IMG/VR virus record: IMGVR_UViG_3300032047_000008
Span: 1-63,916 of that record
Strand: one strand, 5' to 3'
DNA: 63,916 nucleotides
DNA from: a virus
Shown: piece by piece, positions 1 through 63,916 of the stretch
Layout of the letters: the number at the start of each line of letters is the position of its first letter
Position numbering within the stretch: the first letter of the stretch is position 1
Notes under the pieces: model-generated
Databases searched by the model: none
The model's input: only the letters and a program-made list of their open reading frames with translations
Told to the model about the DNA's origin: nothing
Made by a program: the position numbers and the translations under genes

Positions 1-180
1 TCCCACTCCAACTCCCGAGGAAACTCCTACTCCCACTCCAACTCCCGAGGAAACTCCTACTCCCACTCCAACTCCCGAGGAAACTCCTACTCCCACTCCT
101 ACTCCCGAGGAAACTCCTACTCCCACTCCAACTCCCGAGGAAACTCCTACTCCGACTCCAACTCCCGAGGAAACCCCCAC
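1..180 (+). repeat. Six tandem 30-bp repeats encoding PTPTPEETPT
   Basis: Six consecutive 30-bp units fill positions 1-180 and may continue upstream of the window. The first three are identical. Later copies differ by single bases (copy 4 has cct for cca; copy 6 has gac for cac and ccccc near its end). The unit length is a multiple of three, so gain or loss of copies keeps the reading frame. Confidence 0.95.
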
Positions 181-412
181 CACACATTCAGATGCAATTA
201 TCAAAAAAGAAGATGATAATGTGATGTCAACTCCGATGTATGATGTAACTGACGACACAACCCCACCCGAAAATATGGGCCCATATTATGTTCCGTGGAA
301 AAAGAGCACAATGGATTACTATAACAAAATTAAAAACACACAAGTAAACAGTGGATATCTAAGTGGCAGTACACTTGGTAATGTAGGTCTAAATAACGAA
401 AAAAATAATTGA
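2..412 (+). CDS. C-terminal part of a PTPTPEETPT-repeat protein (5' truncated by window)
   Basis: The frame is open from the first bases of the window and ends at TGA 410-412, so the true start lies upstream. The first 60 residues are six near-identical decapeptides (PTPTPEETPT), followed by a non-repetitive tail containing DAIIKKEDD and ending GLNNEKNN. A Pro/Thr/Glu-rich repeat is expected to be an extended linker or stalk, as in phage and bacterial surface proteins; no enzymatic motif is visible. GTG 221 and ATG 224 are internal codons of this frame and are unlikely to be the real start, because the upstream reading is continuous and clearly coding. The function is unknown. Its place ahead of late and baseplate genes suggests, but does not prove, a virion component. 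Confidence 0.7.
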   Translation, partial: PTPTPEETPTPTPTPEETPTPTPTPEETPTPTPTPEETPTPTPTPEETPTPTPTPEETPTTHSDAIIKKEDDNVMSTPMYDVTDDTTPPENMGPYYVPWKKSTMDYYNKIKNTQVNSGYLSGSTLGNVGLNNEKNN

Positions 413-442
413 CTTATTTAGTTATTCTGTTTTACTATAAGT

Positions 443-697
443 ATGTATTTTATATATTGGACAATAATATCTGCACCAATCTTTCTGATATTGGTGTACG
501 CAATTTTAAATTTGTATAGAAAAATTAAAGTATATGAAGGTTGGATACTTGAAATAAAAAAGGATACAGATAAACTTCAAGAGAGCATAACAGAAGTTGA
601 TTCAAAGGATATGTTTGAACGTGATGATGAAGTTGGTGTGGTGTTTGAACAAATAAAAGAACTGGTTGGTTCGTTTAACAAAAAGGTACAAAATTAG
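443..697 (+). CDS. Small N-terminally anchored membrane protein
   Basis: An 84-residue protein with a hydrophobic N-terminal helix (about residues 4-23, core ISAPIFLILVYAILNLY). A basic stretch (RKIKVYEG) and a charged, probably helical cytoplasmic tail with DMFERDDEVGVVFEQI follow. This looks like a single-pass anchor with the tail inside the cell. Its stop codon overlaps the GTG start of the late sigma gene by one base, so the two are translationally coupled. I do not recognise a characterised family. A role in the membrane during late infection is inference only. Confidence 0.6.
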   Translation: MYFIYWTIISAPIFLILVYAILNLYRKIKVYEGWILEIKKDTDKLQESITEVDSKDMFERDDEVGVVFEQIKELVGSFNKKVQN

Positions 698-1410
698 TGA
701 AAAAAAGAAGAGCAAAAAAGAAAAAAAATATGTATTTTACTCAAGAAACAGAAGATGCAATAATTGAGTATAATAAAGAAGCAGAAAACATGATTATCCG
801 AAATAGGATTTATGAAGATAGAATTAGGTATGCATTTGAAAAACTCGCAGAGAACATTTTAAACACATTTAAGTTTTCTTATTTTGAGTGTAGTCACGAA
901 GAAGTTCAAATGGAAGTGGTTAGTAATTTGGTTTCTAATATGCACAAATTTAAAGAAGGCAAAGGTAAGGCATTTTCATACTTTAGCATAATTGCTAAAA
1001 ACTTTTTGATTCTTTATAATAATGGAAATTATAAAAAGTTTAAACGACATACCAGTATCAATGATGAAGAAGTCGTATTTGAACATAAAGAACTTACATA
1101 TTTTCCAGCAGAAGCTGCAAGAAAAAATGAACTACGTGAATTTATGAAATTGATGGTTGAATACTGGGACGGTCGAGTAGATACACTGTTTAAAAGAAAA
1201 CCAGAAAGAGATATTGCGTCCGCAGTTATAGAAGTGTTCAGACGATCAGATAACATTGAAAATTTTAATAAAAAAGCCTTATATTTGTATATACGTGAAA
1301 TGACCAACTGTAAAACTCAAGCAATTACTAAAGTCATTGGCAAAATGAAAAAAACCCAAACTGAGATCCACGAAGAGTATAAAGAAACAGGTGCAATAGC
1401 AACAGAATAA
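697..1410 (+). CDS. 55: Late-transcription RNA polymerase sigma factor, T4 gp55-like
   Basis: A 237-residue protein starting at GTG 697 with a very basic N-terminus (KKRRAKKKKN). Residues 50-115 (FECSHEEVQMEVVSNLVSNM, then GKGKAFSYFSIIAKNFLI) match the sigma region-2-like core of T4 gp55-type late sigma factors: the SYFSIIAKN-like segment resembles the helix that contacts core polymerase and the -10 box. T4 gp55 is 185 residues, so this one is longer at both ends. In T4 this factor directs polymerase to TATAAATA late promoters with the sliding clamp; the recurring TATATTTAT boxes in this window are its likely targets. It overlaps the preceding small membrane gene by one base. Confidence 0.85.
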   Translation: MKKRRAKKKKNMYFTQETEDAIIEYNKEAENMIIRNRIYEDRIRYAFEKLAENILNTFKFSYFECSHEEVQMEVVSNLVSNMHKFKEGKGKAFSYFSIIAKNFLILYNNGNYKKFKRHTSINDEEVVFEHKELTYFPAEAARKNELREFMKLMVEYWDGRVDTLFKRKPERDIASAVIEVFRRSDNIENFNKKALYLYIREMTNCKTQAITKVIGKMKKTQTEIHEEYKETGAIATE

Positions 1411-1424
1411 AAACTATGTATATG

Positions 1425-1433
1425 TATATTTAT
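1425..1433 (+). promoter_or_regulatory. Late-promoter box TATATTTAT
   Basis: The box ends 5 nt before ATG 1439. No Shine-Dalgarno sequence can fit between them, so a transcript starting about 6 nt past the box would be leaderless. It belongs to the recurrent family described in the findings. Confidence 0.5.
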
Positions 1434-1438
1434 AATTT

Positions 1439-1858
1439 ATGGAAAATGACACAGAAATATTTGACGGAAAGACATTTTCTTCATTGATAAAGGATATATA
1501 CTTCAACTCTTCCCATAAAAAAGATCAGATAAATCAGCTAATAAAGGACCTACATAAAATGGTCAAGGATTCGGGTAGTGCAACAATAATAGCACCTATG
1601 ATAAAAGACTATCTTGATGTGGGTATAAAAAACGATGATCAACTAGTAAAGTTGTCTGCGGTTTTACAACGATTTATTTCAGGTGGGTCTTCGGCCGAAA
1701 CTGACTCCGGTGTGGGGGGTATTTTAAGTGAAGATGAGAAAAAACAATTGTTATCTAATGTTAAAAAAGAAATTAAAACAATAAAGGGTGAAGAAGGAGA
1801 GATTAATTTAAATTTAACTAAAATAAAAGATAAGTTTACATCAGATGGCTCACAGTAA
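1439..1858 (+). CDS. Conserved-looking phage protein upstream of the baseplate spike
   Basis: 139 residues, soluble, with charged helical N- and C-termini (HKKDQINQLIKDLHKMVKD; KKQLLSNVKKEIKTIKGEE) and a Gly/Ser linker near residue 83 (SGGSSAETDSGVGG). No catalytic motif is visible. It overlaps the spike gene by 14 nt, and the late-promoter box directly before its ATG makes it the first gene of the baseplate operon. The context suggests a baseplate or tail-assembly protein. I do not recognise the family. Confidence 0.6.
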   Translation: MENDTEIFDGKTFSSLIKDIYFNSSHKKDQINQLIKDLHKMVKDSGSATIIAPMIKDYLDVGIKNDDQLVKLSAVLQRFISGGSSAETDSGVGGILSEDEKKQLLSNVKKEIKTIKGEEGEINLNLTKIKDKFTSDGSQ

Positions 1859-4800
1859 ATACTATAAACAATCTAATAAACGTGAAATAGAGGTATCGAC
1901 ACTGATGACTCAGCGTCAAATATACAACAAAACACCAGAAGGAATATTGTTTTATGAATTAGAACCAGCGGTTGTTATAGATGTTATACGAGATGAAACC
2001 CATCCAGTTTTTAAGGATAAAAAAAATTACCCAAAGGTAAGCACGGAAGAGTGGCCAACAAACTACAACGATCCTGATACACCTGATTACTCGTGGATAG
2101 GTAGGATTCGTGCCAGGTTGGTTGTTGAACAAGAAACCACCCCGGTTGAGGAACTTGGGTGGATAATACCTCAGGAAAATACTATACGAGAATATCCACT
2201 TGTAAACGAGTTGGTCATCGTATCTACATATATGAATTCTCGTTATTATACACGGAGACTTAATACTAGAAACTTTATAAATACTTCCGCTGATTATAGG
2301 TATGAACATAGATACGGAAAAACAAAAGGAATAACATCAACTACTAGTGCTAATTTAGTTGGGGCTAGAAATCCGTCTGATATAAGCAAACAATCAAATA
2401 AGTATGGTCAGTATCTGGGTAAGTATTTTAAGGCAAACCATAAAATAAGACCACTTAAACACTATGAGGGTGATACAATAATTGAAAGTAGGTTTGGAAG
2501 TAGTATACGGTTCGGTGGATATGAAGACAATCCTGAAATTGATAGGGGTACATCATACGGAGACGGAGAATCATATGATTCAAATTTAGGAAACCCCATG
2601 ATACTAATACGGAATCGTCAGAGACCTACAGTAGACGAAGAAATAAAGTACCAATACAATATACTAGAAGATGTAAATAGAGACGGTAGTTCAATTCAAA
2701 TAACTTCTGGAAACACCGTCTCTCAATTTATTTCTACAATCTCACATTCATATGACAATATAGGTTATGGCTGCATAGGATGTCGTTCGGGTGGTTTTGT
2801 GGGGTTGTACAGACTTTCCAAATCTGCCATCGGTGCAAAGAAGATTTCCAGTATAGAGCAACCAAATCCGGTTGGTTCACTGAATGGAGTTGCAACACCC
2901 AACATATCTGCAATAAAAAACATAGAATCTACAACCAGTGATCAATTAAAAACACCTACATCCGATGTGTTGGGGCAGGTGTCTAGTACGAACCCATATA
3001 CAAGTATGGCCATGTCGTTGAAAACCGGAGGCCTAGGAGCTGCCGTTGGAACTGGTATAGGAATGGCGGTTGCTGGTCCAATTGGTGGGATGGTTGGTGA
3101 CCGACTTGGTAAGATCGGAGAATCTTCCCTTAAAAGGTTTGTAAATGCACCCGGCTCTCCAACATCAAATTCCAGAATACAACGAAAAAAGTTTTCAAAA
3201 AGTATAGTAAGTGGAAACTTTTCATTAAACCCTGTATATGAACGAGGAATTATAGGTGCAGGAACCAAGGCTAAATCCGTTGCTAAAAATAGTTTGCTTG
3301 GTTCACCAGCCGGAAATGCAATTTCGGCCGCAAATTCATTAGGAATCTCAATCCCGTCAGTCAACGATCTTGGTATTTCATCTGATGATAGTCCTATGTT
3401 TGCAATATTTAAATTAGCTTCATTTGGTCTAAAATCCATTTGTGCAAGTGTTGACGAAACGAGTGGTGCATCCAAAACAGAAAATAAACTCGGTTGGTTG
3501 CTTTCAATTGGAATTGATCTGACATTGCTTGCTTTGTTAATGGGTTTGTTTGATAAACTAAGAAATTTAAAATTTAATTTTGGTGGATTTGGTGGATTTA
3601 ACCTAGATAACCTACTGTTTGACCTATGTGACTGGGTAAACAAACTTGAATACAAAAACACGTTGGTAGATACTTTCAGAAACGAGGGTAATAAACTTCT
3701 TACTGATGCCGAATTAACAAAACAACTAGGTGATACTTTCATGCAAGATGGAACATATAATTCATTTGCAAGAAACAACACAGACTTTGACATGAACTAT
3801 AAATCATTGGTTGGGGATTTGAGTGAGATACAGGACTCTTCAAAATCATTCGGGCAAACTAATATAGGGTTGACCAAAGATGATAAGAGCATAGCTCAGG
3901 TTAAATTTGACCCACTAACTGGATTGTTCCGTGAGAAACAAAAAACAGGTAACCCACAACCCGCTCCTGTGGGTGGAACACTTGCCAATTTGTCTATGGG
4001 GGGTCCTAGTATGTCTATTGATGACATTAAAAACTCAACAACGGGATCATTCAGCATAGACCAAAAAGCCACATCAACACCGGGTTCACCAACCCCACCG
4101 CCCACGCAGAACATACCCCAGCACTTATTCACAACCCCAACTGAAAAAAATAATTTAACTAAATTATTGAGTCGTGAAGTAACTCCTGTTTCTGATCAGG
4201 CTACCGAGACAACTTCCTTTCTATCTGGTGAGAAAATAACACGGGATTCGTTACGTGGAACTGTGCTAGAAACCGCAGACCTAAACGCAGTATCATTGCT
4301 TGATAAAGAAGACTTAGATACTTTAAAAAATACAGATGAAGTTGATGCAGCTATAGCAAAAGCAGCCAGTTTATATAAAGAAGAGTTTGACAAAGAACTT
4401 GAAAAAACGGAAAAACGTATCTTAAAAAAAAGTGATTCTGGATCAATTTTCGGAAAACAACTACCTGAGTTAAAGGGGAACCAGATATTGTTAAACTCAG
4501 AACGCGTGCTAATTTCATCAAAAACACAGGAAACTGGAATTTTTTCTAAAAAAAAGTTCTTTGTGACAACGGATGACGAAATAACAATGGACGCAAAAAG
4601 TCGTATCGTATTACGCAGTGACTCTCACATATCATTGGCTACTCCAAGTATTCACCTTGGGAGCTATACATCAGAGTGCCATCCGACTTTAAAGGGTGAT
4701 TGTACAACTGCTTGGTTAAATGACTTGTGTGGTTGGTTATCTTCTCACGTTCACCATGACCCCTATATAACAACATCAAGACCAGCCCAACAGGGTCAAC

Positions 4801-4862
4801 TTGCAAGTTTACGTGCAAGATTACCTACATTATTAAGTGAACGGATATTTATATCTGGATAA
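1845..4862 (+). CDS. Baseplate central spike/hub protein with gp5-like OB fold
   Basis: 1005 residues. Residues 75-135 (SWIGRIRARLVVEQET, then GWIIPQ, then YPLVNELVIV) have the pattern of the OB-fold domain that begins T4 gp5 and other myovirus spikes. The last 150 residues (VLISSKTQ, FFVTTDDEITMDAKSRIVL, HISLATPSIHLG) show short beta repeats like the trimeric beta-helix of spike proteins, and the tail carries a His/Cys-rich HVHHDPY region. Between them lie a Gly-rich hydrophobic stretch (residues 394-422, GAAVGTGIGMAVAGPIGGMV) and a strongly hydrophobic helix (548-575, WLLSIGIDLTLLALLMGLF). No lysozyme domain like that of T4 gp5 is evident. Neighbours gp25 and gp6 support a baseplate role. 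The exact T4 counterpart is less certain than the class. Confidence 0.65.
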   Translation: MAHSKYYKQSNKREIEVSTLMTQRQIYNKTPEGILFYELEPAVVIDVIRDETHPVFKDKKNYPKVSTEEWPTNYNDPDTPDYSWIGRIRARLVVEQETTPVEELGWIIPQENTIREYPLVNELVIVSTYMNSRYYTRRLNTRNFINTSADYRYEHRYGKTKGITSTTSANLVGARNPSDISKQSNKYGQYLGKYFKANHKIRPLKHYEGDTIIESRFGSSIRFGGYEDNPEIDRGTSYGDGESYDSNLGNPMILIRNRQRPTVDEEIKYQYNILEDVNRDGSSIQITSGNTVSQFISTISHSYDNIGYGCIGCRSGGFVGLYRLSKSAIGAKKISSIEQPNPVGSLNGVATPNISAIKNIESTTSDQLKTPTSDVLGQVSSTNPYTSMAMSLKTGGLGAAVGTGIGMAVAGPIGGMVGDRLGKIGESSLKRFVNAPGSPTSNSRIQRKKFSKSIVSGNFSLNPVYERGIIGAGTKAKSVAKNSLLGSPAGNAISAANSLGISIPSVNDLGISSDDSPMFAIFKLASFGLKSICASVDETSGASKTENKLGWLLSIGIDLTLLALLMGLFDKLRNLKFNFGGFGGFNLDNLLFDLCDWVNKLEYKNTLVDTFRNEGNKLLTDAELTKQLGDTFMQDGTYNSFARNNTDFDMNYKSLVGDLSEIQDSSKSFGQTNIGLTKDDKSIAQVKFDPLTGLFREKQKTGNPQPAPVGGTLANLSMGGPSMSIDDIKNSTTGSFSIDQKATSTPGSPTPPPTQNIPQHLFTTPTEKNNLTKLLSREVTPVSDQATETTSFLSGEKITRDSLRGTVLETADLNAVSLLDKEDLDTLKNTDEVDAAIAKAASLYKEEFDKELEKTEKRILKKSDSGSIFGKQLPELKGNQILLNSERVLISSKTQETGIFSKKKFFVTTDDEITMDAKSRIVLRSDSHISLATPSIHLGSYTSECHPTLKGDCTTAWLNDLCGWLSSHVHHDPYITTSRPAQQGQLASLRARLPTLLSERIFISG

Positions 4863-4866
4863 GTTA

Positions 4867-4881
4867 TATATTTATATTTAT
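4867..4881 (+). promoter_or_regulatory. Two overlapping late-promoter boxes TATATTTAT
   Basis: TATATTTAT occurs at 4867-4875 and again at 4873-4881, ending 7 nt before ATG 4889. No ribosome binding site lies between box and start. Confidence 0.5.
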
Positions 4882-4888
4882 TAAAGTT

Positions 4889-5308
4889 ATGAAAAAATCA
4901 GAATTAGTTGAAATAATAAGAGTCGCAGTTCGCAAGGAACTGAAGAGTACTATACCGGTTATGTTAAAAGAATATATTGGTTCTGCCGATGTTTCAAATC
5001 CAACCGAAGATATTGTTGAGGTTGCTAGAAACAAAATAAGTGTATCTAGAAAAAAACAACCAACAAAACCACAAAAACACTATACGAACAACCTCGCTAT
5101 AAATAAAATTTTAAACGAAACTGTCGGAGGTGTTCCACAAGAGGGTAGTGTGGTGGGAGGGGGTCCTCAGCAAATTAATGAATTTACTGATCATACAGGT
5201 AATAATATTGACATCAACAAACTACCTGACCATGTTTCAAATGCGTTAACACGAAATTACTCAGATGTAATGAAGTTGGTCAGTTCAAAAAGGGGTGGGG
5301 ATTCTTGA
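4889..5308 (+). CDS. Unknown protein of the baseplate operon
   Basis: 139 residues. It begins with an amphipathic helix (KKSELVEIIRVAVRKELKST) of a type that recurs at the ends of several proteins of this phage. A low-complexity middle (KKQPTKPQKHY; EGSVVGGGPQQ) and a short helical end follow. The stop codon overlaps the gp25 ATG by one base (ATG 5308), indicating coupled translation. No known domain is recognised. A chaperone or minor baseplate role would fit the position. Confidence 0.55.
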   Translation: MKKSELVEIIRVAVRKELKSTIPVMLKEYIGSADVSNPTEDIVEVARNKISVSRKKQPTKPQKHYTNNLAINKILNETVGGVPQEGSVVGGGPQQINEFTDHTGNNIDINKLPDHVSNALTRNYSDVMKLVSSKRGGDS

Positions 5309-5694
5309 TGGAGGATAAAATTCCAGTTGGGATTGTTATGCCTTATCGCAGAGGGGTTTCTGGTTTTTTTAAACAGACATATTCTGACATGGAACGTGCT
5401 ATCAACAATTTAAAAATGTTACTGATGACGGCAAAAGGAGAACGGCCCATGATGCCAACATACGGAAGTGATTTACGAGAAATAATATTTGAAAATAACA
5501 CAGAAGGTCTTGCTGATGATTTACTAGAAGATGCGGTAAAATCTGCCGCGGCAACGTGGATGCCAGAGGTTTATATAAAATCAGTTATAACTGAACGTGA
5601 CTTAAGAAACCAACCAGAGAGTGTAGTTTTAAAAATAAAGTTTTTTATAGCTAATATTCCGGATTCCGACCAAGAATTAACCATTTCAATTTAG
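5308..5694 (+). CDS. 25: Baseplate wedge subunit gp25
   Basis: 128 residues from ATG 5308; the in-frame TTG at 5305 is a less likely start. The central segment NNLKMLLMTAKGERPMMPTY, followed by GSDLREIIFE, is the hallmark of the gp25/gpW-like family: an ordered N-terminal helix, a GER(P)M turn and the FGS/YGS-L..L.FE motif. Members of this family form part of the wedge core with gp6 and gp53 and help trigger sheath contraction. The length matches T4 gp25 (132). It is followed two bases later by the gp6-like gene, the usual order. Confidence 0.9.
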   Translation: MEDKIPVGIVMPYRRGVSGFFKQTYSDMERAINNLKMLLMTAKGERPMMPTYGSDLREIIFENNTEGLADDLLEDAVKSAAATWMPEVYIKSVITERDLRNQPESVVLKIKFFIANIPDSDQELTISI

Positions 5695-5696
5695 AT

Positions 5697-7679
5697 ATGA
5701 CAGACGTAGGAAACATTGAAAAAATAAAGACAACCTCCCGAGATATAGATTACTTAGGAAAGGATTTTAATTCATTTAGAGCCAACTTAATCGAGTACAC
5801 AAAATCATATTTCCCAAAGACATATAAAGACTTTAGTGAAAATTCAACAGGAATGATGTTCATTGAAATGGCAAGTTATGTGGGTGATGTTTTATCATAT
5901 TATATAGATTATCAGTTTAAGGAGGGGTTTATTCAACACGCAGAAGAGCGTAAAAACGTAGTTACTCTTGCAAACTACCTTGGGTATCAACCAAAACCAG
6001 CATCAGCTGCGTTTGTAGAACTTGAAGTTTTTCAACTTGTTCCTTCTGTATTAGATCAAGAAACAAGTAGGGTGGTTCCTGATTTTAGATTCTCAATGAA
6101 CATACTAGCTGGCATGGAAGTCCAATCGTCGGAGGCCACACCAACTACATTCAGAACACTGCAGGCCGTAAGTTTTATGGAGGATACAAAAGAGAGTCCA
6201 CGTGAAGTTTCTGTTTTTCAACGAGATCCAGATACCAGTGAACCAACTTTTTATTTGTTAAAAAAGAAAACTATGGCGTCCGCTGGAACTAGAAAAGTTC
6301 GTGAGGTTATGGTTGGCCCTGCCGAGGAATATTATGAAATCGAGTTAATAGAACCCGATGTACTTGAAATAGTCAATGTTGAAGATGACCGAAAAAACAA
6401 GTACTATCAAGTACCAACATTAGCCAATGACACAATTTTCTTACAAGATGAAAATACCCAAAAAAGAAACCCATTTTATTCAGAGTATGCAGAATCTGTA
6501 CCATATGTGTTAAAACTACTAAGAACCTCCCGCAGATTTATAACCAGAGTAAATTCTGATAATACGACTACTATTGAATTCGGTCAGGGACGAGATAAAC
6601 TCGATGATGAAATAATAATTCCAAATTTAAATAATGTGGGTCGGGTCATTGAAACTGATCGTGTATTTGAGGTTGCATACGATCCATCGAACTTTCTTAA
6701 GACAAAGAGTTACGGAGAGGCTCCTGCCAACACAAAACTTACAATTGAATACTACGTGGGTGGTGGTACTCAATCAAACATAGCATCGAATACACTTAAC
6801 ACTATAACAAGAATTGAATACGGTGATTCGGTCGAATATTTAGATGAGTCCGATAGAAATATATTAAATCAATTAAAATCAAGTATTCGTGTTAATAACC
6901 CCAAACCAGCGTTGGGTGGCAGAGGCCCGGAGACAACCGATGAAATTAGAAAAAACGCACTTTCTTATTTTTCTGCACAGAACCGAGCAGTTACCCGTGA
7001 GGATTATGTTGTTAGAACATATTCAATGCCAACAAAATTCGGTGCTATAGCTAAGGCGTATGTTTCACCTGACGGAATACTAGACACCCGAACTCAGTTT
7101 GAGTTTATTAACAATTTGGGAGAATCCACATCAAAGTTGTCTACCACAGGTTTAACAAATGCATATGGTGAAATTAACAATCCGTATGCCATTAATTTAT
7201 ATGTTCTGAGTTATGACAAAAACAAAAACTTAGTTTCTCCAAATGAGTTGGTCTATAAAAATTTAAGAACATACCTAAATCAGTACAAACTCTTAACTGA
7301 TGGAATAAATATAACCGATGCGTTTGTAGTTAATATTGGAGTTGGTCTAGAGATTGCGGTTTTTAAAACATACAATAAAATAGAAGTTTTAGACGAAGTT
7401 TTATCTGCCGTAAAGTCTTATTTTAATATAGAAAAGTGGAGCATCGGCCAGTCAATAGAACTTAGTGAATTGGAACTTGAAATAAGTAAAGTTAGGGGTG
7501 TTAAATCAGCGGTAAATATTAGAATATACAATAAAACTATTAACGATGGAAACTACTCCGACAACGAATATGATTTAAACTCGGCAACATATAATAAAGT
7601 TATATATCCATCAGTTGATCCTTGTATTTTTGAATTGAAGTTTCCTGATCGCGATGTAGTTGGGAGGGTGGTGGAATGA
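5697..7679 (+). CDS. 6: Baseplate wedge subunit gp6-like (J family)
   Basis: 660 residues, the same size as T4 gp6. The N-terminus (SRDIDYLGKDFNSFRANLIE, TGMMFIEMASYVGDVLSYYI, ANYLGYQPKPASAA) is typical of gp6 of marine T4-like phages. The J-like core appears around residues 400-450 (GRGPETTDEIRKNALSYFSA, then NRAVTREDYV). The C-terminal part (KSYFNIEKWSIGQSIELSEL) is the conserved baseplate J end. gp6 dimers form the iris ring that joins wedges around the hub. Its last codons overlap the next gene (ATGA). Confidence 0.9.
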   Translation: MTDVGNIEKIKTTSRDIDYLGKDFNSFRANLIEYTKSYFPKTYKDFSENSTGMMFIEMASYVGDVLSYYIDYQFKEGFIQHAEERKNVVTLANYLGYQPKPASAAFVELEVFQLVPSVLDQETSRVVPDFRFSMNILAGMEVQSSEATPTTFRTLQAVSFMEDTKESPREVSVFQRDPDTSEPTFYLLKKKTMASAGTRKVREVMVGPAEEYYEIELIEPDVLEIVNVEDDRKNKYYQVPTLANDTIFLQDENTQKRNPFYSEYAESVPYVLKLLRTSRRFITRVNSDNTTTIEFGQGRDKLDDEIIIPNLNNVGRVIETDRVFEVAYDPSNFLKTKSYGEAPANTKLTIEYYVGGGTQSNIASNTLNTITRIEYGDSVEYLDESDRNILNQLKSSIRVNNPKPALGGRGPETTDEIRKNALSYFSAQNRAVTREDYVVRTYSMPTKFGAIAKAYVSPDGILDTRTQFEFINNLGESTSKLSTTGLTNAYGEINNPYAINLYVLSYDKNKNLVSPNELVYKNLRTYLNQYKLLTDGINITDAFVVNIGVGLEIAVFKTYNKIEVLDEVLSAVKSYFNIEKWSIGQSIELSELELEISKVRGVKSAVNIRIYNKTINDGNYSDNEYDLNSATYNKVIYPSVDPCIFELKFPDRDVVGRVVE

Positions 7680-8899
7680 ACACATTCATATACACAAGTT
7701 CGGACGCAACAATATACAAGCATAAAAATAACGAGAATCTAAACACGGGTTTTGATGAAATCTTAGAACTGACGAATGAGTTTTCTGAAGAACGTGGACA
7801 TCATGTTAGTCGGTTGGTACTAAACCACAATATAGATTTTACCAGTGTTTCCAAAACCCCCCTGATAGACTCTGAGTTCTACCTAAACTTAAAAATAACA
7901 GAATCCAAGGAACTTGTTGGAGATTCCGAAATCGAAGTGTTTCCTCTGAAGAGATCCTGGGAAGAAGGTCATGGTAGAAAATATGACGGAATTAACACAG
8001 GAGTCACATGGAATCTTACATCAGATGCGGATAGTTGGTCAACTCCCGGAGGAGATTTTTACGAAGCAGATGAGTTGTATGATAATTACGGAATAGAAAA
8101 AATACCCACATTTGTGTTCAAACAAAGAACATCAGATGTAGTCTTAAACATAACAGAATATGTTAAGTTGTGGATTTCTGGTTTTGTCGATAATAATGGT
8201 ATATTAGTAAAATTTAAAAACGAAACAATTTCGTCGTGTGGTGGTGTTAGTTTTTTCTCAAAAGATACGAATACGATATATGCTCCGTATATTAAAACTT
8301 CTTATTATGATTATATATTTGACCCGTGTGGGTGTGAAAAAATCCCAACTATAAAGTGCTTGTATGACTCATCTACATCTGATTTGGTTATCAATACAAG
8401 TGGTTCTTTGAATGAATTAAGTGAAACATTAGGTTGCATAAGTGGTACGCACGATACAAGTGGTTCTGTGGAACTGAGTCACACTATGGAGTATTCATTT
8501 GTAACAAAAAAACCAAGTATATCATACATTTCACATGATAATCTGTCGGTATCTTTGGTTGGGTTGAAATCAAAAATTTCCACAAAAGAGCAACTTAGAA
8601 TCAAAGTGGCGGTCAGAGACAAATATCCAGTAAAAACATTTAAACCAAGTTCATGTTACACACACGACAATTTTGTTGATTTTCCAATTTATTATTCTGT
8701 TATAGACGCAGATACACTTGAACGAGTTTTGGATTTCAACAAATATTCTAGAGTCAGTTGTAACCACACCGGTCATTATTTTGACTTTGATTTTGGGTGT
8801 CTTGCCGTAGGCCGAGTTTATTATTTTGAAATTAGAGTCGAGAGTACAAATCAAACAAAAATATATACCAACAAAATAAAGTTTGTTATAGAACGATGA
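7676..8899 (+). CDS. Virion protein with DNRLRE-like beta-sandwich domain
   Basis: 407 residues, coupled to gp6 by an ATGA overlap. Residues 1-200 read like a DNRLRE/CBM-type jelly roll: an early strand with the paired SRLVLNHNIDF pattern, then EVFPLKRSWEEGHGRKYDG and TGVTWNL, and finally VVLNITEYVKLWISG with NNGILVKFK. This fold is common on extracellular adhesive proteins. The second half is rich in beta strands and ends YYFEIRVESTNQTKIYTNKI, like a C-terminal immunoglobulin-like module. A baseplate-attached or fibre-connector role is inferred from fold and position. Confidence 0.6.
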   Translation: MNTFIYTSSDATIYKHKNNENLNTGFDEILELTNEFSEERGHHVSRLVLNHNIDFTSVSKTPLIDSEFYLNLKITESKELVGDSEIEVFPLKRSWEEGHGRKYDGINTGVTWNLTSDADSWSTPGGDFYEADELYDNYGIEKIPTFVFKQRTSDVVLNITEYVKLWISGFVDNNGILVKFKNETISSCGGVSFFSKDTNTIYAPYIKTSYYDYIFDPCGCEKIPTIKCLYDSSTSDLVINTSGSLNELSETLGCISGTHDTSGSVELSHTMEYSFVTKKPSISYISHDNLSVSLVGLKSKISTKEQLRIKVAVRDKYPVKTFKPSSCYTHDNFVDFPIYYSVIDADTLERVLDFNKYSRVSCNHTGHYFDFDFGCLAVGRVYYFEIRVESTNQTKIYTNKIKFVIER

Positions 8900-9486
8900 A
8901 AAAAAACTTAGATTTTTTAGAAAAGTATGATTTCAACCTAGAATCATATAATGAGTATATTTCAAAAAAAATATCCAAAGATTTGCTGGATGATTTTGGT
9001 AATTTAATACTAAGTGCAAATATAGAAGAATCAAATATTACCGAAGTTGAAAAATTCATCTTGAAAGTTCCTGCGAAAAAGAAAAAGTTAAAGAAAACAC
9101 AAGTTGAACTTTTTATGGATACTCATGTAACTGAGTTCACAGACGTGGAAGACGAGGGGGATGTGGTATCTGACTCCGAGGGGCCGATAGTCGACTTAGC
9201 AGATGAAATTGACAACGAGGTTAGATCACAACTCGATCAAGAACGTATATTACAGACTCAAATCGATGAAATGTCAGATATTCTAGATTCCGAAATTGAA
9301 AAGGGAGTTCACTTTCAAGAGAAATCTTCAGAAAACTTCACCGCCGCAAAAAATATTATAATATCACAAAGGATTTCTGCTGGTGAGGGAAGTTCTCCAT
9401 CAGACTTTAGTAACAAGTTTCCCTTTTTACCTTTGGGTGAAACAACCGAATCCGAAGTGGATACATTTCCGTTTTTATCCGAGTAA
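8896..9486 (+). CDS. Acidic protein of the baseplate operon, unknown function
   Basis: 196 residues, overlapping the previous gene by ATGA. It has a Lys-rich patch near residue 60 (PAKKKKLKKTQ), then a long acidic region (TDVEDEGDVVSDSEGP) and helices. FPFLPLGE and FPFLSE motifs occur near the C-terminus. The repeated FPFL could be a short docking motif. No known domain is recognised. Position between the beta-sandwich protein and the giant gp7-like protein suggests an assembly partner. Confidence 0.5.
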   Translation: MKKNLDFLEKYDFNLESYNEYISKKISKDLLDDFGNLILSANIEESNITEVEKFILKVPAKKKKLKKTQVELFMDTHVTEFTDVEDEGDVVSDSEGPIVDLADEIDNEVRSQLDQERILQTQIDEMSDILDSEIEKGVHFQEKSSENFTAAKNIIISQRISAGEGSSPSDFSNKFPFLPLGETTESEVDTFPFLSE

Positions 9487-9493
9487 ATGAGAT

Positions 9494-12400
9494 ATGAGTG
9501 AATATATAAAAATGGTTAAACAAGCACCCTCTAATCAAGAATTTGATTTTCCAAGATCATCGTTGGTTTCGGAAGATTTGTACAGAATTGTGGTAAGTGA
9601 CAGTGATGATAGTCCTGTGTACGACTTCGGCCGAAATCCAAAGGATATAGCAGAGTTTTCAATTTACTCAAATGATAACAAAGTAATAAAGACAAAAGTA
9701 ATTAAACCAGTTGATTCGTTTAAACGAAAAACTTTTGATTTTACTGATTATGGTGGAGTAAGACGAGCAGGATCGTTATCACTGTTCGACACAAAGTATG
9801 AGGTCACAGAAGATAATGAACTCGTATTATCTCCCACACACGAACTAAGAGAACTCGGAGAACAAGGTGGTTCTTTCTTGGTGGGTGTATCTATGAAGCA
9901 GGAATTAATAGGATCATATGAGTCCACTTCTAAACTTCTGATTCAGGACATTTCACCGAGTAGAACTGAAATTAAGATAATACCAAGTTCACTAAAAACA
10001 AGTCTCAGACCACTCGATGTGGCTCTTAATGTAGAATATTTAAATTATTTTAACAAAAAAATTCCAGTTTCTCATATTTTTTATGAAATACCCTCGTTAC
10101 TTAGTGAAATTGGAACTAGAGTGCAGGTCGAAAATTTAATTGCAAATGGGTATCTTGTAGAAAACTTAAAAGAACGACTCTATGAGTTAGTAGACTTTTA
10201 TAATTTTGCATCCTTAGATAGTTTTTCACATGATTGTGATGGGGTGTATAATGAAATAAAATCTTTGTACTTAAATACATTCTTATACAACTACAATAGT
10301 ACATATACCCGTGGAGAAATTTCCAACGAATACGAAAAGTGCATAGACTATATATTAAATAAAACACCTAAGTTTAAAAATACCTCAGATAAATTACATA
10401 CTAAGTATAAATCACTATATAAAGAGGTTCTTATGACGATGTTCAATTTTAATAGATTGGGTAATCTGTTTGATGAAAAATTCGAATCATATCTATCGAC
10501 CAGCATGGTATTTGAAACAGGCGAGCAAGTTTCTGTATTATCGACAGCTCGCAGTACAGACAACATTTCTGATCCAGTTAAACACAGACCGTTGCTATTT
10601 AAACTTCAACAACCACTGTCACATGACATTAAAGTTGGTGCATCATTTCATTTGCTTGGTTTATTTTATTCCGACGACATTATACAAAGAACTATTTTGT
10701 ATAAAAAGGTAAAACCAAAATTATATAAACTTAGAAATCCTGATTTAAGTGGTATTGCTTCGCAGGGTACCAGAAGCTATACATCAGAGCAGTTAAATAA
10801 AAATAAATCACAAATAGAAAAAGAGTCTTTATTAAATCTCAATTCTACTGATCCTGGTATATTAGAGAAAATAAAAGAAGTTGAAACTGAGTGGAGAGAA
10901 GAGGTATTCGGATCACCAATAAAAATCACAGAAGAAATATCAAATTATTTTAACAATCAAACTGAGGACTATTATCTGTCCGTTGATTATTCTGATTTTA
11001 AAAATTTCATAAGATATTCGTCTGCCCGTAAACGACTAGATGTTTTTATTTTAAAATTAACTAAAATTTCAAAATATGACAGAGAGTTAGAGGAAATACG
11101 AAAATCATATAGGGCTAGTACACCCGAGAAGTTTGGTAGACTCTCATATGACACGGAGATTGAACGATTAAACAAAGAAAAAGTACAAATTTTAAATTCA
11201 CTGGACGGATACGAGAGGTTTTTATATTTTGAGGATATAACCGAACTGACCGACTCAGCTACAAAAATAAAAATACGAATAGATGAACTAATGCAAAAAA
11301 AGATCTCACACGGAGATTCTTCGGGTGAACTTGACTCTAAAATAAAAGAATTAGAAGCAGACTTACTATACACTTATATAAGTTGGCCAAGAGCAGAATT
11401 TAATTGTGATAGTGTAAATGATTGGAGTCCAAATGCATTTGATTACAAAGAACACGATGCTGTGTATATGGAAGACCACATTTATATACTAACAGGACCC
11501 GATCCAGTTAACTCACTTGATATACCCGGTGTCAGTGATAGGTGGTCGTTATTTTGCAGTTGTGATGAGTGTGTTGGAAAAAAAATTCCACTAAATACAA
11601 CATCTTATTCATTCTTAACATCACGTGACTATTATCGCCCTATGCCAATACCGGAGGATATGGAAGATTTCTCAAAAACAACAGGATATACTTGGTATTC
11701 TGAGAAGGCTCGTGAAGCTGAAGCATATGATAAGCAAAACGACAATTCTTTTGCCAATAACACACCTGAATTTATTGTCCGTGATCCTGACAATGAAGAA
11801 TATTTTGAATTTTTATCATTTATTGGTCACCAATTCGATTTAATACATTTGTATGTAGAGGGAGTTGGTAATATTAAAAAACCTCTTAACAATCCCGATA
11901 AGGGAATTCCAAACGAATTGGTCTCTCATATGCTTGGATATTTTGGTGGGAGTTTTGAGGGGTATGATGAAGGAGAAATAAATTCACTGGCACGTGACAT
12001 CAAGACAGATGAAGAACTTGCGTTTGTTAAGAAGTTTAAGCAAAAAAAACACTTAGTGTGGAGACGTATACTAAATAATTTACCATATATTTTAAAAACA
12101 AAAGGAACAGAAAAATCCATTCGTGCTTTGTTTAGGTGTTATGGAGTACCAGATTATTTATTTAAAATACGAGAATTTGGGGGGATTGAATATAACACCG
12201 AAACCAGTGATAAGGTATTGTATACATTTGATTCGTTTGATTATTTTCTTAAACTTGAAAGAGACAATCAGTATATAGAACTTGACTGGAAAACTGAAAC
12301 TTATCAATCAAGGTGTGTGGAATTAAAATTTTCATTTAATGAAGATCTGTGTGACATAACATCTGATATAGAAATTCTAGCATCAAAAAAGGATCTGACA

Positions 12401-15400
12401 AACGACCAATTAGATTCCACAAATTGGAGCTTTGGGTTCGCGTCCGAACCAACAAAAAATCACACCACCACGGGAGGATATGGTTGGGGTAAGTTTTATA
12501 TTAAAATCGGTCAATTTATTACATATTTGGCAGATATAGATGGTAATGAACAAGTATATGGATTTTCGTCAAAAGAATTTAATGTACTGATTCAGGTAGT
12601 TGAATCTGAGCGGTGGACTGATTCTGGAGTAGAAGTTTTTGTAAAGAGATACTCCGATGAAGATTTAGTTTACAACGGATATTCTAAAATAGCTCTACCC
12701 CGTGCAGATATAAATAATTTTTTAGGTTCACCAAAACTCATTTTCGGAAACTATTATGGTTCTAATTTTTTCGGAACACTTGATAGATTGCGAATATATA
12801 CAAAACCAATTAAAGAAGCTCGGTTTGAAAACCACATAAAGTTCAATCAATCGTATGATGTAGATGATCCACATGAACTGGAAGACATCTTAGTGTTTAA
12901 GGCTAATTTTGATTTTCCATATAAACTAAATGATTTATTGGGCAACTGGGACGGAACAAAAACCGACTACATATTTGGTGACAAGGTTTTATATGATGAG
13001 AGTGTTTTTGTTTACGTGGGGGACGATGATAACAATACCAACGACCAACCGAATGAATCTCCTGCGTGGGAGGTGGACCAATCTGGAGTGGAGTCTCATA
13101 TACAAAACACATCATTTAGAAAAGACTCACCTGAGTGGGCAACTGTGTATAATTTTACTAGTGTTGAATATCCATATGACTTCGGTGGAAGTAACAAGAG
13201 AAACTTTGCCAAACTTCCTGCATACGGTTCACAGGTTTTTAATAATAGTAAAATTAGAATTGAGACTCAGATACTCGAAACTCAGTTGTCTGTGTCAAAG
13301 AGAAGTACTAAAAAAAGTGGTGATCGGTTAACAATTGATACCAACAAACTTGGAGTTTACTTTAGTCCATCTGATTTAATTAATCATGAAATTTTAAGAT
13401 TTTTTGGTGATTTCGATCTCGGAGACTATATAGGAGACCCGTCTGAGTTGTACAATAAAACTTATAGTGGGTTTAATGAAATCAAAAATTTATTTTTTAA
13501 AAACGGGTTCGGTAGAATTGATTTTTCTTATTATCTATCCATTTTAGAATCATATTTGGACCCGTCTTTATTTAAAAATATAGAAAAAATAATTCCGGCC
13601 CGTACACTGTTAGTTTCTGGCCTGGTAGTAGAACCATCTTTACTTGAACGAAGTAAAATTCAAAGACGGCCAATTGATAACGAGTTGGTGGTCTATGACG
13701 ATATCCACATCAATGTGGGTATTAAAAACAAAAATATAACAGACCTGGCTAATAATAGATCTTATTATAATCTAAACAATGAAAACGCACATTGTCTGAA
13801 ATTAAATATAGCACATACAACACAGACTTCAAATACATATCCATCTGAGTTTAATTCTAATGTATATGAAAATATTCCAGATGATTTAATGTATGGAATT
13901 AGTTCGTATCGTGGTACATTTTCTAATCACATCGCATCGTTTGACAATAAGTCATATGAACGATATGTAAAAATAGATAAACAATCACGAAAATACAATT
14001 CACTGAGAATATACGGAAGTGTGCTTAAGAATTCAAACTTAAATTGTCAAATTTTCGGATCGGTTGGGGGTTCACACAATCCTTCGTTTTATGTTCATAA
14101 AGATGTTACATTAAATGGAATTGCATTATATGACAATCTTATATCATCGGAACTGTATATAAACGACTATGCTCTTTTTTCATTTTCATTTTCTGGACAC
14201 ATCATATCGGGCCGTGTCCACGGTTGGGCCAACGTAACTATCCAAAATGGAACAATTAAAAACTTTATTGTAAATGGAAGGTTTGGTGGTACATTGTTTT
14301 CTGAGTGTGATTTAAGACTTACAACATCTCAATTCTCAGATGATATTGATAGAATAATTTATAAAAAACAACTATCGGGAGCTCCGACAAAAAGTACATC
14401 GGGAGGATCGGACTCTGTGTACACTAAGATAATTTCAAACAAGACAACCTCCGAAATAAATTTAATTAAAATTCCAGATACAATATCTCACAGATTTTCT
14501 CTTAATATAGATAATAATACATTTTTTACATTAAAAAATAATTCAGGAAAGTATATAACCGCAGACGGATTGTATAGATGTAGGATAAATATGTTTGTTG
14601 CAAGTGAACTAATCCCACCCCCAATTTGTACATTTAACATCAGCTGGACACGAATAGATGACCAAACAAATAAAACGAATGATGTTTTGAATTTCAAAAA
14701 GTCTGCCTACGATTATGTACATAATTTACAGCTATCTGAATCAACTGATTTATCTAAAATTAAAAGTGCATTTGAACTTCCTGAGTTGGTGGTGACGGAC
14801 ACAACAAAACTAACTACTTCCTATAAAAAAACTGAAGCAGAATATTCATGTGAAGATAGACTGGGTAGGTATGAAGTTCCTGAAATTATTAATCGCACGA
14901 GGATTACGTCTGAATCTAATACACTGGATGCTTATCTGGGTGAGGTGATCTACCGAAAATCATATAAAATTCCCTTTAATTTTAATCAATCACTAAAAAC
15001 TGACAAAGACACACATGAATCTGACCTCAAGTTGGCCGTAAACTATGACGGAGTTATGTTAAACCTTGAAGTCACAGATTCAAATGAAATTGTGTATAAA
15101 ACCAATAGTGTGCAGTATAAATTAACCGACTTACAAAATTTAACTAACATAAATTTTAGTGAAGGTGTGTTGAGTGTTGTTACTGTAGACAACTTCTCCG
15201 CAATAGTCGGTGATGTAGTTTTATTAACAGATTCAGTTTGGTCTGCTGAGAGTGGTTTGTTATTTAACTTAAATGAAACCTATTATACATTTATACGTAC
15301 AGAAGATGTTGGTGGAACGCATAAACGAATTATACTTTCCATACCAGACTATATGAAAAACTGGCCAAATTCTGTTGAATATGTAGGTGGTGGGATATTA

Positions 15401-17239
15401 CATAAGTTGCCGTCTGAGGTAGATTACTATCATAAAATCGGAGGGGTTTCGTATAAACTAACCACATCGTGTTCGTATCATAACGATCCGGTCAGAGTTT
15501 CTATTCCAAAAAAAGTAACGACCACACCTGACGTAGGGGATACGATAAATTGTGTTTTTCGTGAAGGTGCGTTTTTATGGAAAGAGTTCGGCCTGCGTGT
15601 ATTAACTAACGCGGTGGTACTGAAAGTATCTCAGATAAACGACATATACGATAAACAACACGGAGAGACGTTGATTAGAGTAGAAACAGAAGAGACCATA
15701 AATGGAAATCGGTATGTTGAATTTGTACCATCTGCGGAATATGTATATGCATTTTCTGTCATACCCACCGATAACCAAAACAGACCAAACTATCAAGTAG
15801 AACTCTCGACAAAATATAATATTCAACTTGGGCCATCCCCCTCACCCATTTCTATTCAGAAAATTTATCACAATATTTTAATAGATAACATAATTGAACT
15901 TGAATCTCCATTTGACTATTTTAATATAGTAGATGTGGTCCCTTCTGGGAAAAAAATATTAAACGGAAACTTAAAAACTCATCGGCGATATTTTTCAACT
16001 ACCAATAAACAAGAATCTAGAAAATTATCTAGATTACACTGCCGACGATCAAGCAGTAATTTAAATAATACTATATCTCCAGACGGAATCACCAACAACT
16101 CTCCACCGATAGTGCGTACTCGTAGGTCATCTCTAAAAGACGGAATGGGCGATTCGTTTTGGTATTTAGAAGACAAGACATACTCGGTTGTGTTGCCGTG
16201 TGGAGTTGGTGATCGGGATGTTTCCGAAACACCTACCCCAACCACTACACTAGAAGTAATGGACGGTTCTAATTTAAATTCAGATTCTTTGGTTTTTTAT
16301 TACACATTTGAGAATGTAAATTCTGATGAGACACTTGTATATGACCTATCCGGAAATGAACGTGATGGTAATATTAATTTAGGTTTAGTTAAAACCGGTG
16401 GCCTCGGTCGACAATATAAAAAAGTAATGTCACTTGATAATAATATAAAACCAAATCAGAATAATACAAATGCGTATATAGAGATTCCGACAAATTCCGA
16501 TGTTAAAACCGATAAATGCACCATAAGTTTTTGGATAAAACCTATTGGTGAAAGTGCAGATAACTCCGGGATAGTATTTAATAATTCCACGGAGCCAACT
16601 AACCGTCATGGTGTGGTTATAAATCCCAATGGAAATAAGTTTTCACTTGGATACACTTGGACTTCCTCTGTTGATTCATATTTGGTCGATTTAAATGTAA
16701 AGTTAGAAGAAGATGCTTGGAATCATGTTTCTATTATTATATATAAAAATGGAATTACCCGTGTGTTTTTAAACAAAACGTATGTTAAAATGTATGATTT
16801 GGGGGTTTATCACGACATGGTAAATTTTGATAAACTTGAGGTGGGTAGATTTTCTGGTATGATAGATGACATACGATTTTATACCGACGAACTTTCATTT
16901 GGTGAAGTTGAATTGAAGACGAGTGCCAGTGGTCAAGTTGCAGAGTTGTATGACACAACTCGTGATTCGAGTAATTTTACAACCGAACCATCAATCGAGT
17001 GTCAAGAGTTCCCCTTTTTGCGATTTTTTGAATTTGATTATTATCAAGACAGACATTTCACCGAGGCCTCGATTTGGTACAGTGAGAATGTCCATCGTAA
17101 AGAAGACATATCACTCGAACCTGAACTCGCAGCTAGAATGAAACACGCAATTTCTGGTGGACCAAATGAGGGTATGAGAAAATTTGCATCTGTAGAATTT
17201 ATGGGAAATTTGTGTGGTCGTGTAAAAGAAGCAAGTTAA
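9494..17239 (+). CDS. Giant baseplate wedge / host-contact protein, gp7-like with LamG domains
   Basis: 2581 residues. Around residue 861 it carries the segment RILNNLPYILKTKGTEKSIR followed by ALFRCYGVPDYL, a motif found in myovirus tail protein I/gp7-type wedge proteins. Two concanavalin/LamG-like beta-sandwiches are visible: one near residues 930-1130 (ends LDRLRIYTKPIKEARFENHI) and one near 2255-2470 (LSGNERDGNI; CTISFWIKPIGE; IDDIRFYTDELS). Two aromatic GD-V-Y motifs (about 650-690, HDAVYMEDHIYILTG; about 1155-1195, FGDKVLYDESVFVYVG) resemble CBM5/12 carbohydrate-binding modules. T4 gp7 is 1032 residues, so much of this protein is added surface modules. Assignment as gp7 rests on the central motif and on following gp25-gp6. 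Confidence 0.6.
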   Translation: MSEYIKMVKQAPSNQEFDFPRSSLVSEDLYRIVVSDSDDSPVYDFGRNPKDIAEFSIYSNDNKVIKTKVIKPVDSFKRKTFDFTDYGGVRRAGSLSLFDTKYEVTEDNELVLSPTHELRELGEQGGSFLVGVSMKQELIGSYESTSKLLIQDISPSRTEIKIIPSSLKTSLRPLDVALNVEYLNYFNKKIPVSHIFYEIPSLLSEIGTRVQVENLIANGYLVENLKERLYELVDFYNFASLDSFSHDCDGVYNEIKSLYLNTFLYNYNSTYTRGEISNEYEKCIDYILNKTPKFKNTSDKLHTKYKSLYKEVLMTMFNFNRLGNLFDEKFESYLSTSMVFETGEQVSVLSTARSTDNISDPVKHRPLLFKLQQPLSHDIKVGASFHLLGLFYSDDIIQRTILYKKVKPKLYKLRNPDLSGIASQGTRSYTSEQLNKNKSQIEKESLLNLNSTDPGILEKIKEVETEWREEVFGSPIKITEEISNYFNNQTEDYYLSVDYSDFKNFIRYSSARKRLDVFILKLTKISKYDRELEEIRKSYRASTPEKFGRLSYDTEIERLNKEKVQILNSLDGYERFLYFEDITELTDSATKIKIRIDELMQKKISHGDSSGELDSKIKELEADLLYTYISWPRAEFNCDSVNDWSPNAFDYKEHDAVYMEDHIYILTGPDPVNSLDIPGVSDRWSLFCSCDECVGKKIPLNTTSYSFLTSRDYYRPMPIPEDMEDFSKTTGYTWYSEKAREAEAYDKQNDNSFANNTPEFIVRDPDNEEYFEFLSFIGHQFDLIHLYVEGVGNIKKPLNNPDKGIPNELVSHMLGYFGGSFEGYDEGEINSLARDIKTDEELAFVKKFKQKKHLVWRRILNNLPYILKTKGTEKSIRALFRCYGVPDYLFKIREFGGIEYNTETSDKVLYTFDSFDYFLKLERDNQYIELDWKTETYQSRCVELKFSFNEDLCDITSDIEILASKKDLTNDQLDSTNWSFGFASEPTKNHTTTGGYGWGKFYIKIGQFITYLADIDGNEQVYGFSSKEFNVLIQVVESERWTDSGVEVFVKRYSDEDLVYNGYSKIALPRADINNFLGSPKLIFGNYYGSNFFGTLDRLRIYTKPIKEARFENHIKFNQSYDVDDPHELEDILVFKANFDFPYKLNDLLGNWDGTKTDYIFGDKVLYDESVFVYVGDDDNNTNDQPNESPAWEVDQSGVESHIQNTSFRKDSPEWATVYNFTSVEYPYDFGGSNKRNFAKLPAYGSQVFNNSKIRIETQILETQLSVSKRSTKKSGDRLTIDTNKLGVYFSPSDLINHEILRFFGDFDLGDYIGDPSELYNKTYSGFNEIKNLFFKNGFGRIDFSYYLSILESYLDPSLFKNIEKIIPARTLLVSGLVVEPSLLERSKIQRRPIDNELVVYDDIHINVGIKNKNITDLANNRSYYNLNNENAHCLKLNIAHTTQTSNTYPSEFNSNVYENIPDDLMYGISSYRGTFSNHIASFDNKSYERYVKIDKQSRKYNSLRIYGSVLKNSNLNCQIFGSVGGSHNPSFYVHKDVTLNGIALYDNLISSELYINDYALFSFSFSGHIISGRVHGWANVTIQNGTIKNFIVNGRFGGTLFSECDLRLTTSQFSDDIDRIIYKKQLSGAPTKSTSGGSDSVYTKIISNKTTSEINLIKIPDTISHRFSLNIDNNTFFTLKNNSGKYITADGLYRCRINMFVASELIPPPICTFNISWTRIDDQTNKTNDVLNFKKSAYDYVHNLQLSESTDLSKIKSAFELPELVVTDTTKLTTSYKKTEAEYSCEDRLGRYEVPEIINRTRITSESNTLDAYLGEVIYRKSYKIPFNFNQSLKTDKDTHESDLKLAVNYDGVMLNLEVTDSNEIVYKTNSVQYKLTDLQNLTNINFSEGVLSVVTVDNFSAIVGDVVLLTDSVWSAESGLLFNLNETYYTFIRTEDVGGTHKRIILSIPDYMKNWPNSVEYVGGGILHKLPSEVDYYHKIGGVSYKLTTSCSYHNDPVRVSIPKKVTTTPDVGDTINCVFREGAFLWKEFGLRVLTNAVVLKVSQINDIYDKQHGETLIRVETEETINGNRYVEFVPSAEYVYAFSVIPTDNQNRPNYQVELSTKYNIQLGPSPSPISIQKIYHNILIDNIIELESPFDYFNIVDVVPSGKKILNGNLKTHRRYFSTTNKQESRKLSRLHCRRSSSNLNNTISPDGITNNSPPIVRTRRSSLKDGMGDSFWYLEDKTYSVVLPCGVGDRDVSETPTPTTTLEVMDGSNLNSDSLVFYYTFENVNSDETLVYDLSGNERDGNINLGLVKTGGLGRQYKKVMSLDNNIKPNQNNTNAYIEIPTNSDVKTDKCTISFWIKPIGESADNSGIVFNNSTEPTNRHGVVINPNGNKFSLGYTWTSSVDSYLVDLNVKLEEDAWNHVSIIIYKNGITRVFLNKTYVKMYDLGVYHDMVNFDKLEVGRFSGMIDDIRFYTDELSFGEVELKTSASGQVAELYDTTRDSSNFTTEPSIECQEFPFLRFFEFDYYQDRHFTEASIWYSENVHRKEDISLEPELAARMKHAISGGPNEGMRKFASVEFMGNLCGRVKEAS

Positions 17240-17259
17240 TTTAATAAATATTTCACTTA

Positions 17260-17273
17260 TATAAATATTTATA
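17260..17273 (+). promoter_or_regulatory. Palindromic late-promoter element TATAAATATTTATA
   Basis: TATAAATATTTATA is a perfect palindrome containing the T4 late consensus TATAAATA on both strands, and on the + strand also ATATTTAT, eight of the nine bases of this phage's box. It lies in the 68-nt gap before ATG 17308, so a leader of roughly 30 nt is possible. Confidence 0.5.
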
Positions 17274-17307
17274 TACTAAAACTTATCAAAAAATATATAT
17301 ATTAGTA

Positions 17308-17973
17308 ATGGGCTATTTAAATAATGAAACAATCACCGTAGAGGCGGTGCTAACAAAACGAGGTCGTGAGTTGCTTGCATCTGATCGTGGGTTAAGTATT
17401 ACAAGCTTTGCACTGGCCGATGATGAAATTGATTATACACTATACGACCCGGATCATCCCGATGGTTCACAATACTTTGATTTGGCACTTAGAAACACAC
17501 CTGTGTTTGAACCACTTACAGACGAAACTCAATCATTGAAATATAAGTTGGTAACATTGCCTCCTGGAACACAACACATACCTGTTATTAAACTAGGTCA
17601 GCAGAGTATTACTCTTGATAAAGACTATAATGGAGTTGTTACACTGAATCCTACTACAAACCCGGTGTATAATACCCAACTTGGGTATACTGCTGTATTA
17701 TCTAATCGTGAAGTGGGTACGATTGTTGGTTCGGGGGTAGATGAGTCGGTTGGTGAGAATACTTCCATATTTTTAGGAGACACAGCAAGCACATTTGCTC
17801 AGACAACTGTAGGGTTAACTTTTGATTTTAGAGTAAACCCGTCCATAACTAAAAATGTGGGGGCAAATTTAACAATTATAGGTAACGAAAGTGGTGGGTC
17901 GATAACAATACCAGTTAACGTACTCGCAGAACCACTTGAAGGAATATCAGAGTCTGGTAATATAGGATACTAA
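17308..17973 (+). CDS. Tail/baseplate structural protein, unknown T4 counterpart
   Basis: 221 residues. The N-terminus (YLNNETITVEAVLTKRGREL, then LASDRGLSITSFALADDEID) is a pattern I associate with tail-associated proteins of uncultured marine myoviruses. The remainder is beta-rich with Thr/Gly/Val strands ending in VLAEPLEGISESGNIGY, like an immunoglobulin-like domain. The gene follows the palindromic late promoter and precedes the next tail gene by one base, so they form one unit. A baseplate-to-fibre adaptor role is plausible but inferred. Confidence 0.55.
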   Translation: MGYLNNETITVEAVLTKRGRELLASDRGLSITSFALADDEIDYTLYDPDHPDGSQYFDLALRNTPVFEPLTDETQSLKYKLVTLPPGTQHIPVIKLGQQSITLDKDYNGVVTLNPTTNPVYNTQLGYTAVLSNREVGTIVGSGVDESVGENTSIFLGDTASTFAQTTVGLTFDFRVNPSITKNVGANLTIIGNESGGSITIPVNVLAEPLEGISESGNIGY

Positions 17974-17974
17974 T

Positions 17975-19465
17975 ATGGCCATTTTTAAAGAATTAGATGA
18001 AACTGATAAGGTGGCTGGTAGAGTTACATCTGTACATGATGGTTTGTTTAGTGGGGATAACCCATCCGAGTTGGTAAATTTCTTCTATGATGAAGAATCA
18101 CACGAAACTCCGCTGGCCATGGCGTCGTCAGTAAAAGACATAGAAGATAACTGGATCTCACCAAGGAAAGAGGATTATTATACTGATATATATCACGAAG
18201 AAGTATATGTAGCTGGACTTTTAAACCAAAATACAGAACAACAATTTTCAATATCATACGGTCATGTCAATGGATTTGGTAGTCCGATTAAAGCTGCATT
18301 CAATAATAAAACCCCACAGATAACAAAAACTGTATATAGTCAGTACAAAAATATATTATTGAATCCTGATGATAAACGATTTACATTTACCCGTAGGGTT
18401 GATAACTCTTTTGTTGGATATGACGCTGACAGTATTCATATTATAAATTTTAGCACGGCCCGGATGAAAGAAAGAATAGACGAGGGTAATTTTTTATTTT
18501 CCCTTGGGGTATCTGTGGACGATGATATAAATTATAAAGTATCTTTTCAAGATGCAAGTGTATTTGGAACACGACTTAGTTTTGTTGCATCATCACCACA
18601 ATTTGGTCGTGTATTTGATTTAGTTAAAGTCGGAGAATCCGACCGGTATAACAACGATGATTCGGATGTCATAAAAATGACAACAGAGCCAGAAAGTTCG
18701 ACTGATTCATCAGGTTTTGATATTAAATATTCACCTGTTAGCAATCTTGGATTTGGGTTAGTGTACCCAGACCTTGGTATTATTGTAATAAACACCGTAG
18801 CCATTTCTGAACAATTGTGTGAAGGTTTAGATGTTTCTGTTAAAAAATACGAAAAATTAAAAAATACAAGACCAACTGGTTATGTTAAAGAAGAAAATGA
18901 AGGTGCTAGATTTGCCTGGCATGGGAATGTATCTCCTTTTTATTCTACAACTTCTGGTGAACTAACCAGTGTAAACGAACTTGGTGTAGAAGACACAAAT
19001 CGTGCAGAGAGTAATAATATTCACAATCCAAATACATGGTTAACGACAGACTCTGGTCAGAGTCTGCTAAAACGGGCAGGTGGAGATAAAAACTATCAAA
19101 ACTTTTTGAAATTTGCCACAGCTCTAAAAAAAGGAAGAAAGTTTGAATGCAGAAGTACAGAAATGATACCATCTAAGCATTATTTTATCCGAATTAAAAA
19201 CACGGATTTTAATTACAGTAACAATCCATCATTTGTATACCAGGGGTACGAGGCCCGAACACTTGCCACTCGTGCAAATGCAGAGTTGGATAATTACTTA
19301 GGAAGAATCAGATTCGACTCTTTTGTAGAAGACCCACGTGTGTATATTACAACTGTTGGTTTATATAATGATGACAATGAATTAGTGGCGGTGGCAAAAC
19401 TAAGTCGACCAATTTTAAAAACTTTTGACTCAGAGGCTCTTATTAAAGTAAAATTAGATTTTTAA
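17975..19465 (+). CDS. Tail structural protein sharing a C-terminal module with the downstream fibre
   Basis: 496 residues. A helical/beta N-terminus (IFKELDETDKVAGRVTSVHD) and a segment NQNTEQQFSISYGHVNGFGS suggest a baseplate-associated protein. The last 40 residues (TTVGLYNDDNELVAVAKLSR, then P) closely resemble the end of the 1402-residue fibre encoded next (TTIGLYDGLSLVGVAKLGRP), implying a common attachment or trimerisation module. It has no obvious enzyme motif. It lies one base after the previous stop. I consider it a structural component of the baseplate rim or fibre network. Confidence 0.6.
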   Translation: MAIFKELDETDKVAGRVTSVHDGLFSGDNPSELVNFFYDEESHETPLAMASSVKDIEDNWISPRKEDYYTDIYHEEVYVAGLLNQNTEQQFSISYGHVNGFGSPIKAAFNNKTPQITKTVYSQYKNILLNPDDKRFTFTRRVDNSFVGYDADSIHIINFSTARMKERIDEGNFLFSLGVSVDDDINYKVSFQDASVFGTRLSFVASSPQFGRVFDLVKVGESDRYNNDDSDVIKMTTEPESSTDSSGFDIKYSPVSNLGFGLVYPDLGIIVINTVAISEQLCEGLDVSVKKYEKLKNTRPTGYVKEENEGARFAWHGNVSPFYSTTSGELTSVNELGVEDTNRAESNNIHNPNTWLTTDSGQSLLKRAGGDKNYQNFLKFATALKKGRKFECRSTEMIPSKHYFIRIKNTDFNYSNNPSFVYQGYEARTLATRANAELDNYLGRIRFDSFVEDPRVYITTVGLYNDDNELVAVAKLSRPILKTFDSEALIKVKLDF

Positions 19466-19491
19466 ATTTTTTGTATTTTTTAACAAAAAAT
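19466..19491 (+). terminator. Weak AT-only hairpin before the fibre gene
   Basis: ATTTTTTGT (19466-19474) can pair with ACAAAAAAT (19483-19491) around an 8-nt loop. The stem is almost all A-T and overlaps the following promoter box, so termination activity is doubtful. Confidence 0.25.
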
Positions 19492-19499
19492 ATATTTAT
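19491..19499 (+). promoter_or_regulatory. Late-promoter box TATATTTAT
   Basis: The box ends 5 nt before ATG 19505 of the propeller fibre, with no room for a ribosome binding site. A leaderless transcript is predicted. Confidence 0.5.
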
Positions 19500-19504
19500 A
19501 TTTT

Positions 19505-22500
19505 ATGATCAAGAGACTCAAAAGTTCTGATAAAACTATTAGGCCGTTTACAACCTTTAAGTCGTGGAAACATTCAACTGTTGACAATCTTGATTCACTT
19601 GTGCTTGAGCAGCCATTATATGACTTAAAAACTCCGTCTGGTGATATTATCTATTCAAGTAAAACTTGCTTACAAATTAGTGATATATTAAAGAACGAAT
19701 ACGGGTTGGAGTTGGATGCTTGCAAACACCCAACCATAGACTTAGAGTCTGTCAAACTTGAAAAAAAAATTCATAGTAATGTTAATTATGAAAATGGTAT
19801 AGTGGTTTCTCCTGAAGAGATTAACACCTCAGACAGAGATGCGTTCCCTATCAAAAAAACAAACGGAAAAAAAACAAATGGAACATTTTATCCATCTGAT
19901 CATCCGAGGTTTGATAAAACACATGAGTTATTGAATTGGGACGGAAGTTATCAGAGATTGGTGTACAATAATATAAAGCATTTATTTTATAATGATTATT
20001 TTGTTGAGCATTTTGATTATACTAGAAATAAAAAGTTAAATATAAAAAACCCACGAATGTTGTTTGGGGTCGAGAGTGCAGAATACCACGACCCCACCGT
20101 GCTAGAAGATATTGACCAGGGAGAATCATATACAGGTCTAAAACTTGAACGTCGTGTTATTGAAGACGAAATAACTGTAGTTGAAATTTCTCAAAAAACT
20201 TTTGGTGATAAAATAAAACCTGGTTCGGTTCAAATACGAGATAACAGTTCAATGTATGATACCATTGATGTGGTGGATGACGGTTATACTAATTTAGTTA
20301 CAAATACATTTACATTTTCCGACATTAACACAATTGAATTTGATGACACTGTCTGTGGGTTGCATGAAAGTCATCAGTCCAACTCGTTTTCCTTTGGAAA
20401 ATCAACAGCTGCGTATAAAGACTATTTACTCGTTGGAGCTCCTGTGAGTGTAGACACACCAGACGAATCGCAATCTGGGTTGGTTGTTTTATATAAAAAA
20501 GATCAAGCAACAAACAATTTTAGGTGTATTCGTAGTTTTATGTGTCCGTTTACTCAAAATGGTTTGGCACTGGAGCAGCGTCAAGACCACAATGATCTAT
20601 TGTTCAGTGAATTAAGTGGGGTACTTCTTGGTAAGGACTACTCGTTAAATGACCAGTTTGGTAATGCGTTGGAACTAACAGAGACTACCTGTGTAATTGG
20701 CTCACCACAGACACACATTCGGGGTACCACATCCGAGTCAAGAACCGGTCACGTATTTGTTTACGATAAAAACAAAGGTGGTGTTGATAATTGGGGGTTG
20801 GTAAATATTATCGAGGGGGTCCCTGAAACTGAGTTCGGGTACTCGGTATCCGTCTACAATGAAAAAATGGCAATTGGAGCTCCTGGTGCTATGAATGGTC
20901 GTGGTGTTGTGTATATTTTTGAAAAGAAAATACGAACAGAGGATAGTCCGTGGATTCGTCTGACCGATGTACCTGAAGGTTATGAATTCAACCAGGAGCA
21001 GAATACGAGGGTTGGATATCCATCTGGTGAAGAGTTGATAAAAGTAAATAAAGATACAACCAGGTGGAAAATTAATAGCGTTATACCACCGGGATCGCAA
21101 CTTGGGTGTTTTTATTCTTCTGAATCAATTAACATAGATTCAATATGCGACTCCGGTAGTTATCTATCTGGTGAAACTATAACTAAAAAAACAGATGATA
21201 TAATAAAACGGTATAGAAGACCGGGAACATGGATCTCAGGAAGTAATGTGTCTGGAACATACGAATCCGGATGCGTTGTTAATCCGGTAATTGAGTCTGG
21301 TAACTTTCTATCTGGTTGCATTGAGTCTGGTAACTTTCTATCTGGTTGCATTGAGTCTGGTAACTTTCTATCTGGTTGCATTGAGTCTGGTAACTTTATA
21401 TCAGGTTGCATTGAGTCTGGTAACTTTATATCAGGTTGCATTGAGTCCGGAACAAATGTACACCCCACCACGATAGATTGGAGGGAGTTTATATCTGGAT
21501 GTATGGTCGAAGATATACTACCTGGAGTAGAAATAACATCAGGAAACTTAGAACCAGTTTATTATAGTAGTTGTATATCAGGAAGTAACGAGTTCGTGAG
21601 TGGAAGTGTTTGTCCATGTGAAGTGTATACTTTTTCAGATGAAAAAATTATAGTAGAATCTTCTATAGTTGATGAAGAACTAGACTTTGATTCCGGATAC
21701 GAACCACATGAGTACACAAATACCCCTAAGTTTGCCATAGGTGACTTTACGTGGGAACTTACTGATGTCATTTATGGAGACCAAACCCAGACAAATATCA
21801 CCCCACCACACCCGTCTACGGAAACACCAAACTCAAATGCTAAGTGTGAAAGATTTGGTGAGGTTGTAAAATTGCACGAAAATTATTTATATGTATCAAC
21901 TCCGTCTTCTGAAAAACAAATAGTATATGTTCATAAATACACGCATGGAGGGTGTCCAACGGAGTGGGGTGTTGTAAACAAGATAACACGTGAGTATTTA
22001 TGGTCATCTGAAGGTAGTGAGTTCTCGTATTTCGGTACTGATTCACGGGATGGTTCGGTTTTATACCCATATATTTACGAAAAACCAACAGATGTTTCGG
22101 GTAAGGCAGTACACAACTTTGGAATTTCACTTGATGTAAATGATAGATTTCTTGTCATAGGTGATTCCAGAGATCGTGTGTATAAAAACAATTTAATTGA
22201 AAATGAGGGTGGGGTTGTATTTGTATTTTCTTCTAATGAAAATTTACATTTCAAATATAAGATATTTTCACAAGAAGATAAAGAAGAACCAGATACATTT
22301 AGATTTGGTCAGTCTATTTCGTTATATGAAACAAGCTTGGTAGTTGGGTCACCTTCAATAGAAACTAGTAATATAACAATAGATGATACTGGTAATTTAC
22401 ACGCAGATGACTATTTTTTTGGAGTATCAACGTCAAATCAAGAGTTTATAGAATTTGGAGATACTCAAATGAATACAGTTCAGGGAAAAACTTATTATTT

Positions 22501-23713
22501 TGATTTATTAGATAGTAAATACGAATCGCTAAAGACGGTAACATCCACAAAAGAGAAGATGTCAATACGAAAACAATATGGTTATTCAGTTTCAATTACA
22601 TCTGAGTTTATTTATGTAGGCTCCCCCATACTTGGGACATTTCCACAATATGGGTTGGCTACATTTGACGAAATTGATATAGGTGTGGGTAAATCACAAG
22701 CATTATTTTCATATTATGATAAAACTTTATATAGTTCAAGTTTTTCTCATACGAACTTATCTGGATTGGTTGGTTTGGTAATGACATACGATTCAATTAC
22801 AATAACCAATAAAAAACAACTTCAAGTAGGAAATATATTTTATAAGAACGGAATAATCGTTTTATCTGGAATAAAGTCTGGATACATGAAAGACTTTATG
22901 CAGAAAAGTGGCTACTCGGGTTATGAAATCAAATTCAAAGGTATGCATACCCTACATGAAACTGAAATTTTATGTAAAGTCGAACCGAACGAGTTTAATA
23001 TGAGTACTAACCCAACCTCTGTGGTACGTGATAAAATTTTATATGACATTAATGGGGACGGTAAATTTGATATTTTTGATTTGATTTTTATATTCAAGTT
23101 TCTAACCGATACATCACCTGTATCCACGCAAACTCAAGTAGAATTCACCGACACCGAACTTGAAACGGGTATATCGGTGGAACAAGATACAATGTGGCCT
23201 AACTCAGATATAATACTAACTGAGTCTGAAGATGCCATACTTAAATTTTTTGTAAACGAGTCATCTAATGTAAAAATGGACGAATATTCACTATATTTGC
23301 CATATTTGCGACTTTTAAAAGAACAGGGCCACTTTGACATAAATAACGACGGTTTGTCAAACAGAACAGACGCAAAAATTATACTTCGTTACTTCCGTGG
23401 AAACTCTGGAGTAGATTTGGTCGGTGGGTTGTTAACACCTGGTTCAAAGAGAAGAGTTGCTGTAGACATTATTAAGTTTTTAGACGAACGAACAGGAAAG
23501 TTTAATGGGGTAGAGATTTTAAAAGATTTTGAGTCATTTAGTGATTTAAGAAAACTTATAAAAAACGGAAAAAATTTAGATTCATTGAAACCACACGCAA
23601 CTACAATCGGCCTATACGATGGTCTTTCTTTGGTTGGTGTTGCTAAACTCGGCCGTCCAATCAAAATAACTAATAGTTATCCAATAAATTTTTTAGTAAA
23701 ATATGACGGTTAG
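19505..23713 (+). CDS. Giant fibre/adhesin: FG-GAP propeller, decapeptide repeats and dockerin-like EF hands
   Basis: 1402 residues. Seven FG-GAP-like blades can be read, each starting FG(x)S/A and ending (V/I)G(A/S)P or a variant, then a V-hydrophobic-Y/F strand. They start near residues 294 (FGKSTAAYKDYLLVGAP), 382 (FGNALELTETTCVIGSP), 441 (FGYSVSVYNEKMAIGAP), 779, 870 (FGISLDVNDRFLVIGDS), 933 (FGQSISLYETSLVVGSP) and 1023 (YGYSVSITSEFIYVGSP). Between blades 3 and 4 sits an insert with five IESGNFLSGC-type decapeptides and further SGC/SGN motifs. Two dockerin-like Ca-binding loops follow: DINGDGKFDIFDLIFIFKFL at about 1181 and DINNDGLSNRTDAKIILRYF at about 1277. The C-terminus shares the GLY...VAKL.RP module with the upstream protein. 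FG-GAP propellers are extracellular ligand-binding folds, so this is probably a receptor-binding fibre. No enzymatic motif is seen. Confidence 0.65.
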   Translation: MIKRLKSSDKTIRPFTTFKSWKHSTVDNLDSLVLEQPLYDLKTPSGDIIYSSKTCLQISDILKNEYGLELDACKHPTIDLESVKLEKKIHSNVNYENGIVVSPEEINTSDRDAFPIKKTNGKKTNGTFYPSDHPRFDKTHELLNWDGSYQRLVYNNIKHLFYNDYFVEHFDYTRNKKLNIKNPRMLFGVESAEYHDPTVLEDIDQGESYTGLKLERRVIEDEITVVEISQKTFGDKIKPGSVQIRDNSSMYDTIDVVDDGYTNLVTNTFTFSDINTIEFDDTVCGLHESHQSNSFSFGKSTAAYKDYLLVGAPVSVDTPDESQSGLVVLYKKDQATNNFRCIRSFMCPFTQNGLALEQRQDHNDLLFSELSGVLLGKDYSLNDQFGNALELTETTCVIGSPQTHIRGTTSESRTGHVFVYDKNKGGVDNWGLVNIIEGVPETEFGYSVSVYNEKMAIGAPGAMNGRGVVYIFEKKIRTEDSPWIRLTDVPEGYEFNQEQNTRVGYPSGEELIKVNKDTTRWKINSVIPPGSQLGCFYSSESINIDSICDSGSYLSGETITKKTDDIIKRYRRPGTWISGSNVSGTYESGCVVNPVIESGNFLSGCIESGNFLSGCIESGNFLSGCIESGNFISGCIESGNFISGCIESGTNVHPTTIDWREFISGCMVEDILPGVEITSGNLEPVYYSSCISGSNEFVSGSVCPCEVYTFSDEKIIVESSIVDEELDFDSGYEPHEYTNTPKFAIGDFTWELTDVIYGDQTQTNITPPHPSTETPNSNAKCERFGEVVKLHENYLYVSTPSSEKQIVYVHKYTHGGCPTEWGVVNKITREYLWSSEGSEFSYFGTDSRDGSVLYPYIYEKPTDVSGKAVHNFGISLDVNDRFLVIGDSRDRVYKNNLIENEGGVVFVFSSNENLHFKYKIFSQEDKEEPDTFRFGQSISLYETSLVVGSPSIETSNITIDDTGNLHADDYFFGVSTSNQEFIEFGDTQMNTVQGKTYYFDLLDSKYESLKTVTSTKEKMSIRKQYGYSVSITSEFIYVGSPILGTFPQYGLATFDEIDIGVGKSQALFSYYDKTLYSSSFSHTNLSGLVGLVMTYDSITITNKKQLQVGNIFYKNGIIVLSGIKSGYMKDFMQKSGYSGYEIKFKGMHTLHETEILCKVEPNEFNMSTNPTSVVRDKILYDINGDGKFDIFDLIFIFKFLTDTSPVSTQTQVEFTDTELETGISVEQDTMWPNSDIILTESEDAILKFFVNESSNVKMDEYSLYLPYLRLLKEQGHFDINNDGLSNRTDAKIILRYFRGNSGVDLVGGLLTPGSKRRVAVDIIKFLDERTGKFNGVEILKDFESFSDLRKLIKNGKNLDSLKPHATTIGLYDGLSLVGVAKLGRPIKITNSYPINFLVKYDG
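21291..21440 (+). repeat. Five tandem 30-bp repeats encoding IESGNF(L/I)SGC
   Basis: Five 30-bp copies (unit begins ttgagtctggtaactttcta). The first three are identical; copies 4 and 5 share two substitutions (tata/tcagg). The repeat places a cysteine every ten residues and leads into a degenerate sixth unit (IESGTNVHP). Confidence 0.95.
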
Positions 23714-23725
23714 TTCAATGTATCT

Positions 23726-23734
23726 TATATTTAT
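23726..23734 (+). promoter_or_regulatory. Late-promoter box TATATTTAT
   Basis: Located 31 nt upstream of ATG 23766. The intervening leader carries a Shine-Dalgarno-like ggag (cacCGGAGaaaataaattATG), unlike the leaderless sites. Confidence 0.55.
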
Positions 23735-23765
23735 ATTAAAATTCATACACCGGAGAAAATAAATT

Positions 23766-24590
23766 ATGGCAAAAGAAACAATAGGTTTTAATAGTGGTGC
23801 TGATCGCGCATCAATACAAATGGGTCTTGAAGAACGATTCGCAACAGGTAGTTTGATGTTGAGTGGAGGAGGAGCGGCAAATGGACTAACATTTGAAGCA
23901 CAACGAGATCAAGGTACTAACTTCTTCAGTTATGGAGGAACCAGAGGGAGTTCTGGTGGAGGAGCATACGAGGGGGGTAGTCTTGATAATACTATAAAAG
24001 TGGGTGACACCACCGGAGCATATGGTAAAGGAGAACCTGTGCGTAACAACATAAAACACGCATCTAATCAAGCAGGTGTGACGATATACAGAAAAGGTCC
24101 CAACGGCCGGGTAGCTGATGCCAAAGCAGACCGAACATCAATAATTCAAAATTTTATGGACGATACAGCTGCAAAGGGTACAGCTGGTTTTAGAATTGGA
24201 ATAGACCGAGGAAATTTTACAACAGGAATGCCGTCAGCAAATAAAGAACCAACTGAGTATAATGCAGATAAAACCGTATTTAGACAATCTCAGTCAAGTG
24301 GGGGATACACCGTTCCTGGAGTAGATTCCAGTCTTGGCAAAGGTCCTGGATCAAACTTTATGAGCGATTCACCGACAGAGGGGGTCACACTTAAAGGATT
24401 TACTCGTAGATTTGATGACGGGTTAAGATACACATATTCAGATTACGGAGGAGGCAACCCCGGCACAGTAACCGGTCCAACGGCAGATAATAGTGCATTC
24501 CGACGTAACATGGATACTGTTTTATACGAAACTTCATTTACTGGTAAGGAAATATCATCCGAAGTAAACAATGGTCGTGGTGTACTTTAA
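23766..24590 (+). CDS. Gly/Ser-rich probable virion protein
   Basis: 274 residues, rich in Gly, Ser, Thr and Asn, with no transmembrane segment. Recognisable stretches are ERFATGSLMLSGGGAANGLT near the N-terminus, GGTRGSSGGGAYEGGS near residue 60, and a charged end FTGKEISSEVNNGRGVL. It has its own late promoter and a clear ribosome binding site (ggag), the arrangement also seen for the abundant sheath and tube proteins, which suggests high expression. It closes the tail-fibre cluster. No family is recognised. A coat-like or fibre-accessory role is inference. Confidence 0.55.
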   Translation: MAKETIGFNSGADRASIQMGLEERFATGSLMLSGGGAANGLTFEAQRDQGTNFFSYGGTRGSSGGGAYEGGSLDNTIKVGDTTGAYGKGEPVRNNIKHASNQAGVTIYRKGPNGRVADAKADRTSIIQNFMDDTAAKGTAGFRIGIDRGNFTTGMPSANKEPTEYNADKTVFRQSQSSGGYTVPGVDSSLGKGPGSNFMSDSPTEGVTLKGFTRRFDDGLRYTYSDYGGGNPGTVTGPTADNSAFRRNMDTVLYETSFTGKEISSEVNNGRGVL

Positions 24591-24629
24591 TAGTTGATTT
24601 TTTTCTTTAATTGATATACCATACAAGGT

Positions 24630-25160
24630 ATGTCAGAAAATAAAATTTCTCTTGGACTTGATATTAGTTCAACTGTTGTAGGATATTGTGCATCTATTTC
24701 CAAGGAGGTGGTAATTGATGCGGGGTATGTTGATATACACAAAGAATCTAGTATTAAGAATAAAGCACATGCACTTGCAGGATATCTTGACCCCCGTTCA
24801 GTTGACCCACATACTATAATAGTTGAAGATTCTTTGAGTGGATTTGGAGGAGGTCGGACGAGTCAACAAACGATTGTAAAACTCGCAAAGTGCAACGCAG
24901 TAATAAGTTATGTAATAGAGGCTATGTATGATGTCGAAGTCAATCATGTAAATGTATCAACTTTACGTAAAGCAGTATTCGGAAAAAGTCGTGAACAAGG
25001 AGTTGATAGTAAAACTTTTGTACGTGAACAACTTGAAAAAAAGATTGATTTAAATGAGTTTATCGTCTATAATAGTAGAAAAAATTATGATAAAAGAAAC
25101 TACGATATGTTGGACGCAACGGTAGCATCACTGTATCATTGGTATACTATTGACAATTAA
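24630..25160 (+). CDS. RuvC-like (RNase H fold) Holliday-junction nuclease
   Basis: 176 residues, the usual size of RuvC. The acidic tetrad of the RuvC/RNase H fold is visible: D11 in LGLDISSTVVGY, E67 in IIVEDSLSGFGGGRTS, and two Asp near 159-162 in YDMLDATVASLYHWY. RuvC-like resolvases cut four-way junctions; in T4 this job is done by the unrelated endonuclease VII (gp49), not seen here, so this protein may replace it for debranching DNA before packaging. It starts the replication/recombination block and overlaps the primase gene by one base. The start codon lies in a small inverted repeat (CATAC AAG GTATG, 24620-24632). Confidence 0.8.
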   Translation: MSENKISLGLDISSTVVGYCASISKEVVIDAGYVDIHKESSIKNKAHALAGYLDPRSVDPHTIIVEDSLSGFGGGRTSQQTIVKLAKCNAVISYVIEAMYDVEVNHVNVSTLRKAVFGKSREQGVDSKTFVREQLEKKIDLNEFIVYNSRKNYDKRNYDMLDATVASLYHWYTIDN

Positions 25161-26086
25161 TGGGGATTTCCGAGCAAAAGTTATATGCCTTGTTGCAGAA
25201 GGTGCTAGGTGAAGGTAAAATCGTCTCTAAAGACGAAGCAATGTTTGTGTGTCCGTTTTCTCATCACCGTAAACCAAAGTTGGCAGTTAATCTTACAACG
25301 CAACGTTGGCAAAGTTGGATTGATACAAATGCCAAAGGTCGTAGCATTTTTTCGTTATTTAAAAGAATGCAGGTTCCAAGCAATTATTTTGCAGAGTTAT
25401 CCAAGATTGTCAAACTTCCAAAAAATACCAAACTTGCAGATACCGAGGAGCAATTTGTATCGTTGCCTTATGAATTTAAAAGATTGACCGAAACGCATAC
25501 TGATTTTTTTTATTCTAAAGCAATGAAGTATTTAAAAAATCGTGGAATTCAATCATACGATATTGAAAGATACGATATAGGATATTGTGATAAAGGGGAT
25601 TATGCTGGACGAATCATTGTTCCTTCATTTGATGCAGACAACAAATTAAATTACTTTTTAGCAAGAGATTTTACAGGTAATGCTTATTTGAAGTATAAAA
25701 ATCCACCAGTAAGCAAAGATGTAGTTGTATTTGAAAATCAAATAGATTTCTCTGAACCATTAATTTTGTGCGAAGGTGTTTTTGATGCAATTGCGATTCG
25801 TAGAAATGCAATTGCTTTACTCGGAAAAAATATTCCAAGCAAACTTAAAATGCGTTTGGTAGAACATGGTGTAAAAGAAGTTAGCATTGTATTAGATAAT
25901 GATGCGTATAAAAACGCATTATATATATCAGAAACTTTAATGAACGATGATATAAAAGTAAAATTGGTCAGAATGGGAAATGAAGATGCAGCCGATTTAG
26001 GATTTAACAAAATTATTCATAGAATCAGAGAAACCAATCTTCTTGATTTTAGTGAATTGATGAAGCAAAAGTTATGCATGAATTAA
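25160..26086 (+). CDS. 61: DNA primase (gp61/DnaG-like) with degenerate zinc ribbon
   Basis: 308 residues, close to T4 gp61 (342). The N-terminus aligns with a primase zinc ribbon (FVCPFSHHRKPKLAVNLTTQ, then RWQSWIDTNAKGRSIFSLFK). The family's CPFC...WHCWVC ligands appear as CPFS...WQSWID, so three of the four cysteines are missing. The TOPRIM catalytic domain is intact: the first acidic motif LILCEGVFDAIAI (E204) and the later SIVLDNDAY. Primases synthesise RNA primers for lagging-strand replication with the replicative helicase, which is not in this window. It overlaps its neighbours by 1 and 13 nt. Confidence 0.8.
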   Translation: MGISEQKLYALLQKVLGEGKIVSKDEAMFVCPFSHHRKPKLAVNLTTQRWQSWIDTNAKGRSIFSLFKRMQVPSNYFAELSKIVKLPKNTKLADTEEQFVSLPYEFKRLTETHTDFFYSKAMKYLKNRGIQSYDIERYDIGYCDKGDYAGRIIVPSFDADNKLNYFLARDFTGNAYLKYKNPPVSKDVVVFENQIDFSEPLILCEGVFDAIAIRRNAIALLGKNIPSKLKMRLVEHGVKEVSIVLDNDAYKNALYISETLMNDDIKVKLVRMGNEDAADLGFNKIIHRIRETNLLDFSELMKQKLCMN

Positions 26087-26778
26087 AAACTAATTTAAAA
26101 AATATTGAAAAAGTTTATCATTTGGCAGATATTCATATAAGAAATGTAAAACGACACACAGAATACTCGTTGGTGTTTGAAAACTTCTATAAACAGGTAA
26201 AAGAAGACAACTATGACAATGCAATAATTTTTATAGGTGGGGATATTGCTCATGCCAAAACCGAAATGAGTCCTGAGCTAATTCATCAGATATCTTCATT
26301 TTTAAGAGAGTGCTCAAAACTTCATCCAACAATAGTAATTGCAGGTAATCACGATTGTAATTTAAACAATCCAGACCGTCTTGATGTATTATCTCCGATT
26401 ATGGATATGATGGACGATAAAAATTTGTTTTACCTAAAAAACAGTGGAGTATATAAACTAGGTGACGTTGCGGTGGGTGTATTCAGTATATTAGACGAAC
26501 CTGAGAATTATATCTCAGGTCTTGATATAAACGATCCAAGTATTAAAACCAAAATTGCAGTTTATCATGGTGCAGTAAAACGTAGTATGACAGACATTGG
26601 GTATGTTGTTATGGGTGGTGACATTGAACTTCCTATGTTCAATGGGTATGATATTGTTATGTTAGGTGACATTCACAAACATCAAGTATTACAGGAATAT
26701 CAATCAGAGCATAAATTTATTCCAGAAGATAAAGTAGATGAGTATAAACTAAAGGGGTGGTGTCTAGCAGATGACTAA
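26074..26778 (+). CDS. 47: Recombination nuclease gp47 (Mre11/SbcD-like), N-terminal half only
   Basis: 234 residues against 339 for T4 gp47. All metallophosphoesterase motifs are present: HLADIHIRN (D19, H21), FIGGDIAHAK, IAGNHDCNLNN, VYHGAVKRS and LGDIHKHQ near residue 200. The protein then diverges (EYQSEHKFIPEDKVDEYKLK) and stops, lacking the segment that normally follows (PGS-IQQ-GE and the capping domain). That segment is found at the start of the gp46 fusion gene at 27696, beyond an inserted glycosyltransferase gene. gp47 and gp46 form the Mre11-Rad50-type complex that resects ends for recombination-dependent replication. Its stop overlaps the next ATG by 8 nt. Confidence 0.85.
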   Translation: MHELKTNLKNIEKVYHLADIHIRNVKRHTEYSLVFENFYKQVKEDNYDNAIIFIGGDIAHAKTEMSPELIHQISSFLRECSKLHPTIVIAGNHDCNLNNPDRLDVLSPIMDMMDDKNLFYLKNSGVYKLGDVAVGVFSILDEPENYISGLDINDPSIKTKIAVYHGAVKRSMTDIGYVVMGGDIELPMFNGYDIVMLGDIHKHQVLQEYQSEHKFIPEDKVDEYKLKGWCLADD

Positions 26779-27709
26779 TATATTAATCAGATGCAGAAAC
26801 ATTCATATTGGTGATGTTATTTTTTGCAGTAGTGTCGCAAAAAAGTTAAAAGAAAAAAATCCCAATTGTGTTGTTCACTTTGATGTTAATTATCTACAAC
26901 CTATAGAGTTGTTGACAAATAACCCACATATTGATGGAGTCTTTTATAAAGAAAATGCGAATATAGATTATGATGTTGTGCATGATATAATGAATGCAGA
27001 TGTATCTACACTTTGTCCATATGAGTCAGCGGTATCTCAGTTTCAACGCATGTGTGGAATTGAAAATTTCGACGATACCTTTGAAGTTTTTACAAATCAT
27101 CAACTTGACTATTCAATACAAAGAAGTATAGAGGAGTTGACAAACATGGGAGATTGGGAAACTGACTTAGTTAAAATAGGTTATCAAGTTGACTGGGATA
27201 GAAAAAGTTTTTTGTTTACTGAAGATCAGTATAATCGGTCAGAGGGTGGTGAAGATGGAACTGGATATGGAAATGGTAAAAGAAATATTTTTGATATAAT
27301 AAAGTGTATGGAACTTTCACCAAAAGTTATGTTGTTTGCACTTGGTATAGAAGATACTATATCAAAAAGTTATCCATGTTTAAACTCGACAAGTAAATTC
27401 TCATTTACCACAAGTTTAATGAAAAACTGCGATTATGTTGTAGGTGGTGAAGGGTGTCTTACTAATATATCTTCTGCTCTTGGTACAAATACAATAATAA
27501 CTACTGATTATATCCATCAAATGTTCGGACCAAAAGGAATATTGTGGCAACAAAGTGGGGGTGATGTAAATAACCTAGAAACAAGAATTCCGTATTTGGG
27601 ACCTTGTAAATATTTTCCAAATGATAACCATGTTCACCTGAATCCGTTTTTAACTGATTTCGAAGTAGGAGAACAAATTTTAGAAACTGCATTAAATGGA
27701 CGAAGTTAA
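26771..27709 (+). CDS. GT9-like (heptosyltransferase-type) glycosyltransferase inserted within gp47
   Basis: 312 residues. The N-terminus (NILIRCRNIHIGDVIFCSSV, then AKKLKEKNP, VHFDVNYLQPIELLTNNPHI, DGVFY) is the first Rossmann domain of GT9/heptosyltransferase-like GT-B enzymes. The second domain shows FTTSLMKNCDYVVGGEGCLT followed by ALGTNTIITTDY, the donor-sugar binding region. It overlaps the upstream gp47 fragment by 8 nt and the downstream gp47C-gp46 fusion by 14 nt, so all three are co-translated. Such enzymes transfer sugars to lipopolysaccharide, proteins or modified bases; the acceptor here is unknown. Its location inside a split recombination gene is unusual. Confidence 0.7.
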   Translation: MTNILIRCRNIHIGDVIFCSSVAKKLKEKNPNCVVHFDVNYLQPIELLTNNPHIDGVFYKENANIDYDVVHDIMNADVSTLCPYESAVSQFQRMCGIENFDDTFEVFTNHQLDYSIQRSIEELTNMGDWETDLVKIGYQVDWDRKSFLFTEDQYNRSEGGEDGTGYGNGKRNIFDIIKCMELSPKVMLFALGIEDTISKSYPCLNSTSKFSFTTSLMKNCDYVVGGEGCLTNISSALGTNTIITTDYIHQMFGPKGILWQQSGGDVNNLETRIPYLGPCKYFPNDNHVHLNPFLTDFEVGEQILETALNGRS

Positions 27710-30299
27710 AGAAAAATATGTAAAGATAAAAAGGCACAACCAGAATAAACCAATCGTAGTTTATTCCGGAAGTATGATTCAACAAAACCACGGTGAAAAA
27801 CCATATGGTCATGGTTATGCATTGTGGGATTTACCAACCCGTGAACACACCCACCACGAAGTCCATAATGATTATGGATATTATACAATTGAAGTGCGTG
27901 ATGGAGAGTGTGTCAGTGATTTGAGTAAGTTGCCAAAAAAAGCAAGACTTCGTGTAAAGGTATACAATACAACAGCAACCGAAACAAAAGAAATAATTGC
28001 AGACATTCGCAAACGAACAAGTATAAGTGATTTAAATGTAACAAGATGTGATGCAATATCAGAAGCAAAGAAATATGATCGTGACAATAAATTTGATTTT
28101 GGTGACATATCACTAATTCAAGTTCAAAATGATTTAATAGAAGATTATCTTCGTAGAAATTTTGTAGTTGATGATGATCAAATAAAAACTGCACTAGATA
28201 TAAATAAAGAAATAAATGATAAACTTGTAGTAAAAGAAGTTCTTAGAAATTGTATTTGGAAACCCAAGAAATTTGAGTTTGGAAATATGTTTAGTTACGG
28301 AGATGGTAACATTGTAGATTTTTCAAACATGAAAAGTGTCATGGGATTATTTGCTTCAAATGCAAGTGGAAAGAGTAGTGTTATGAGTGCATTAAGTTTT
28401 TGTCTGTTTGATAAATGCGACAGAGCATTTAAAGCAGCTCATGTACTGAACACCCAAACAGAATCTTTTTATTGTAAATTAAATTTTGAAATATCGGGAG
28501 TAAACTATTTCATAGACAGAACTGCAACTACCAAAAAGAATGGTGATGTAACTGTTGTAGTTGACTTTTGGAAGTTAGATGATGATGGCCAACAACTATC
28601 ATTAAACGGAGAACAAAGAGCAGGAACAAACGCAGCTATCCGTGACCATGTAGGTTCATATGATGATTTTGTTTTAACTGCACTTAGTTTGCAAAACAAC
28701 AATGCTATTTTTATAGATAAAAGTCAAAGTGAACGAAAAGATTTACTTGCTCAGTTTATGGGCATTGATACATTTGATCAATTACATACAACTGCATCTG
28801 AAGACATCAAAGAAATTAATGCTCTGTTGAAAAGATTTAACCGTGACGAGTTTGATAAAACTTTATCTGAAACTCAAGAAAGTCTTGGTGGTGTTAAAAA
28901 ACAATATGCTGAACAAGATAGTAAAACTAATATAGCACTTCTTGAGCAAAAGAGATTCAATAAGCAATTGGCAGATAAAAATTCCCAATTTAAGAATTGT
29001 TCTTTTGATGAGTCATCTGTGGATATAGATAAACTTGAATTTGATAAAAAGAATTTACAAGAACGTTTAATTGTGACCGAAGAAAATAGAGACATAGAAT
29101 CAGATAGAAAAAAACAATTAGTAACAAATCGTAAAAACAAATCAACGGAATTATCTTTATTGGATGGAACTAACGAAAAATATGTTGAAGTTCTAAAAAT
29201 ACGTGAAGAAATAACAAAGGTCGAAAAAGACTTAGCAGTTCTTCGTACATCCGTAAATGCCAAGTTAGATAAACTAAAACACTATGATAGTCACAAATAC
29301 GATCCTAAATGTAAGTTCTGCGTAAACAATTCAAAAAATCTTATAGAAAGTGCTTCGCAGACAAAAGAAGAACTTGATAAAGATAAAGCAGCTGCTGATG
29401 ATCTGGTAACACAAAAAAATGAATTGTCAAAAATACTAGATGAATATAAAGATGTTGAATCTAATTATGAAAAGTTAGGTGAACTAAAATCTACAACAAC
29501 CCAACTTACTTATGAAATTAATGAAGCAGATTCTAAAGTTCTTGCTTTATCAAGTATGTTAGAGTCGTTGGGTAAAGACATAGTATTAAATGATAAAAAC
29601 ATTAAAGCATACTATGAATGCAAAGATATTATAGAGTTTAATAAAAAACTACAATTAGATGTAAATGAAATTGAATCTAAGTTAATTACGATAAATAACT
29701 TAGCAGATACAGAAACTGAGAAACTTCAAACTTTATTTGGTGAAGTTAAAATTATTGAAAAAGAATATGAAGATATTGTTGCGTCAATTGAAGAGGCAAA
29801 AACCTACGAAAGAAAAAAACGTGGTTATGAACTTTATTTAGACGCAGTAAAACGTGATGGTATTTCGTATGAACTTATTTCCAAAACAATTCCTAGTATT
29901 GAAAGTGAAGTTAATAATATTCTTTCTCAGATTGTTGATTTCGGTATGCAGTTAGAAATGGATGGAAAACATATCTATTCAAAGATTACATACGAAGATC
30001 GTCATTGGCCTTTAGAAATGTGCAGTGGAATGGAACGATTCATTAGTAGTATCGCAATGAGAGTCGCACTTATCAACGTAAGCAGTTTACCACGTTCTAA
30101 TTTCCTTGTTATTGACGAAGGATGGGGTTCGTTGGACGGAGACAACATAAGTAGTGTATTTAATCTGTTCACCTATTTAAAGGGGCAGTTTGAGTTCGTA
30201 ATGGTTATAAGTCATTTGGACGTAATGAGAGATATGGTGGACGAAATTATTGAAATTCAAAAAGAAGGTTCTTTTAGTAAGATAAAATACACATCATAA
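27696..30299 (+). CDS. 46: Fusion of gp47 C-terminal part with gp46 (Rad50/SbcC-like ATPase)
   Basis: 867 residues. Residues 17-60 (KPIVVYSGSMIQQNHGE, then YGHGYALWDL) are the conserved gp47/Mre11 segment that follows the last metal-binding motif, and residues up to about 190 look like the Mre11 capping domain. Rad50 begins near 190: Walker A GLFASNASGKSSV (about 218), a long coiled coil, a zinc hook CKFC (about 538), the ABC signature MCSGMERFISSIAMRVAL (about 775), Walker B NFLVIDEGWGSLDGDN (about 800) and the H-loop VISHLD. T4 gp46 is 560 residues. With the separate nuclease half at 26074 it should form the end-processing complex. Confidence 0.85.
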   Translation: MDEVKEKYVKIKRHNQNKPIVVYSGSMIQQNHGEKPYGHGYALWDLPTREHTHHEVHNDYGYYTIEVRDGECVSDLSKLPKKARLRVKVYNTTATETKEIIADIRKRTSISDLNVTRCDAISEAKKYDRDNKFDFGDISLIQVQNDLIEDYLRRNFVVDDDQIKTALDINKEINDKLVVKEVLRNCIWKPKKFEFGNMFSYGDGNIVDFSNMKSVMGLFASNASGKSSVMSALSFCLFDKCDRAFKAAHVLNTQTESFYCKLNFEISGVNYFIDRTATTKKNGDVTVVVDFWKLDDDGQQLSLNGEQRAGTNAAIRDHVGSYDDFVLTALSLQNNNAIFIDKSQSERKDLLAQFMGIDTFDQLHTTASEDIKEINALLKRFNRDEFDKTLSETQESLGGVKKQYAEQDSKTNIALLEQKRFNKQLADKNSQFKNCSFDESSVDIDKLEFDKKNLQERLIVTEENRDIESDRKKQLVTNRKNKSTELSLLDGTNEKYVEVLKIREEITKVEKDLAVLRTSVNAKLDKLKHYDSHKYDPKCKFCVNNSKNLIESASQTKEELDKDKAAADDLVTQKNELSKILDEYKDVESNYEKLGELKSTTTQLTYEINEADSKVLALSSMLESLGKDIVLNDKNIKAYYECKDIIEFNKKLQLDVNEIESKLITINNLADTETEKLQTLFGEVKIIEKEYEDIVASIEEAKTYERKKRGYELYLDAVKRDGISYELISKTIPSIESEVNNILSQIVDFGMQLEMDGKHIYSKITYEDRHWPLEMCSGMERFISSIAMRVALINVSSLPRSNFLVIDEGWGSLDGDNISSVFNLFTYLKGQFEFVMVISHLDVMRDMVDEIIEIQKEGSFSKIKYTS

Positions 30300-30313
30300 A
30301 ACATATTTAGATA

Positions 30314-30322
30314 TATATTTAT
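30314..30322 (+). promoter_or_regulatory. Late-promoter box TATATTTAT
   Basis: It ends 20 nt before ATG 30343 in the gap after the gp46 fusion. A second partial box, GTATTTAT, runs into the start codon itself. Confidence 0.5.
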
Positions 30323-30342
30323 TATGTACCTGAAGTGTATTT

Positions 30343-31389
30343 ATGAGCAATTCCGAAGAAAATCAAGAAGTCCAAGAAGAAAGTCTTATCAAGGCCGGAC
30401 TTCGTAAGGGGTATTTTACACTCGTTGAGGGTGTATATGATCCTGGTATTTTAAAAGCAGTGTTTTTAGCGGGTGGTCCTGGTGCAGGTAAATCAGCAGT
30501 TGTAGATACCGTTTTTAATACAACACCCGAAGTAAAGTCATTAACTTCAACTGGATTAAAAATAGTAAATAGTGATAGTTCGTTTGAACATTTGTTGAAA
30601 AAAGCAGGACATAGTTTAGATTTAGGTTCTTTAGACGATGTTGTGTTTCAACAAATAACAAGTGATGATCCGAATTCAATTCGTTCACGTGCCAAGAACA
30701 TCATGCTTAAACAATACGAGAATTACAAGAACGGTAGATTAGGTGTTATTGTTGATGGAACTGGTGATGATTATGCTAAGATATCAAAACAAAAGAAAGA
30801 GTTGGAAAAACTTGGATACGATTGTTATATGGTATTTGTTAATACAACACTTGAAGTTGCACAACAAAGAAATGCGTTTCGTGCAAGAAAACTTCCACGT
30901 AAAATTGTGGATGTTATATGGAAAGATGTTCAAAAGAATATGGGGAAATTCCAGAGTTCATTCAAGCAGAATTTCACGATCATTGATAACTCTGAAGATT
31001 TAAGAAGCAAAACAAAACCAGGTAAACTCAATCTTGCTCCTTTTATATTAAAAGCAACTGCAAAATTTATCGGAAAACCAATTCGCAATCCTATTGGTAA
31101 ACAGTGGATTACTTTAATGATGAAACACGATAGCATGACCAAAAGTGGTGACAAACGAAATCGTGTTAATGAAGAACTTGATATGATATCAATGGAGAGT
31201 GTGATTCTTCCTATGGATTTAGAACGACATTTAAGTCGTTCAATTCACGTTATCAACAAGTTCAAGTTAAATGAAAAAAGAAATTTGGCGGTGCTAACAA
31301 GGTTAATCGAAAGTCTTAATTTAAATAGAAATCAAATAAACAAGTATTTTCATCAACTTAGAACTTTAAAATTTAGAGGAGAGAAATAG
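30343..31389 (+). CDS. P-loop kinase, zeta-toxin / polynucleotide-kinase-like
   Basis: 348 residues. Walker A is VFLAGGPGAGKSAVVD (residues 44-52 core). A catalytic-type Asp follows in IVNSDSSFEHLL, a VIVDGTGDD motif near 137, and an Arg-rich lid NAFRARKLPRKIV near 185. This is the layout of zeta toxin, chloramphenicol phosphotransferase and polynucleotide-kinase-like P-loop enzymes. The C-terminal third (about 230-348) is basic and helical with no recognised domain. It is followed with a one-base overlap by two small genes and then by the nucleotidyltransferase-ligase-like gene, so a nucleic-acid repair partnership is possible. The substrate is not determinable from sequence. Confidence 0.7.
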   Translation: MSNSEENQEVQEESLIKAGLRKGYFTLVEGVYDPGILKAVFLAGGPGAGKSAVVDTVFNTTPEVKSLTSTGLKIVNSDSSFEHLLKKAGHSLDLGSLDDVVFQQITSDDPNSIRSRAKNIMLKQYENYKNGRLGVIVDGTGDDYAKISKQKKELEKLGYDCYMVFVNTTLEVAQQRNAFRARKLPRKIVDVIWKDVQKNMGKFQSSFKQNFTIIDNSEDLRSKTKPGKLNLAPFILKATAKFIGKPIRNPIGKQWITLMMKHDSMTKSGDKRNRVNEELDMISMESVILPMDLERHLSRSIHVINKFKLNEKRNLAVLTRLIESLNLNRNQINKYFHQLRTLKFRGEK

Positions 31390-31739
31390 TGTTTGATAAA
31401 CTTATAGATGAACTTATTTCAGAAGATAAGTTGGGAGAAACTTGGAAACTTGAAATGGCCCCCATTCATGCTCGGTATAGTTTTTCATCCGCTAAATCGG
31501 GTAATGAAAATTGGGCAAAAAAACTTGCAAATAACTTAACGCAAAAAGAAAAAGAAGATTTCAAATTCATAGGAATTTATAGTGAAGGTGATTCAACTGA
31601 AGGTCCTATCGTAGACGGTTATATATTTCATTGTACTGAGGAGTATTTGAATAAAGCACCTTATATGCATCGTGATAAGCGCAAGGCCTGCAAACGACAT
31701 CTTAAAACAGGAAAAATAGAAGAATATTTAGAGGATTGA
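31389..31739 (+). CDS. Small protein of unknown function
   Basis: 116 residues starting at GTG 31389, overlapping the kinase stop by one base. It contains FKFIGIYSEGDSTEGPIVDG and a His/Cys/Lys-rich end YMHRDKRKACKRHLKTGKIE. It is soluble and without repeats. No family is recognised. Coupling suggests expression with the kinase. Confidence 0.5.
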   Translation: MFDKLIDELISEDKLGETWKLEMAPIHARYSFSSAKSGNENWAKKLANNLTQKEKEDFKFIGIYSEGDSTEGPIVDGYIFHCTEEYLNKAPYMHRDKRKACKRHLKTGKIEEYLED

Positions 31740-31741
31740 TA

Positions 31742-32266
31742 ATGAGCATCAAAGAATACAAACAATATAAAGATGATCCGTTTTGGATGAAATCAAAATA
31801 TGATGGAGTGTCTGGTGAACAAAGATTACCTGTTCAACGTAGATTGCGTAAAGGTGAAGTAAAATTTAAGAAGGGTGATGAAATACTTTATTATCCAAAA
31901 GGAAAAGTAATATTAGTAGGAAAAAAAGCAGAGCAAGCATATCGTGATTTTCAAGCAGCTGCTCAAGATGAAGACTTTTATATGTCCCAATACGAGGAGT
32001 CAAAAATGGAAAACACAAATGAAATTAAAATAACAAGTAAAGAGTATAAGAAGGCAATTGACTTTATGTCTGATATGCACTCTAGCATTTTAAAAGCAAA
32101 GGATAAAGTAATTAGATTTTTACAAAGAAAGGGGTTTGATGATATGGCAGACGAATTGTCCGATATGTCAAGTGGTCAGTTTAATTCGTTTGTAACAAGT
32201 AAGGTACATGAACAAAAACTTAGAAATCAAATTAGAACAATCCTCACGGAGTTACTTAAAAAGTAA
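31742..32266 (+). CDS. Small basic protein with C-terminal IRxxL helix
   Basis: 174 residues from ATG 31742; an in-frame TTG at 31736 gives two more residues but is a poorer start. The first half is basic (RRLRKGEVKFKKGDEILYYP) like a small nucleic-acid-associated or SH3-like domain. The second half is helical (MSDMHSSILKAKDKVIRFLQ) and ends with EQKLRNQIRTILTELLKK, a helix resembling N-terminal helices of several head-region proteins here. The next gene begins at the following base. The function is unknown. Confidence 0.5.
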   Translation: MSIKEYKQYKDDPFWMKSKYDGVSGEQRLPVQRRLRKGEVKFKKGDEILYYPKGKVILVGKKAEQAYRDFQAAAQDEDFYMSQYEESKMENTNEIKITSKEYKKAIDFMSDMHSSILKAKDKVIRFLQRKGFDDMADELSDMSSGQFNSFVTSKVHEQKLRNQIRTILTELLKK

Positions 32267-34819
32267 ATGAAAAAAGTTCCCACAGAGTTTTATGCAAACG
32301 ATTTAACGGAGTTTATGCTGAGTGACTTGTTGCATGAAAAATCCAATGTTAAAAAAGTAATCGGAATATATCCTGGTAGGTTTCAACCCGCTGGTCTACA
32401 TCACTATAAAACTTACAAGTGGTTAGATGGTAAATTTGACAAAGCATATGTAGCTACGAGTAACAAAACTAATGCTACTAACAGCCCATTGAATTTCAAA
32501 GAAAAGAACATGATATGGAAAAAACATAAAGTTAAGAATGTAGTTGAAGTTAAAAATCCATATGTGTGTGCAGAGATATTAGACAATTATGATCCCAAAA
32601 CAACCGCTGTAGTTTATATATTCGGTGAAAAGGACGCAGGTAGATTAAAAACAAAAAAAGCAGATGGTTCACCTGCATATTATCAATCTTATGATAAAAA
32701 TAAAAATAATTTAGTACCATATGCAGAGCATGGATATTTTATCGTTGCACCTCATGTACGCATCAAGGTTCTTGGTAAAGAAGTAAACGGAACATATATC
32801 CGTGAACTTCTAGGAAGTCCGAAATATACAGATGAACAACGCATAGAAGCATTTGAAGAGTTATTTGGTTGGTATGACGAAAAGATATATGTTTATTTAA
32901 AAAAGAAGTTTGGTACTTTGTTTGAAAATGAAGAAATCTTTGAGGGGTTTTTACACACATATCCTAAACTTGAGCAATTAGTTGAATCATTTCCAAGTCT
33001 ATTAAATGAAATAAGTTCAATATCTGCAATGGGTGCTTCACTTGTAGATGATGGTCCAGCTGGATACTTTCCCGGAGATTCATATGAAACTCACACTAAA
33101 AATCGTGCCGAGCAACTTGGATATGAACTACTTGATTATGTTGTCGGAAAATCTGAAAATACAAGAAACTCGGATTACAGACATTGGGGTGATTATGCCG
33201 GACCAGTACCCTCAGTTTCCTTTTATCCTGCGGGTGACATTGATGTAGGAACTCCTACTAATCAAATTAATACAGAAAAAAGTCTCTCTGCACATGATCA
33301 ATACACAAACTTTATTTCTAAAGTTGCAGAAACTGCGGGGTATAAATTGGTAGACTTTGTAGGTTCAGAGAAGTCAATTAGAAAACAGGATAAACAAGGA
33401 GACGAAGAACTAACGGGTGGTCATACAATCGATGTAGAAAAAACAGAAGATGGAGAAACAGAAATAGACAAAGGGGTTGAGGGGCATGCGGTTAAAGAGT
33501 CGTTTGAGACGATACTCAATGAATATGCAGAATTATTGATTGAAGGAGGTGCAGCTGGTCATATGAGTCATCCGTTTGATGATAAAGATTTAACTTTTGC
33601 TGATTTAAAAGAAATGATTCGTAGGTCTTTGGCAGGAGAACTTAATGTTGAAAAAGAAGTTACCGAAAAATTAGATGGTCAAAATTTAATGTTTTCTTGG
33701 AAAGACGGAAAGTTGGTCTCGGCGAGAAATCAAGGTCATTTAAAAAACGCAGGTGCAAATGCTCCTGATGTAACTGCATTTGAAAACATTTTTGCGGATC
33801 GTCCTGAAAACATTCGTGACGCATTTGTAAGTGCAGTAAAAGATTTAGAGTCGGCAATTTCAAAGTTATCCGATGCACAAAAGAACAAGGTGTTTAAAGA
33901 AGGTGAGCGGTTTATGAACATAGAGGTTATGACACCTGCAACACAGAATGTTATTCCTCAAAATGTAGATATGCTCGTATTCCACGGAACTCAGGCATAC
34001 AATTCCGCAGGAAAACCAGTTTCAGAAGATTCGGATGGAAGCGATATAACAGGTGAATTAAAAGATTCTGCTCGTATGTTAAGTGGAATGCTCAAACAAA
34101 TCAATGCAGATGTTCAAAGTCGGTATTCGTTGAACGCACCTATTGTCGTGGAACTTCCTAAAAGTAAAACATTTGGCGATTCTTTTAAAAAATATTCTGC
34201 GATGCTTGATAAACTTAAAAAAGAATTTAAATTAAAAGACAATGATAAAGTAATGAAGTATCACGATGCTTGGTGGAGAACTCTTTTAAATAAACAACAA
34301 AGCAAATTAAAAGAGATATTTCCTGCAAAAGTGTATGAAGCACTTATAGGTCGTTGGGCATACAATGATAAATCAAATAAGATCACAACGATTCGTATGG
34401 ATTTATCCGAGCAACCCAAACTTAAAGATTGGGTAAACAAATTTGAAAAAGAAGATATCGTAAAACAATTTGAAAAGAATATGTGGCCATTTCAATTCAT
34501 CTTTTTGAAACTTGGAGCAGAAGTTCTGCAAAATGTTAAAGGATTTGTGGCTGCTGGTGGAAGTGATGATATAGCAAAAGCACTCGATGCACACACTAAA
34601 ACTTTAAAAGCAAAAAAGATTAGTTCGGTGGAATCACCTGATAAGTTTAAAAAAGATATAGCAAAACTTTTCAAAAATCTTGATAGATTAACTGCGATTG
34701 GTGGAACGAAAGTAATCGCACCCAGTGAAGGAGTTGTATTTCAATACAAAGGTGGAACATATAAACTTACTGGTACATTTGCTCCTATAAATCAAATTAT
34801 GGGAATAATGAGGTTCTAA
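32267..34819 (+). CDS. Nucleotidyltransferase (NMNAT-like) fused to an RNA/DNA-ligase-like domain
   Basis: 850 residues in two parts. Residues 20-230 form a HIGH-superfamily adenylyl/cytidylyltransferase domain: IGIYPGRFQPAGLHHYKTYK (the two His correspond to the H.GH signature), IFGEKDAGR and the TYIRELLGS motif equivalent to ISST-R. A low-complexity linker runs to about 420. The second part begins EGGAAGHMSHPFD and carries ligase-like nucleotidyltransferase motifs: EKLDGQN with candidate adenylated K468 (motif I), SARNQG, FMNIEVMTP (motif III-like), EGVVF at E821 (motif IV) and YKLTG (motif V). The gap between motifs III and IV is much larger than usual. Related EGGAAGHM proteins occur in marine T4-like phages without a proven function. 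The ligase assignment is inferred from motifs. Confidence 0.6.
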   Translation: MKKVPTEFYANDLTEFMLSDLLHEKSNVKKVIGIYPGRFQPAGLHHYKTYKWLDGKFDKAYVATSNKTNATNSPLNFKEKNMIWKKHKVKNVVEVKNPYVCAEILDNYDPKTTAVVYIFGEKDAGRLKTKKADGSPAYYQSYDKNKNNLVPYAEHGYFIVAPHVRIKVLGKEVNGTYIRELLGSPKYTDEQRIEAFEELFGWYDEKIYVYLKKKFGTLFENEEIFEGFLHTYPKLEQLVESFPSLLNEISSISAMGASLVDDGPAGYFPGDSYETHTKNRAEQLGYELLDYVVGKSENTRNSDYRHWGDYAGPVPSVSFYPAGDIDVGTPTNQINTEKSLSAHDQYTNFISKVAETAGYKLVDFVGSEKSIRKQDKQGDEELTGGHTIDVEKTEDGETEIDKGVEGHAVKESFETILNEYAELLIEGGAAGHMSHPFDDKDLTFADLKEMIRRSLAGELNVEKEVTEKLDGQNLMFSWKDGKLVSARNQGHLKNAGANAPDVTAFENIFADRPENIRDAFVSAVKDLESAISKLSDAQKNKVFKEGERFMNIEVMTPATQNVIPQNVDMLVFHGTQAYNSAGKPVSEDSDGSDITGELKDSARMLSGMLKQINADVQSRYSLNAPIVVELPKSKTFGDSFKKYSAMLDKLKKEFKLKDNDKVMKYHDAWWRTLLNKQQSKLKEIFPAKVYEALIGRWAYNDKSNKITTIRMDLSEQPKLKDWVNKFEKEDIVKQFEKNMWPFQFIFLKLGAEVLQNVKGFVAAGGSDDIAKALDAHTKTLKAKKISSVESPDKFKKDIAKLFKNLDRLTAIGGTKVIAPSEGVVFQYKGGTYKLTGTFAPINQIMGIMRF

Positions 34820-34820
34820 C

Positions 34821-36239
34821 ATGAACTTAGTAGAACGAAACTTATCAAGAACTGCACGTAGAAAAATGGCACACCGTGCTAAAAAAACAGCAAAAAAACG
34901 TGCCATTAAACGAAAAGCAAGAGCAAAACGGATGAAAACCCGTGGTCAATTAACTTCCGCGGCAGAGAAGTTAGCAAAGAATATTTTAGTTAAGAAAATG
35001 ACTGGTGGTAAAAAGTATGGTCAACTTTCTATCGGACAAAAAGAGATGGTTGATAAAAAGTTAGCAAAAAAACCAGGATTAATAAAAAAAGTAGCAAGAA
35101 AAGTTTTTCCAAAAATTAAAGCAAAAGAAAAAGATAGAATCCAAAAAGCAAGAGCATCTGTAACCGAAACTTCAAATGAAAACCACGGAGTATTTACAAT
35201 GAATCGTGGGGGTGGGGAATTTAAACTATCTGCCAGATATGTCGATGGAAAACTAACTCCGTATCGTTTCACTAAAGAATCATCCGCAAAAAAACATTCT
35301 GACAAAGTCGGTGGAAAGGTTTTTGAAACTCCAAGTGGGGGAGTTTTTTATGTAGAGTTCACTAAGTTAGATGGACCTATAAATGAAAAAGCAACATCTA
35401 AATCTCAACAAAGATTATTTGGAATGGTTCACGCATATAACAATGGTGACTTAGAAAAATCGGATGTAGATGACTCCTTATATTCTAAAATTGAAAAGAT
35501 CGCAGGTGGTATGTCTAAAAAAGATGCAAAGAAACTCGCTAAAACAGATCATACTGATTTACCAGAGAAGGCATCTGTGAACGAAGATGTTCAATACAAA
35601 AATGCAAATGAAATAAAGAAACAGTGGAAAAGGGAATACCCCAGCGATAAATTTACTTTCAAAAAAGTTCGTGCCAAAGGAAACGAATTCTTGATGGTAT
35701 TATCTCCAAAGGGTATTGAACTTGAAAAATATCAATTTGTACCAAAAACAGGATGGACTGAAATGAACGAAAACACAGATAACGAAGAAGATTTGAAAAG
35801 TTTGAAAAGTATGTTGGATATAGCACAATTACTTAGTGATCAGAGTCCATATTTCAAAGGACGTGGTGGCAAGAAAGAATACATCAAGATGTTATTACAC
35901 AAAATTAAAAAGTTGTCCGAGAGTCACGAACAATTTCTTGAAATAATTAAAGTACCAATTGAAATCGGTGATACGATTCTTGGTGGAAAATTTAAAAACA
36001 AAAAGATCGTTGTAAAAAGTATAGGTAAAAACGAAAAGGGTGACATAACTATCAACAAAAAACCTTTACTAAAATTTCGTATAACTAAACAAACTGAAAG
36101 TAAATCTAAAAAGAAAACCCCAATTTCAAAAATGGATGCTTACAAGAAAGTGCGTAAGTCAACAATGCCCAAAAGTAGACCTATGAAAAGTAAAAAAGCA
36201 TACGATAGAAAAGATTTTAAAAAGGGTAAATATGATTAA
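34821..36239 (+). CDS. Highly basic protein with KSQQRLFGM (DUF3008-like) segment
   Basis: 472 residues. The first 110 are extremely Lys/Arg-rich (RRKMAHRAKKTAKKRAIKRK), typical of DNA binding or charge neutralisation. Residues 190-250 contain TSKSQQRLFGMVHAYNNGDL followed by GGMSKKDAKKLAKT, a motif of small phage-encoded DUF3008-type proteins. A helical middle and a second basic tail (KSRPMKSKKAYDRKDFKKGK) follow. It begins one base after the ligase-like gene and overlaps the next by 8 nt. It could be a DNA-condensing or internal head protein; that is inference. Confidence 0.5.
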   Translation: MNLVERNLSRTARRKMAHRAKKTAKKRAIKRKARAKRMKTRGQLTSAAEKLAKNILVKKMTGGKKYGQLSIGQKEMVDKKLAKKPGLIKKVARKVFPKIKAKEKDRIQKARASVTETSNENHGVFTMNRGGGEFKLSARYVDGKLTPYRFTKESSAKKHSDKVGGKVFETPSGGVFYVEFTKLDGPINEKATSKSQQRLFGMVHAYNNGDLEKSDVDDSLYSKIEKIAGGMSKKDAKKLAKTDHTDLPEKASVNEDVQYKNANEIKKQWKREYPSDKFTFKKVRAKGNEFLMVLSPKGIELEKYQFVPKTGWTEMNENTDNEEDLKSLKSMLDIAQLLSDQSPYFKGRGGKKEYIKMLLHKIKKLSESHEQFLEIIKVPIEIGDTILGGKFKNKKIVVKSIGKNEKGDITINKKPLLKFRITKQTESKSKKKTPISKMDAYKKVRKSTMPKSRPMKSKKAYDRKDFKKGKYD

Positions 36240-36588
36240 ACTCATGGATGCAGTTATTGGAACGGTGAGTGACAAAGTAACCATTTCTGTTCAAATCAAT
36301 AAAACGAAACACGCAGGTGATCGTCAATCAAGGCACGATCATACTCAAATATCTGAAAAGGATATAATGGATGTCGCCGATAAAGCAATACCTGCTATAT
36401 CAAAAGCATTGTTGTTTGATAGAATTGATGTGGGTGATTATATCCATGTAAAAGATAAAAAAAGTGCATTAAATTTGATCGGAATCCTTCAAGAGAAGTC
36501 TTCGTACAATCTTATGTTTGTGGTGATGACTGTTATGGTAAAATCAAACTTCGTAGCAAAACAAGGAACATATACGATTGTTGTGTAG
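36232..36588 (+). CDS. Small protein of unknown function
   Basis: 118 residues, overlapping the previous gene by 8 nt. It is mixed alpha/beta with a His-rich patch (KHAGDRQSRHDHTQISEKD) and a hydrophobic strand pair (SYNLMFVVMTVMV). The DH.Q.S.KDI segment might bind metal. No known family is recognised. Confidence 0.5.
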   Translation: MIKLMDAVIGTVSDKVTISVQINKTKHAGDRQSRHDHTQISEKDIMDVADKAIPAISKALLFDRIDVGDYIHVKDKKSALNLIGILQEKSSYNLMFVVMTVMVKSNFVAKQGTYTIVV

Positions 36589-36599
36589 GTAGGTGTAAC

Positions 36600-37001
36600 A
36601 TGATCAAGTTAAATGGTAACATTTATTTGGATGAGATGGAAATAGACCGAGTTGTCGGTGATACATCAAACCGGTTCAGAACATCACATCGTGCAATTCT
36701 TCCACGTCAAATAACATACCTTGATCGTGAGTTCGTTGAAGCAATTAACGATGAAGCAAAAAACGCATCGTTATGTGCTTATTACTTGTATGGTTACGGA
36801 GAACAATATGCATCTGTTTGCAATATAATAAAAGCAATTTCGGATAGATTCAGAAAAAAAGAAGAGTGTTGTAACAAGTTATATTTTATGCAGTATGACT
36901 TAACAGATGCCCAACGGAAGAAGCATAGAACTCAATACGAAAACTTTTTAATAAATGTTTTCCTTGAAGAATGTATATTAAATTTAAAAAAGTTATCATA
37001 G
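36600..37001 (+). CDS. Small protein of unknown function
   Basis: 133 residues preceded by a gtaggt-type ribosome binding site (taggtaggtgtaacATG). It is helical and Cys/Tyr-rich (LCAYYLYGYGEQYASVCNII; KKEECCNKLYFMQYD). No motif is recognised. Confidence 0.5.
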   Translation: MIKLNGNIYLDEMEIDRVVGDTSNRFRTSHRAILPRQITYLDREFVEAINDEAKNASLCAYYLYGYGEQYASVCNIIKAISDRFRKKEECCNKLYFMQYDLTDAQRKKHRTQYENFLINVFLEECILNLKKLS

Positions 37002-37039
37002 TATTTGACAAAACACTAAAAGAATGGAATAATAAAGTT

Positions 37040-37666
37040 ATGGCTAAAATGGATAAAGAAGATTTAAAGTATGTTATAAAGCGTTCTAAAAAATTATTTA
37101 AAGGTGAAGAAATACCCAAAGTTCACGGGTATGAAGGAGAAGTTGAAGAACTTGTAATCCGTCAACCGGGTGAAGTCTGGACAGATAAAGATGGAAAAGA
37201 ATGGAAACAGGTCGGTACAAACACAAAAACAAGGACCGAAACGGTAATGGACAAAATCAGAAAACTATCACGATCAGCACCAAATTGTCCCAAAGAAGTT
37301 TGCACGTGCGACACCACTAAGTTTCTTGATAAACGTATGGTAGCAATGAAAGGGTTGTGTTTTGATTGTGTGCAGGAAAAAGAGCAGAAGTTAAAAGACG
37401 AAGGAAAATATGATGCGTATGAAAAAAAGACTATGCTTGAAAATGAGAAAAGTTTTTTACTGGATGCCAAGATTAAAATGGCAGAATCAAAGCATTACAT
37501 TGAAAATGATCCTCAATTTTTAAACGAAGATGGTTCACTTGAAAAGTGGAATATACCGGAAAAAGGTAAGTTGATGGAAGATTTAAACTCGGATATTAAA
37601 GAAGTCGAAGATAGAATTGGTGGAATTGAAAAAGAACTTGAAGAGTTTGTTGATATAAAATTTTAA
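37040..37666 (+). CDS. Zinc-finger-like protein upstream of terminase
   Basis: 208 residues from ATG 37040 (MAKMDKEDLKYVIKRS). An in-frame ATG at 36971 would add 23 residues overlapping the previous gene; neither start has a good ribosome binding site. Residues 85-120 show NCPKEVCTCDTTKF, then MKGLCFDCVQ: paired cysteines spaced like a treble-clef zinc finger. The second half is a charged coiled coil (LMEDLNSDIKEVEDRIGGIE). A terminator follows and then terminase. A small-terminase-like or DNA-binding role could be tested; I do not recognise gp16 here. Confidence 0.55.
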   Translation: MAKMDKEDLKYVIKRSKKLFKGEEIPKVHGYEGEVEELVIRQPGEVWTDKDGKEWKQVGTNTKTRTETVMDKIRKLSRSAPNCPKEVCTCDTTKFLDKRMVAMKGLCFDCVQEKEQKLKDEGKYDAYEKKTMLENEKSFLLDAKIKMAESKHYIENDPQFLNEDGSLEKWNIPEKGKLMEDLNSDIKEVEDRIGGIEKELEEFVDIKF

Positions 37667-37694
37667 AAGTTTCAACGATACCTTGAAACTTTTT
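37665..37694 (+). terminator. Rho-independent terminator before terminase
   Basis: AAAAGTTTCA (37665-37674) pairs with TGAAACTTTT (37684-37693) around a 9-nt loop and runs into a T tract. It separates the accessory block from the head genes. Confidence 0.75.
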
Positions 37695-37718
37695 ATATTA
37701 TAAAAAATTAAATACATA

Positions 37719-37727
37719 TATATTTAT
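37719..37727 (+). promoter_or_regulatory. Late-promoter box TATATTTAT
   Basis: The box ends 5 nt before the terminase ATG 37733 and directly follows the terminator. No ribosome binding site fits, so a leaderless mRNA is predicted. Confidence 0.55.
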
Positions 37728-37732
37728 CCTTA

Positions 37733-39334
37733 ATGGCAGACGGACAGAAAATGCCCTTAAGGGAAATAATAAAACAGGAATATACTGAGTGTTTGAAATC
37801 ACCTTCGTACTTTATGAAAAAGTACTGCAAAATTCAACACCCGACTTTGGGTACAATCCCGTTTGCTTTATACGATTTCCAAGATAAAACATTAGAAAGT
37901 TTTCGTGATGAACAATTCAATATAGTTCTCAAAGCAAGGCAAATGGGAATTTCTACATTAGTATCTGGATATGCGTTGTGGTTAATGACATTTTTCACAG
38001 ACAAATCTATTTTATGTATTGCTATTAACCAAGAAACTGCAAAGAATGTTGTTACTAAGGTAACTCATATGTCTGAGAATTTACCAAGTTGGTTGCGAAG
38101 TGAGAGTACTGAAAAAAATAAACTCAGTATGAAATTTAAAAACGGAAGCAGTATTCGGGCTGCTCCTGCAACCGCGGATGCTTCTCGTTCGTCATCTTTG
38201 AGTTTACTCATTGTGGACGAGTGTGCGTTTATTCAGAATATGGAAGATATATGGACTGCATCTCAGTCTACAATTACTACAGGTGGTTGTTCTATATTGT
38301 TATCGACTCCAAACGGAATCGGTAATTTCTTTCACAAAACATGGGTGGGTTCAATGGACGGATCAAACGAGTTTAATCCGATTAAACTTCACTGGAACTT
38401 ACACCCAGATCGCGATCAAACGTGGAGAGATGCCCAAACTAAACTTCTTGGTGAACGTGAAGCCGAACAAGAGTGCGATTGCGACTTTATTAGCAGTGGC
38501 CGTTCGGTAGTTGATGCAACTTTAATTGAATGGTACAAAGAAAATTTAGTAAGAGAGCCTGTTGAAAAACGTGGATCAAACAAAGAATATTGGATATGGG
38601 AGTACCCAAATCACACTAAAGATTATGTAATAGCAGCTGATGTTGCCAGAGGTGACGGCCGTGATAAAAGTGCGTTTCATGTATTTGACGTGGAGAGTGT
38701 ACGGCAAGTTGCTGAATTTAAAGGAGAAGTAGAAACCAAAGACTTCGGTAATCTTCTTGTTGCAGTTGCAAGTGAATTCAACGGAGCATTGCTTGTAGTA
38801 GAAAATGCTAATATCGGTTGGGCCGTACTTCAACAAATCATAGATAAGGGGTACAACAACTTATATTACACACAGAGAGACTATCAATATATAGATGAAT
38901 TTTCTCAGCACACTAACAAACTTAGTCGTGTGGAGAAAAACCAAGTTCCTGGATTTACTACATCCATAAAAACACGTCCTTTGATTATAAGCAAAATGGA
39001 AAGTTATCTACGTGAAAAGGAAGTAGAAATATTATCGGAACGAACTATGGAGGAGTTATTCACATTTGTGTGGAGTGGTCAAAAAGCAGAAGCAATGCAA
39101 GGATACAATGATGATTTGGTTATGAGTTTGTGTATTGCATTATGGGTTCGTGATACTGCTTTAAGATTTCGTTCCGAAAATATAGAGACACAAAAATCTT
39201 TATTTGACTACATGGGAAGTACAACAAACATGAATGCCGGAGCAAACTACAGACAATCCGGATTAAATACAAATCCGTACGAAATGAAGAATCCACATGG
39301 TGGAACAGAAAATTTAGACTGGTTACTTGAATAA
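37733..39334 (+). CDS. 17: Terminase large subunit gp17
   Basis: 533 residues (T4 gp17: 610). The N-terminal ATPase has Walker A KARQMGIST (66-74) with the preceding adenine-binding YDFQDKTLE, Walker B LLIVDECAF (about 157-165) and a coupling LLSTPNG motif. The C-terminal RNase H-like nuclease shows its acidic triad: D in AADVARGDGRDKSAF (about 303), E in VVENANIG (about 357) and D in QGYNDDLVMSLCIA (about 460). It drives DNA into proheads through the portal and cuts the concatemer. The small subunit is not identified in this window. Confidence 0.95.
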   Translation: MADGQKMPLREIIKQEYTECLKSPSYFMKKYCKIQHPTLGTIPFALYDFQDKTLESFRDEQFNIVLKARQMGISTLVSGYALWLMTFFTDKSILCIAINQETAKNVVTKVTHMSENLPSWLRSESTEKNKLSMKFKNGSSIRAAPATADASRSSSLSLLIVDECAFIQNMEDIWTASQSTITTGGCSILLSTPNGIGNFFHKTWVGSMDGSNEFNPIKLHWNLHPDRDQTWRDAQTKLLGEREAEQECDCDFISSGRSVVDATLIEWYKENLVREPVEKRGSNKEYWIWEYPNHTKDYVIAADVARGDGRDKSAFHVFDVESVRQVAEFKGEVETKDFGNLLVAVASEFNGALLVVENANIGWAVLQQIIDKGYNNLYYTQRDYQYIDEFSQHTNKLSRVEKNQVPGFTTSIKTRPLIISKMESYLREKEVEILSERTMEELFTFVWSGQKAEAMQGYNDDLVMSLCIALWVRDTALRFRSENIETQKSLFDYMGSTTNMNAGANYRQSGLNTNPYEMKNPHGGTENLDWLLE

Positions 39335-39354
39335 TTAACAAGGAGACAAACACA

Positions 39355-39960
39355 ATGAAAACGCAAAATATACTCATATCAATAGGATTACTATTTTTTA
39401 CAGGAGGTTGTGCAACACAATCATTACTACCTACCCGTGGAGTATACACGGAGTCTTCTTTTGAAACTTATGTACAGGTAGAAAGTGTGGTTGATAAAAT
39501 TGCAGTCGGAGAAACCAGATACTCAGATTTGGTTAATATGGGTCTTGATTTGGAAAACATACCTAATGTTAAAAAACTTACATACCTTGATGTAATGAGT
39601 AAGTTTAAATTGGATAGTCCGTCACGATTTACTTTGTTTAATAAAATAGAGTTGCCAAGTGGTGTTCTCAAAACTTTGGCTGCGAGAGAAGGTGGACTTG
39701 CATATGAAATAAATCTGGAAAGACTTAAAAATAAACGTGAAGGGAGTGTATTTTTAGATATGCTTAATTTTAGAAAAACGGTTCATACGACAGGTTGGAA
39801 TATAAGTGTGTTGATTTTGATCGTAGAGGACACCGTTGAATATGTTTTGTATTCTGGTGAAAAAAATATTGATCGTTTGGAAAAGGAAAAAAATCCATTA
39901 GGACCATTTCAGGGATTTGATGGTGGGGATATCATTGGGGCTGCAAGTGAGTTACAATAA
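39355..39960 (+). CDS. Predicted lipoprotein between terminase and portal
   Basis: 201 residues with a strong ribosome binding site (AAGGAGacaaacacaATG). The N-terminus is a lipoprotein signal peptide: MKTQ, hydrophobic NILISIGLLFFTG, lipobox FTGGC with the lipidated Cys at 19. The residue after Cys is Ala, so outer-membrane sorting would be expected in a Gram-negative host. The mature part is alpha/beta with KIAVGETRYSDLVNMGLDLE, a pattern resembling small outer-membrane lipoproteins with a G-x-T...V..MG segment. Lipoproteins carried among virion genes often block superinfection or act in lysis. Which of these applies is not shown. Confidence 0.75.
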   Translation: MKTQNILISIGLLFFTGGCATQSLLPTRGVYTESSFETYVQVESVVDKIAVGETRYSDLVNMGLDLENIPNVKKLTYLDVMSKFKLDSPSRFTLFNKIELPSGVLKTLAAREGGLAYEINLERLKNKREGSVFLDMLNFRKTVHTTGWNISVLILIVEDTVEYVLYSGEKNIDRLEKEKNPLGPFQGFDGGDIIGAASELQ

Positions 39961-39970
39961 TATAAATTAG

Positions 39971-39999
39971 TTGACATATACATATATATTTCATACAAT
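39971..39999 (+). promoter_or_regulatory. Sigma70-like promoter upstream of portal
   Basis: TTGACA (39971-39976), a 17-bp spacer and TACAAT (39994-39999). It matches the consensus at 11 of 12 positions. The spacer includes TATATTTCA, a variant of the late box, so the region may have dual promoters. The portal ATG is 22 nt downstream. Confidence 0.55.
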
Positions 40000-40021
40000 C
40001 ATACACTTATAAATTTATATT

Positions 40022-41884
40022 ATGGCAGACGACCCAACACAACAAAACAAATTCTTCGGTGCATTAAAACGACTTTTCTCAAGTGGAGTAGTTGTTCGTA
40101 ATGTAGGTGGTAAGAAACTAAAAGTAGCAGATACTGACAATTTACAATATTCAAAAAGAACTCGTGATAAGTATCAACGGATGCATACTATGTATAGTGA
40201 TTATGCAAGTGGTTTCAATAATTTAGGGTTTCAGGCAGCTAGATTAGAACTGTTCAGTGACTATGAAGTAATGGATACTGATCCAATTCTTTCAAGTGCA
40301 TTAGACATTTACGCGGATGAATCAACGACTAAAAGTGAATTTGGAGAAATACTTAAAATTTCAAGTTCTGATTCAAATGTTAAGGGTATCCTTGAAAATT
40401 TATTTTACGATATATTGAATGTAGAATTTAATTTGTGGGGTTGGATTAGGAATATGTGTAAATATGGAGACTTTTATTTGCATTTGGAAATTGAACCTGA
40501 ATACGGAGTGCTAAATGTTAAACCAATTTCAACCTATGAGATGACTCGTATTGAAGATATGGATCCTGATAACCCACAACTCGTAATGTTCAAACAAGAA
40601 GGTAACACCAAAGCACAATACGACAACTATGAAATAGCACACTTTCGGTTGTTAGGTGACACCAACTATCTGCCATATGGAAAAAGTATGGTAGAAGCGG
40701 CAAGACGACCGTGGAAACAACTTCAACTTATGGAAGATGCTATGCTTATTCATCGAATAATGAGAGCACCCGAAAAAAGAATGTTTTACATTGATATTGG
40801 TAATATTCCACCAAACGAAGTTGATAACTTTATGCAAAAGGTGATCAATAAAATGAAAAAAGTTCCATTCGTTGATGAAAAAACGGGTGACTATAATCTC
40901 AAGTTCAATTTACAAAATATGACTGAAGACTTCTTTATGCCAGTTCGGGGAGGTGATAGTGGCACACGAATTGAAAATCTTGGTGCTATGACTTATGATG
41001 GAACAGAAGATATTGAGTATGTTAAACACAAAATGATGGCTGCACTGAAAGTCCCAAAAGCATTTTTGGGATATGATGAAAGTATAACAGGCAAAGCAAC
41101 TTTAGCCGCAGAAGATATTCGTTTCGCACGAACCATTGAAAGATTGCAACGAATTACCGTAAGTGAACTTACGAAGATTGCGATTGTTCATCTATATTCA
41201 CAAGGATACAAAGACGCAAAATTGGTGGATTTTAGTTTAAAGTTAACTAACCCATCTACAATTTTTGAAGAAGAACGAGTTAGAATTTTGTCAGAAAAAT
41301 TAAGTACTGCCCGTGATATGGTAGATGCAAAAATGTTTTCTAAAGATTGGGTATACGATAAAATATTTGGTCTTGCTGAAGATGAAGTCAACGAAATTAG
41401 AAGTAATTTTGTTGATGATGCAAAAGAATATTATAGATTAGAAAGCATTCAAAACGAAGGAAACGATCCTGCTGACCCAAATCAACCAGATGAAGGAGGA
41501 GGAGATGATGAAGGTTGGGGATTTGGTGAGTTTGATAAAATGACAGACGAAGAAAAAAAAGCAGTTCATAAACGAAAAAAAGAAGAAAAGAAACACAAAA
41601 ATGCAGGAAATAAATATGATCACCCGGATGACAAGCCGTTCGGCCGTGATTCCCTTGGGGCAGATGAACGAAGAAATAACGGCCGGGATTGGGGAGATAG
41701 TCCTTTAAAATTAGAAACGGATTTGTCAAAACTTGACAAATTTCTTACAAACAAGCAAAAAGTTTCATATAAAAAGCCTACCGAAATGACTAAATTAATC
41801 TGCGAAGACGATCTAAGTGCAAATGCATCTTCAACCAAAACTACACCAAGTTATTTAGACGATACAAACATAATAGAAAAATAA
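40022..41884 (+). CDS. 20: Portal protein gp20
   Basis: 620 residues (T4 gp20: 524). The segments SDYEVMDTDPILSSALDIYA, ESTTKSEFGEILKI and FNLWGWIRNMCKYGDFYLHL are signature portal sequence of T4-like phages, as are RRPWKQLQLMEDAMLIHRIM, then APEKRMFYIDIGN. KAFLGYDESITGKATLAAED is also conserved. The extra length is a C-terminal charged extension (DKMTDEEKKAVHKRKKEEKK and onward). The dodecameric portal nucleates the prohead with scaffold and docks the terminase. It sits downstream of terminase, the usual neighbourhood. Confidence 0.95.
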   Translation: MADDPTQQNKFFGALKRLFSSGVVVRNVGGKKLKVADTDNLQYSKRTRDKYQRMHTMYSDYASGFNNLGFQAARLELFSDYEVMDTDPILSSALDIYADESTTKSEFGEILKISSSDSNVKGILENLFYDILNVEFNLWGWIRNMCKYGDFYLHLEIEPEYGVLNVKPISTYEMTRIEDMDPDNPQLVMFKQEGNTKAQYDNYEIAHFRLLGDTNYLPYGKSMVEAARRPWKQLQLMEDAMLIHRIMRAPEKRMFYIDIGNIPPNEVDNFMQKVINKMKKVPFVDEKTGDYNLKFNLQNMTEDFFMPVRGGDSGTRIENLGAMTYDGTEDIEYVKHKMMAALKVPKAFLGYDESITGKATLAAEDIRFARTIERLQRITVSELTKIAIVHLYSQGYKDAKLVDFSLKLTNPSTIFEEERVRILSEKLSTARDMVDAKMFSKDWVYDKIFGLAEDEVNEIRSNFVDDAKEYYRLESIQNEGNDPADPNQPDEGGGDDEGWGFGEFDKMTDEEKKAVHKRKKEEKKHKNAGNKYDHPDDKPFGRDSLGADERRNNGRDWGDSPLKLETDLSKLDKFLTNKQKVSYKKPTEMTKLICEDDLSANASSTKTTPSYLDDTNIIEK

Positions 41885-41901
41885 TTAGTTAAAATCTATT
41901 T

Positions 41902-41916
41902 TATATTTATATTTAT
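41902..41916 (+). promoter_or_regulatory. Two overlapping late-promoter boxes TATATTTAT
   Basis: Boxes at 41902-41910 and 41908-41916, 30 nt before the GTG start at 41947, head the prohead gene cluster. Confidence 0.5.
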
Positions 41917-41946
41917 ACTCGTATATATACATAAGCAAGCATTAGT

Positions 41947-42816
41947 GTGAAAAAATTAAAACATAGTAAATACAAAAATACTGGAATATTATTTGAGTTA
42001 TTGGTACGACAAATAACGGCTGACGTACTCGATGGCAATGATACGACATCTGCGAATAAATTGTTAAAAAAACATTTTGCAGAAAATACAAGTTTAGGAA
42101 AAGAACAAAGACTATATCAGTTATTGGTTGAAGAAACTACATCTGATAAATCTCGTGCCGAGTCTTTACTGGATGCAGTTACTCGTAATTATAAAAAGTT
42201 ATCAACAAAAGAACTTGCTTCTGCTAGATATGAGTTGGTAAAAGATATAAAAGAATCATATCCAATAAATGATTTATTTCGTGCCAAAATTAAAAACTAC
42301 AAAACATATGCAAGTATTTTTAAATTGTTTGAAAGTTATAATCCAACTGTATATTGTGATCCTACGGAGATAATAGAGTCAACTGATACTATAATTGGAA
42401 ACTTATGTACCTCTCAGTCAAACAAAAATGAAGTAGCTGATGTAAACGAGTACGAAAAGCAAAACGAAGATCTCAGGTTAATCACATATAAGTTGCTCGT
42501 AGATAATTTTAATAAAAAATATAGTGCATTGAATGAATCTCAACAAACACTTCTTAAAAACTACATCAATAACATTTCAAATACAAACAGTTTACGAGAA
42601 TATATAAACAACCAAGTTCCGTTAATTAAAACAGAGATTGAAAAATATTCTAAATTTGTAGATGATGATGTTGTAAAAATTAAGTTAAATGAAGTAGTTT
42701 CTCAGTTAGATAAAACAACCGAAGGTAAAGTTGTCAAAGATTCACAGGTATCCACGTTGTTAATGAGTTATGAGTTAGTCAAGGAACTTAAACGACATGC
42801 AGACATTGGAAAATAA
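41947..42816 (+). CDS. Conserved post-portal protein, possible prohead core component
   Basis: 289 residues from GTG 41947; no ATG lies nearby. The N-terminus KKLKHSKYKNTGILFELLVR followed by QITADVL is, as far as I recognise, a conserved start in marine T4-like phages directly after the portal gene. The rest is almost entirely alpha-helical and charged with no enzyme motif. It overlaps the next gene by 20 nt. Location between portal and protease suggests a prohead assembly role, which is inference. Confidence 0.6.
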   Translation: MKKLKHSKYKNTGILFELLVRQITADVLDGNDTTSANKLLKKHFAENTSLGKEQRLYQLLVEETTSDKSRAESLLDAVTRNYKKLSTKELASARYELVKDIKESYPINDLFRAKIKNYKTYASIFKLFESYNPTVYCDPTEIIESTDTIIGNLCTSQSNKNEVADVNEYEKQNEDLRLITYKLLVDNFNKKYSALNESQQTLLKNYINNISNTNSLREYINNQVPLIKTEIEKYSKFVDDDVVKIKLNEVVSQLDKTTEGKVVKDSQVSTLLMSYELVKELKRHADIGK

Positions 42817-43288
42817 ACTTAGGTCTGTAATTAGAGATATTCTCCGAGAAATTATAGAAGAATACTCAGACATCACTGAAATAAACACAACTGCCAATAT
42901 AGATGGATATCAAACTCCACACGCGTTTAGTGGTGATGATGATGACGAAGAATCTCACACAAAAAAAATAAAATCAAGAGCAGAGGTATTTGATTTTAAA
43001 TCTATTAAAAATAAAAAAGAAAATACGGTAAGTATTTCGGAAGGTAAAAGTTTATTTCATCTGTATCGTGATTCAAGTGATTACACATCCGAGCAAAAAC
43101 TTGGCATCACCGTACGTGAAATAAATAAACTTTTGAGTGAGATAGATAAACTCGCTACCGTTTCATCACGATTCAAGTTGGAAAAAAACGTAAATAATGA
43201 AAAAATGTGGAAAACAACCAACCGATATTTAATGAAACTTGATGAAAAAATAAAAAGAATTTCAACTAAAATAAAAGAACTGAGGTAA
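42797..43288 (+). CDS. Head-region protein with IRxxL helix and GYQTPHAF motif
   Basis: 163 residues. It begins TLENKLRSVIRDILREIIEE, an amphipathic helix of the kind shared by several proteins in this cluster. NIDGYQTPHAFSGDDDDEE follows, where GYQTP-AF is a recurring short motif in prohead-cluster proteins of T4-like marine phages. The C-terminus is a coiled coil (KLDEKIKRISTKIKELR). It overlaps the preceding gene by 20 nt. The function is unknown; a scaffold-associated role is suggested. Confidence 0.55.
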   Translation: MQTLENKLRSVIRDILREIIEEYSDITEINTTANIDGYQTPHAFSGDDDDEESHTKKIKSRAEVFDFKSIKNKKENTVSISEGKSLFHLYRDSSDYTSEQKLGITVREINKLLSEIDKLATVSSRFKLEKNVNNEKMWKTTNRYLMKLDEKIKRISTKIKELR

Positions 43289-43293
43289 CCGTT

Positions 43294-43731
43294 ATGAAAA
43301 ATTGTACACGACTAGATGTAGTAACTGCTAATATTAGAGAAGAAGATGATAATATAAAACCAAAACCACCTTCGCAAAAAAGGTCAGATCATATCTGGAA
43401 TCTTAGAAAAAACTCCATGCCAAGTGAAGAGTGGTATGTCTCAGATCAATCCTTGAAAATATCAGAAAGTATAGGAGGTGGTGAGTCAAACTTAGATGTC
43501 AGTATAGTTTATGAAAAGAAAATACAAAAATTCATAAGTAAAATAGAGTTTGATTTAAATCAGACTGGAGAAAAGCAGCCAAGTAAACTGTCTGATAAGG
43601 TAATATCAGAGTTAAATGATTTATCGTCTGCGGCCAGTGAACTTGCCCGTAGGTTATCTAAGACGAATACTTCAGGTGATTCGGTAGAAGATGTTCATGT
43701 AGAACTACCCTCTGAAATTTCTGATGAGTGA
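43294..43731 (+). CDS. Small head-region protein, unknown
   Basis: 145 residues with a gaggt ribosome binding site at the end of the previous gene. It contains KRSDHIWNLRKNSMPSEEWY and a helical region VISELNDLSSAASELARRLS. The stop overlaps the next gene by 8 nt. No family is recognised. Confidence 0.5.
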   Translation: MKNCTRLDVVTANIREEDDNIKPKPPSQKRSDHIWNLRKNSMPSEEWYVSDQSLKISESIGGGESNLDVSIVYEKKIQKFISKIEFDLNQTGEKQPSKLSDKVISELNDLSSAASELARRLSKTNTSGDSVEDVHVELPSEISDE

Positions 43732-44338
43732 TCCGAGTATAGAAAAATATAAGTCTGCACTTACAAACCTCGGTGTGGCAGTTAAGTCTGCACACAAAAC
43801 GAAAGAAGGAAAACAATTGTCTTCTGATTACTGGATGGATGTCATTAAGATGTTAAAAAAAGCAAAACTCGGAATATCAATGATGGAACTTGGAATTGAT
43901 GATGAATCAGAAATATCAACTACACATGATACCTCACCTGATTCCGAGTCTAACGCAGATGATCCGAATACACCTTCAGAATCTCCACCTGATGCTACTG
44001 ACAATTCCGATAAGAACACCGATTCAAAGTTGGCTGCAATTGGTTTAAAGAACGAATCGCATCAAAACAAACAATTTTATGACACAATGAACCACCTTGG
44101 TATATTATTATCAGAGCAGTTTGGTGAAATTAAAAAAGACGGTGCCAAATATAGTGTGGACATTGATAGTCGTAAGTTTACAATAAAGTTTGACGATAAG
44201 TTTTTTATGGTCACCGAAGACTATAATTTTGAACTAGGTGGTACGGAAGATATTCAGAAAGTGGTTGATACATTCACTAAATTATCGTTAGTATCACATG
44301 AAGAACTCGTAAGTGAATACAACAAAGACTTGGTTTAA
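43724..44338 (+). CDS. Head-region protein with acidic linker, unknown
   Basis: 204 residues. A helical N-terminus (SALTNLGVAVKSAHKTKEGK; MLKKAKLGISMMELGID) leads to a low-complexity acidic linker (DTSPDSESNADDPNTPSESP) and a compact beta-containing C-terminal domain (YSVDIDSRKFTIKFDDKFFM). The two-domain linker layout suits an assembly factor. No family is recognised. Confidence 0.5.
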   Translation: MSDPSIEKYKSALTNLGVAVKSAHKTKEGKQLSSDYWMDVIKMLKKAKLGISMMELGIDDESEISTTHDTSPDSESNADDPNTPSESPPDATDNSDKNTDSKLAAIGLKNESHQNKQFYDTMNHLGILLSEQFGEIKKDGAKYSVDIDSRKFTIKFDDKFFMVTEDYNFELGGTEDIQKVVDTFTKLSLVSHEELVSEYNKDLV

Positions 44339-44384
44339 GGGTTATTTCATTAAAAAAAATAAATAAATCAGGATACATATATAC

Positions 44385-44392
44385 TTATTTAT
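44385..44392 (+). promoter_or_regulatory. Variant late-promoter box TTATTTAT
   Basis: TTATTTAT ends 6 nt before the prohead protease ATG 44399; it matches the common box except at its left edge. Confidence 0.35.
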
Positions 44393-44398
44393 ATTAAC

Positions 44399-45028
44399 AT
44401 GGCAAAAAAAGTAATAGTATCCACCCTACCCTTCGAATTTAGTCCTGAGCAGATAAATGAAAGCATAGAAAAAAATTCTGGAAAACTGGTTGTAAGAGGA
44501 ATTCTTCAGAAAGCAGTGGAACAAAACCAAAACGGAAGAGTTTACACACGATCTTTATTAGAACGAGAGGCGGGTAAATATCAGGAACTGATTGATGATC
44601 GTAGAGCTCTAGGAGAACTCGACCATCCCGAAAGTAGTGTTGTTAACTTGCAAAATGTAAGTCATAATGTTACTAAAATGTGGTGGGAGGGTGATGATTT
44701 AATTGGAAATGTAGAAGTATTGGGAACTCCGTCTGGTAATATTTTAAAAGAATTATTTAAGTCTGGCATCACACTTGGTATAAGTTCACGTGGAATGGGA
44801 ACAACTCGCGAGAGTGAAGGAAAAACACTTGTAAACGATGATTTTGAATTGGTGGCATTTGATTTTGTTAGCAATCCGTCAACACGAGGTGCATTTCTTG
44901 AACCAGTTAATTTAAATGAATCAGTTTCATACGACAAAAAAATTGTAACATCTGGTCGTGTTTGTACACAATATTGTAAAGTAGAAGGAATTGTTCACGA
45001 AATATTAGGTGAAATCGGAGAAATGTAA
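44399..45028 (+). CDS. 21: Prohead core protease gp21
   Basis: 209 residues, close to T4 gp21 (212). The herpesvirus-protease-like fold is recognisable: NGRVYTRSLLEREAGKYQEL, the catalytic His in RALGELDHPESS (about residue 75) and the Ser in LGISSRGMGT (about 129), then DFVSNPSTRGAF. gp21 degrades the scaffold and trims capsid proteins before DNA packaging, cutting after L/I-x-E. Candidate sites of that type (LLEG, LLEN) occur near the start of the capsid protein encoded downstream. Confidence 0.92.
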   Translation: MAKKVIVSTLPFEFSPEQINESIEKNSGKLVVRGILQKAVEQNQNGRVYTRSLLEREAGKYQELIDDRRALGELDHPESSVVNLQNVSHNVTKMWWEGDDLIGNVEVLGTPSGNILKELFKSGITLGISSRGMGTTRESEGKTLVNDDFELVAFDFVSNPSTRGAFLEPVNLNESVSYDKKIVTSGRVCTQYCKVEGIVHEILGEIGEM

Positions 45029-45489
45029 TGGACAAAGATATTTCTAAGTTAATAAAATCAACCATTTTAGAAGTTCTAAAAGAAGAGAAGCAAAAGCAAC
45101 TTAATGAATTCAATTCATCAACGGGTAGGTTTGAGGATGAAGGTCTGTCATCTGAGCAAAAAAAGTTAACATCTGAAAAAATTTCTAAATTTGGAAATTA
45201 TCAATCATATATCACCCACGAAGCAAAAGATACGGACATAGCAGAGGATATATGCAATATCGTTGAAAATGCGTCTAAGTATATTCTCAATGAAACAGAT
45301 GATTGGTTTGATGCAATGAGTGTAAAACGTAATCTAAAAGAAATCAAAACTCTTGCTAAAGAATTTCACAAAACTGCAAACGAAAGACAAGTATACACAC
45401 AACGTATGCAAAGTTTGTATGAAGATATGGGCAATATCCTAAACAGATACTTTGAAATAAACGGAGAAATTACCGATGAACAGAAGTGA
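45028..45489 (+). CDS. Small helical head-region protein
   Basis: 153 residues, overlapping the protease stop by one base. It begins MDKDISKLIKSTILEVLKEE, an amphipathic helix like those in other prohead-cluster proteins, and the rest is helical (VKRNLKEIKTLAKEFHKTAN). It could be a minor scaffold component. No family is recognised. Confidence 0.5.
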   Translation: MDKDISKLIKSTILEVLKEEKQKQLNEFNSSTGRFEDEGLSSEQKKLTSEKISKFGNYQSYITHEAKDTDIAEDICNIVENASKYILNETDDWFDAMSVKRNLKEIKTLAKEFHKTANERQVYTQRMQSLYEDMGNILNRYFEINGEITDEQK

Positions 45490-46207
45490 ACTTAAAAAAT
45501 ATGTAACAAAGATTCTGCTTGAAAAACTAAACCAGACACCAAGTGTACATGGTAAACTTGTTAAAAAAACACTTAGCTATCGTGGTGTGGTGAGAGAATG
45601 TGTTGTAAGTGGAACAATCGAAGATGCAAACTCATATGCAAATGAACACAATTTATCATTTAGTATTTCCGAAGATTCTCATTTTGGGGGTCATTATATA
45701 GATGAAATGACTTCATATGAATTTCAGCCAAATCCTGAGTTTTATGGAGAAATGATGGAGACATCTATGTCGGCACGAGAACAACTTTCCAGAATTTGTG
45801 GAACAAACGATCAAGTACTTACAGAAGTTGATGCACAAAATACAGAAAAGTTAGTTGAGTTTATTTATACAAATGAATCTTTTTATAAAGAACGAACAAA
45901 TTTGGTATTTGAGTTGATTGAAACCAAAGTTGAAAATAGATTACACGACAGAACTCAATTTAAAAAGTTATTCGAGTATTTGGTAAAACAATCATGTTTA
46001 TTGTATACAGATGATAACATTGAATTATCTGAATCAGAACTTGAATATGCCACTAATCTAATATCTAAACGATTTTTTGACAATTATGCATCGGGTAACG
46101 AGACCGAGGTTGAAGAAAACACTATATGTGGAAAAAAAACATTTAAAACAGGAAGTGCATTTGAGAATATGCAAAGAATAGTATCAGGACACAATATGTT
46201 CCTATAA
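45476..46207 (+). CDS. Head-region protein, unknown
   Basis: 243 residues, overlapping the previous gene by 14 nt. The N-terminus NRSELKKYVTKILLEKLNQ is another charged amphipathic helix. The middle has HFGGHYIDEMTSYEFQPNPE and the end a helical region with KTFKTGSAFENMQRI. No motif of known function is seen. It lies between protease and scaffold, suggesting a minor core protein. Confidence 0.5.
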   Translation: MNRSELKKYVTKILLEKLNQTPSVHGKLVKKTLSYRGVVRECVVSGTIEDANSYANEHNLSFSISEDSHFGGHYIDEMTSYEFQPNPEFYGEMMETSMSAREQLSRICGTNDQVLTEVDAQNTEKLVEFIYTNESFYKERTNLVFELIETKVENRLHDRTQFKKLFEYLVKQSCLLYTDDNIELSESELEYATNLISKRFFDNYASGNETEVEENTICGKKTFKTGSAFENMQRIVSGHNMFL

Positions 46208-46219
46208 GGAAATCTAAAT

Positions 46220-46924
46220 ATGAAAATTACAAAAAAAGAACTAAGAGAAGTTATTCAAGAGGTCGCAGACGAACTTGGGTTATTTGAAGGTTTAACTAAA
46301 GCACAAGAAAAACTACCAGAACCACTTAAAAAAGCAATTCTTAAAAAACAAGAGCAAGACGGAGTTTCTGATGATTCGGATGACGAAAATATCACTGAAG
46401 GAAATGCATGGGGTCTCGCAATTAAAAAAGCAAGAGAAGAAAATCTCAAGGAATTTGAATTCAAAGGAAAGAAATACAAATTAACTGAAAAGAAAAAGAA
46501 AGTTAACGAAGAAACTGAATCCGAAGATACTGATGAGTTTGTGGGTGATGTTGAAGACGAAGTGGAAGAAGGAAACACATTCGGTGCAGCTGTCACAAAA
46601 GCAAAAGAAGACGGAGAAAAAGAATTCGAAGTTGACGGAAAAACTTACAAGGTGACTGAAGATTGGTCAAAAATAACAGAAGTAGAATGCTCAAACTGTG
46701 GCCAAGACCCGTGTGTAGATGAATCAAGTTGCTCGGAAGAGATTGAGGACGAAGACGAAGTAGAAGAAGGAAACGCATTCGGTGCAGCTGTCACAAAAGC
46801 AAAAGAAGACGGAGAAAAAGAATTCGAAGTTGATGGAAAAACTTACAAAGTGACCGAAGATTGGTCGAAGGTAACATTAGCAGAGAAACTTGATAGAATT
46901 CTTGGAAATAAACGAGTTTTGTAA
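46220..46924 (+). CDS. Head-region protein built from a triplicated 35-residue module
   Basis: 234 residues with a ribosome binding site (taagGAaatc) and an N-terminal helix KKELREVIQEVADELGLFEG. Three copies of a module of the form EGN-FG-A--KA-E---KEFE--GK-YK-TE follow, starting near residues 60, 117 and 183. Copies 2 and 3 are almost identical in DNA. Between them is a Cys-rich acidic stretch (VECSNCGQDPCVDESSCSEE) that might bind zinc. The rest is acidic linker. It ends just before a terminator and the scaffold gene. An internal head or scaffold-accessory role is inferred. Confidence 0.6.
   Translation: MKITKKELREVIQEVADELGLFEGLTKAQEKLPEPLKKAILKKQEQDGVSDDSDDENITEGNAWGLAIKKAREENLKEFEFKGKKYKLTEKKKKVNEETESEDTDEFVGDVEDEVEEGNTFGAAVTKAKEDGEKEFEVDGKTYKVTEDWSKITEVECSNCGQDPCVDESSCSEEIEDEDEVEEGNAFGAAVTKAKEDGEKEFEVDGKTYKVTEDWSKVTLAEKLDRILGNKRVL
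46556..46868 (+). repeat. Direct near-identical 115-bp repeats within the head-region gene
   Basis: 46556-46670 and 46754-46868 differ at only a handful of positions, mostly synonymous. The high identity points to a recent duplication or ongoing gene conversion. Confidence 0.9.
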
Positions 46925-46954
46925 AAAAATAAACTTAAAAACAACTTAAAATAC

Positions 46955-46988
46955 AAAAAAAAGGAAGATTTCTTCCTTTTTTTTATAA
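46955..46988 (+). terminator. Strong bidirectional-type terminator before the scaffold gene
   Basis: A run of A precedes GGAAGA, then the TT turn, TCTTCC and a run of T (46955-46984). The A tract pairs with the T tract to make a long stem, and the element can work on both strands. Confidence 0.85.
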
Positions 46989-47015
46989 ATTTTTATATAT
47001 TTTAGGATATAAGTA

Positions 47016-47024
47016 TATATTTAT
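47016..47024 (+). promoter_or_regulatory. Late-promoter box TATATTTAT of the scaffold-capsid unit
   Basis: This box lies 106 nt before ATG 47131, giving the longest leader in the window. The leader can form two small hairpins (47050-47069, AAAACC/GGTTTT; 47079-47098, AAGTC/GACTT) and carries an AGAAGGA ribosome binding site. Confidence 0.55.
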
Positions 47025-47130
47025 TATTCAAAATGTTTTCACTTTATTGAAAACCATATTAAAGGTTTTAATTATTTGAAGTCCCACTAAAATGACTTTA
47101 CCAAACTAAACATAAGAAGGATAATTAACC

Positions 47131-48387
47131 ATGAGTAAATTACTTAAAGAAGCTATTGCCGATGCGAAAGCAGTTCGCGAGACAGCTCTTGCCAATGCAA
47201 GACTTGCACTCGAAGAAGCATTCGCACCACGTTTGCAAAGTATGCTTACCAAGAAACTCAAGGAAGAAGAACTTGACTTAGAAGACGAAGAATTAGAAGA
47301 TGAAGTTTCTGATGAAGTTGAAGAAGGTTCTTACTCCGAGGATGACGAGGAAGTAGACGATGTAGTTGCTGACGAAGAAACTGATGCTGAAGAAGCACCG
47401 GTAGAAGAACCAGCAGAAGACGAAGATGAAATTGCCACCGAGGATGATCTTGAAGCAGACGTGTCTGCTGATGAAGAAGACTTGGGTGCTGACCTTGATG
47501 TAGATGTATCTGCTGACGAGGATGAAGTTACCGCTGAGGATGATCTTGAAGCGGAATTGTCACTTGATGACGAGGAAGAAGAAATTGAAGAAGATTCATT
47601 TGATTTAGAGTCTATCATAAAAGAACTTGAACAAGAACTTGATGAAGACATTGAAGATGAATCTGAAGAATCTGAAGAATCTGAAGAACTTGAAGAAAAA
47701 GTAGATTGCTATTCGGAAGAAGATGCAGAAGACTATGAAGAAGTTTCTGAAGAAAAAACTGAAGAAGTTGACGAAGATATTGATTTAGAAATCGTTGAAG
47801 ATAACGAAGAAGAACCAGTAGCAGAAACAACTGAAGAAGAACCGGTAGCAGAAGAAGAATCAATTGAGGAAGATGAAGAAATCAACCTTGAAGAAATTCT
47901 TAAAGAACTTGAAGAGGAATCTTCAATTGAAGAAGAAGAAACATCGGAATTGGCAGAACTTAAAACTGCAAACGAACAGCTTCAAAAAGAAAATGATGAA
48001 TACCGCAAAGTTTACAAATTTTTGCGAGGTAAGTTAAATGAAGTTAATCTTCTTAATGCAAAACTGCTTTATACAAATAAATTGTTCAAAGCACACGTAT
48101 TAAACGAAGATCAAAAGTTAAAAGTCGTAGAAAGTTTTGACCTCACGAAGAATGTTCGTGAAGCAAAATTGGTATACGCAACCCTTGGTGAGAGTTTTTC
48201 AACTCGGACACCCAAAGTAAAGGAAGAAATCAAGTCTGCTCCTAAAAAAGCAAAAACTGAAAAGAATCCTCTTACAGAAGGAATTGCATCCAAGGCAATC
48301 AAATCAACAAAACCCTCCAAGAAGATTTTATCAGAAGGCAACGATCTTGCTGACCGATTCAAGAAACTTGCAGGTATACAATCATAA
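47131..48387 (+). CDS. 22: Acidic prohead scaffold (core) protein, gp22-like
   Basis: 418 residues. The N-terminus MSKLLKEAIADAKAVRETAL starts a helix; residues 50-270 are extraordinarily acidic low-complexity sequence (runs of D/E); and the last 150 residues form a coiled coil with a basic end (LAELKTANEQLQKENDEYRK; KKILSEGNDLADRFKKLAGI). Scaffold proteins of T4-like phages are acidic and helical and lie just before the capsid gene, as here. T4 gp22 is 269 residues, so this one is extended by the acidic region. It shares the SKLLKE start motif with the capsid protein. Confidence 0.75.
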   Translation: MSKLLKEAIADAKAVRETALANARLALEEAFAPRLQSMLTKKLKEEELDLEDEELEDEVSDEVEEGSYSEDDEEVDDVVADEETDAEEAPVEEPAEDEDEIATEDDLEADVSADEEDLGADLDVDVSADEDEVTAEDDLEAELSLDDEEEEIEEDSFDLESIIKELEQELDEDIEDESEESEESEELEEKVDCYSEEDAEDYEEVSEEKTEEVDEDIDLEIVEDNEEEPVAETTEEEPVAEEESIEEDEEINLEEILKELEEESSIEEEETSELAELKTANEQLQKENDEYRKVYKFLRGKLNEVNLLNAKLLYTNKLFKAHVLNEDQKLKVVESFDLTKNVREAKLVYATLGESFSTRTPKVKEEIKSAPKKAKTEKNPLTEGIASKAIKSTKPSKKILSEGNDLADRFKKLAGIQS

Positions 48388-48415
48388 CAAAATCTAAAAT
48401 ATAGGAAAACTTATA

Positions 48416-49876
48416 ATGAGTGAAATTAGTAAATTATTAAAGGAAAGTCACAATCCTCAACAACGTCTTATGGCAGAAACCCGTGGTTTGGTAACAAAAT
48501 GGGAAAAAACCGGACTTCTTGAAGGAATTTCGACTGACACAGAAAAGAGTGGTATGTCCATTCTTTTAGAAAATCAAGCAAAGCAATTGATCGATGAAGC
48601 ATCACGCACAGGAATCGATAGTGGTTCTGAAGAATGGAGTGGAGTAGCACTTCCTCTTGTACGTCGTGTGTTCGCAGAAATCGCATCAAAGGAATTCGTT
48701 TCCGTTCAACCAATGAATCTTCCATCCGGATTGATCTTTTACTTAGACTTTAAGTATGGAACAGGTCAATCACTTCAAGGATCAGGAAGTCTTTTCGGTG
48801 GAACTGGAGACACAAAGTCAACTGACGAAGCAACAGGTGGTCTTTATGGTGAAGGTCGTCATGGTTATTCAATCAATGATGTTAAAGTTTCCATTTCCAG
48901 TGGTGCAACTTGGCAATCAGTCGCCGTAGATTCAGCTGGTGCAGTTGACGGAGATCCAGACGGAGTTCGTGCATTTAAAGTTGTAGGTGCATCTCCTGCA
49001 AAAGAAGCTCTTGATGCTGACGGAAAAGCACAACAAGCCGGAACATTGCATTACCACAGAGCAACAACTGCTACAACACGTGGTGACTTTGAAGCAGCTG
49101 CTGATGCTACCTCAGGTGCAGTTACAGGATCGCAAGATGCTGGAATTCCAGAAGTCAACTTGGAACTCAAAAGTGAACCAATCGTTGCAAAGACACGTAA
49201 GTTGAAAGCAGTATGGACACCAGAGTTGGCACAAGACCTTAACGCATATCATAGTATTGACGCAGAAGCAGAATTGACTTCTCTTCTTTCCGAGTACGTT
49301 TCAATGGAAATTGATTTGGAAATTCTCGATATGCTTCTTACACAAGCAGGAACAATTGATCCAATCGCCTTTAAGGCAAACAACACTGGTGCAGATGCCG
49401 TTGCTTTGACAGGTGGTGAAACGCAGGGATCATACTTCCAACGTCTCGGCACGAAGATCCAAAAGATGAGTAACAAAATTCATCAATTGACACTTCGTGG
49501 TGGTGCAAACTTCTTGGTTTGTTCTCCATCAGTTGCTACAATTCTTGAAAGTATCCCAGGATACGCAGCTGACACAGACGGAAATCAGTCTCAGTTCGCA
49601 ATGGGTGTTACCAAGGTTGGTGCATTAAACAATCGTTTCCAAGTTTACAAGAACCCATACATGACAAGTGGTGACGTTCTCGTTGGATTCCGTGGAACAA
49701 ACTTCCTTGAAACAGGTGCAGTTTATTCTCCGTACATTCCGTTGATCCAAACTCCTTTGGTATACGATCCGGTCAACTTTACTCCACGTCGTGGTGTAAT
49801 GACCCGTTATGCCAAGAAGATGGTTCGTCCAGAATTCTACGGAAAAATCTCCGTTACAGGTGCTGATCTTATCTAA
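48416..49876 (+). CDS. 23: Major capsid protein gp23
   Basis: 486 residues (T4 gp23: 521). The sequence EEWSGVALPLVRRVFAEIAS followed by FVSVQPMNLPSG is the diagnostic gp23 segment, and the C-terminal FVPYIPLIQTPLVYDP-like motif appears as SPYIPLIQTPLVYDPVNFTP, then RRGVMTRYAKKM. The HK97-like fold is assumed from the family. The first about 60 residues, containing LLEG and LLEN sites, are probably removed by gp21. A GGAAAA ribosome binding site precedes the ATG. A terminator follows immediately. Confidence 0.97.
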   Translation: MSEISKLLKESHNPQQRLMAETRGLVTKWEKTGLLEGISTDTEKSGMSILLENQAKQLIDEASRTGIDSGSEEWSGVALPLVRRVFAEIASKEFVSVQPMNLPSGLIFYLDFKYGTGQSLQGSGSLFGGTGDTKSTDEATGGLYGEGRHGYSINDVKVSISSGATWQSVAVDSAGAVDGDPDGVRAFKVVGASPAKEALDADGKAQQAGTLHYHRATTATTRGDFEAAADATSGAVTGSQDAGIPEVNLELKSEPIVAKTRKLKAVWTPELAQDLNAYHSIDAEAELTSLLSEYVSMEIDLEILDMLLTQAGTIDPIAFKANNTGADAVALTGGETQGSYFQRLGTKIQKMSNKIHQLTLRGGANFLVCSPSVATILESIPGYAADTDGNQSQFAMGVTKVGALNNRFQVYKNPYMTSGDVLVGFRGTNFLETGAVYSPYIPLIQTPLVYDPVNFTPRRGVMTRYAKKMVRPEFYGKISVTGADLI

Positions 49877-49900
49877 TCTGATCGGAATAACACAAAATTT

Positions 49901-49930
49901 AAGAGGGGTTCTTTTGAACCCCTCTTTTAT
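49901..49930 (+). terminator. Strong terminator after the capsid gene
   Basis: A perfect 11-bp stem AAGAGGGGTTC / GAACCCCTCTT (49901-49911 with 49916-49926) with a TTTT loop and T tract. Confidence 0.9.
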
Positions 49931-49955
49931 TTTATAACGATTAGTGACACAACAA

Positions 49956-49964
49956 TATATTTAT
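49956..49964 (+). promoter_or_regulatory. Late-promoter box TATATTTAT
   Basis: The box ends 4 nt before ATG 49969 and comes directly after the capsid terminator. It is the tightest box-to-start spacing in the window and leaves no room for a ribosome binding site. Confidence 0.55.
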
Positions 49965-49968
49965 AGAC

Positions 49969-51345
49969 ATGGTAGACGAAGAAAACGATAATAACAGTGA
50001 ACTTGAAAGAGTTAGATGGGAAGGTGAAGTATCATCTCCAGTTGGAAAAACTCCTTTTGGTTTTTTTGACACAGACACAGACTTTGTTTCTTTTGCTCCA
50101 CGAGCAGCTGATTGGGCTGCGAGACGATTGGGATATCCAATTGTTGATATAGAAATGATTGATATGCAGTTTTATGCTTGTTTAGAAGAATCAGTTTCTG
50201 AATATAGTGCTCAAATAAATCAGTTCTCTATAAAACAAAATATGTACAGTTTAAAAGGAACTTCAACCAGTGTTAATTTAACTACATCAATACTTCAAAC
50301 ACAACCTCTTCCGTTTTATTTAAAACTATCAGAGGCATACGGTGCAGAAGTAGGTGCTGGTGGAAATGTAGATTGGAGAAAGGCCAGTTTACAAATAAAA
50401 TCAGGAGTGCAAACATATGACTTACAAGGTTTATTTAATCAATATTATATTGATCCAAAAACTGGTGAGAAAAAAATAGAAAGAATTGAAGTTAAACGAA
50501 TTTGGCACAACCCACCACCTGCACTAAATAGAATTTACGACCCGATGTCAAATTCTGGTATGTCACATTCAAATTTATTAAATGAGTTTAATTGGGGAGG
50601 AATGTCTCCGATAGGAACTCAATTTTTACTTCGTCCGGTAAACGAAGATTTAATGAGGTTGCAGGCAATTGAATTTAATGAAATGGTGCGAAAAAGTGCG
50701 TATGGATTTGAAGTGATAAATAATAAATTGACTATATTACCAGTTCCACAAAAAGATTTTACGTTGTGGTTTGATTATGTATATAAACGAGAACGAGATA
50801 TAGCAGCGGTTCAAGGATATGTAGATGCCGATGAATTCAATACAATGCCAAAAACACAAACCCAAGTTTCGGAAGAAACCACACAGCAGGTTGTATCAAC
50901 CGAAACTACAAACGGTCTCAATGACGGAACTCCGAAGAATGTAAATGATGATACAGAATCAGATGCATTCCCCAAACGACCGTATGGAGGTTCACAGACA
51001 TCCGTGACCGATGTAAGTAATGTTCCGTATCAATTTCATAGTTTCTCTACAATTAACGATGTGGGTAAACGTTGGATTATGAAATACTATTTGTCGTTGT
51101 GTAAAGAATTACTTGGGGCTATTCGATCAAAATACCAAAGTATTCCTATTCCAGGAGGAGAAACATCATTGGACGGAGATGCATTGCGTTCAGAGGCACA
51201 ACAAGAAAAAGAGCAACTTGTTACTGAGTTAAGAGAAGATTTAGAGGTCACGAGTCGCAGTACAACGAGTGAACAACTAAATCAAGTATCTGACAATTTA
51301 CAAGAAAACTTGAGAAAGGTCCCAAATTTCTTATACGTAGGTTAA
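49969..51345 (+). CDS. 13: Neck protein, gp13-like
   Basis: 458 residues (T4 gp13: 309). The segment AADWAARRLGYPIVDIEMID followed by FYACLEESVSEYSAQINQF matches the start of neck proteins in marine T4-like phages, and SAYGFEVINNKLTILPVPQK continues the family pattern. Residues 290-345 form a low-complexity Thr/Glu/Asn insertion. The neck protein closes the filled head and joins it to the tail. The gp14- and gp15-like genes that follow support the call. Confidence 0.65.
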   Translation: MVDEENDNNSELERVRWEGEVSSPVGKTPFGFFDTDTDFVSFAPRAADWAARRLGYPIVDIEMIDMQFYACLEESVSEYSAQINQFSIKQNMYSLKGTSTSVNLTTSILQTQPLPFYLKLSEAYGAEVGAGGNVDWRKASLQIKSGVQTYDLQGLFNQYYIDPKTGEKKIERIEVKRIWHNPPPALNRIYDPMSNSGMSHSNLLNEFNWGGMSPIGTQFLLRPVNEDLMRLQAIEFNEMVRKSAYGFEVINNKLTILPVPQKDFTLWFDYVYKRERDIAAVQGYVDADEFNTMPKTQTQVSEETTQQVVSTETTNGLNDGTPKNVNDDTESDAFPKRPYGGSQTSVTDVSNVPYQFHSFSTINDVGKRWIMKYYLSLCKELLGAIRSKYQSIPIPGGETSLDGDALRSEAQQEKEQLVTELREDLEVTSRSTTSEQLNQVSDNLQENLRKVPNFLYVG

Positions 51346-51346
51346 G

Positions 51347-51811
51347 ATGGATTCATTCGGAAGATATTACAGCAGACGTGATGTTAGACTTATGAATAGT
51401 ATCAATGGAGAGTTGATGCGTGATATAATTGAACAAACGGTTGTTATATATAAAATAAATCCAAACGAAACCCAAACCAATGTTTACGATGAGGCAATAA
51501 CAAAGTATTATTACTCAGGAGTAGAAACAACTTGCTTAGTAGAAACCGACCCACAAAGTACTTTATACGAAGGATTTGGTCCTGATGTTAAAAAGGGAAC
51601 ACTATTTAGATTTCATCAAAAATTATGTGAGATAAAAGAAGTTTATCCCGAGGTGGGTGATATAGTTGCATGGGAACGTGCATACTTTGAATTGTCAAAT
51701 ATAGTTGAAAATCAATTTTTAGGTGGTCAACCAGAGAAAAATTATAGTTTAATTTGCAACGCACATATGACTCGTTTGAGTAAACTCAACATTACAGAGA
51801 GGCAACGATAG
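51347..51811 (+). CDS. 14: Neck protein, gp14-like
   Basis: 154 residues, one base after the previous stop. The motif WERAYFELSNIVENQFLGGQ followed by CNAHMTRLSKLNITERQ is the C-terminal signature of gp14-type neck proteins, but the protein is shorter than T4 gp14 (256). The stop overlaps the next gene's GTG by one base. It is likely to form the second neck ring with gp13. Confidence 0.6.
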   Translation: MDSFGRYYSRRDVRLMNSINGELMRDIIEQTVVIYKINPNETQTNVYDEAITKYYYSGVETTCLVETDPQSTLYEGFGPDVKKGTLFRFHQKLCEIKEVYPEVGDIVAWERAYFELSNIVENQFLGGQPEKNYSLICNAHMTRLSKLNITERQR

Positions 51812-53040
51812 TGGACTATAAAAATGTAAGCAATCCGTTTATTACTCTTAAAAAATTAGGTGGAGATGGGATTGAAAAAGAATTCAAGGCACAACTTAAC
51901 ACAGTACCACCTGGTATAGATTATGATGATTCTAGGTCTGGTATGAAAAAACCTGATCACGCTTTAAAGTCTGATAATCGTGCTTTGAAAACAAAGGCCA
52001 GTGATAATGATGGTTCATTTAAAAAATATTCGGTTACGTTGACCGATGTAGATAATGTATTGTATGAGTATTTTACTAAAGTAATTGACCCACAAGTAGT
52101 TGGTCCGGACGGGGATGCGATTCAAGTTCCGGTGCGACACGCTTCTCCGGAAAGATGGGCAGCTATACAGCGAGATGGAGTGTTGAGAGATAGAAAGGGT
52201 CAGTTACAAAGACCCATGATTATATTCACTCGGTCAGGATTAGAAAAAAACAATGAACTTGTTACATTTAATAAATACTTGACAATGCCATTCGTTAAAA
52301 AGTTTGATAAGTATAATATGTACGACAAGTTTAGTGCAATGTCAGGAATTAAACCATCATACGAAATTCATAATATAACATTTCCTGACCACGTTGTGCT
52401 ATCATATGAATTTACTATAATTACAGAATTTGTAGAGCAAATGAACTCGGTTGTTGAAACAATAAACTTCGCAAGTGATGATTACTGGGGTGACCCAAAA
52501 AGATTTAAATTTAGAGCATCAGTTCAGAATTTTTCAAATACAATTGAAGTACCAAGTGACGATGACAGAATCGTGAGTACCTCATTTTCACTAACTGTAA
52601 ATGCACATTTACTTCCTGAAATATTTGATAGTAAGACGACTACTCAGCGGGGTTTAAGCAAACGAAAGGCTGTATTCAACTGGGAAGGTGTCAGTGAGTC
52701 CACGGATGGTCATATAGAAAAACTACCGTGTTCACTAAATTCTTTTATACTGCACAGAAAGCAGAGAATTTTATATTTAAATGATTCTTCTGTAAATTAT
52801 AGAATAGAAACTTGGAACGATGAAAGTTATTACGAAATTTCTTTGCTGGACGAAGAGTTTTGTATTTCATTTGAGGTATCTGATGAGGGAGACGAATATA
52901 TTATGTGGGATATAAAAAATAAACCACATAGACTGAATTGTGGTGATACGTTTGAAGTGCAGTTATCTGGTAAACACAATGCAATATTAAAGGTCAGTGA
53001 ACATACTTCTATGTTATTGGAAATATATTTTACGAAATAA
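51811..53040 (+). CDS. 15: Tail completion/sheath-stabilising protein, gp15-like
   Basis: 409 residues from GTG 51811, coupled to the previous stop. The pattern IQVPVRHASPERWAAIQRDG and later LSYEFTIITEFVEQMNSVVE, then PKRFKFRASVQ match T4 gp15 (IRVPITYAS; YELSIFTRYEDDMFQIVEQI). The family caps the tail tube and sheath. Residues after about 285 are an extra beta-rich domain not present in T4 gp15 (272 residues). It is downstream of the neck genes and upstream of sheath, as in other T4-like phages. Confidence 0.7.
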   Translation: MDYKNVSNPFITLKKLGGDGIEKEFKAQLNTVPPGIDYDDSRSGMKKPDHALKSDNRALKTKASDNDGSFKKYSVTLTDVDNVLYEYFTKVIDPQVVGPDGDAIQVPVRHASPERWAAIQRDGVLRDRKGQLQRPMIIFTRSGLEKNNELVTFNKYLTMPFVKKFDKYNMYDKFSAMSGIKPSYEIHNITFPDHVVLSYEFTIITEFVEQMNSVVETINFASDDYWGDPKRFKFRASVQNFSNTIEVPSDDDRIVSTSFSLTVNAHLLPEIFDSKTTTQRGLSKRKAVFNWEGVSESTDGHIEKLPCSLNSFILHRKQRILYLNDSSVNYRIETWNDESYYEISLLDEEFCISFEVSDEGDEYIMWDIKNKPHRLNCGDTFEVQLSGKHNAILKVSEHTSMLLEIYFTK

Positions 53041-53076
53041 ATTGATTTATCTTTAAAATAAGTGTATCATTTATTT

Positions 53077-53349
53077 ATGAAAAAAGAAAACAACTTAACA
53101 GACGATGAACTGTCAGAAATATCCAAACTCAATAGAGAGTATCAATCTGTTGTATTTTCCATAGGAGAACTTGGATTAAAGAAAACACAATTGCAAAAAG
53201 AACTGAATCGAATTAACGAAGATGAATCAGAACTATTAGATATATTTGATACGATGAAAACAAAAGAATCTGATTTTATAACTAGACTTGAATCAAAATA
53301 TGGTTCAGGTAGTTTAGATGCCACATCCGGAAAATATATTTCAGTTTAA
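53077..53349 (+). CDS. Small coiled-coil protein
   Basis: 90 residues from ATG 53077; an in-frame GTG 53062 would add five. The start codon overlaps a TTATTTAT box. It is a continuous coiled coil (ELGLKKTQLQKELNRINEDE). It lies between gp15 and sheath. The function is unknown; a tail-assembly helper is possible. Confidence 0.5.
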   Translation: MKKENNLTDDELSEISKLNREYQSVVFSIGELGLKKTQLQKELNRINEDESELLDIFDTMKTKESDFITRLESKYGSGSLDATSGKYISV

Positions 53350-53393
53350 TTCCAAAAAAAAATAGTAAATATAAGTTTTTGAGATTTTTTTCT

Positions 53394-53402
53394 AATATTT
53401 AT
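53394..53402 (+). promoter_or_regulatory. Late-promoter box AATATTTAT upstream of sheath
   Basis: The box lies 68 nt before ATG 53471. The leader contains an AGGAGA ribosome binding site and, starting at the last bases of the box, a 12-codon reading frame (MKKVNNKIFRIL, stop 53437-53439) that may or may not be translated. Confidence 0.5.
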
Positions 53403-53470
53403 GAAAAAAGTCAACAACAAGATTTTTCGTATATTATAACCCATAAATTAAAAATAGGAGACAACCCAAG

Positions 53471-55945
53471 ATGGCAGAAAGAGTAGTAAGCCCAGCAGTA
53501 TTTACCAACGAGGTAGATCAATCGTTCCTTGCCCAAGGAATATCCCAGATAGGTGGAGCAATTGTAGGTCCGTTTGATCGAGGCCCGGCATTTTCCCCAA
53601 CCGTAGTAAGATCTCAAGCACAACTTGAAGATTTATTCGGAGCACCTGACGGAAAATATTATCAACCTTGGGTGGCACGTGAGTATTTAAAGCACCAAGG
53701 TGTAGTTACCATCGTAAGAGTTGGTTCACTTGGAGGTTATGTTCAGGACAATCCGGCCGTAATTAAAGCAACGGTTCAGGTTGATTCCGGTACATATGAA
53801 GCAGGTGATGAATTTGTCATCGGTATTCTTGCGAATACATACAGAAACACCGATTCCGATGTTAAATATGACGGATTTCCGAATGCAGTCATCACAGATG
53901 GCACTATTGGAGTCGACAAATCGACTGCAACAATTTCAATCGATGATTCGGATTCAACGGAGATGCTATCCAATGAGTTTTCAATTGATCCGTCGAGTCC
54001 GGATAGCATTCACAATATATTTGGCAGAGCAGCTCAGAAAAATTCCAAAAGTGCATATCTGTACTCATATTTTGAAGATACAGCTCGTGAAGTTTACGAG
54101 GCAGCCGAAGGAGGTTTGGAGTTTCAACTTAGTATAGATGCTTCAAGCACAGGTGACGATTCTCCGATGAACTTTGACGAAGTAGAAATTTCAGAAGCTA
54201 CTACACCTATGATACAATCTCAACTCATAAGTGGTGCTAGGTATGATTTGTTTAAAGTTGTTACACGCAACATGGGAACACTTGCAAATAAAGAAATTAA
54301 AATTGGTATGTATAATATCAAAACTCCTGGATCACTACAAGGTACAGACTATGGAACATTCAGTTTGATCGTAAGACGATTTGGTGACAACGATAAAAAC
54401 CAAGAAGTTTTGGAAAATTATGACAACCTTACTTTAGACCCAACGAGTCCTCAGTACCTCCCACGTGTCATTGGTGATCGTAGAGTTGAAGTTAATTCTG
54501 CCGGTAAAATCATAGAACATGGTGACTATGGAAATCAAAGTAATTGGATTCGTATTCAGATGCCAGAAGATGCATATGCACCTGCAAACGCAATGCCATA
54601 TGGTTACGGTCCTTATATGTCTCCACTTTCTGGTATTAATGTTCCAGAACCTGCATGGAGTTATGCTTCCCACTATAAGAAGAATTCAGGTCGTTATTTC
54701 AACGGAACTGTTTTCAACGAAGAAAGTCCAGACGGTTTGTTAAAAGTACCTCAATCGTCACGGAACACAATGGAATTGTTTAAACCGATTCCACCGAGAG
54801 CAGGTACTGCTGGAAATGGGTTCTTTTTGGACGAATCAGGTACATATACAAGTCTTGATCCAATTCCTGGACTAGAAGAGTCAGATTATGTAGCTCATAG
54901 TACACCGGGTATTGATTCTCATATGGGTAATTCAAGTGACTATGATAATGTTCGTAAACGAAGATTTCTAGTTGGTTTTCAGGGTGGATTTGACGGAAAG
55001 TCACCAACTCACCCAATTCGTTTAGGTGCAGATATAACAAACACGAATGTCCAAGGTCTCAATTGCAGTGATCCTGCAAGTGAGGGTACTCAGGGTTACA
55101 TTAAAGCATTCTCTGCTCTTAGTAACCAAGATGAGTTTGACATCAACTTACTTGTAACTCCTGGATTGTCATTGGATTTACACAGAAATGTTATAAATCG
55201 TGGTGTTGACCTATGTGAGACACGTGAAGATACATTCTACATTCTTGATGCTGTAGGTGCGGCCAAGAATCCTGGTGGAGTTAGTTCTGCCGTAACTGAA
55301 GTATCTACACTTGATTCTAACTATGCGGCCACATACTATCCGTGGGTCAAGGTCATTGATCCTGCCACAAATAGAATTATGCCATTCCCACCAAGTGCGG
55401 TTATGCCAGCAGTATTCGCTGCAAACGATAAGGTTTCGGCCGAGTGGTTTGCACCTGCAGGATTGAATCGTGGTGGAATAGAAAAGGCCGTTGGTGTTAT
55501 GGATCGTCTTAACTTCGCAGAAAGAGATGAACTTTATGAAGGTAAGGTAAATCCGATTGCCGCTTTTCCTGGTCAAGGAATTGTTGCGTTTGGTCAGAAA
55601 ACTCTTCAACGTCGTTCATCAGCACTTGACAGAATCAATGTACGTCGTTTGATGATTGCTCTTAAGAAGTTTATTGCAAGTACCGCAAGGTTCTTGATCT
55701 TCGAACAAAACGTAACTGCTACGAGAAATCGTTTTCTTGGTATAGTAAACCCATACCTTGAAAGTGTTCAACAAAGAAATGGTTTGTATGCTTATCGTGT
55801 AGTAATGGACGAATCAAATAATACACCTGATCTTATCGACAGAAACATTCTGTATGGTCAAGTGTTCTTGCAACCTGCAAAGGCAATTGAGTTTGTTATT
55901 CTTGATTTCAATCTTACACCAACTGGTGCAAGTTTTGAGGGGTAA
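53471..55945 (+). CDS. 18: Contractile tail sheath protein gp18
   Basis: 824 residues (T4 gp18: 659). The N-terminus RVVSPAVFTNEVDQSFLAQG followed by GAIVGPFDRGPAFSPT is a typical sheath start. The C-terminal domain is conserved: YYPWVKVIDPATNRIMPFPP, VSAEWFAPAGLNRGGIEKAV and FLIFEQNVTATRNRF. The additional residues in the middle are surface domains. A strong AGGAGA ribosome binding site lies upstream and a terminator downstream. Confidence 0.95.
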   Translation: MAERVVSPAVFTNEVDQSFLAQGISQIGGAIVGPFDRGPAFSPTVVRSQAQLEDLFGAPDGKYYQPWVAREYLKHQGVVTIVRVGSLGGYVQDNPAVIKATVQVDSGTYEAGDEFVIGILANTYRNTDSDVKYDGFPNAVITDGTIGVDKSTATISIDDSDSTEMLSNEFSIDPSSPDSIHNIFGRAAQKNSKSAYLYSYFEDTAREVYEAAEGGLEFQLSIDASSTGDDSPMNFDEVEISEATTPMIQSQLISGARYDLFKVVTRNMGTLANKEIKIGMYNIKTPGSLQGTDYGTFSLIVRRFGDNDKNQEVLENYDNLTLDPTSPQYLPRVIGDRRVEVNSAGKIIEHGDYGNQSNWIRIQMPEDAYAPANAMPYGYGPYMSPLSGINVPEPAWSYASHYKKNSGRYFNGTVFNEESPDGLLKVPQSSRNTMELFKPIPPRAGTAGNGFFLDESGTYTSLDPIPGLEESDYVAHSTPGIDSHMGNSSDYDNVRKRRFLVGFQGGFDGKSPTHPIRLGADITNTNVQGLNCSDPASEGTQGYIKAFSALSNQDEFDINLLVTPGLSLDLHRNVINRGVDLCETREDTFYILDAVGAAKNPGGVSSAVTEVSTLDSNYAATYYPWVKVIDPATNRIMPFPPSAVMPAVFAANDKVSAEWFAPAGLNRGGIEKAVGVMDRLNFAERDELYEGKVNPIAAFPGQGIVAFGQKTLQRRSSALDRINVRRLMIALKKFIASTARFLIFEQNVTATRNRFLGIVNPYLESVQQRNGLYAYRVVMDESNNTPDLIDRNILYGQVFLQPAKAIEFVILDFNLTPTGASFEG

Positions 55946-55968
55946 CTCACAAAAAATTGTTTAAATTT

Positions 55969-56000
55969 AAAAGACCCTCACTTTGGTGGGGGTCTTTTTT
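55969..56000 (+). terminator. Terminator after the sheath gene
   Basis: AAGACCCTCAC (55971-55981) pairs with GTGGGGGTCTT (55986-55996), one G-U pair, loop TTTG, followed by a T tract. It rules out a coding start for the next gene upstream of 56000. Confidence 0.9.
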
Positions 56001-56009
56001 GCATTGGTA

Positions 56010-56018
56010 TATATTTAT
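56010..56018 (+). promoter_or_regulatory. Late-promoter box TATATTTAT
   Basis: The box ends 7 nt before ATG 56026, directly after the sheath terminator; an AAGG just before the ATG is too close to be a good ribosome binding site. Confidence 0.5.
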
Positions 56019-56025
56019 TAAAGGT

Positions 56026-56730
56026 ATGCCGGAAATAAAATTAACAGAGATATTAATTGAACTTCAATACGATGAGTTTGTTTCATTTGTTAACAGGTAC
56101 AAGTTAAACGAACAATATCATGTTGTAAACGAAATTGTTATACCATCAAGACTCAAAAAGATTTGGGGGTTCATTAAAGAACTTGGTAAAAAAGTATCTT
56201 TAAAGATGGTTGATCTAGTAAAACTATTTTTGAATAAAACAGTATTCAAGTTTTTTGCTAAAATAAAGTTTAGCATGGAATGGTTGTTTAAACTCGTTAA
56301 GAAGGGATTTAAAGCATATAAAGATGTAATAAAGGCAATTGGTGAATATCTCGCAAGTACCAAGGTAGGAAAGTGGACGGAAGATAAACTTAAAGATTTA
56401 GATGCATTTTTGGCCAAGCATCCTAAGACTAAAAGAATTGCAGGTATGGCAGTTGCTGGTGTATTGATTTACATTTGGTTAAATATGACATTCACGGGTA
56501 ACGCAGACTACGACTTTGACATGACTGATATGATTCTTGCCCTTGGTGGTGGGTTTACTTTATCAACATTATTTGCAGGACCTGAAGGAATGGCACTATT
56601 AACATTGTTCGCAACTGGTGTCATTGGATTATCGTTTCCTTGGCCCGGTCCACAACATTTCCAGTTTATAGGAGCTGTGTTATATGGTTCGGCAAAATTG
56701 GTAGGAAAAAAATTAAGGAAAGATAAATAA
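56026..56730 (+). CDS. Multi-pass membrane protein between sheath and tube genes
   Basis: 234 residues from ATG 56026; reading further upstream would enter the sheath terminator. The first half is basic amphipathic helices (FIKELGKKVSLKMVDLVKLF; KLVKKGFKAYKDVIKAIGEY). Three hydrophobic segments follow at about 138-158 (IAGMAVAGVLIYIWLNMTFT), 169-186 and 189-206 (MALLTLFATGVIGLSFPW). The end is basic (GKKLRKDK). The topology would suit a holin-like or membrane-docking protein, but no family is recognised. Confidence 0.55.
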   Translation: MPEIKLTEILIELQYDEFVSFVNRYKLNEQYHVVNEIVIPSRLKKIWGFIKELGKKVSLKMVDLVKLFLNKTVFKFFAKIKFSMEWLFKLVKKGFKAYKDVIKAIGEYLASTKVGKWTEDKLKDLDAFLAKHPKTKRIAGMAVAGVLIYIWLNMTFTGNADYDFDMTDMILALGGGFTLSTLFAGPEGMALLTLFATGVIGLSFPWPGPQHFQFIGAVLYGSAKLVGKKLRKDK

Positions 56731-56750
56731 ATATATTTTTTAATGTGTTG

Positions 56751-56759
56751 TATATTTAT
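56751..56759 (+). promoter_or_regulatory. Late-promoter box TATATTTAT upstream of tail tube
   Basis: The box lies 102 nt before ATG 56862. A second box, CATATTTAT (56815-56823), is closer. The leader carries a TGGAGA ribosome binding site. Confidence 0.5.
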
Positions 56760-56861
56760 TAAGGTTAGACGACCACATTTTTTTAAAAAAAAAGATTTTT
56801 TGGAAATTTAAAAACATATTTATGACAAGATAAACTTAATAAAACTGGAGACAATAATACT

Positions 56862-57353
56862 ATGGCAGACTTAATCAACGCAAATGAAATGTTCTTTACT
56901 GCATTTGAACCGAAGACTTCTAATCGCTTCATTATGTATGTAGACGGAATTCCCGCTTATTTGGTAAAGGGTATGTCCCGACCAACATTAGCAATCGATG
57001 TTAACACACTCGATCACATTAATATCAAACGCAAAGTTCGTGCTGGTAAAGCAGAATGGCAAGATATTACAATGACACTTTACGATCCAGTTGTACCAAG
57101 TGCGGCTCAAGCAACAATGGAATGGGTTCGTCTTTCACATGAATCAGTTACCGGAAGAAACGGATATGCTGACTTCTATAAGAAAGACCTTGTTTTCAAT
57201 ATGCTTGGTCCTGTTGGAGACAAAGTTGAAGAGTGGAAAATCAAAGGTGCATTCATTAACAATGCAACATTTGGTACTCTTGACTGGTCAACTGGTGATC
57301 CAATGACCGTTGAATTGACACTTTCTTACGATTACGCAATTCTCCAGTACTAA
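56862..57353 (+). CDS. 19: Tail tube protein gp19
   Basis: 163 residues, the same size as T4 gp19 (163). FEPKTSNRFIMYVDGIPAYL and KRKVRAGKAEWQDITMTLYD, then PVVPSAAQATMEW match the tube family, as does the end GTLDWSTGDPMTVELTLSYD. It polymerises on the hub and is measured by the tape measure protein. It has a good ribosome binding site and is followed by a terminator. Confidence 0.95.
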   Translation: MADLINANEMFFTAFEPKTSNRFIMYVDGIPAYLVKGMSRPTLAIDVNTLDHINIKRKVRAGKAEWQDITMTLYDPVVPSAAQATMEWVRLSHESVTGRNGYADFYKKDLVFNMLGPVGDKVEEWKIKGAFINNATFGTLDWSTGDPMTVELTLSYDYAILQY

Positions 57354-57374
57354 TCAATTAGTTCCAGTTTTTAA

Positions 57375-57406
57375 AAAAAAAAACTTCCTCCGGGAAGTTT
57401 TTTTTT
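57375..57406 (+). terminator. Terminator after the tail tube gene
   Basis: ACTTCC (57383-57388) pairs with GGAAGT (57393-57398), extended by flanking A and T runs. Confidence 0.85.
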
Positions 57407-57413
57407 GTTTGTA

Positions 57414-57422
57414 TATATTTAT
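57414..57422 (+). promoter_or_regulatory. Late-promoter box TATATTTAT
   Basis: The box ends 7 nt before ATG 57430, directly after the tube terminator. No ribosome binding site lies between. Confidence 0.5.
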
Positions 57423-57429
57423 CAATATA

Positions 57430-57771
57430 ATGAAGTCTGAAAAATTAAAAACACAAATACTTGATATTTTTGAAGAAATACAAACGGATAAGCAAGTAGA
57501 ACTACAACTTGAGGGATTGAGTGGTGCATACGCAAAACTTGCCAAATTTTTGCTTCAGCAAGTAAAAGTTGGAAAGTTTCTAAGAAACTACGACATAGAC
57601 GATTCATCGGGTAGAATGGTATTCCAAACCGGAAGTGGTAAGAAAATAGTTTTCAATGACATGAAACTTGGTGTTACTGCAAATAAGACTTGGAAAGGAA
57701 GAAAAGACAACGAGTTTTTTGATTATACGGATCACAAAAAAATATTAAGTTTTTCTCTTGCAGATATTTAA
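57430..57771 (+). CDS. Small protein of unknown function in the tail cluster
   Basis: 113 residues from ATG 57430 (MKSEKLKTQILDIFEE). The first half is helical (DKQVELQLEGLSGAYAKLAK) and the second half has strands and basic residues (TGSGKKIVFNDMKLGVTANK). No family is recognised. Position between tube and chaperone-like genes suggests tail assembly. Confidence 0.5.
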   Translation: MKSEKLKTQILDIFEEIQTDKQVELQLEGLSGAYAKLAKFLLQQVKVGKFLRNYDIDDSSGRMVFQTGSGKKIVFNDMKLGVTANKTWKGRKDNEFFDYTDHKKILSFSLADI

Positions 57772-57805
57772 TAAATAAAATATCACAATTATTGAAATAA
57801 AATAT

Positions 57806-57834
57806 TTGACATCAAATATATATTTATATACATT
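57806..57834 (+). promoter_or_regulatory. Sigma70-like promoter combined with a late box
   Basis: TTGACA (57806-57811), a 17-bp spacer and TACATT (57829-57834), with TATATTTAT (57819-57827) inside the spacer. The arrangement mirrors that before the portal gene. ATG 57869 is 34 nt downstream. Confidence 0.5.
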
Positions 57835-57868
57835 ATATGTGTATATTAAAATTTAAAAAGTTACAACT

Positions 57869-58774
57869 ATGGCAGAAGACAATCCACAATTACCACCAGA
57901 AGTGCAACAAGCACTTAAAAATGATGCAGCTAAGTCAGCATCAACTCAAAAAACGCAACGGACTCAGCAAGAACCAACTGCGTCTCATCAAACTGATCAA
58001 GTTCAGACTGTTCAGTATCCAAGTGAGGTGGTGGATCTCCCAAGTCAGGGTTGGTTTTACGACCCCACTTCTCCACTTGCAAGTGGTAAAGTTGATATTA
58101 AGTACATGACTGCAAAAGAAGAAGATATTCTAACAAGTCAAAATTTGATTAAGAAAGGTGTCGTACTTGATAAGTTGCTTGAGCAACTCATTGTATCACC
58201 TGGTGTAAAACTTGATGATATTCTCACCGGTGATAAAAATGCAATTTTTATCGCTGCTCGTATTCTTGCATATGGTAAAGACTACAAAATAAAATTTAAA
58301 GACCCATCGAATAACGAAGATGTAGAAGATATTGTTGATCTAACAAAATTAGAAAATAAAGAATTTGACTTTGATGCGTATGATCGTGGTCAAAATTTGT
58401 TTGAATTTGAACTTCCGTTCAGTAAGAGAAAGATACATTGGAGTATGCTTACCCATGCAGATGAACGAACCATCGACCAAGAGTTAAAGTCAATGAAAAA
58501 GTTTTCACGTGACAAAAATCAATCAAGTGAGGTTACAACTCGTTTAAAGTATGTAATTAAAGCACTTGACGGAAACGAAGATAAAGCTGCGATCAAGAAG
58601 TTTGTAGATACAGAACTACTTGCAAGAGATAGTCTTGCATTTAGAAATTACGTTAAGAAAAATACTCCTGACATTGATTTAACTTTTAACTTTGAATCGG
58701 AAGAAACCGGATATACCGAAAGGATGAATCTACCCCTTGGGGTAGACTTTTTTTACCCTTCCGCCCGAGTATAA
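57869..58774 (+). CDS. 26: Baseplate hub assembly protein gp26-like, probable tail-assembly chaperone
   Basis: 301 residues. After a Gln/Thr-rich leader, VDLPSQGWFYDPTSPLASGK, then KYMTAKEEDILTSQNLIKKG, then DDILTGDKNAIFIAARILAY match the gp26-type T4 baseplate family (lPS-G..Y, mTakEEDIL, gDknaI..aaRI.aYG). T4 gp26 is 208 residues. It lies between tube and tape measure, where lambda-like phages encode tail-assembly chaperones G and GT. Its end carries a hairpin (58730-58745) and a T7 run (58748-58754); a shift there would extend it into the following reading frame instead of stopping at 58772-58774. Confidence 0.75.
   Translation: MAEDNPQLPPEVQQALKNDAAKSASTQKTQRTQQEPTASHQTDQVQTVQYPSEVVDLPSQGWFYDPTSPLASGKVDIKYMTAKEEDILTSQNLIKKGVVLDKLLEQLIVSPGVKLDDILTGDKNAIFIAARILAYGKDYKIKFKDPSNNEDVEDIVDLTKLENKEFDFDAYDRGQNLFEFELPFSKRKIHWSMLTHADERTIDQELKSMKKFSRDKNQSSEVTTRLKYVIKALDGNEDKAAIKKFVDTELLARDSLAFRNYVKKNTPDIDLTFNFESEETGYTERMNLPLGVDFFYPSARV
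58730..58754 (+). promoter_or_regulatory. Hairpin plus T7 run: candidate programmed slip site
   Basis: CTACCC / GGGTAG with a CTTG loop (58730-58745) is followed two bases later by seven T (58748-58754). It lies inside the 29-nt window in which a ribosome can move from the gp26 frame to the next frame without meeting a stop. It also resembles a transcription terminator or a transcriptional slippage site. Confidence 0.55.
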
Positions 58775-58988
58775 AGTCTCTTTGCACGAAGAGATTTTTA
58801 ATCTCTCTTATTACAGTCAAGGAGCATTTTCTCAGGATATTGTATATAACCTACCAATTTATCTGCGTAGGTTTTATGCAAGAAAACTTGTAGACGTAAA
58901 AAACAAAGAAAACGAACAAGTGAAGAAAGCACGACAAGACGCAAAGACAAAGTCTGCAAGTAAACCTTCAAAACGGTCTTACAAATAA
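58746..58988 (+). CDS. Frameshift-dependent extension ORF (GT/gp51-like position)
   Basis: This frame is open from 58746 to the stop at 58986-58988. It encodes TLPPEYKVSLHEEIFNLSYY followed by VYNLPIYLRRFYARKL and a Lys-rich tail. It contains no ATG or GTG; the only conventional alternative start is TTG 58782, without a good ribosome binding site and inside the conserved-looking segment (the frame reads PPEYKVSLHEEIFN across it). The PPEY...LHEEIFNL...LP..LR.FY pattern looks like a real, conserved domain. The simplest reading is that it is expressed as the C-terminal extension of the gp26-like protein after a +1 (or -2) shift. Independent initiation at TTG 58782 is the alternative. Confidence 0.5.
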   Translation, partial: TFFTLPPEYKVSLHEEIFNLSYYSQGAFSQDIVYNLPIYLRRFYARKLVDVKNKENEQVKKARQDAKTKSASKPSKRSYK

Positions 58989-59011
58989 ACAAGTTTTTCG
59001 GTTTAAATATA

Positions 59012-59033
59012 ACAACTAATATAAATTAGTTGT
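59012..59033 (+). other. Intergenic hairpin without a T tract
   Basis: ACAACTAAT and ATTAGTTGT form a perfect 9-bp stem with an ATAA loop in the 108-nt gap before ATG 59097. With no T run it is not a typical terminator; mRNA processing, stability or protein binding are possibilities. Confidence 0.6.
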
Positions 59034-59053
59034 GAAGCAAAATCATGTTAATT

Positions 59054-59062
59054 CATATTTAT
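59054..59062 (+). promoter_or_regulatory. Late-promoter box CATATTTAT
   Basis: The box lies 34 nt before ATG 59097; an AAAGGAA ribosome binding site follows in the leader. Confidence 0.45.
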
Positions 59063-59096
59063 ATGCGTATATCTGTATATAAAGGAATTTTACATT

Positions 59097-59360
59097 ATGA
59101 AAAAAACAATCAAGAACAATGAATCTAAGAAACTTGTAACTGAATTTATTGCCAAGTTTGCAAAGGCACTGATGGGTAGTAAAGCAAAAACTCTTGCTAA
59201 AACTATGTCCAAAGATCCTGGATTAAAAGATGCGTTTGAACGATACGCAAGAGAATCGTTAAGATTTCAAAAGCATATTGAAAAAGATTACGGAGCAACT
59301 GATCCAGACGAGCTTGTAAAAAACTTGGAAAGATCACGAAAAAAATATTCAGAGGAATAA
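59097..59360 (+). CDS. Small basic helical protein before the tape measure
   Basis: 87 residues with an AAAGGAA ribosome binding site. It is Lys-rich and helical (LVTEFIAKFAKALMGSKAKT; LKDAFERYARESLRFQKHIE). It ends three bases before the tape-measure ATG, so the two are co-translated. A tape-measure chaperone is a plausible role; no family is recognised. Confidence 0.55.
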   Translation: MKKTIKNNESKKLVTEFIAKFAKALMGSKAKTLAKTMSKDPGLKDAFERYARESLRFQKHIEKDYGATDPDELVKNLERSRKKYSEE

Positions 59361-59363
59361 GAA

Positions 59364-62300
59364 ATGCCTCCTGAATCACCAGTTAATGAAGATGAATTAA
59401 ATGAGCTTCTTGAGCAATTCAAAGAAGCAAATGGTACTCTGTACCAAGAACTCATTTCAATAACAGGAGCGAATTCAGAAACTCTAAAAAACTTTATATC
59501 ACACATCGCAAAAAACGAAAATCTAAATGCCGAAGCAATAAAAAAGATTTTAACTGCAAATTCTGACTCTGATCAAGACTTACAAAACTATTTAGATAAC
59601 TTTTTAAGTGGATTTGAAAAAGTAACGAATAGTTCACACGATCAAGTAAACAACATTATTTCTGGATTTTCTTCTCAATCTGCGATGTTTCAAAAAAATC
59701 TTGAAAAGATCCAAGCAAAAACTCAAGAACTTGGAAAAGCAACTGAACTTGGTATTGGTAACATACACAAGTTAATGACGAGTTTAACAAGCACATACGC
59801 AGCTATGGCACAAGCACAAGGTGATGTGATGAACACGGCTGTATATGATTCATCTGCTATGGATGGCAGAAGTGTTGAAGGTGAGTTGTTGGTAGAGTTA
59901 TCGAATGTATCGGAATTTGACGGAGCAATAAATAAGTTCCAAGGCCAAATTCAAGATTTAAGTGGAGAACTTTTAAATGCAGGAAAATATTTGTCTGCTG
60001 TACAACGTACTCGTATTGAGAACACACGAAAAGAACTTTCTCTTGAACAAGGAATTCTCGAAGCAAGAAAATTATCAGCCGCAGTAACACAAGATGCGAA
60101 TGGTAATTTCTTAGATTTAGAAAAAACCCTTGATAAAGCAACAAAACTTTCCGAAGAATTTAATAAGAATTTACGAGAAGGAAACTCACATTTAAATCGT
60201 CAACTTGACATAGGTAAAGAACTCGCAGTCTCACAACAACAGACATTTTCTGCTCAATATCTTTCAGGTGACCAAATAAGTAATAATGTTAAATCACTCC
60301 AACAGGTGAATAAAGAACTTGACGATAGATTATCCATTGCTGGTAAGACCATGTATCTGCAAAAAGAAATCGCTCAACAACAAAAATTTCAAGCAGAAAA
60401 TGCACATAAGGTTGCAAAAGCACAAGAAGACCTTCCAAATTTACTAAATCGTCAAAAGCAAATAATGGATGAAATAGCAACTACATCTGATGTTACGAAA
60501 AAACTTGAATTAGAAAGTAATTTGTCGGATGTGCGAAATGATATACAAGGTGTAAATGCTTTGGTTGGTGAAATGGATGCGAGTAAGAAGGTGACCGTCC
60601 AACTTGAAGCACATACAAGAACGGTCGGAGAGACACGTGAGTCTACCCTAAGAGTTGGTGAACGAGAAGCACATAAAGTTGATATAACAGGAGAAATAGA
60701 TGCTCTTAAAAAAGCAAACGAAGAACTTGAAAAAATTAAGACAGAAGGAACTACGAAGGATATTATTTCAAATGTATCTGGTGGAGCTTCAGGAATAGGA
60801 ACTAGTCACATATCCACAGAACAACTGGAAGTACTTGAAAAAATTTCAGATAAACAAGATGTAGTTGCTCAGTTATCAGATATACAACGACAAAATCTTG
60901 AAAAAATAAAAGCACACCAAGAAGAAATTGCAAAAACTGATCAATTTATTACAGATGAAAAACAACATCAAGTTGCTCTTGCTGAAAAATCTGCTGGTTT
61001 AGCAAAAGAAGCAGCTGATGATAACGCAAAAAATTTACAAACTGCGGAAAAATTAACAGATCAACTTGCATCTGCACAAGAAGCACAGATTAAATCTAAT
61101 ACATTTGGAGTTTACTCAAACTCTGCGATAAAAGCATTAGACGGAATTGAAGAAAAAATATTAAGTACTGTTGATAAAATTCCGTTTTTTGGAAGTGCAA
61201 TTAAAAGTCATCTTGAAAAACCACTACGAGATGTAAAAGATCAAATTGCTGAAGAATTTACAAATACATTCAATAGTGTTGCGGGTGAAATTCGTGATAT
61301 TGCGGAAAAACAAGAACTTCAGATGCTTGTGCAAACAGAGACAGACCCAAGTAAACTTGATCAAATGAACAAACGTCTTTCGGAGTTGGACGATGTGGAA
61401 ATAAAAACTCCATTTGAAGTAATGAGTGCTGGATTTGGTGATTTGGCAGGAAAAATACAAAATATTGCAGGTAGTTTAAAAACATTATTTAATCCTGCTA
61501 TAATTGGTTTGGTTGCAATTGGTGGGTTATTATTGGCTGCTTTTAAAAGATTTACAAGTTTGGAGGGAGCAGCCGAAGACTTTAGAAGAGAAGTGGGTCT
61601 TGGTAGTGATCAAACTGCTGAAGTGGAAGCAATCGCAAGAAATGTAAACGCAGAGTTTCAAAAATTCGGAGTAAGTCTTGAAAAGTCGTTTGCAGCTGCG
61701 TCTGCGTTAACTGAGCAATTTGGAACATTGGTGGGTGCTACCCGTGAAAATGTTGAAATGGTTGGATTGATGTCTGCAAATCTTGGTGTTTCTGAAGCAA
61801 ATGCGGCTGGTGCATTAGATATATTTACGCAAATAGGTGACGGAACAAGTGAAACTGCAAGAAACTCAATGGCACTTGCAACGGGAATGGCAAAAGCAGC
61901 GGGAGTTCCACTTGACAAAGTAATGGAAGATGTTGCGGGTGCATCAGACGAAACATTATCGTTGATACGAGGAAGCACAACCGAACTGATAAAGGCTGCG
62001 GTTGAAGCACGAAGATTAGGAACTAATTTAGAAACTTTAAGTGGAGCTGCAAGTAAGTTCCTTGATTTTGAAAGTAGTATAAATGCAGAAATGGAAGCAT
62101 CTGTATTTGCAGGAAAAGCATTGAATTTTCAAAAAGCACGACAACTTGCTTTTGAAGGTGATTTGGTGGGAATGCAAAAAGAAGCAATGAATGTTATCAA
62201 GTCTGCTGGTGAATTTACGGAAATGAGTTATCATCAACAACAAAAACTTGCCGAAGCTGCTGGTATGACCGTTGGTGAAATCAACAAACAACTTACACGT

Positions 62301-63916
62301 GAACAACAACTTGAAGCAATGAAGCATGGAACTGCCGAGCAACAAGCAACATATAATCGTTATCTTGAAATGCAAAAAGAACTTGAAGATGGAAATACCA
62401 AGTCACTTGCCGATCAGGGAATGGAAATGATGAAACAAGAGTTAATGCAAAGTAAGTTAACTCAGATGAAAGAACGATTCAATGCGTTAATGGTACAACT
62501 TGGAGAAAAACTTCTTCCACTTGTTGAAATTGGATTTAGTATTCTTGTTCCGATTGTAAAGGTTCTATTTGAAGTTGCCAACTTATTGTTAATGCCATTT
62601 ACATTATTGTCCGACGTGGTTCGTGCATTAACTGGAGATTTCAGTGGATTATCAGAAAGATTCGGTTCGTTTGGTAGTGTTGCTCATACCGTATTGGGTC
62701 TAATTCTTGGTGGCATATTATTGATTAAAACCAACTTCTTGGGACTCGGTGGGGCTATTAGTAGTGTAGGTTCTATGGTTAGTGGTTTATGGGGAACTAT
62801 ATCAGGAGGAGTTTCATCATTAGGACCTGCTTTGAGTGGAATGTTCTCCGGTGCATCAAGTGGAGTAAGTACACTAATGGAAGGAACAAAAAAGTTTTTT
62901 ACATCTGCGATGGAAGGTGCATCGAGTCTTGGATCAAAATTAAAAGACTCACTTGGCAATTTATTTGGTGGTGGGGGAGGAGCAGGTCCTGGTGTAGATG
63001 ACATCACGGATGTGGTACCTGATATAGACACACCCGATATTGACACGGGATCATTAGATCAATCGGGTGGTATTATAGATAAGTTTAATAGTATTGATAT
63101 GATGCAAGCAATAAAAGGTGCAGGTGCTTTATTGATATTAGCAGGAGCATTATGGGTATCGGCAAAGGCATTTCAAGAATTTGGTAAAGTTACATGGGAT
63201 GGTGTGCTAAAGGGTACGGTTGCACTTGGAGTTTTAGTGGGTGGACTTTATGCAATCGGAAAGGTAATGGATCAAAACGCAGATAAAATCCTAAAAGGTT
63301 CACTTGCAATCGCTGCAATAGGAGCTGCGTTGCTTCCAGCTGCTTATGCATTTGATATGTTCGGTGATGTCAACTGGGGTGGTTTATTATTTGGTATTAC
63401 TGCATTGGGTGCGTTGACCGTTGCAATAATGGCCATTGGTGCAATTATGAAAAGTGGTGTCGGGGCAGCTGCTTTGCTGGCGGGTGCAGCCGCAATTGCA
63501 GTTCTTGGTGTGGCACTTGTTCCTGCGGCTTATGCAATGGATATAATGTCCGATGCGTTCGCAACATTTACAGGTGCGTTAAATACTTTAGAATGGGAAT
63601 CAATTGCAAAAGTAATTGCATTACAAGTTGCGTTTGCCGGTATAGGAATACTTGCTCCTGCGATTTTAGTTGGTGCAGGTGCGGCTATGGTTCTTGGTGC
63701 AGCCGTTGGTATATTGGCTGTGGGTGCGTGGGTTTTGTCAGATGCACTTGATACACTTGGTCCTGCAATAACATCACTCGGTGACAGTGCAGGTAGTTTA
63801 ATTGCATTTGCAGGAGCAGTTTCGTTAATAGGTCTTATATCTCCATTAGTGCTTCTTGGTGCAGCTGCACTGGGTGTATTGGGAATCGCAATGATTCCCG
63901 TTGCAGCTGCAAGTAT
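59364..63916 (+). CDS. Tail tape measure protein (3' truncated by window)
   Basis: The frame is open from ATG 59364 to the end of the window (1517 codons and continuing). Residues 1-680 are long coiled coils (GKATELGIGNIHKLMTSLTS; KKLELESNLSDVRNDIQGVN). A hydrophobic helix follows near 712 (PAIIGLVAIGGLLLAAFKRF). A TMP core follows (FRREVGLGSDQTAEVEAIAR; FQKFGVSLEKSFAAASALTE; KAAGVPLDKVMEDVAGASDE), as in phage tail tape measure proteins. From about residue 1250 there is a run of repeated hydrophobic Gly/Ala segments separated by short helices (ALLILAGALWVSAKAFQEFG; LVPAAYAMDIMSDAF). It sets tail length and probably inserts into the host membrane during DNA entry. In T4 the equivalent role is played by gp29. 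Confidence 0.9.
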   Translation, partial: MPPESPVNEDELNELLEQFKEANGTLYQELISITGANSETLKNFISHIAKNENLNAEAIKKILTANSDSDQDLQNYLDNFLSGFEKVTNSSHDQVNNIISGFSSQSAMFQKNLEKIQAKTQELGKATELGIGNIHKLMTSLTSTYAAMAQAQGDVMNTAVYDSSAMDGRSVEGELLVELSNVSEFDGAINKFQGQIQDLSGELLNAGKYLSAVQRTRIENTRKELSLEQGILEARKLSAAVTQDANGNFLDLEKTLDKATKLSEEFNKNLREGNSHLNRQLDIGKELAVSQQQTFSAQYLSGDQISNNVKSLQQVNKELDDRLSIAGKTMYLQKEIAQQQKFQAENAHKVAKAQEDLPNLLNRQKQIMDEIATTSDVTKKLELESNLSDVRNDIQGVNALVGEMDASKKVTVQLEAHTRTVGETRESTLRVGEREAHKVDITGEIDALKKANEELEKIKTEGTTKDIISNVSGGASGIGTSHISTEQLEVLEKISDKQDVVAQLSDIQRQNLEKIKAHQEEIAKTDQFITDEKQHQVALAEKSAGLAKEAADDNAKNLQTAEKLTDQLASAQEAQIKSNTFGVYSNSAIKALDGIEEKILSTVDKIPFFGSAIKSHLEKPLRDVKDQIAEEFTNTFNSVAGEIRDIAEKQELQMLVQTETDPSKLDQMNKRLSELDDVEIKTPFEVMSAGFGDLAGKIQNIAGSLKTLFNPAIIGLVAIGGLLLAAFKRFTSLEGAAEDFRREVGLGSDQTAEVEAIARNVNAEFQKFGVSLEKSFAAASALTEQFGTLVGATRENVEMVGLMSANLGVSEANAAGALDIFTQIGDGTSETARNSMALATGMAKAAGVPLDKVMEDVAGASDETLSLIRGSTTELIKAAVEARRLGTNLETLSGAASKFLDFESSINAEMEASVFAGKALNFQKARQLAFEGDLVGMQKEAMNVIKSAGEFTEMSYHQQQKLAEAAGMTVGEINKQLTREQQLEAMKHGTAEQQATYNRYLEMQKELEDGNTKSLADQGMEMMKQELMQSKLTQMKERFNALMVQLGEKLLPLVEIGFSILVPIVKVLFEVANLLLMPFTLLSDVVRALTGDFSGLSERFGSFGSVAHTVLGLILGGILLIKTNFLGLGGAISSVGSMVSGLWGTISGGVSSLGPALSGMFSGASSGVSTLMEGTKKFFTSAMEGASSLGSKLKDSLGNLFGGGGGAGPGVDDITDVVPDIDTPDIDTGSLDQSGGIIDKFNSIDMMQAIKGAGALLILAGALWVSAKAFQEFGKVTWDGVLKGTVALGVLVGGLYAIGKVMDQNADKILKGSLAIAAIGAALLPAAYAFDMFGDVNWGGLLFGITALGALTVAIMAIGAIMKSGVGAAALLAGAAAIAVLGVALVPAAYAMDIMSDAFATFTGALNTLEWESIAKVIALQVAFAGIGILAPAILVGAGAAMVLGAAVGILAVGAWVLSDALDTLGPAITSLGDSAGSLIAFAGAVSLIGLISPLVLLGAAALGVLGIAMIPVAAAS

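Follow-up and report, generated by a model that had tools for sequence, protein, structure and literature searches.

A baseplate-locus protein of a T4-like phage with a predicted FG-GAP propeller, confined variable inserts and a dockerin-like calcium-loop pair

The gene, its locus and its scaffold

The window, that is, the whole stretch of DNA analysed, is an entire virus record of 63,916 bp, possibly a genome fragment, in which T4-like wedge, terminase, portal and sheath genes are present. Its terminase is nearest to that of Microcystis phage Mel-JY01 (52%), followed by those of Flavobacterium phages of Immutovirus (51%). The contig opens, at positions 1-174, with almost six tandem copies of a 30-bp unit. 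The gene under study, 19505-23713, is the final large one in the tail locus and is followed by a short Gly-rich ORF and by DNA-metabolism genes. Its features and one neighbouring gene are given below.

19505..23713, + strand: whole gene, an adhesin candidate of 1402 aa with relatives in 30 viral loci
17975..19465, + strand: neighbouring baseplate-locus protein of 496 aa, carrying the same C2 module as the 19505-23713 product
19505..20308, + strand: N-terminal scaffold domain (N-domain), residues 1-268 (MIKxLKxSDK...KHLFYN...FGxKIKP...DDGxTNL), by homology to the Mel-JY01 orthologue
20309..20959, + strand: propeller blades 1-3, residues 269-485, from leave-one-out units and predicted structure
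21047..21700, + strand: hypervariable Ser-Gly insert, residues ~515-732, predicted to be disordered, differing in length and repeat in every relative
21290..21447, + strand: 30-bp tandem array with unit IESGNFLSGC (TRF, 5.3 copies, 98% matches)
21746..22810, + strand: propeller blades 4-7, residues ~748-1102, from leave-one-out units and predicted structure
22811..23029, + strand: module C1 (VGNIFYKNG...EFNxSTNPT), residues 1103-1175, by hhalign to Mel-JY01 and immuto_165
23045..23080, + strand: Ca loop 1, DINGDGKFDIFD, residues 1181-1192, ligand positions in 24/24 complete relatives
23081..23335, + strand: partly helical linker between the Ca loops, the place of LysM in relatives L012, L015 and L019
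23336..23371, + strand: Ca loop 2, DINNDGLSNRTD, residues 1278-1289, all five ligand positions in 21/24
23576..23710, + strand: module C2 (ATTIGLY...VGVAKLxxP), residues 1358-1402, sequence common to several baseplate-locus proteins

A search of 50,697 phage records returned no close relative, the only match being to a low-complexity SG repeat of Pseudomonas phage PspYZU05. PHROGs and NCBIfam held no family for the ORF, and none of the 271 pattern matches in bacterial genomes was a relative. The relatives encoded in the 30 viral loci are 1260-3150 aa long where complete and, with the protein of the window, amount to 27 distinct proteins. In every related locus the C2-bearing 496-aa neighbour lies upstream of the propeller gene. 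A further candidate adhesin in the tail locus of the window is the 2581-aa product of ORF 9494-17239, whose residues 2324-2472 match a laminin-G domain (E 1.1e-13).

The N-domain matched the N-terminus of the Mel-JY01 orthologue (WWT39517.1) by hhalign with an E-value of 4.8e-8, scoring 28.4 bits against 7.1 for the best of 1000 shuffles. Its match to immuto_165 was weak, with one shuffle scoring higher. Module C1 is homologous to both outgroup proteins (hhalign E 2e-11 for Mel-JY01 and 4.6e-7 for immuto_165), and module C2, of about 45 aa, is common to ORF 17975-19465, immuto_164/165 and five consecutive Mel-JY01 genes. The Mel-JY01 protein therefore shares the N-domain, C1, C2 and a location towards the end of the tail locus, whereas a laminin-G domain, of lectin type, lies between its N-domain and C1, where the propeller sits here. 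Immutovirus shares C1, C2 and, weakly, the N-domain, and the small immuto_165 has nothing at the propeller position. In both outgroup proteins the stretch between C1 and C2 is short and has no Ca loops. Because the outgroups have laminin-G or nothing at the propeller site and no Ca segment, the propeller and the Ca segment look, from these sequence comparisons, as if they had been inserted into an older protein of the baseplate locus in this lineage only. We infer that the direction of change was gain of these parts rather than loss.

The propeller and its inserts

The 1402-aa product matched Pfam FG-GAP_2 with an E-value of 3.5e-20 (72.3 bits against a curated cut-off of 23). Seven FG-GAP units start at about residues 293, 381, 440, 780, 869, 931 and 1020, three preceding the repetitive insert and four following it. 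In a leave-one-out test, every unit outscored all 2000 shuffles, with small margins for units 4 and 7 (10.7 vs 9.6 and 12.7 vs 10.6 bits). Both position and shuffle test agree with the preliminary description, which had counted the repeats in this arrangement and had proposed that they close a single integrin-type seven-bladed propeller, to be checked by structure prediction.

An AlphaFold2 model of residues 1-1200, made with 30 homologous rows, had a pTM of 0.62 and a mean pLDDT of 60; most blade strands reached pLDDT 75-95. C1 and C2 were poorly predicted, and this model and that of the C-terminus overlap only in part. In the predicted structure, residues 269-1105 form one closed propeller rather than separate unrelated domains. 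The top VIA match to the model was integrin alpha-M (Z 30.1, 3.0 A over 357 aa), the best solved matches being the propellers of integrin alpha-M, alpha-L and alpha-X (Z about 30, 350-357 residues aligned), and in the 50 best rows the aligned part of the model started at residue 266-271 and ended at about 1096-1128. Foldseek likewise ranked integrin alpha chains first (E 1.1e-7), and the sequence profile reached integrin alpha-M (E 0.041). From these results, the seven units most likely close one seven-bladed propeller, as had been proposed.

Like integrin alpha chains (alpha-M, alpha-L, alpha-X), the protein has seven FG-GAP repeats in one propeller, interrupted by a large insert where two repeats meet. 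The integrin I domain is inserted between repeats 2 and 3, whereas the phage inserts are found at 3/4, 4/5 and 6/7 and are not I domains by Pfam. No integrin-type Ca-binding DxDxDG loops were found in the later blades, the pattern search having matched only the two C-terminal loops, and the structure is thus an FG-GAP propeller, not an integrin.

Among the relatives, spacing is nearly constant at junctions N/1, 1/2, 2/3, 5/6, 7/C1, C1/loop 1 and loop 2/C2. It varies at 3/4 (75-629 aa), 4/5 (37-1457), 6/7 (28-488) and in the Ca-loop linker (68-202), these ranges leaving out a few truncated or divergent proteins with misplaced blocks. Large propeller inserts, of up to ~1,450 residues, are present only at 3/4, 4/5 and 6/7. 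In L022 (ORF 7827-17279), residues ~840-2060 are an array of ~110-aa repeats (SWKNFRENVSFSYP...) at junction 4/5, which gave no convincing Pfam match and has similar counterparts at 4/5 in L026 and L030. Another family, of ~100-aa repeats, lies at both 3/4 and 6/7 in L012 (ORF 8001-14465, residues ~500-1030 and ~1480-1560), as if modules moved between junctions.

The 3/4 insert of the window had pLDDT values below 50 across residues 515-732. In the 93% identical relative L002, the flanks of the 30-bp array are the same and the array itself is rearranged, and other relatives carry the Ser-Gly repeats SGNIV, SGSMPM and SGSYPTDTIVSGSII. This array is fast-evolving and probably flexible. The preliminary description had named a Cys-decapeptide insert between blades 3 and 4; its position and repetitiveness were borne out, but the Cys is not conserved: the repeat units of the SG arrays in L006 and L009 lack it, and L005 is without any SG repeat. 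The decapeptide is a local version of a hypervariable Ser-Gly array that differs from relative to relative and is missing in some. A functional role for its Cys, which comes and goes among relatives, was considered and found to be unsupported.

The calcium-loop pair

Pfam Dockerin_1 matched the product with an E-value of 5e-5, above the curated cut-off, and gave two matches in this gene in each of 15 contigs. Both 12-residue Ca loops are intact and lie 97 residues apart, well formed and much as first described (two dockerin-type loops about 100 residues apart), and both are present in all 24 complete relatives. The ligands at positions 1, 3, 5, 9 and 12 are kept by sequence in 24/24 proteins for loop 1 and in 21/24 for loop 2; some of these positions are already required by the patterns with which the loops were picked, but an independent profile search recovers the same loops. 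The distance between loops is 93-100 residues among relatives and 218-228 in the three that have a LysM domain between them (L012 and L015 by Pfam, L019 by alignment). The short linker of dockerins is not present. LysM is typically a cell-wall-binding domain. In the L002 contig (G001) a third weak dockerin-like match lies at 7682-7744, in a different frame of 740 aa.

In the C-terminal model, confidence is high only near the Ca loops and the helices between them. Dockerins were the best 2 of 37 VIA candidates for this model, at weak Z scores of 3.3 and 2.3, the match at Z 3.3 covering its full 67 residues. Foldseek found no dockerin for the same model, with E-values above 5. The pair is therefore like type I and II dockerins in its two DxNxDG loop-helix units and this weak structural match, and differs from them in the spacing of its loops and in having no cohesin partner among the 15 phage contigs. 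Judging from the model, it is plausible that the two halves pack as a dockerin-like domain.

Predicted function and precedents

We consider it fairly probable that the product is attached to the baseplate of a T4-like phage and serves in host adhesion, because the position in the locus, the scaffold homology, the laminin-G replacement and the confined hypervariable inserts fit this role, as do LysM in relatives, the FG-GAP repeats of proteins annotated as virion components in other phages, and the conserved Ca ligands. The compact scaffold (residues 1-268 with C1 and C2) would anchor the protein in the virion, as its homology and gene position suggest, and the single closed propeller predicted between N-domain and C1 would be a rigid display platform whose three inter-blade junctions take variable inserts. 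These inserts and the exposed propeller face may contact the host surface. The copies of the 3/4 Ser-Gly array change between close relatives, probably by repeat slippage or recombination. The Ca-loop/helix pair between C1 and C2 would fold on itself as a calcium-dependent structural element.

A more elaborate proposal, which we put forward tentatively and with some doubt, is that the protein is the phage counterpart of the integrin alpha-I design: a propeller chassis with binding modules swapped at three junctions, plus an interrupted dockerin whose two halves would clasp in calcium round a segment open to exchange (helices here, LysM in relatives), making adhesion calcium-dependent.

The variable inserts could also reflect relaxed constraint and not selection for binding. 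The propeller may instead be a structural part of the baseplate that joins wedge or fibre proteins, with its inserts as tolerated decoration and with other proteins, such as the 2581-aa laminin-G protein, binding the receptor. FG-GAP repeats do occur in an S-MbCM6 protein annotated as gp8 wedge, and the large laminin-G protein lies in the same locus. However, immuto_165 lacks a propeller and Mel-JY01 has laminin-G in its place, so the scaffold can do without a propeller, and the inserts change fast and can be very large; we regard a purely structural role as unlikely.

Improbable, too, is the earlier suggestion that the two loops are a true dockerin that docks on a cohesin of the virion or host. 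Dockerin_1 matched in every relative tested, the profile matches dockerins of solved cellulosome proteins (E 2e-4) and the top two VIA matches were dockerins, although at a Z of only 3.3. The cohesin search that had been proposed as a check, run on the 15 phage contigs, many of them fragments, gave no family match. Moreover, loop 1 has an invariant Ile at position 10, no shared Ser/Thr recognition pair was seen, positions 10/11 are atypical for cohesin recognition and the halves are 93-100 residues apart, or more with LysM. A structural calcium module is likelier than cohesin docking. That residues 269-1105 are a string of unrelated domains is scarcely credible, since one model spans them with 350-357 residues aligned to integrin propellers, despite units 4 and 7 scoring just above shuffles.

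On the host-adhesion reading, this family of phage adhesins seems to have arisen by repeated insertions into a scaffold that stayed fixed, with the propeller conserved and the hypervariable sites confined. The confined inserts predict where host specificity would lie, and the Ca pair gives a testable calcium dependence. The family is also an example of dockerin-like pairs that occur outside cellulosomes and whose halves are held apart by a segment between them; automatic annotation would wrongly read a docking function into such pairs.

FG-GAP_2 is found in other phage proteins, namely those of the cyanophages S-TIM5 ('virion structural protein') and S-MbCM6 ('gp8 wedge') and of C48C1 and Phosso, with a Sinorhizobium jumbo phage among them, and none of these four had a dockerin match. 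An integrin-like 'hemagglutinin' has been described in the Sinorhizobium jumbo phage AP-J-162 (PMC11242549), in agreement with our BFVD match to the Atu_ph07 'hemagglutinin'. The known likeness of these T4-like and jumbo phage proteins to the 19505-23713 product lies in the FG-GAP repeats rather than in the scaffold, the insert pattern or the dockerin-like pair. According to a 2024 paper (PMC11467894), hardly any FG-GAP domains were known from viruses, so the phage cases in the literature seem not yet to have been connected. The papers found on FG-GAP in phages contained nothing on a combination of propeller, insert and dockerin-like pair, and where dockerin came up in papers on phage fibres it was only as a template, in an unrelated context (PMC5967307). 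The earlier statement that no described phage fibre has this combination thus stands for the whole, for which no precedent was found, but not for the propeller itself, FG-GAP propellers being known in virion proteins of cyanophages and rhizobial jumbo phages; what is new is the combination of parts and the insert rule. In S-MbCM6 (L035), the gene annotated as gp8 baseplate wedge is 21 kb long and holds FG-GAP_2, laminin-G and a reelin subrepeat.

What the first reader, a model, noticed from the sequence alone, without database searches (positions are those of the whole stretch)
26074..30299. gp47 (Mre11) split by a glycosyltransferase gene, with its C-terminal part fused to gp46 (Rad50)
The 26074-26778 gene has every Mre11 metal-binding motif up to GDIHKHQ and then ends. 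The segment that should follow in gp47 (VVYSGSMIQQNHGE and the capping domain) is found 900 bp downstream as the first ~190 residues of a gene that continues into a full Rad50/gp46 ATPase. Between them sits a GT9-like glycosyltransferase whose ends overlap both fragments by 8 and 14 nt. The three genes form one translationally coupled unit. One event may have fused gp47 to gp46 and another split the fusion, yielding a nuclease half acting in trans with an ATPase that carries the cap. I know of no standard T4-like phage with this arrangement. An undescribed processing complex, or moonlighting of the GT, is possible.
Basis: partly seen in the sequence, partly recalled or inferred. Interest (0 to 1): 0.85.

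Follow-up and report, generated by a model that had tools for sequence, protein, structure and literature searches.

The report
Phage DNA-repair nuclease gene in pieces
A virus of bacteria has its DNA-end-processing enzyme cut in two by a sugar-transferase-like gene, at a spot where related viruses carry a selfish DNA-cutting gene instead, so an unrelated gene seems to have settled in a gap that such selfish genes open again and again.

Summary
26074-26778 (M) is a phage Mre11 nuclease core that stops after GDIHKHQ. The missing strands and cap begin the 867-aa gene at 27696 (R), which continues into a complete Rad50 ATPase. Between them lies a 312-aa gene (G) with a GT9-like fold, overlapping M by 8 nt and R by 14 nt.

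It is not an artefact: all 37 G relatives found in other viral contigs lie between M and R. About 84% of 239 motif hits in relatives are continuous Mre11-Rad50 fusions, a known kind of protein (PMC3175470).

The same loop is also split in other phage contigs. Three hold one family of homing-endonuclease-like genes, one a 74-aa remnant of it, and one or two nothing. An unfused gp47 with an empty site also exists. Split nuclease halves share an added tail (Y...GW).

Best reading: a genes-in-pieces locus like Aeh1 nrdA. The halves reassemble in trans, and G occupies a slot probably opened by a homing endonuclease. Nothing supports G acting in repair. Reassembly, and replacement of the endonuclease by G, are inferred.

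The parts
26074..26778 (+). M: N-terminal Mre11 (gp47/SbcD) nuclease core, 234 aa, ending after metal motif V with an added tail
   Evidence: PF00149 E 1e-7, phrog_100 E 2e-16; metal-ligand positions invariant in 39 relatives; fold matches P. furiosus Mre11 1ii7, E 6e-7
26665..26685 (+). GDIHKHQ, metal motif V; the split lies just downstream
26686..26775 (+). C-terminal tail of M (VLQEYQSEHKFIPEDKVDEYKLKGWCLADD); from about the fifth residue on it is absent from intact relatives; Y...GW shared with other split lineages
26771..26778 (+). 8-nt overlap of the M stop and the G start (ATGACTAA), the same length in all 31 complete split loci
26771..27709 (+). G: GT9-like protein, 312 aa, found only between M and R
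27696..27709 (+). 14-nt overlap of the G end and the R start
27696..30299 (+). R: C-terminal part of Mre11 (last sandwich strands and cap) fused to Rad50 (gp46/SbcC), 867 aa
   Evidence: AAA_23 E 5e-11, phrog_77 E 2e-42; alignment with intact fusions
27696..27755 (+). N-terminal extension of R (MDEVKEKYVKIKRHNQNKPI), mostly absent from intact relatives
27756..28256 (+). Mre11 C-terminal segment in R: strands VVYSGS and HGYALWD, cap, linker to Rad50
28257..30296 (+). Rad50 ATPase: Walker A 28344-28376, zinc hook CKFC 29310-29321, signature CSGMER 30021-30038, Walker B 30102-30137
25160..26086 (+). Upstream primase-like gene, overlapping M by 13 nt; same order in L118, where M' also overlaps the primase

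Best explanation
A genes-in-pieces Mre11-Rad50. An ancestral single-chain Mre11-Rad50 fusion was cut in the surface loop after metal motif V. The nuclease core (M) and a polypeptide holding the rest of Mre11 plus Rad50 (R) are made from overlapping genes and most likely fold together in trans, R supplying the last strands of the phosphoesterase sandwich and the cap. The tail on M and the extension on R probably help dock the halves. The gap was most likely opened by a homing endonuclease gene of the zinc-bead plus PD-(D/E)xK type seen at the same site in other phages, and the GT9-like gene G now occupies that slot as a passenger with its own function. Shown: the split, its one origin in this clade, the older fusion, same-site endonuclease-like inserts elsewhere, protein-level conservation of every piece. 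Inferred: trans assembly, the role of the tails, replacement of an endonuclease by G, enzymatic activity of G.
For: Intact single-ORF relatives align across the break; 200 of 239 motif hits are continuous; window clade one group (SH-aLRT 100) among fusions. All pieces under purifying selection, dN/dS at most 0.25 where computable. Same loop split by one endonuclease-like family in L118, L513 and unfused L514, a 74-aa remnant in L516 (E 3e-12 to the L118 gene), none in L497; L515 is whole gp47 without insert. Tail with Y...GW at a fixed distance from GDIH in five split lineages; among 1,884 other distinct ORF ends only L118's own M had it. Precedent: split nrdA of Aeh1 is fully functional (PMC2988022).
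Against: No member of the window clade has been seen with an endonuclease in the gap, so replacement by G is by analogy. Whole-tail profile similarity to other lineages is only suggestive, the extension similarity weak. The tail is not confidently folded in the model of M. For the window clade and L118 alone the full-length data do not reject one origin (p-AU 0.109), so the number of independent splits is uncertain. No complex could be modelled.
Confidence: 0.65

Rival explanations
1. G itself inserted into the intact fusion gene by illegitimate recombination, with no endonuclease stage; the halves still work in trans and the tail and extension arose at the insertion.
For: G is in every member of the clade that could be checked and no endonuclease is.
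Against: The break is in the very loop used by endonuclease-like genes in other lineages, and M's tail shares Y...GW at the same position with them.
Confidence: 0.25
2. The halves are rejoined as RNA or protein: G lies in a self-splicing intron, or M-G-R is made by frameshifting.
For: Phage gene fragments flanking endonuclease genes are spliced in ICP1 (PMC10448857); the frames are adjacent.
Against: No RNA family match in the window region or in five split loci; the gene overlaps leave no room for an intron core; tail and extension are selected as protein; a 3-frame product would need shifts within 8 and 14 nt, and no slippery site was seen (by eye).
Confidence: 0.04
3. G is a working subunit of a three-part DNA-processing complex.
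For: Invariant gene order and likely translational coupling.
Against: G changes fastest (48-93% identity where M is 66-97%), has a GT9-like fold, and other split loci have an endonuclease-like gene or nothing in its place.
Confidence: 0.03
4. M is a dead or separately working remnant and the locus no longer makes an active Mre11.
For: M lacks the last strands and the cap that every intact relative has.
Against: Metal-ligand positions are invariant across split and intact forms, and dN/dS of the M core is 0.03-0.06.
Confidence: 0.05

Closest known systems
Aeromonas phage Aeh1 nrdA split by mobE; also T4 topoisomerase genes 39/60 and split gene 43 of Aeromonas phages (review PMC2988022, citing Friedrich et al. 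2007)
   Same: An essential phage enzyme interrupted inside its coding region; both parts kept as proteins; overlapping start and stop codons; function retained in trans (shown for nrdA and gene 43, inferred here).
   Different: The gene between the halves is GT9-like, not an endonuclease; the target is Mre11-Rad50, already a fusion; the same loop is cut in several lineages.
Single-chain Mre11/Rad50 fusion proteins (Mimivirus R555 and relatives; Yoshida et al. 2011, PMC3175470)
   Same: Mre11 followed by Rad50 in one gene in this phage group; the paper infers that many such genes belong to aquatic viruses, including phages.
   Different: Here the fusion gene is cut inside its Mre11 part.
T4 gp46/gp47 and bacterial SbcCD
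   Same: Nuclease and ATPase motifs and the overall fold.
   Different: In T4 and SbcCD nuclease and ATPase are two genes; here the border between the two proteins lies inside the nuclease.
GT9 heptosyltransferases (3tov, E. coli heptosyltransferase II 1psw, WaaC)
   Same: Predicted GT-B fold with GT9 entries as best matches; an IGD motif near the N-terminus aligns with GT9.
   Different: About 10% identity, no curated family match, donor and acceptor unknown.
Crona et al. [quoted passage not shown]
   Same: Extra pieces at the break on both halves.
   Different: Docking by the tails is untested here; the paper itself is not held.

Membership tests
Mre11/SbcD/gp47 nuclease | Phosphoesterase core with the metal-binding motifs | tested here: met
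   Ligand positions invariant in 39 relatives; fold match to Mre11; motif V is GDIH where cellular Mre11 has GHIH
Mre11/SbcD/gp47 nuclease | Core, last strands and cap in one polypeptide | tested here: not met
   Strands and cap are in R, 918 nt downstream
Rad50/SbcC/gp46 ATPase | Walker A, signature, Walker B and zinc hook | tested here: met
Single-chain Mre11-Rad50 fusion | Both proteins in one ORF | tested here: not met
   Met in about 200 relatives, not in the window or its clade
Genes-in-pieces by homing endonuclease insertion | Uninterrupted homologue in relatives | tested here: met
Genes-in-pieces by homing endonuclease insertion | The gene between the halves is a homing endonuclease | tested here: not met
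   G is GT9-like; met only in other lineages, L118, L513, L514
Genes-in-pieces by homing endonuclease insertion | The separate polypeptides form a working enzyme | not testable with these tools
   Purifying selection on both halves is consistent
GT9 glycosyltransferase (G) | GT9 fold | tested here: met
   3tov E 4e-9, 1psw E 5e-7, probability 1.0; TM-scores only about 0.55, model pLDDT 78
GT9 glycosyltransferase (G) | Match to a curated glycosyltransferase family | tested here: not met
   No Pfam family above cut-off for 18 members; GT9 structure 3tov by sequence only E 0.18
Homing endonuclease (inserts in L118, L513, L514) | Nuclease domain of a known type | tested here: met
   TnsA-like PF08722: L118 above cut-off, L514 E 1e-4 and L513 E 0.01 below it; L118 also HNH phrog_1271 E 4e-15; the three are homologous
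Homing endonuclease (inserts in L118, L513, L514) | Cuts the uninterrupted allele and spreads by gene conversion | not testable with these tools
   A related whole gp47 without insert exists (L515)

The most novel reading that the evidence does not exclude
One family of phage homing endonucleases targets a single loop of phage Mre11, in fused and unfused forms alike. It brings a tail for the nuclease half and perhaps an extension for the cap half, which dock the pieces so the broken enzyme still works. In the window's clade the endonuclease was later replaced by a GT9-like gene, so a homing site became a fixed cargo site inside a repair enzyme.
Probability: 0.45. Interest if true: 0.75.

Novelty: new variant of a known kind. 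Interest (0 to 1): 0.62.

Why it matters
Mre11-Rad50 processes the DNA ends that homing depends on, so a selfish gene that breaks Mre11 tampers with the machinery behind its own spread. A loop found intact, with the endonuclease, with a remnant, empty but still split, and refilled by an unrelated gene would lay out the life cycle of a genes-in-pieces locus in living relatives. It also gives natural split points in Mre11 and a set of short tails with which to test how broken enzymes come to reassemble.

Tried and rejected
Tail and extension alone against Pfam and PHROGs gave nothing of use. A whole-tail profile from the other lineages scored the window tails only suggestively, and the extension test was weak; the fixed-position motif count is the better evidence.

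Apparent long in-frame loops in L313, L326 and L366 were an error of my pattern. L234 and L305 first looked split or cut and are continuous. L145, a nuclease piece running into a reductase-like ORF, looks like a misassembly and was left out. L346 is split with no insert, but its Rad50 part has an internal deletion that may be an assembly error, so it is counted with caution.

A genome-contig scan with the L118 nuclease half found no relative. An intron, frameshift fusion and assembly artefact were considered and set aside.

Full report
What is there. Three overlapping genes follow a RuvC-like and a primase gene: M (26074-26778, 234 aa), G (26771-27709, 312 aa) and R (27696-30299, 867 aa). M has the Mre11 phosphoesterase motifs up to GDIHKHQ and then a 30-residue tail. 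R starts with about 20 extra residues, continues with the gp47 segment VVYSGSMIQQNHGE...HGYALWD and the cap, and runs into a full Rad50 ATPase with Walker A, zinc hook, signature and Walker B. The record is a 63,916-base linear virus contig. It also encodes tail sheath, baseplate, portal, large terminase and major head protein, so it is a contractile-tailed phage.

It is real and fixed in a clade. A scan of IMG/VR found close relatives (mostly 80-97% identical) with the same M-G-R order, and distant ones (about 40%) with a single ORF of about 1,050-1,075 aa and no G. In all 31 complete split loci, window included, G starts 5 bases before the M stop codon, an invariant 8-nt overlap. A separate search for G found 37 relatives, every one between M and R. 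Pairwise dN/dS against six relatives is 0.03-0.11 for M core, cap and ATPase, and 0.06-0.20 for G; tail and extension are at most 0.25 where computable, several pairs being saturated at synonymous sites. In the tail, codon position 2 varies least and position 3 most, so the tail is selected as protein.

Order of events. Three scans for the GS-x-x-QQNHGE motif gave 239 hits: 200 continuous, 37 split by the automatic rule, 2 cut by a stretch edge, one of which proved continuous. All but two of the 37 are the window clade; the other two are L337 and L346. In a tree of 54 full-length proteins the window clade is one group (SH-aLRT 100) inside the fusions. So fusion came first and the split second. 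Single-chain Mre11-Rad50 fusions are known, described from Mimivirus R555 and inferred to be common in aquatic viruses (PMC3175470). A cultured phage, Microcystis phage Mel-JY01, has one.

The same loop is cut elsewhere. In the 484-kb phage LR756508 (L118) the nuclease half (41% identical over all 234 residues, tail included) and the cap-Rad50 half are separated by a 305-aa gene with zinc-bead and TnsA-like nuclease parts. A homologous gene directly precedes a cap-Rad50 ORF in L513; that contig starts too close to show its M half. A homologous gene splits an unfused gp47 in L514, whose relative L515 has gp47 whole. L516 (the L337 contig) keeps a 74-aa ORF homologous to the nuclease end of the L118 gene (E 3e-12), evidently a remnant. 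L497 is split with nothing between. So is L346, but its Rad50 part has an internal deletion that may be an assembly error. L404, a neighbour of L337 in the tree, is continuous but has a 49-aa loop there, possibly a re-joined form.

How many origins. On the nuclease core, parsimony needs six changes of state and well-supported branches force four. One clade of all splits is rejected (p-AU 5e-49), and one clade of the fused-type splits too (p 0.003). For the window clade plus L118 alone, full-length data do not reject one origin (p 0.109). Homing could also spread the split state between lineages, so changes on the tree need not be separate inventions.

The tails. Split nuclease halves end in a tail with Y...GW: EYKLKGW (window), KYLNSGW (L118), LYLDKGW (L346), KYMEMGW (L497), NYLKNGW (L514). 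GW lies 30 residues after GDIH in the three fused-type cases and 28 in the two unfused ones. Among 1,884 other distinct ORF ends only L118's own M had Y...GW near the end. The L337 tail lacks GW. A whole-tail profile test was only suggestive and the extension test weak. The AlphaFold model of M is confident for the core, which matches P. furiosus Mre11 best, but not for the tail.

What G is. G has no curated family match. Its model (pLDDT 78) matches GT9 enzymes best: 3tov E 4e-9, E. coli heptosyltransferase II E 5e-7. TM-scores are only about 0.55, so a GT9-like fold is a fair statement and activity is open. Nothing links it to DNA repair.

How it most likely works. Ribosomes probably read M, re-initiate at G and again at R (inferred from the overlaps). 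M and R then fold together as one Mre11-Rad50. This follows Aeh1 nrdA, where insertion of a homing endonuclease left a fully functional two-piece enzyme (PMC2988022). The title of Crona et al. 2011, seen in the reference list of PMC3267527, says that the Aeh1 pieces assemble through domains derived from the mobile element; the paper itself is not held. Splicing is unlikely: no RNA family match and no room for an intron core. In the window's clade the occupant is G, not an endonuclease, so the locus fails one tested feature of the nrdA kind and I call it a variant.

Confidence. Observation certain. Fusion then split about 0.95. Trans assembly about 0.8. Endonuclease-founded slot about 0.6. G not part of the repair complex about 0.9. 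No paper found describes a split phage Mre11, but the library is partial.

Noticed in passing
L346 (IMGVR_UViG_3300009408_000003), reverse strand, locus positions 8-1597: The split nuclease half carries a roughly 320-residue insert with LAGLIDADG-like motifs between GNHD and CNLNN, looking like an intein at the active-site motif.
   Followed up: partly
L497, reverse strand, about 6780-9581: The separate Rad50 gene appears to carry an intein-like insert next to Walker A (GGKC...HN/TTL).
   Followed up: no
L404, reverse strand, 1369-4626: A continuous Mre11-Rad50 ORF with a 49-aa loop at the split site; its tree neighbour is the split L337, so it may be a re-joined form.
   Followed up: partly
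window 21100-21480, inside ORF 19505-23713: Short near-identical repeats of the type SGCIESGNFL inside a large ORF; also visible as a reverse-strand ORF at 21160-21471.
   Followed up: no
window 32267-34819: 850-aa ORF beginning with a nucleotidyltransferase-like motif (GIYPGRFQPAGLHHYKTYKWL), part of a larger protein of unclear make-up.
   Followed up: no
window 30343-31389: Gene after R: 348-aa P-loop kinase/ATPase-like protein (phrog_12810 E 2e-35, phrog_2071 E 2e-11) of unknown function.
   Followed up: no
L145 (IMGVR_UViG_3300006334_000919) 2-1798: A piece of this clade's M runs in frame into a reductase-like ORF, probably a misassembly.
   Followed up: partly
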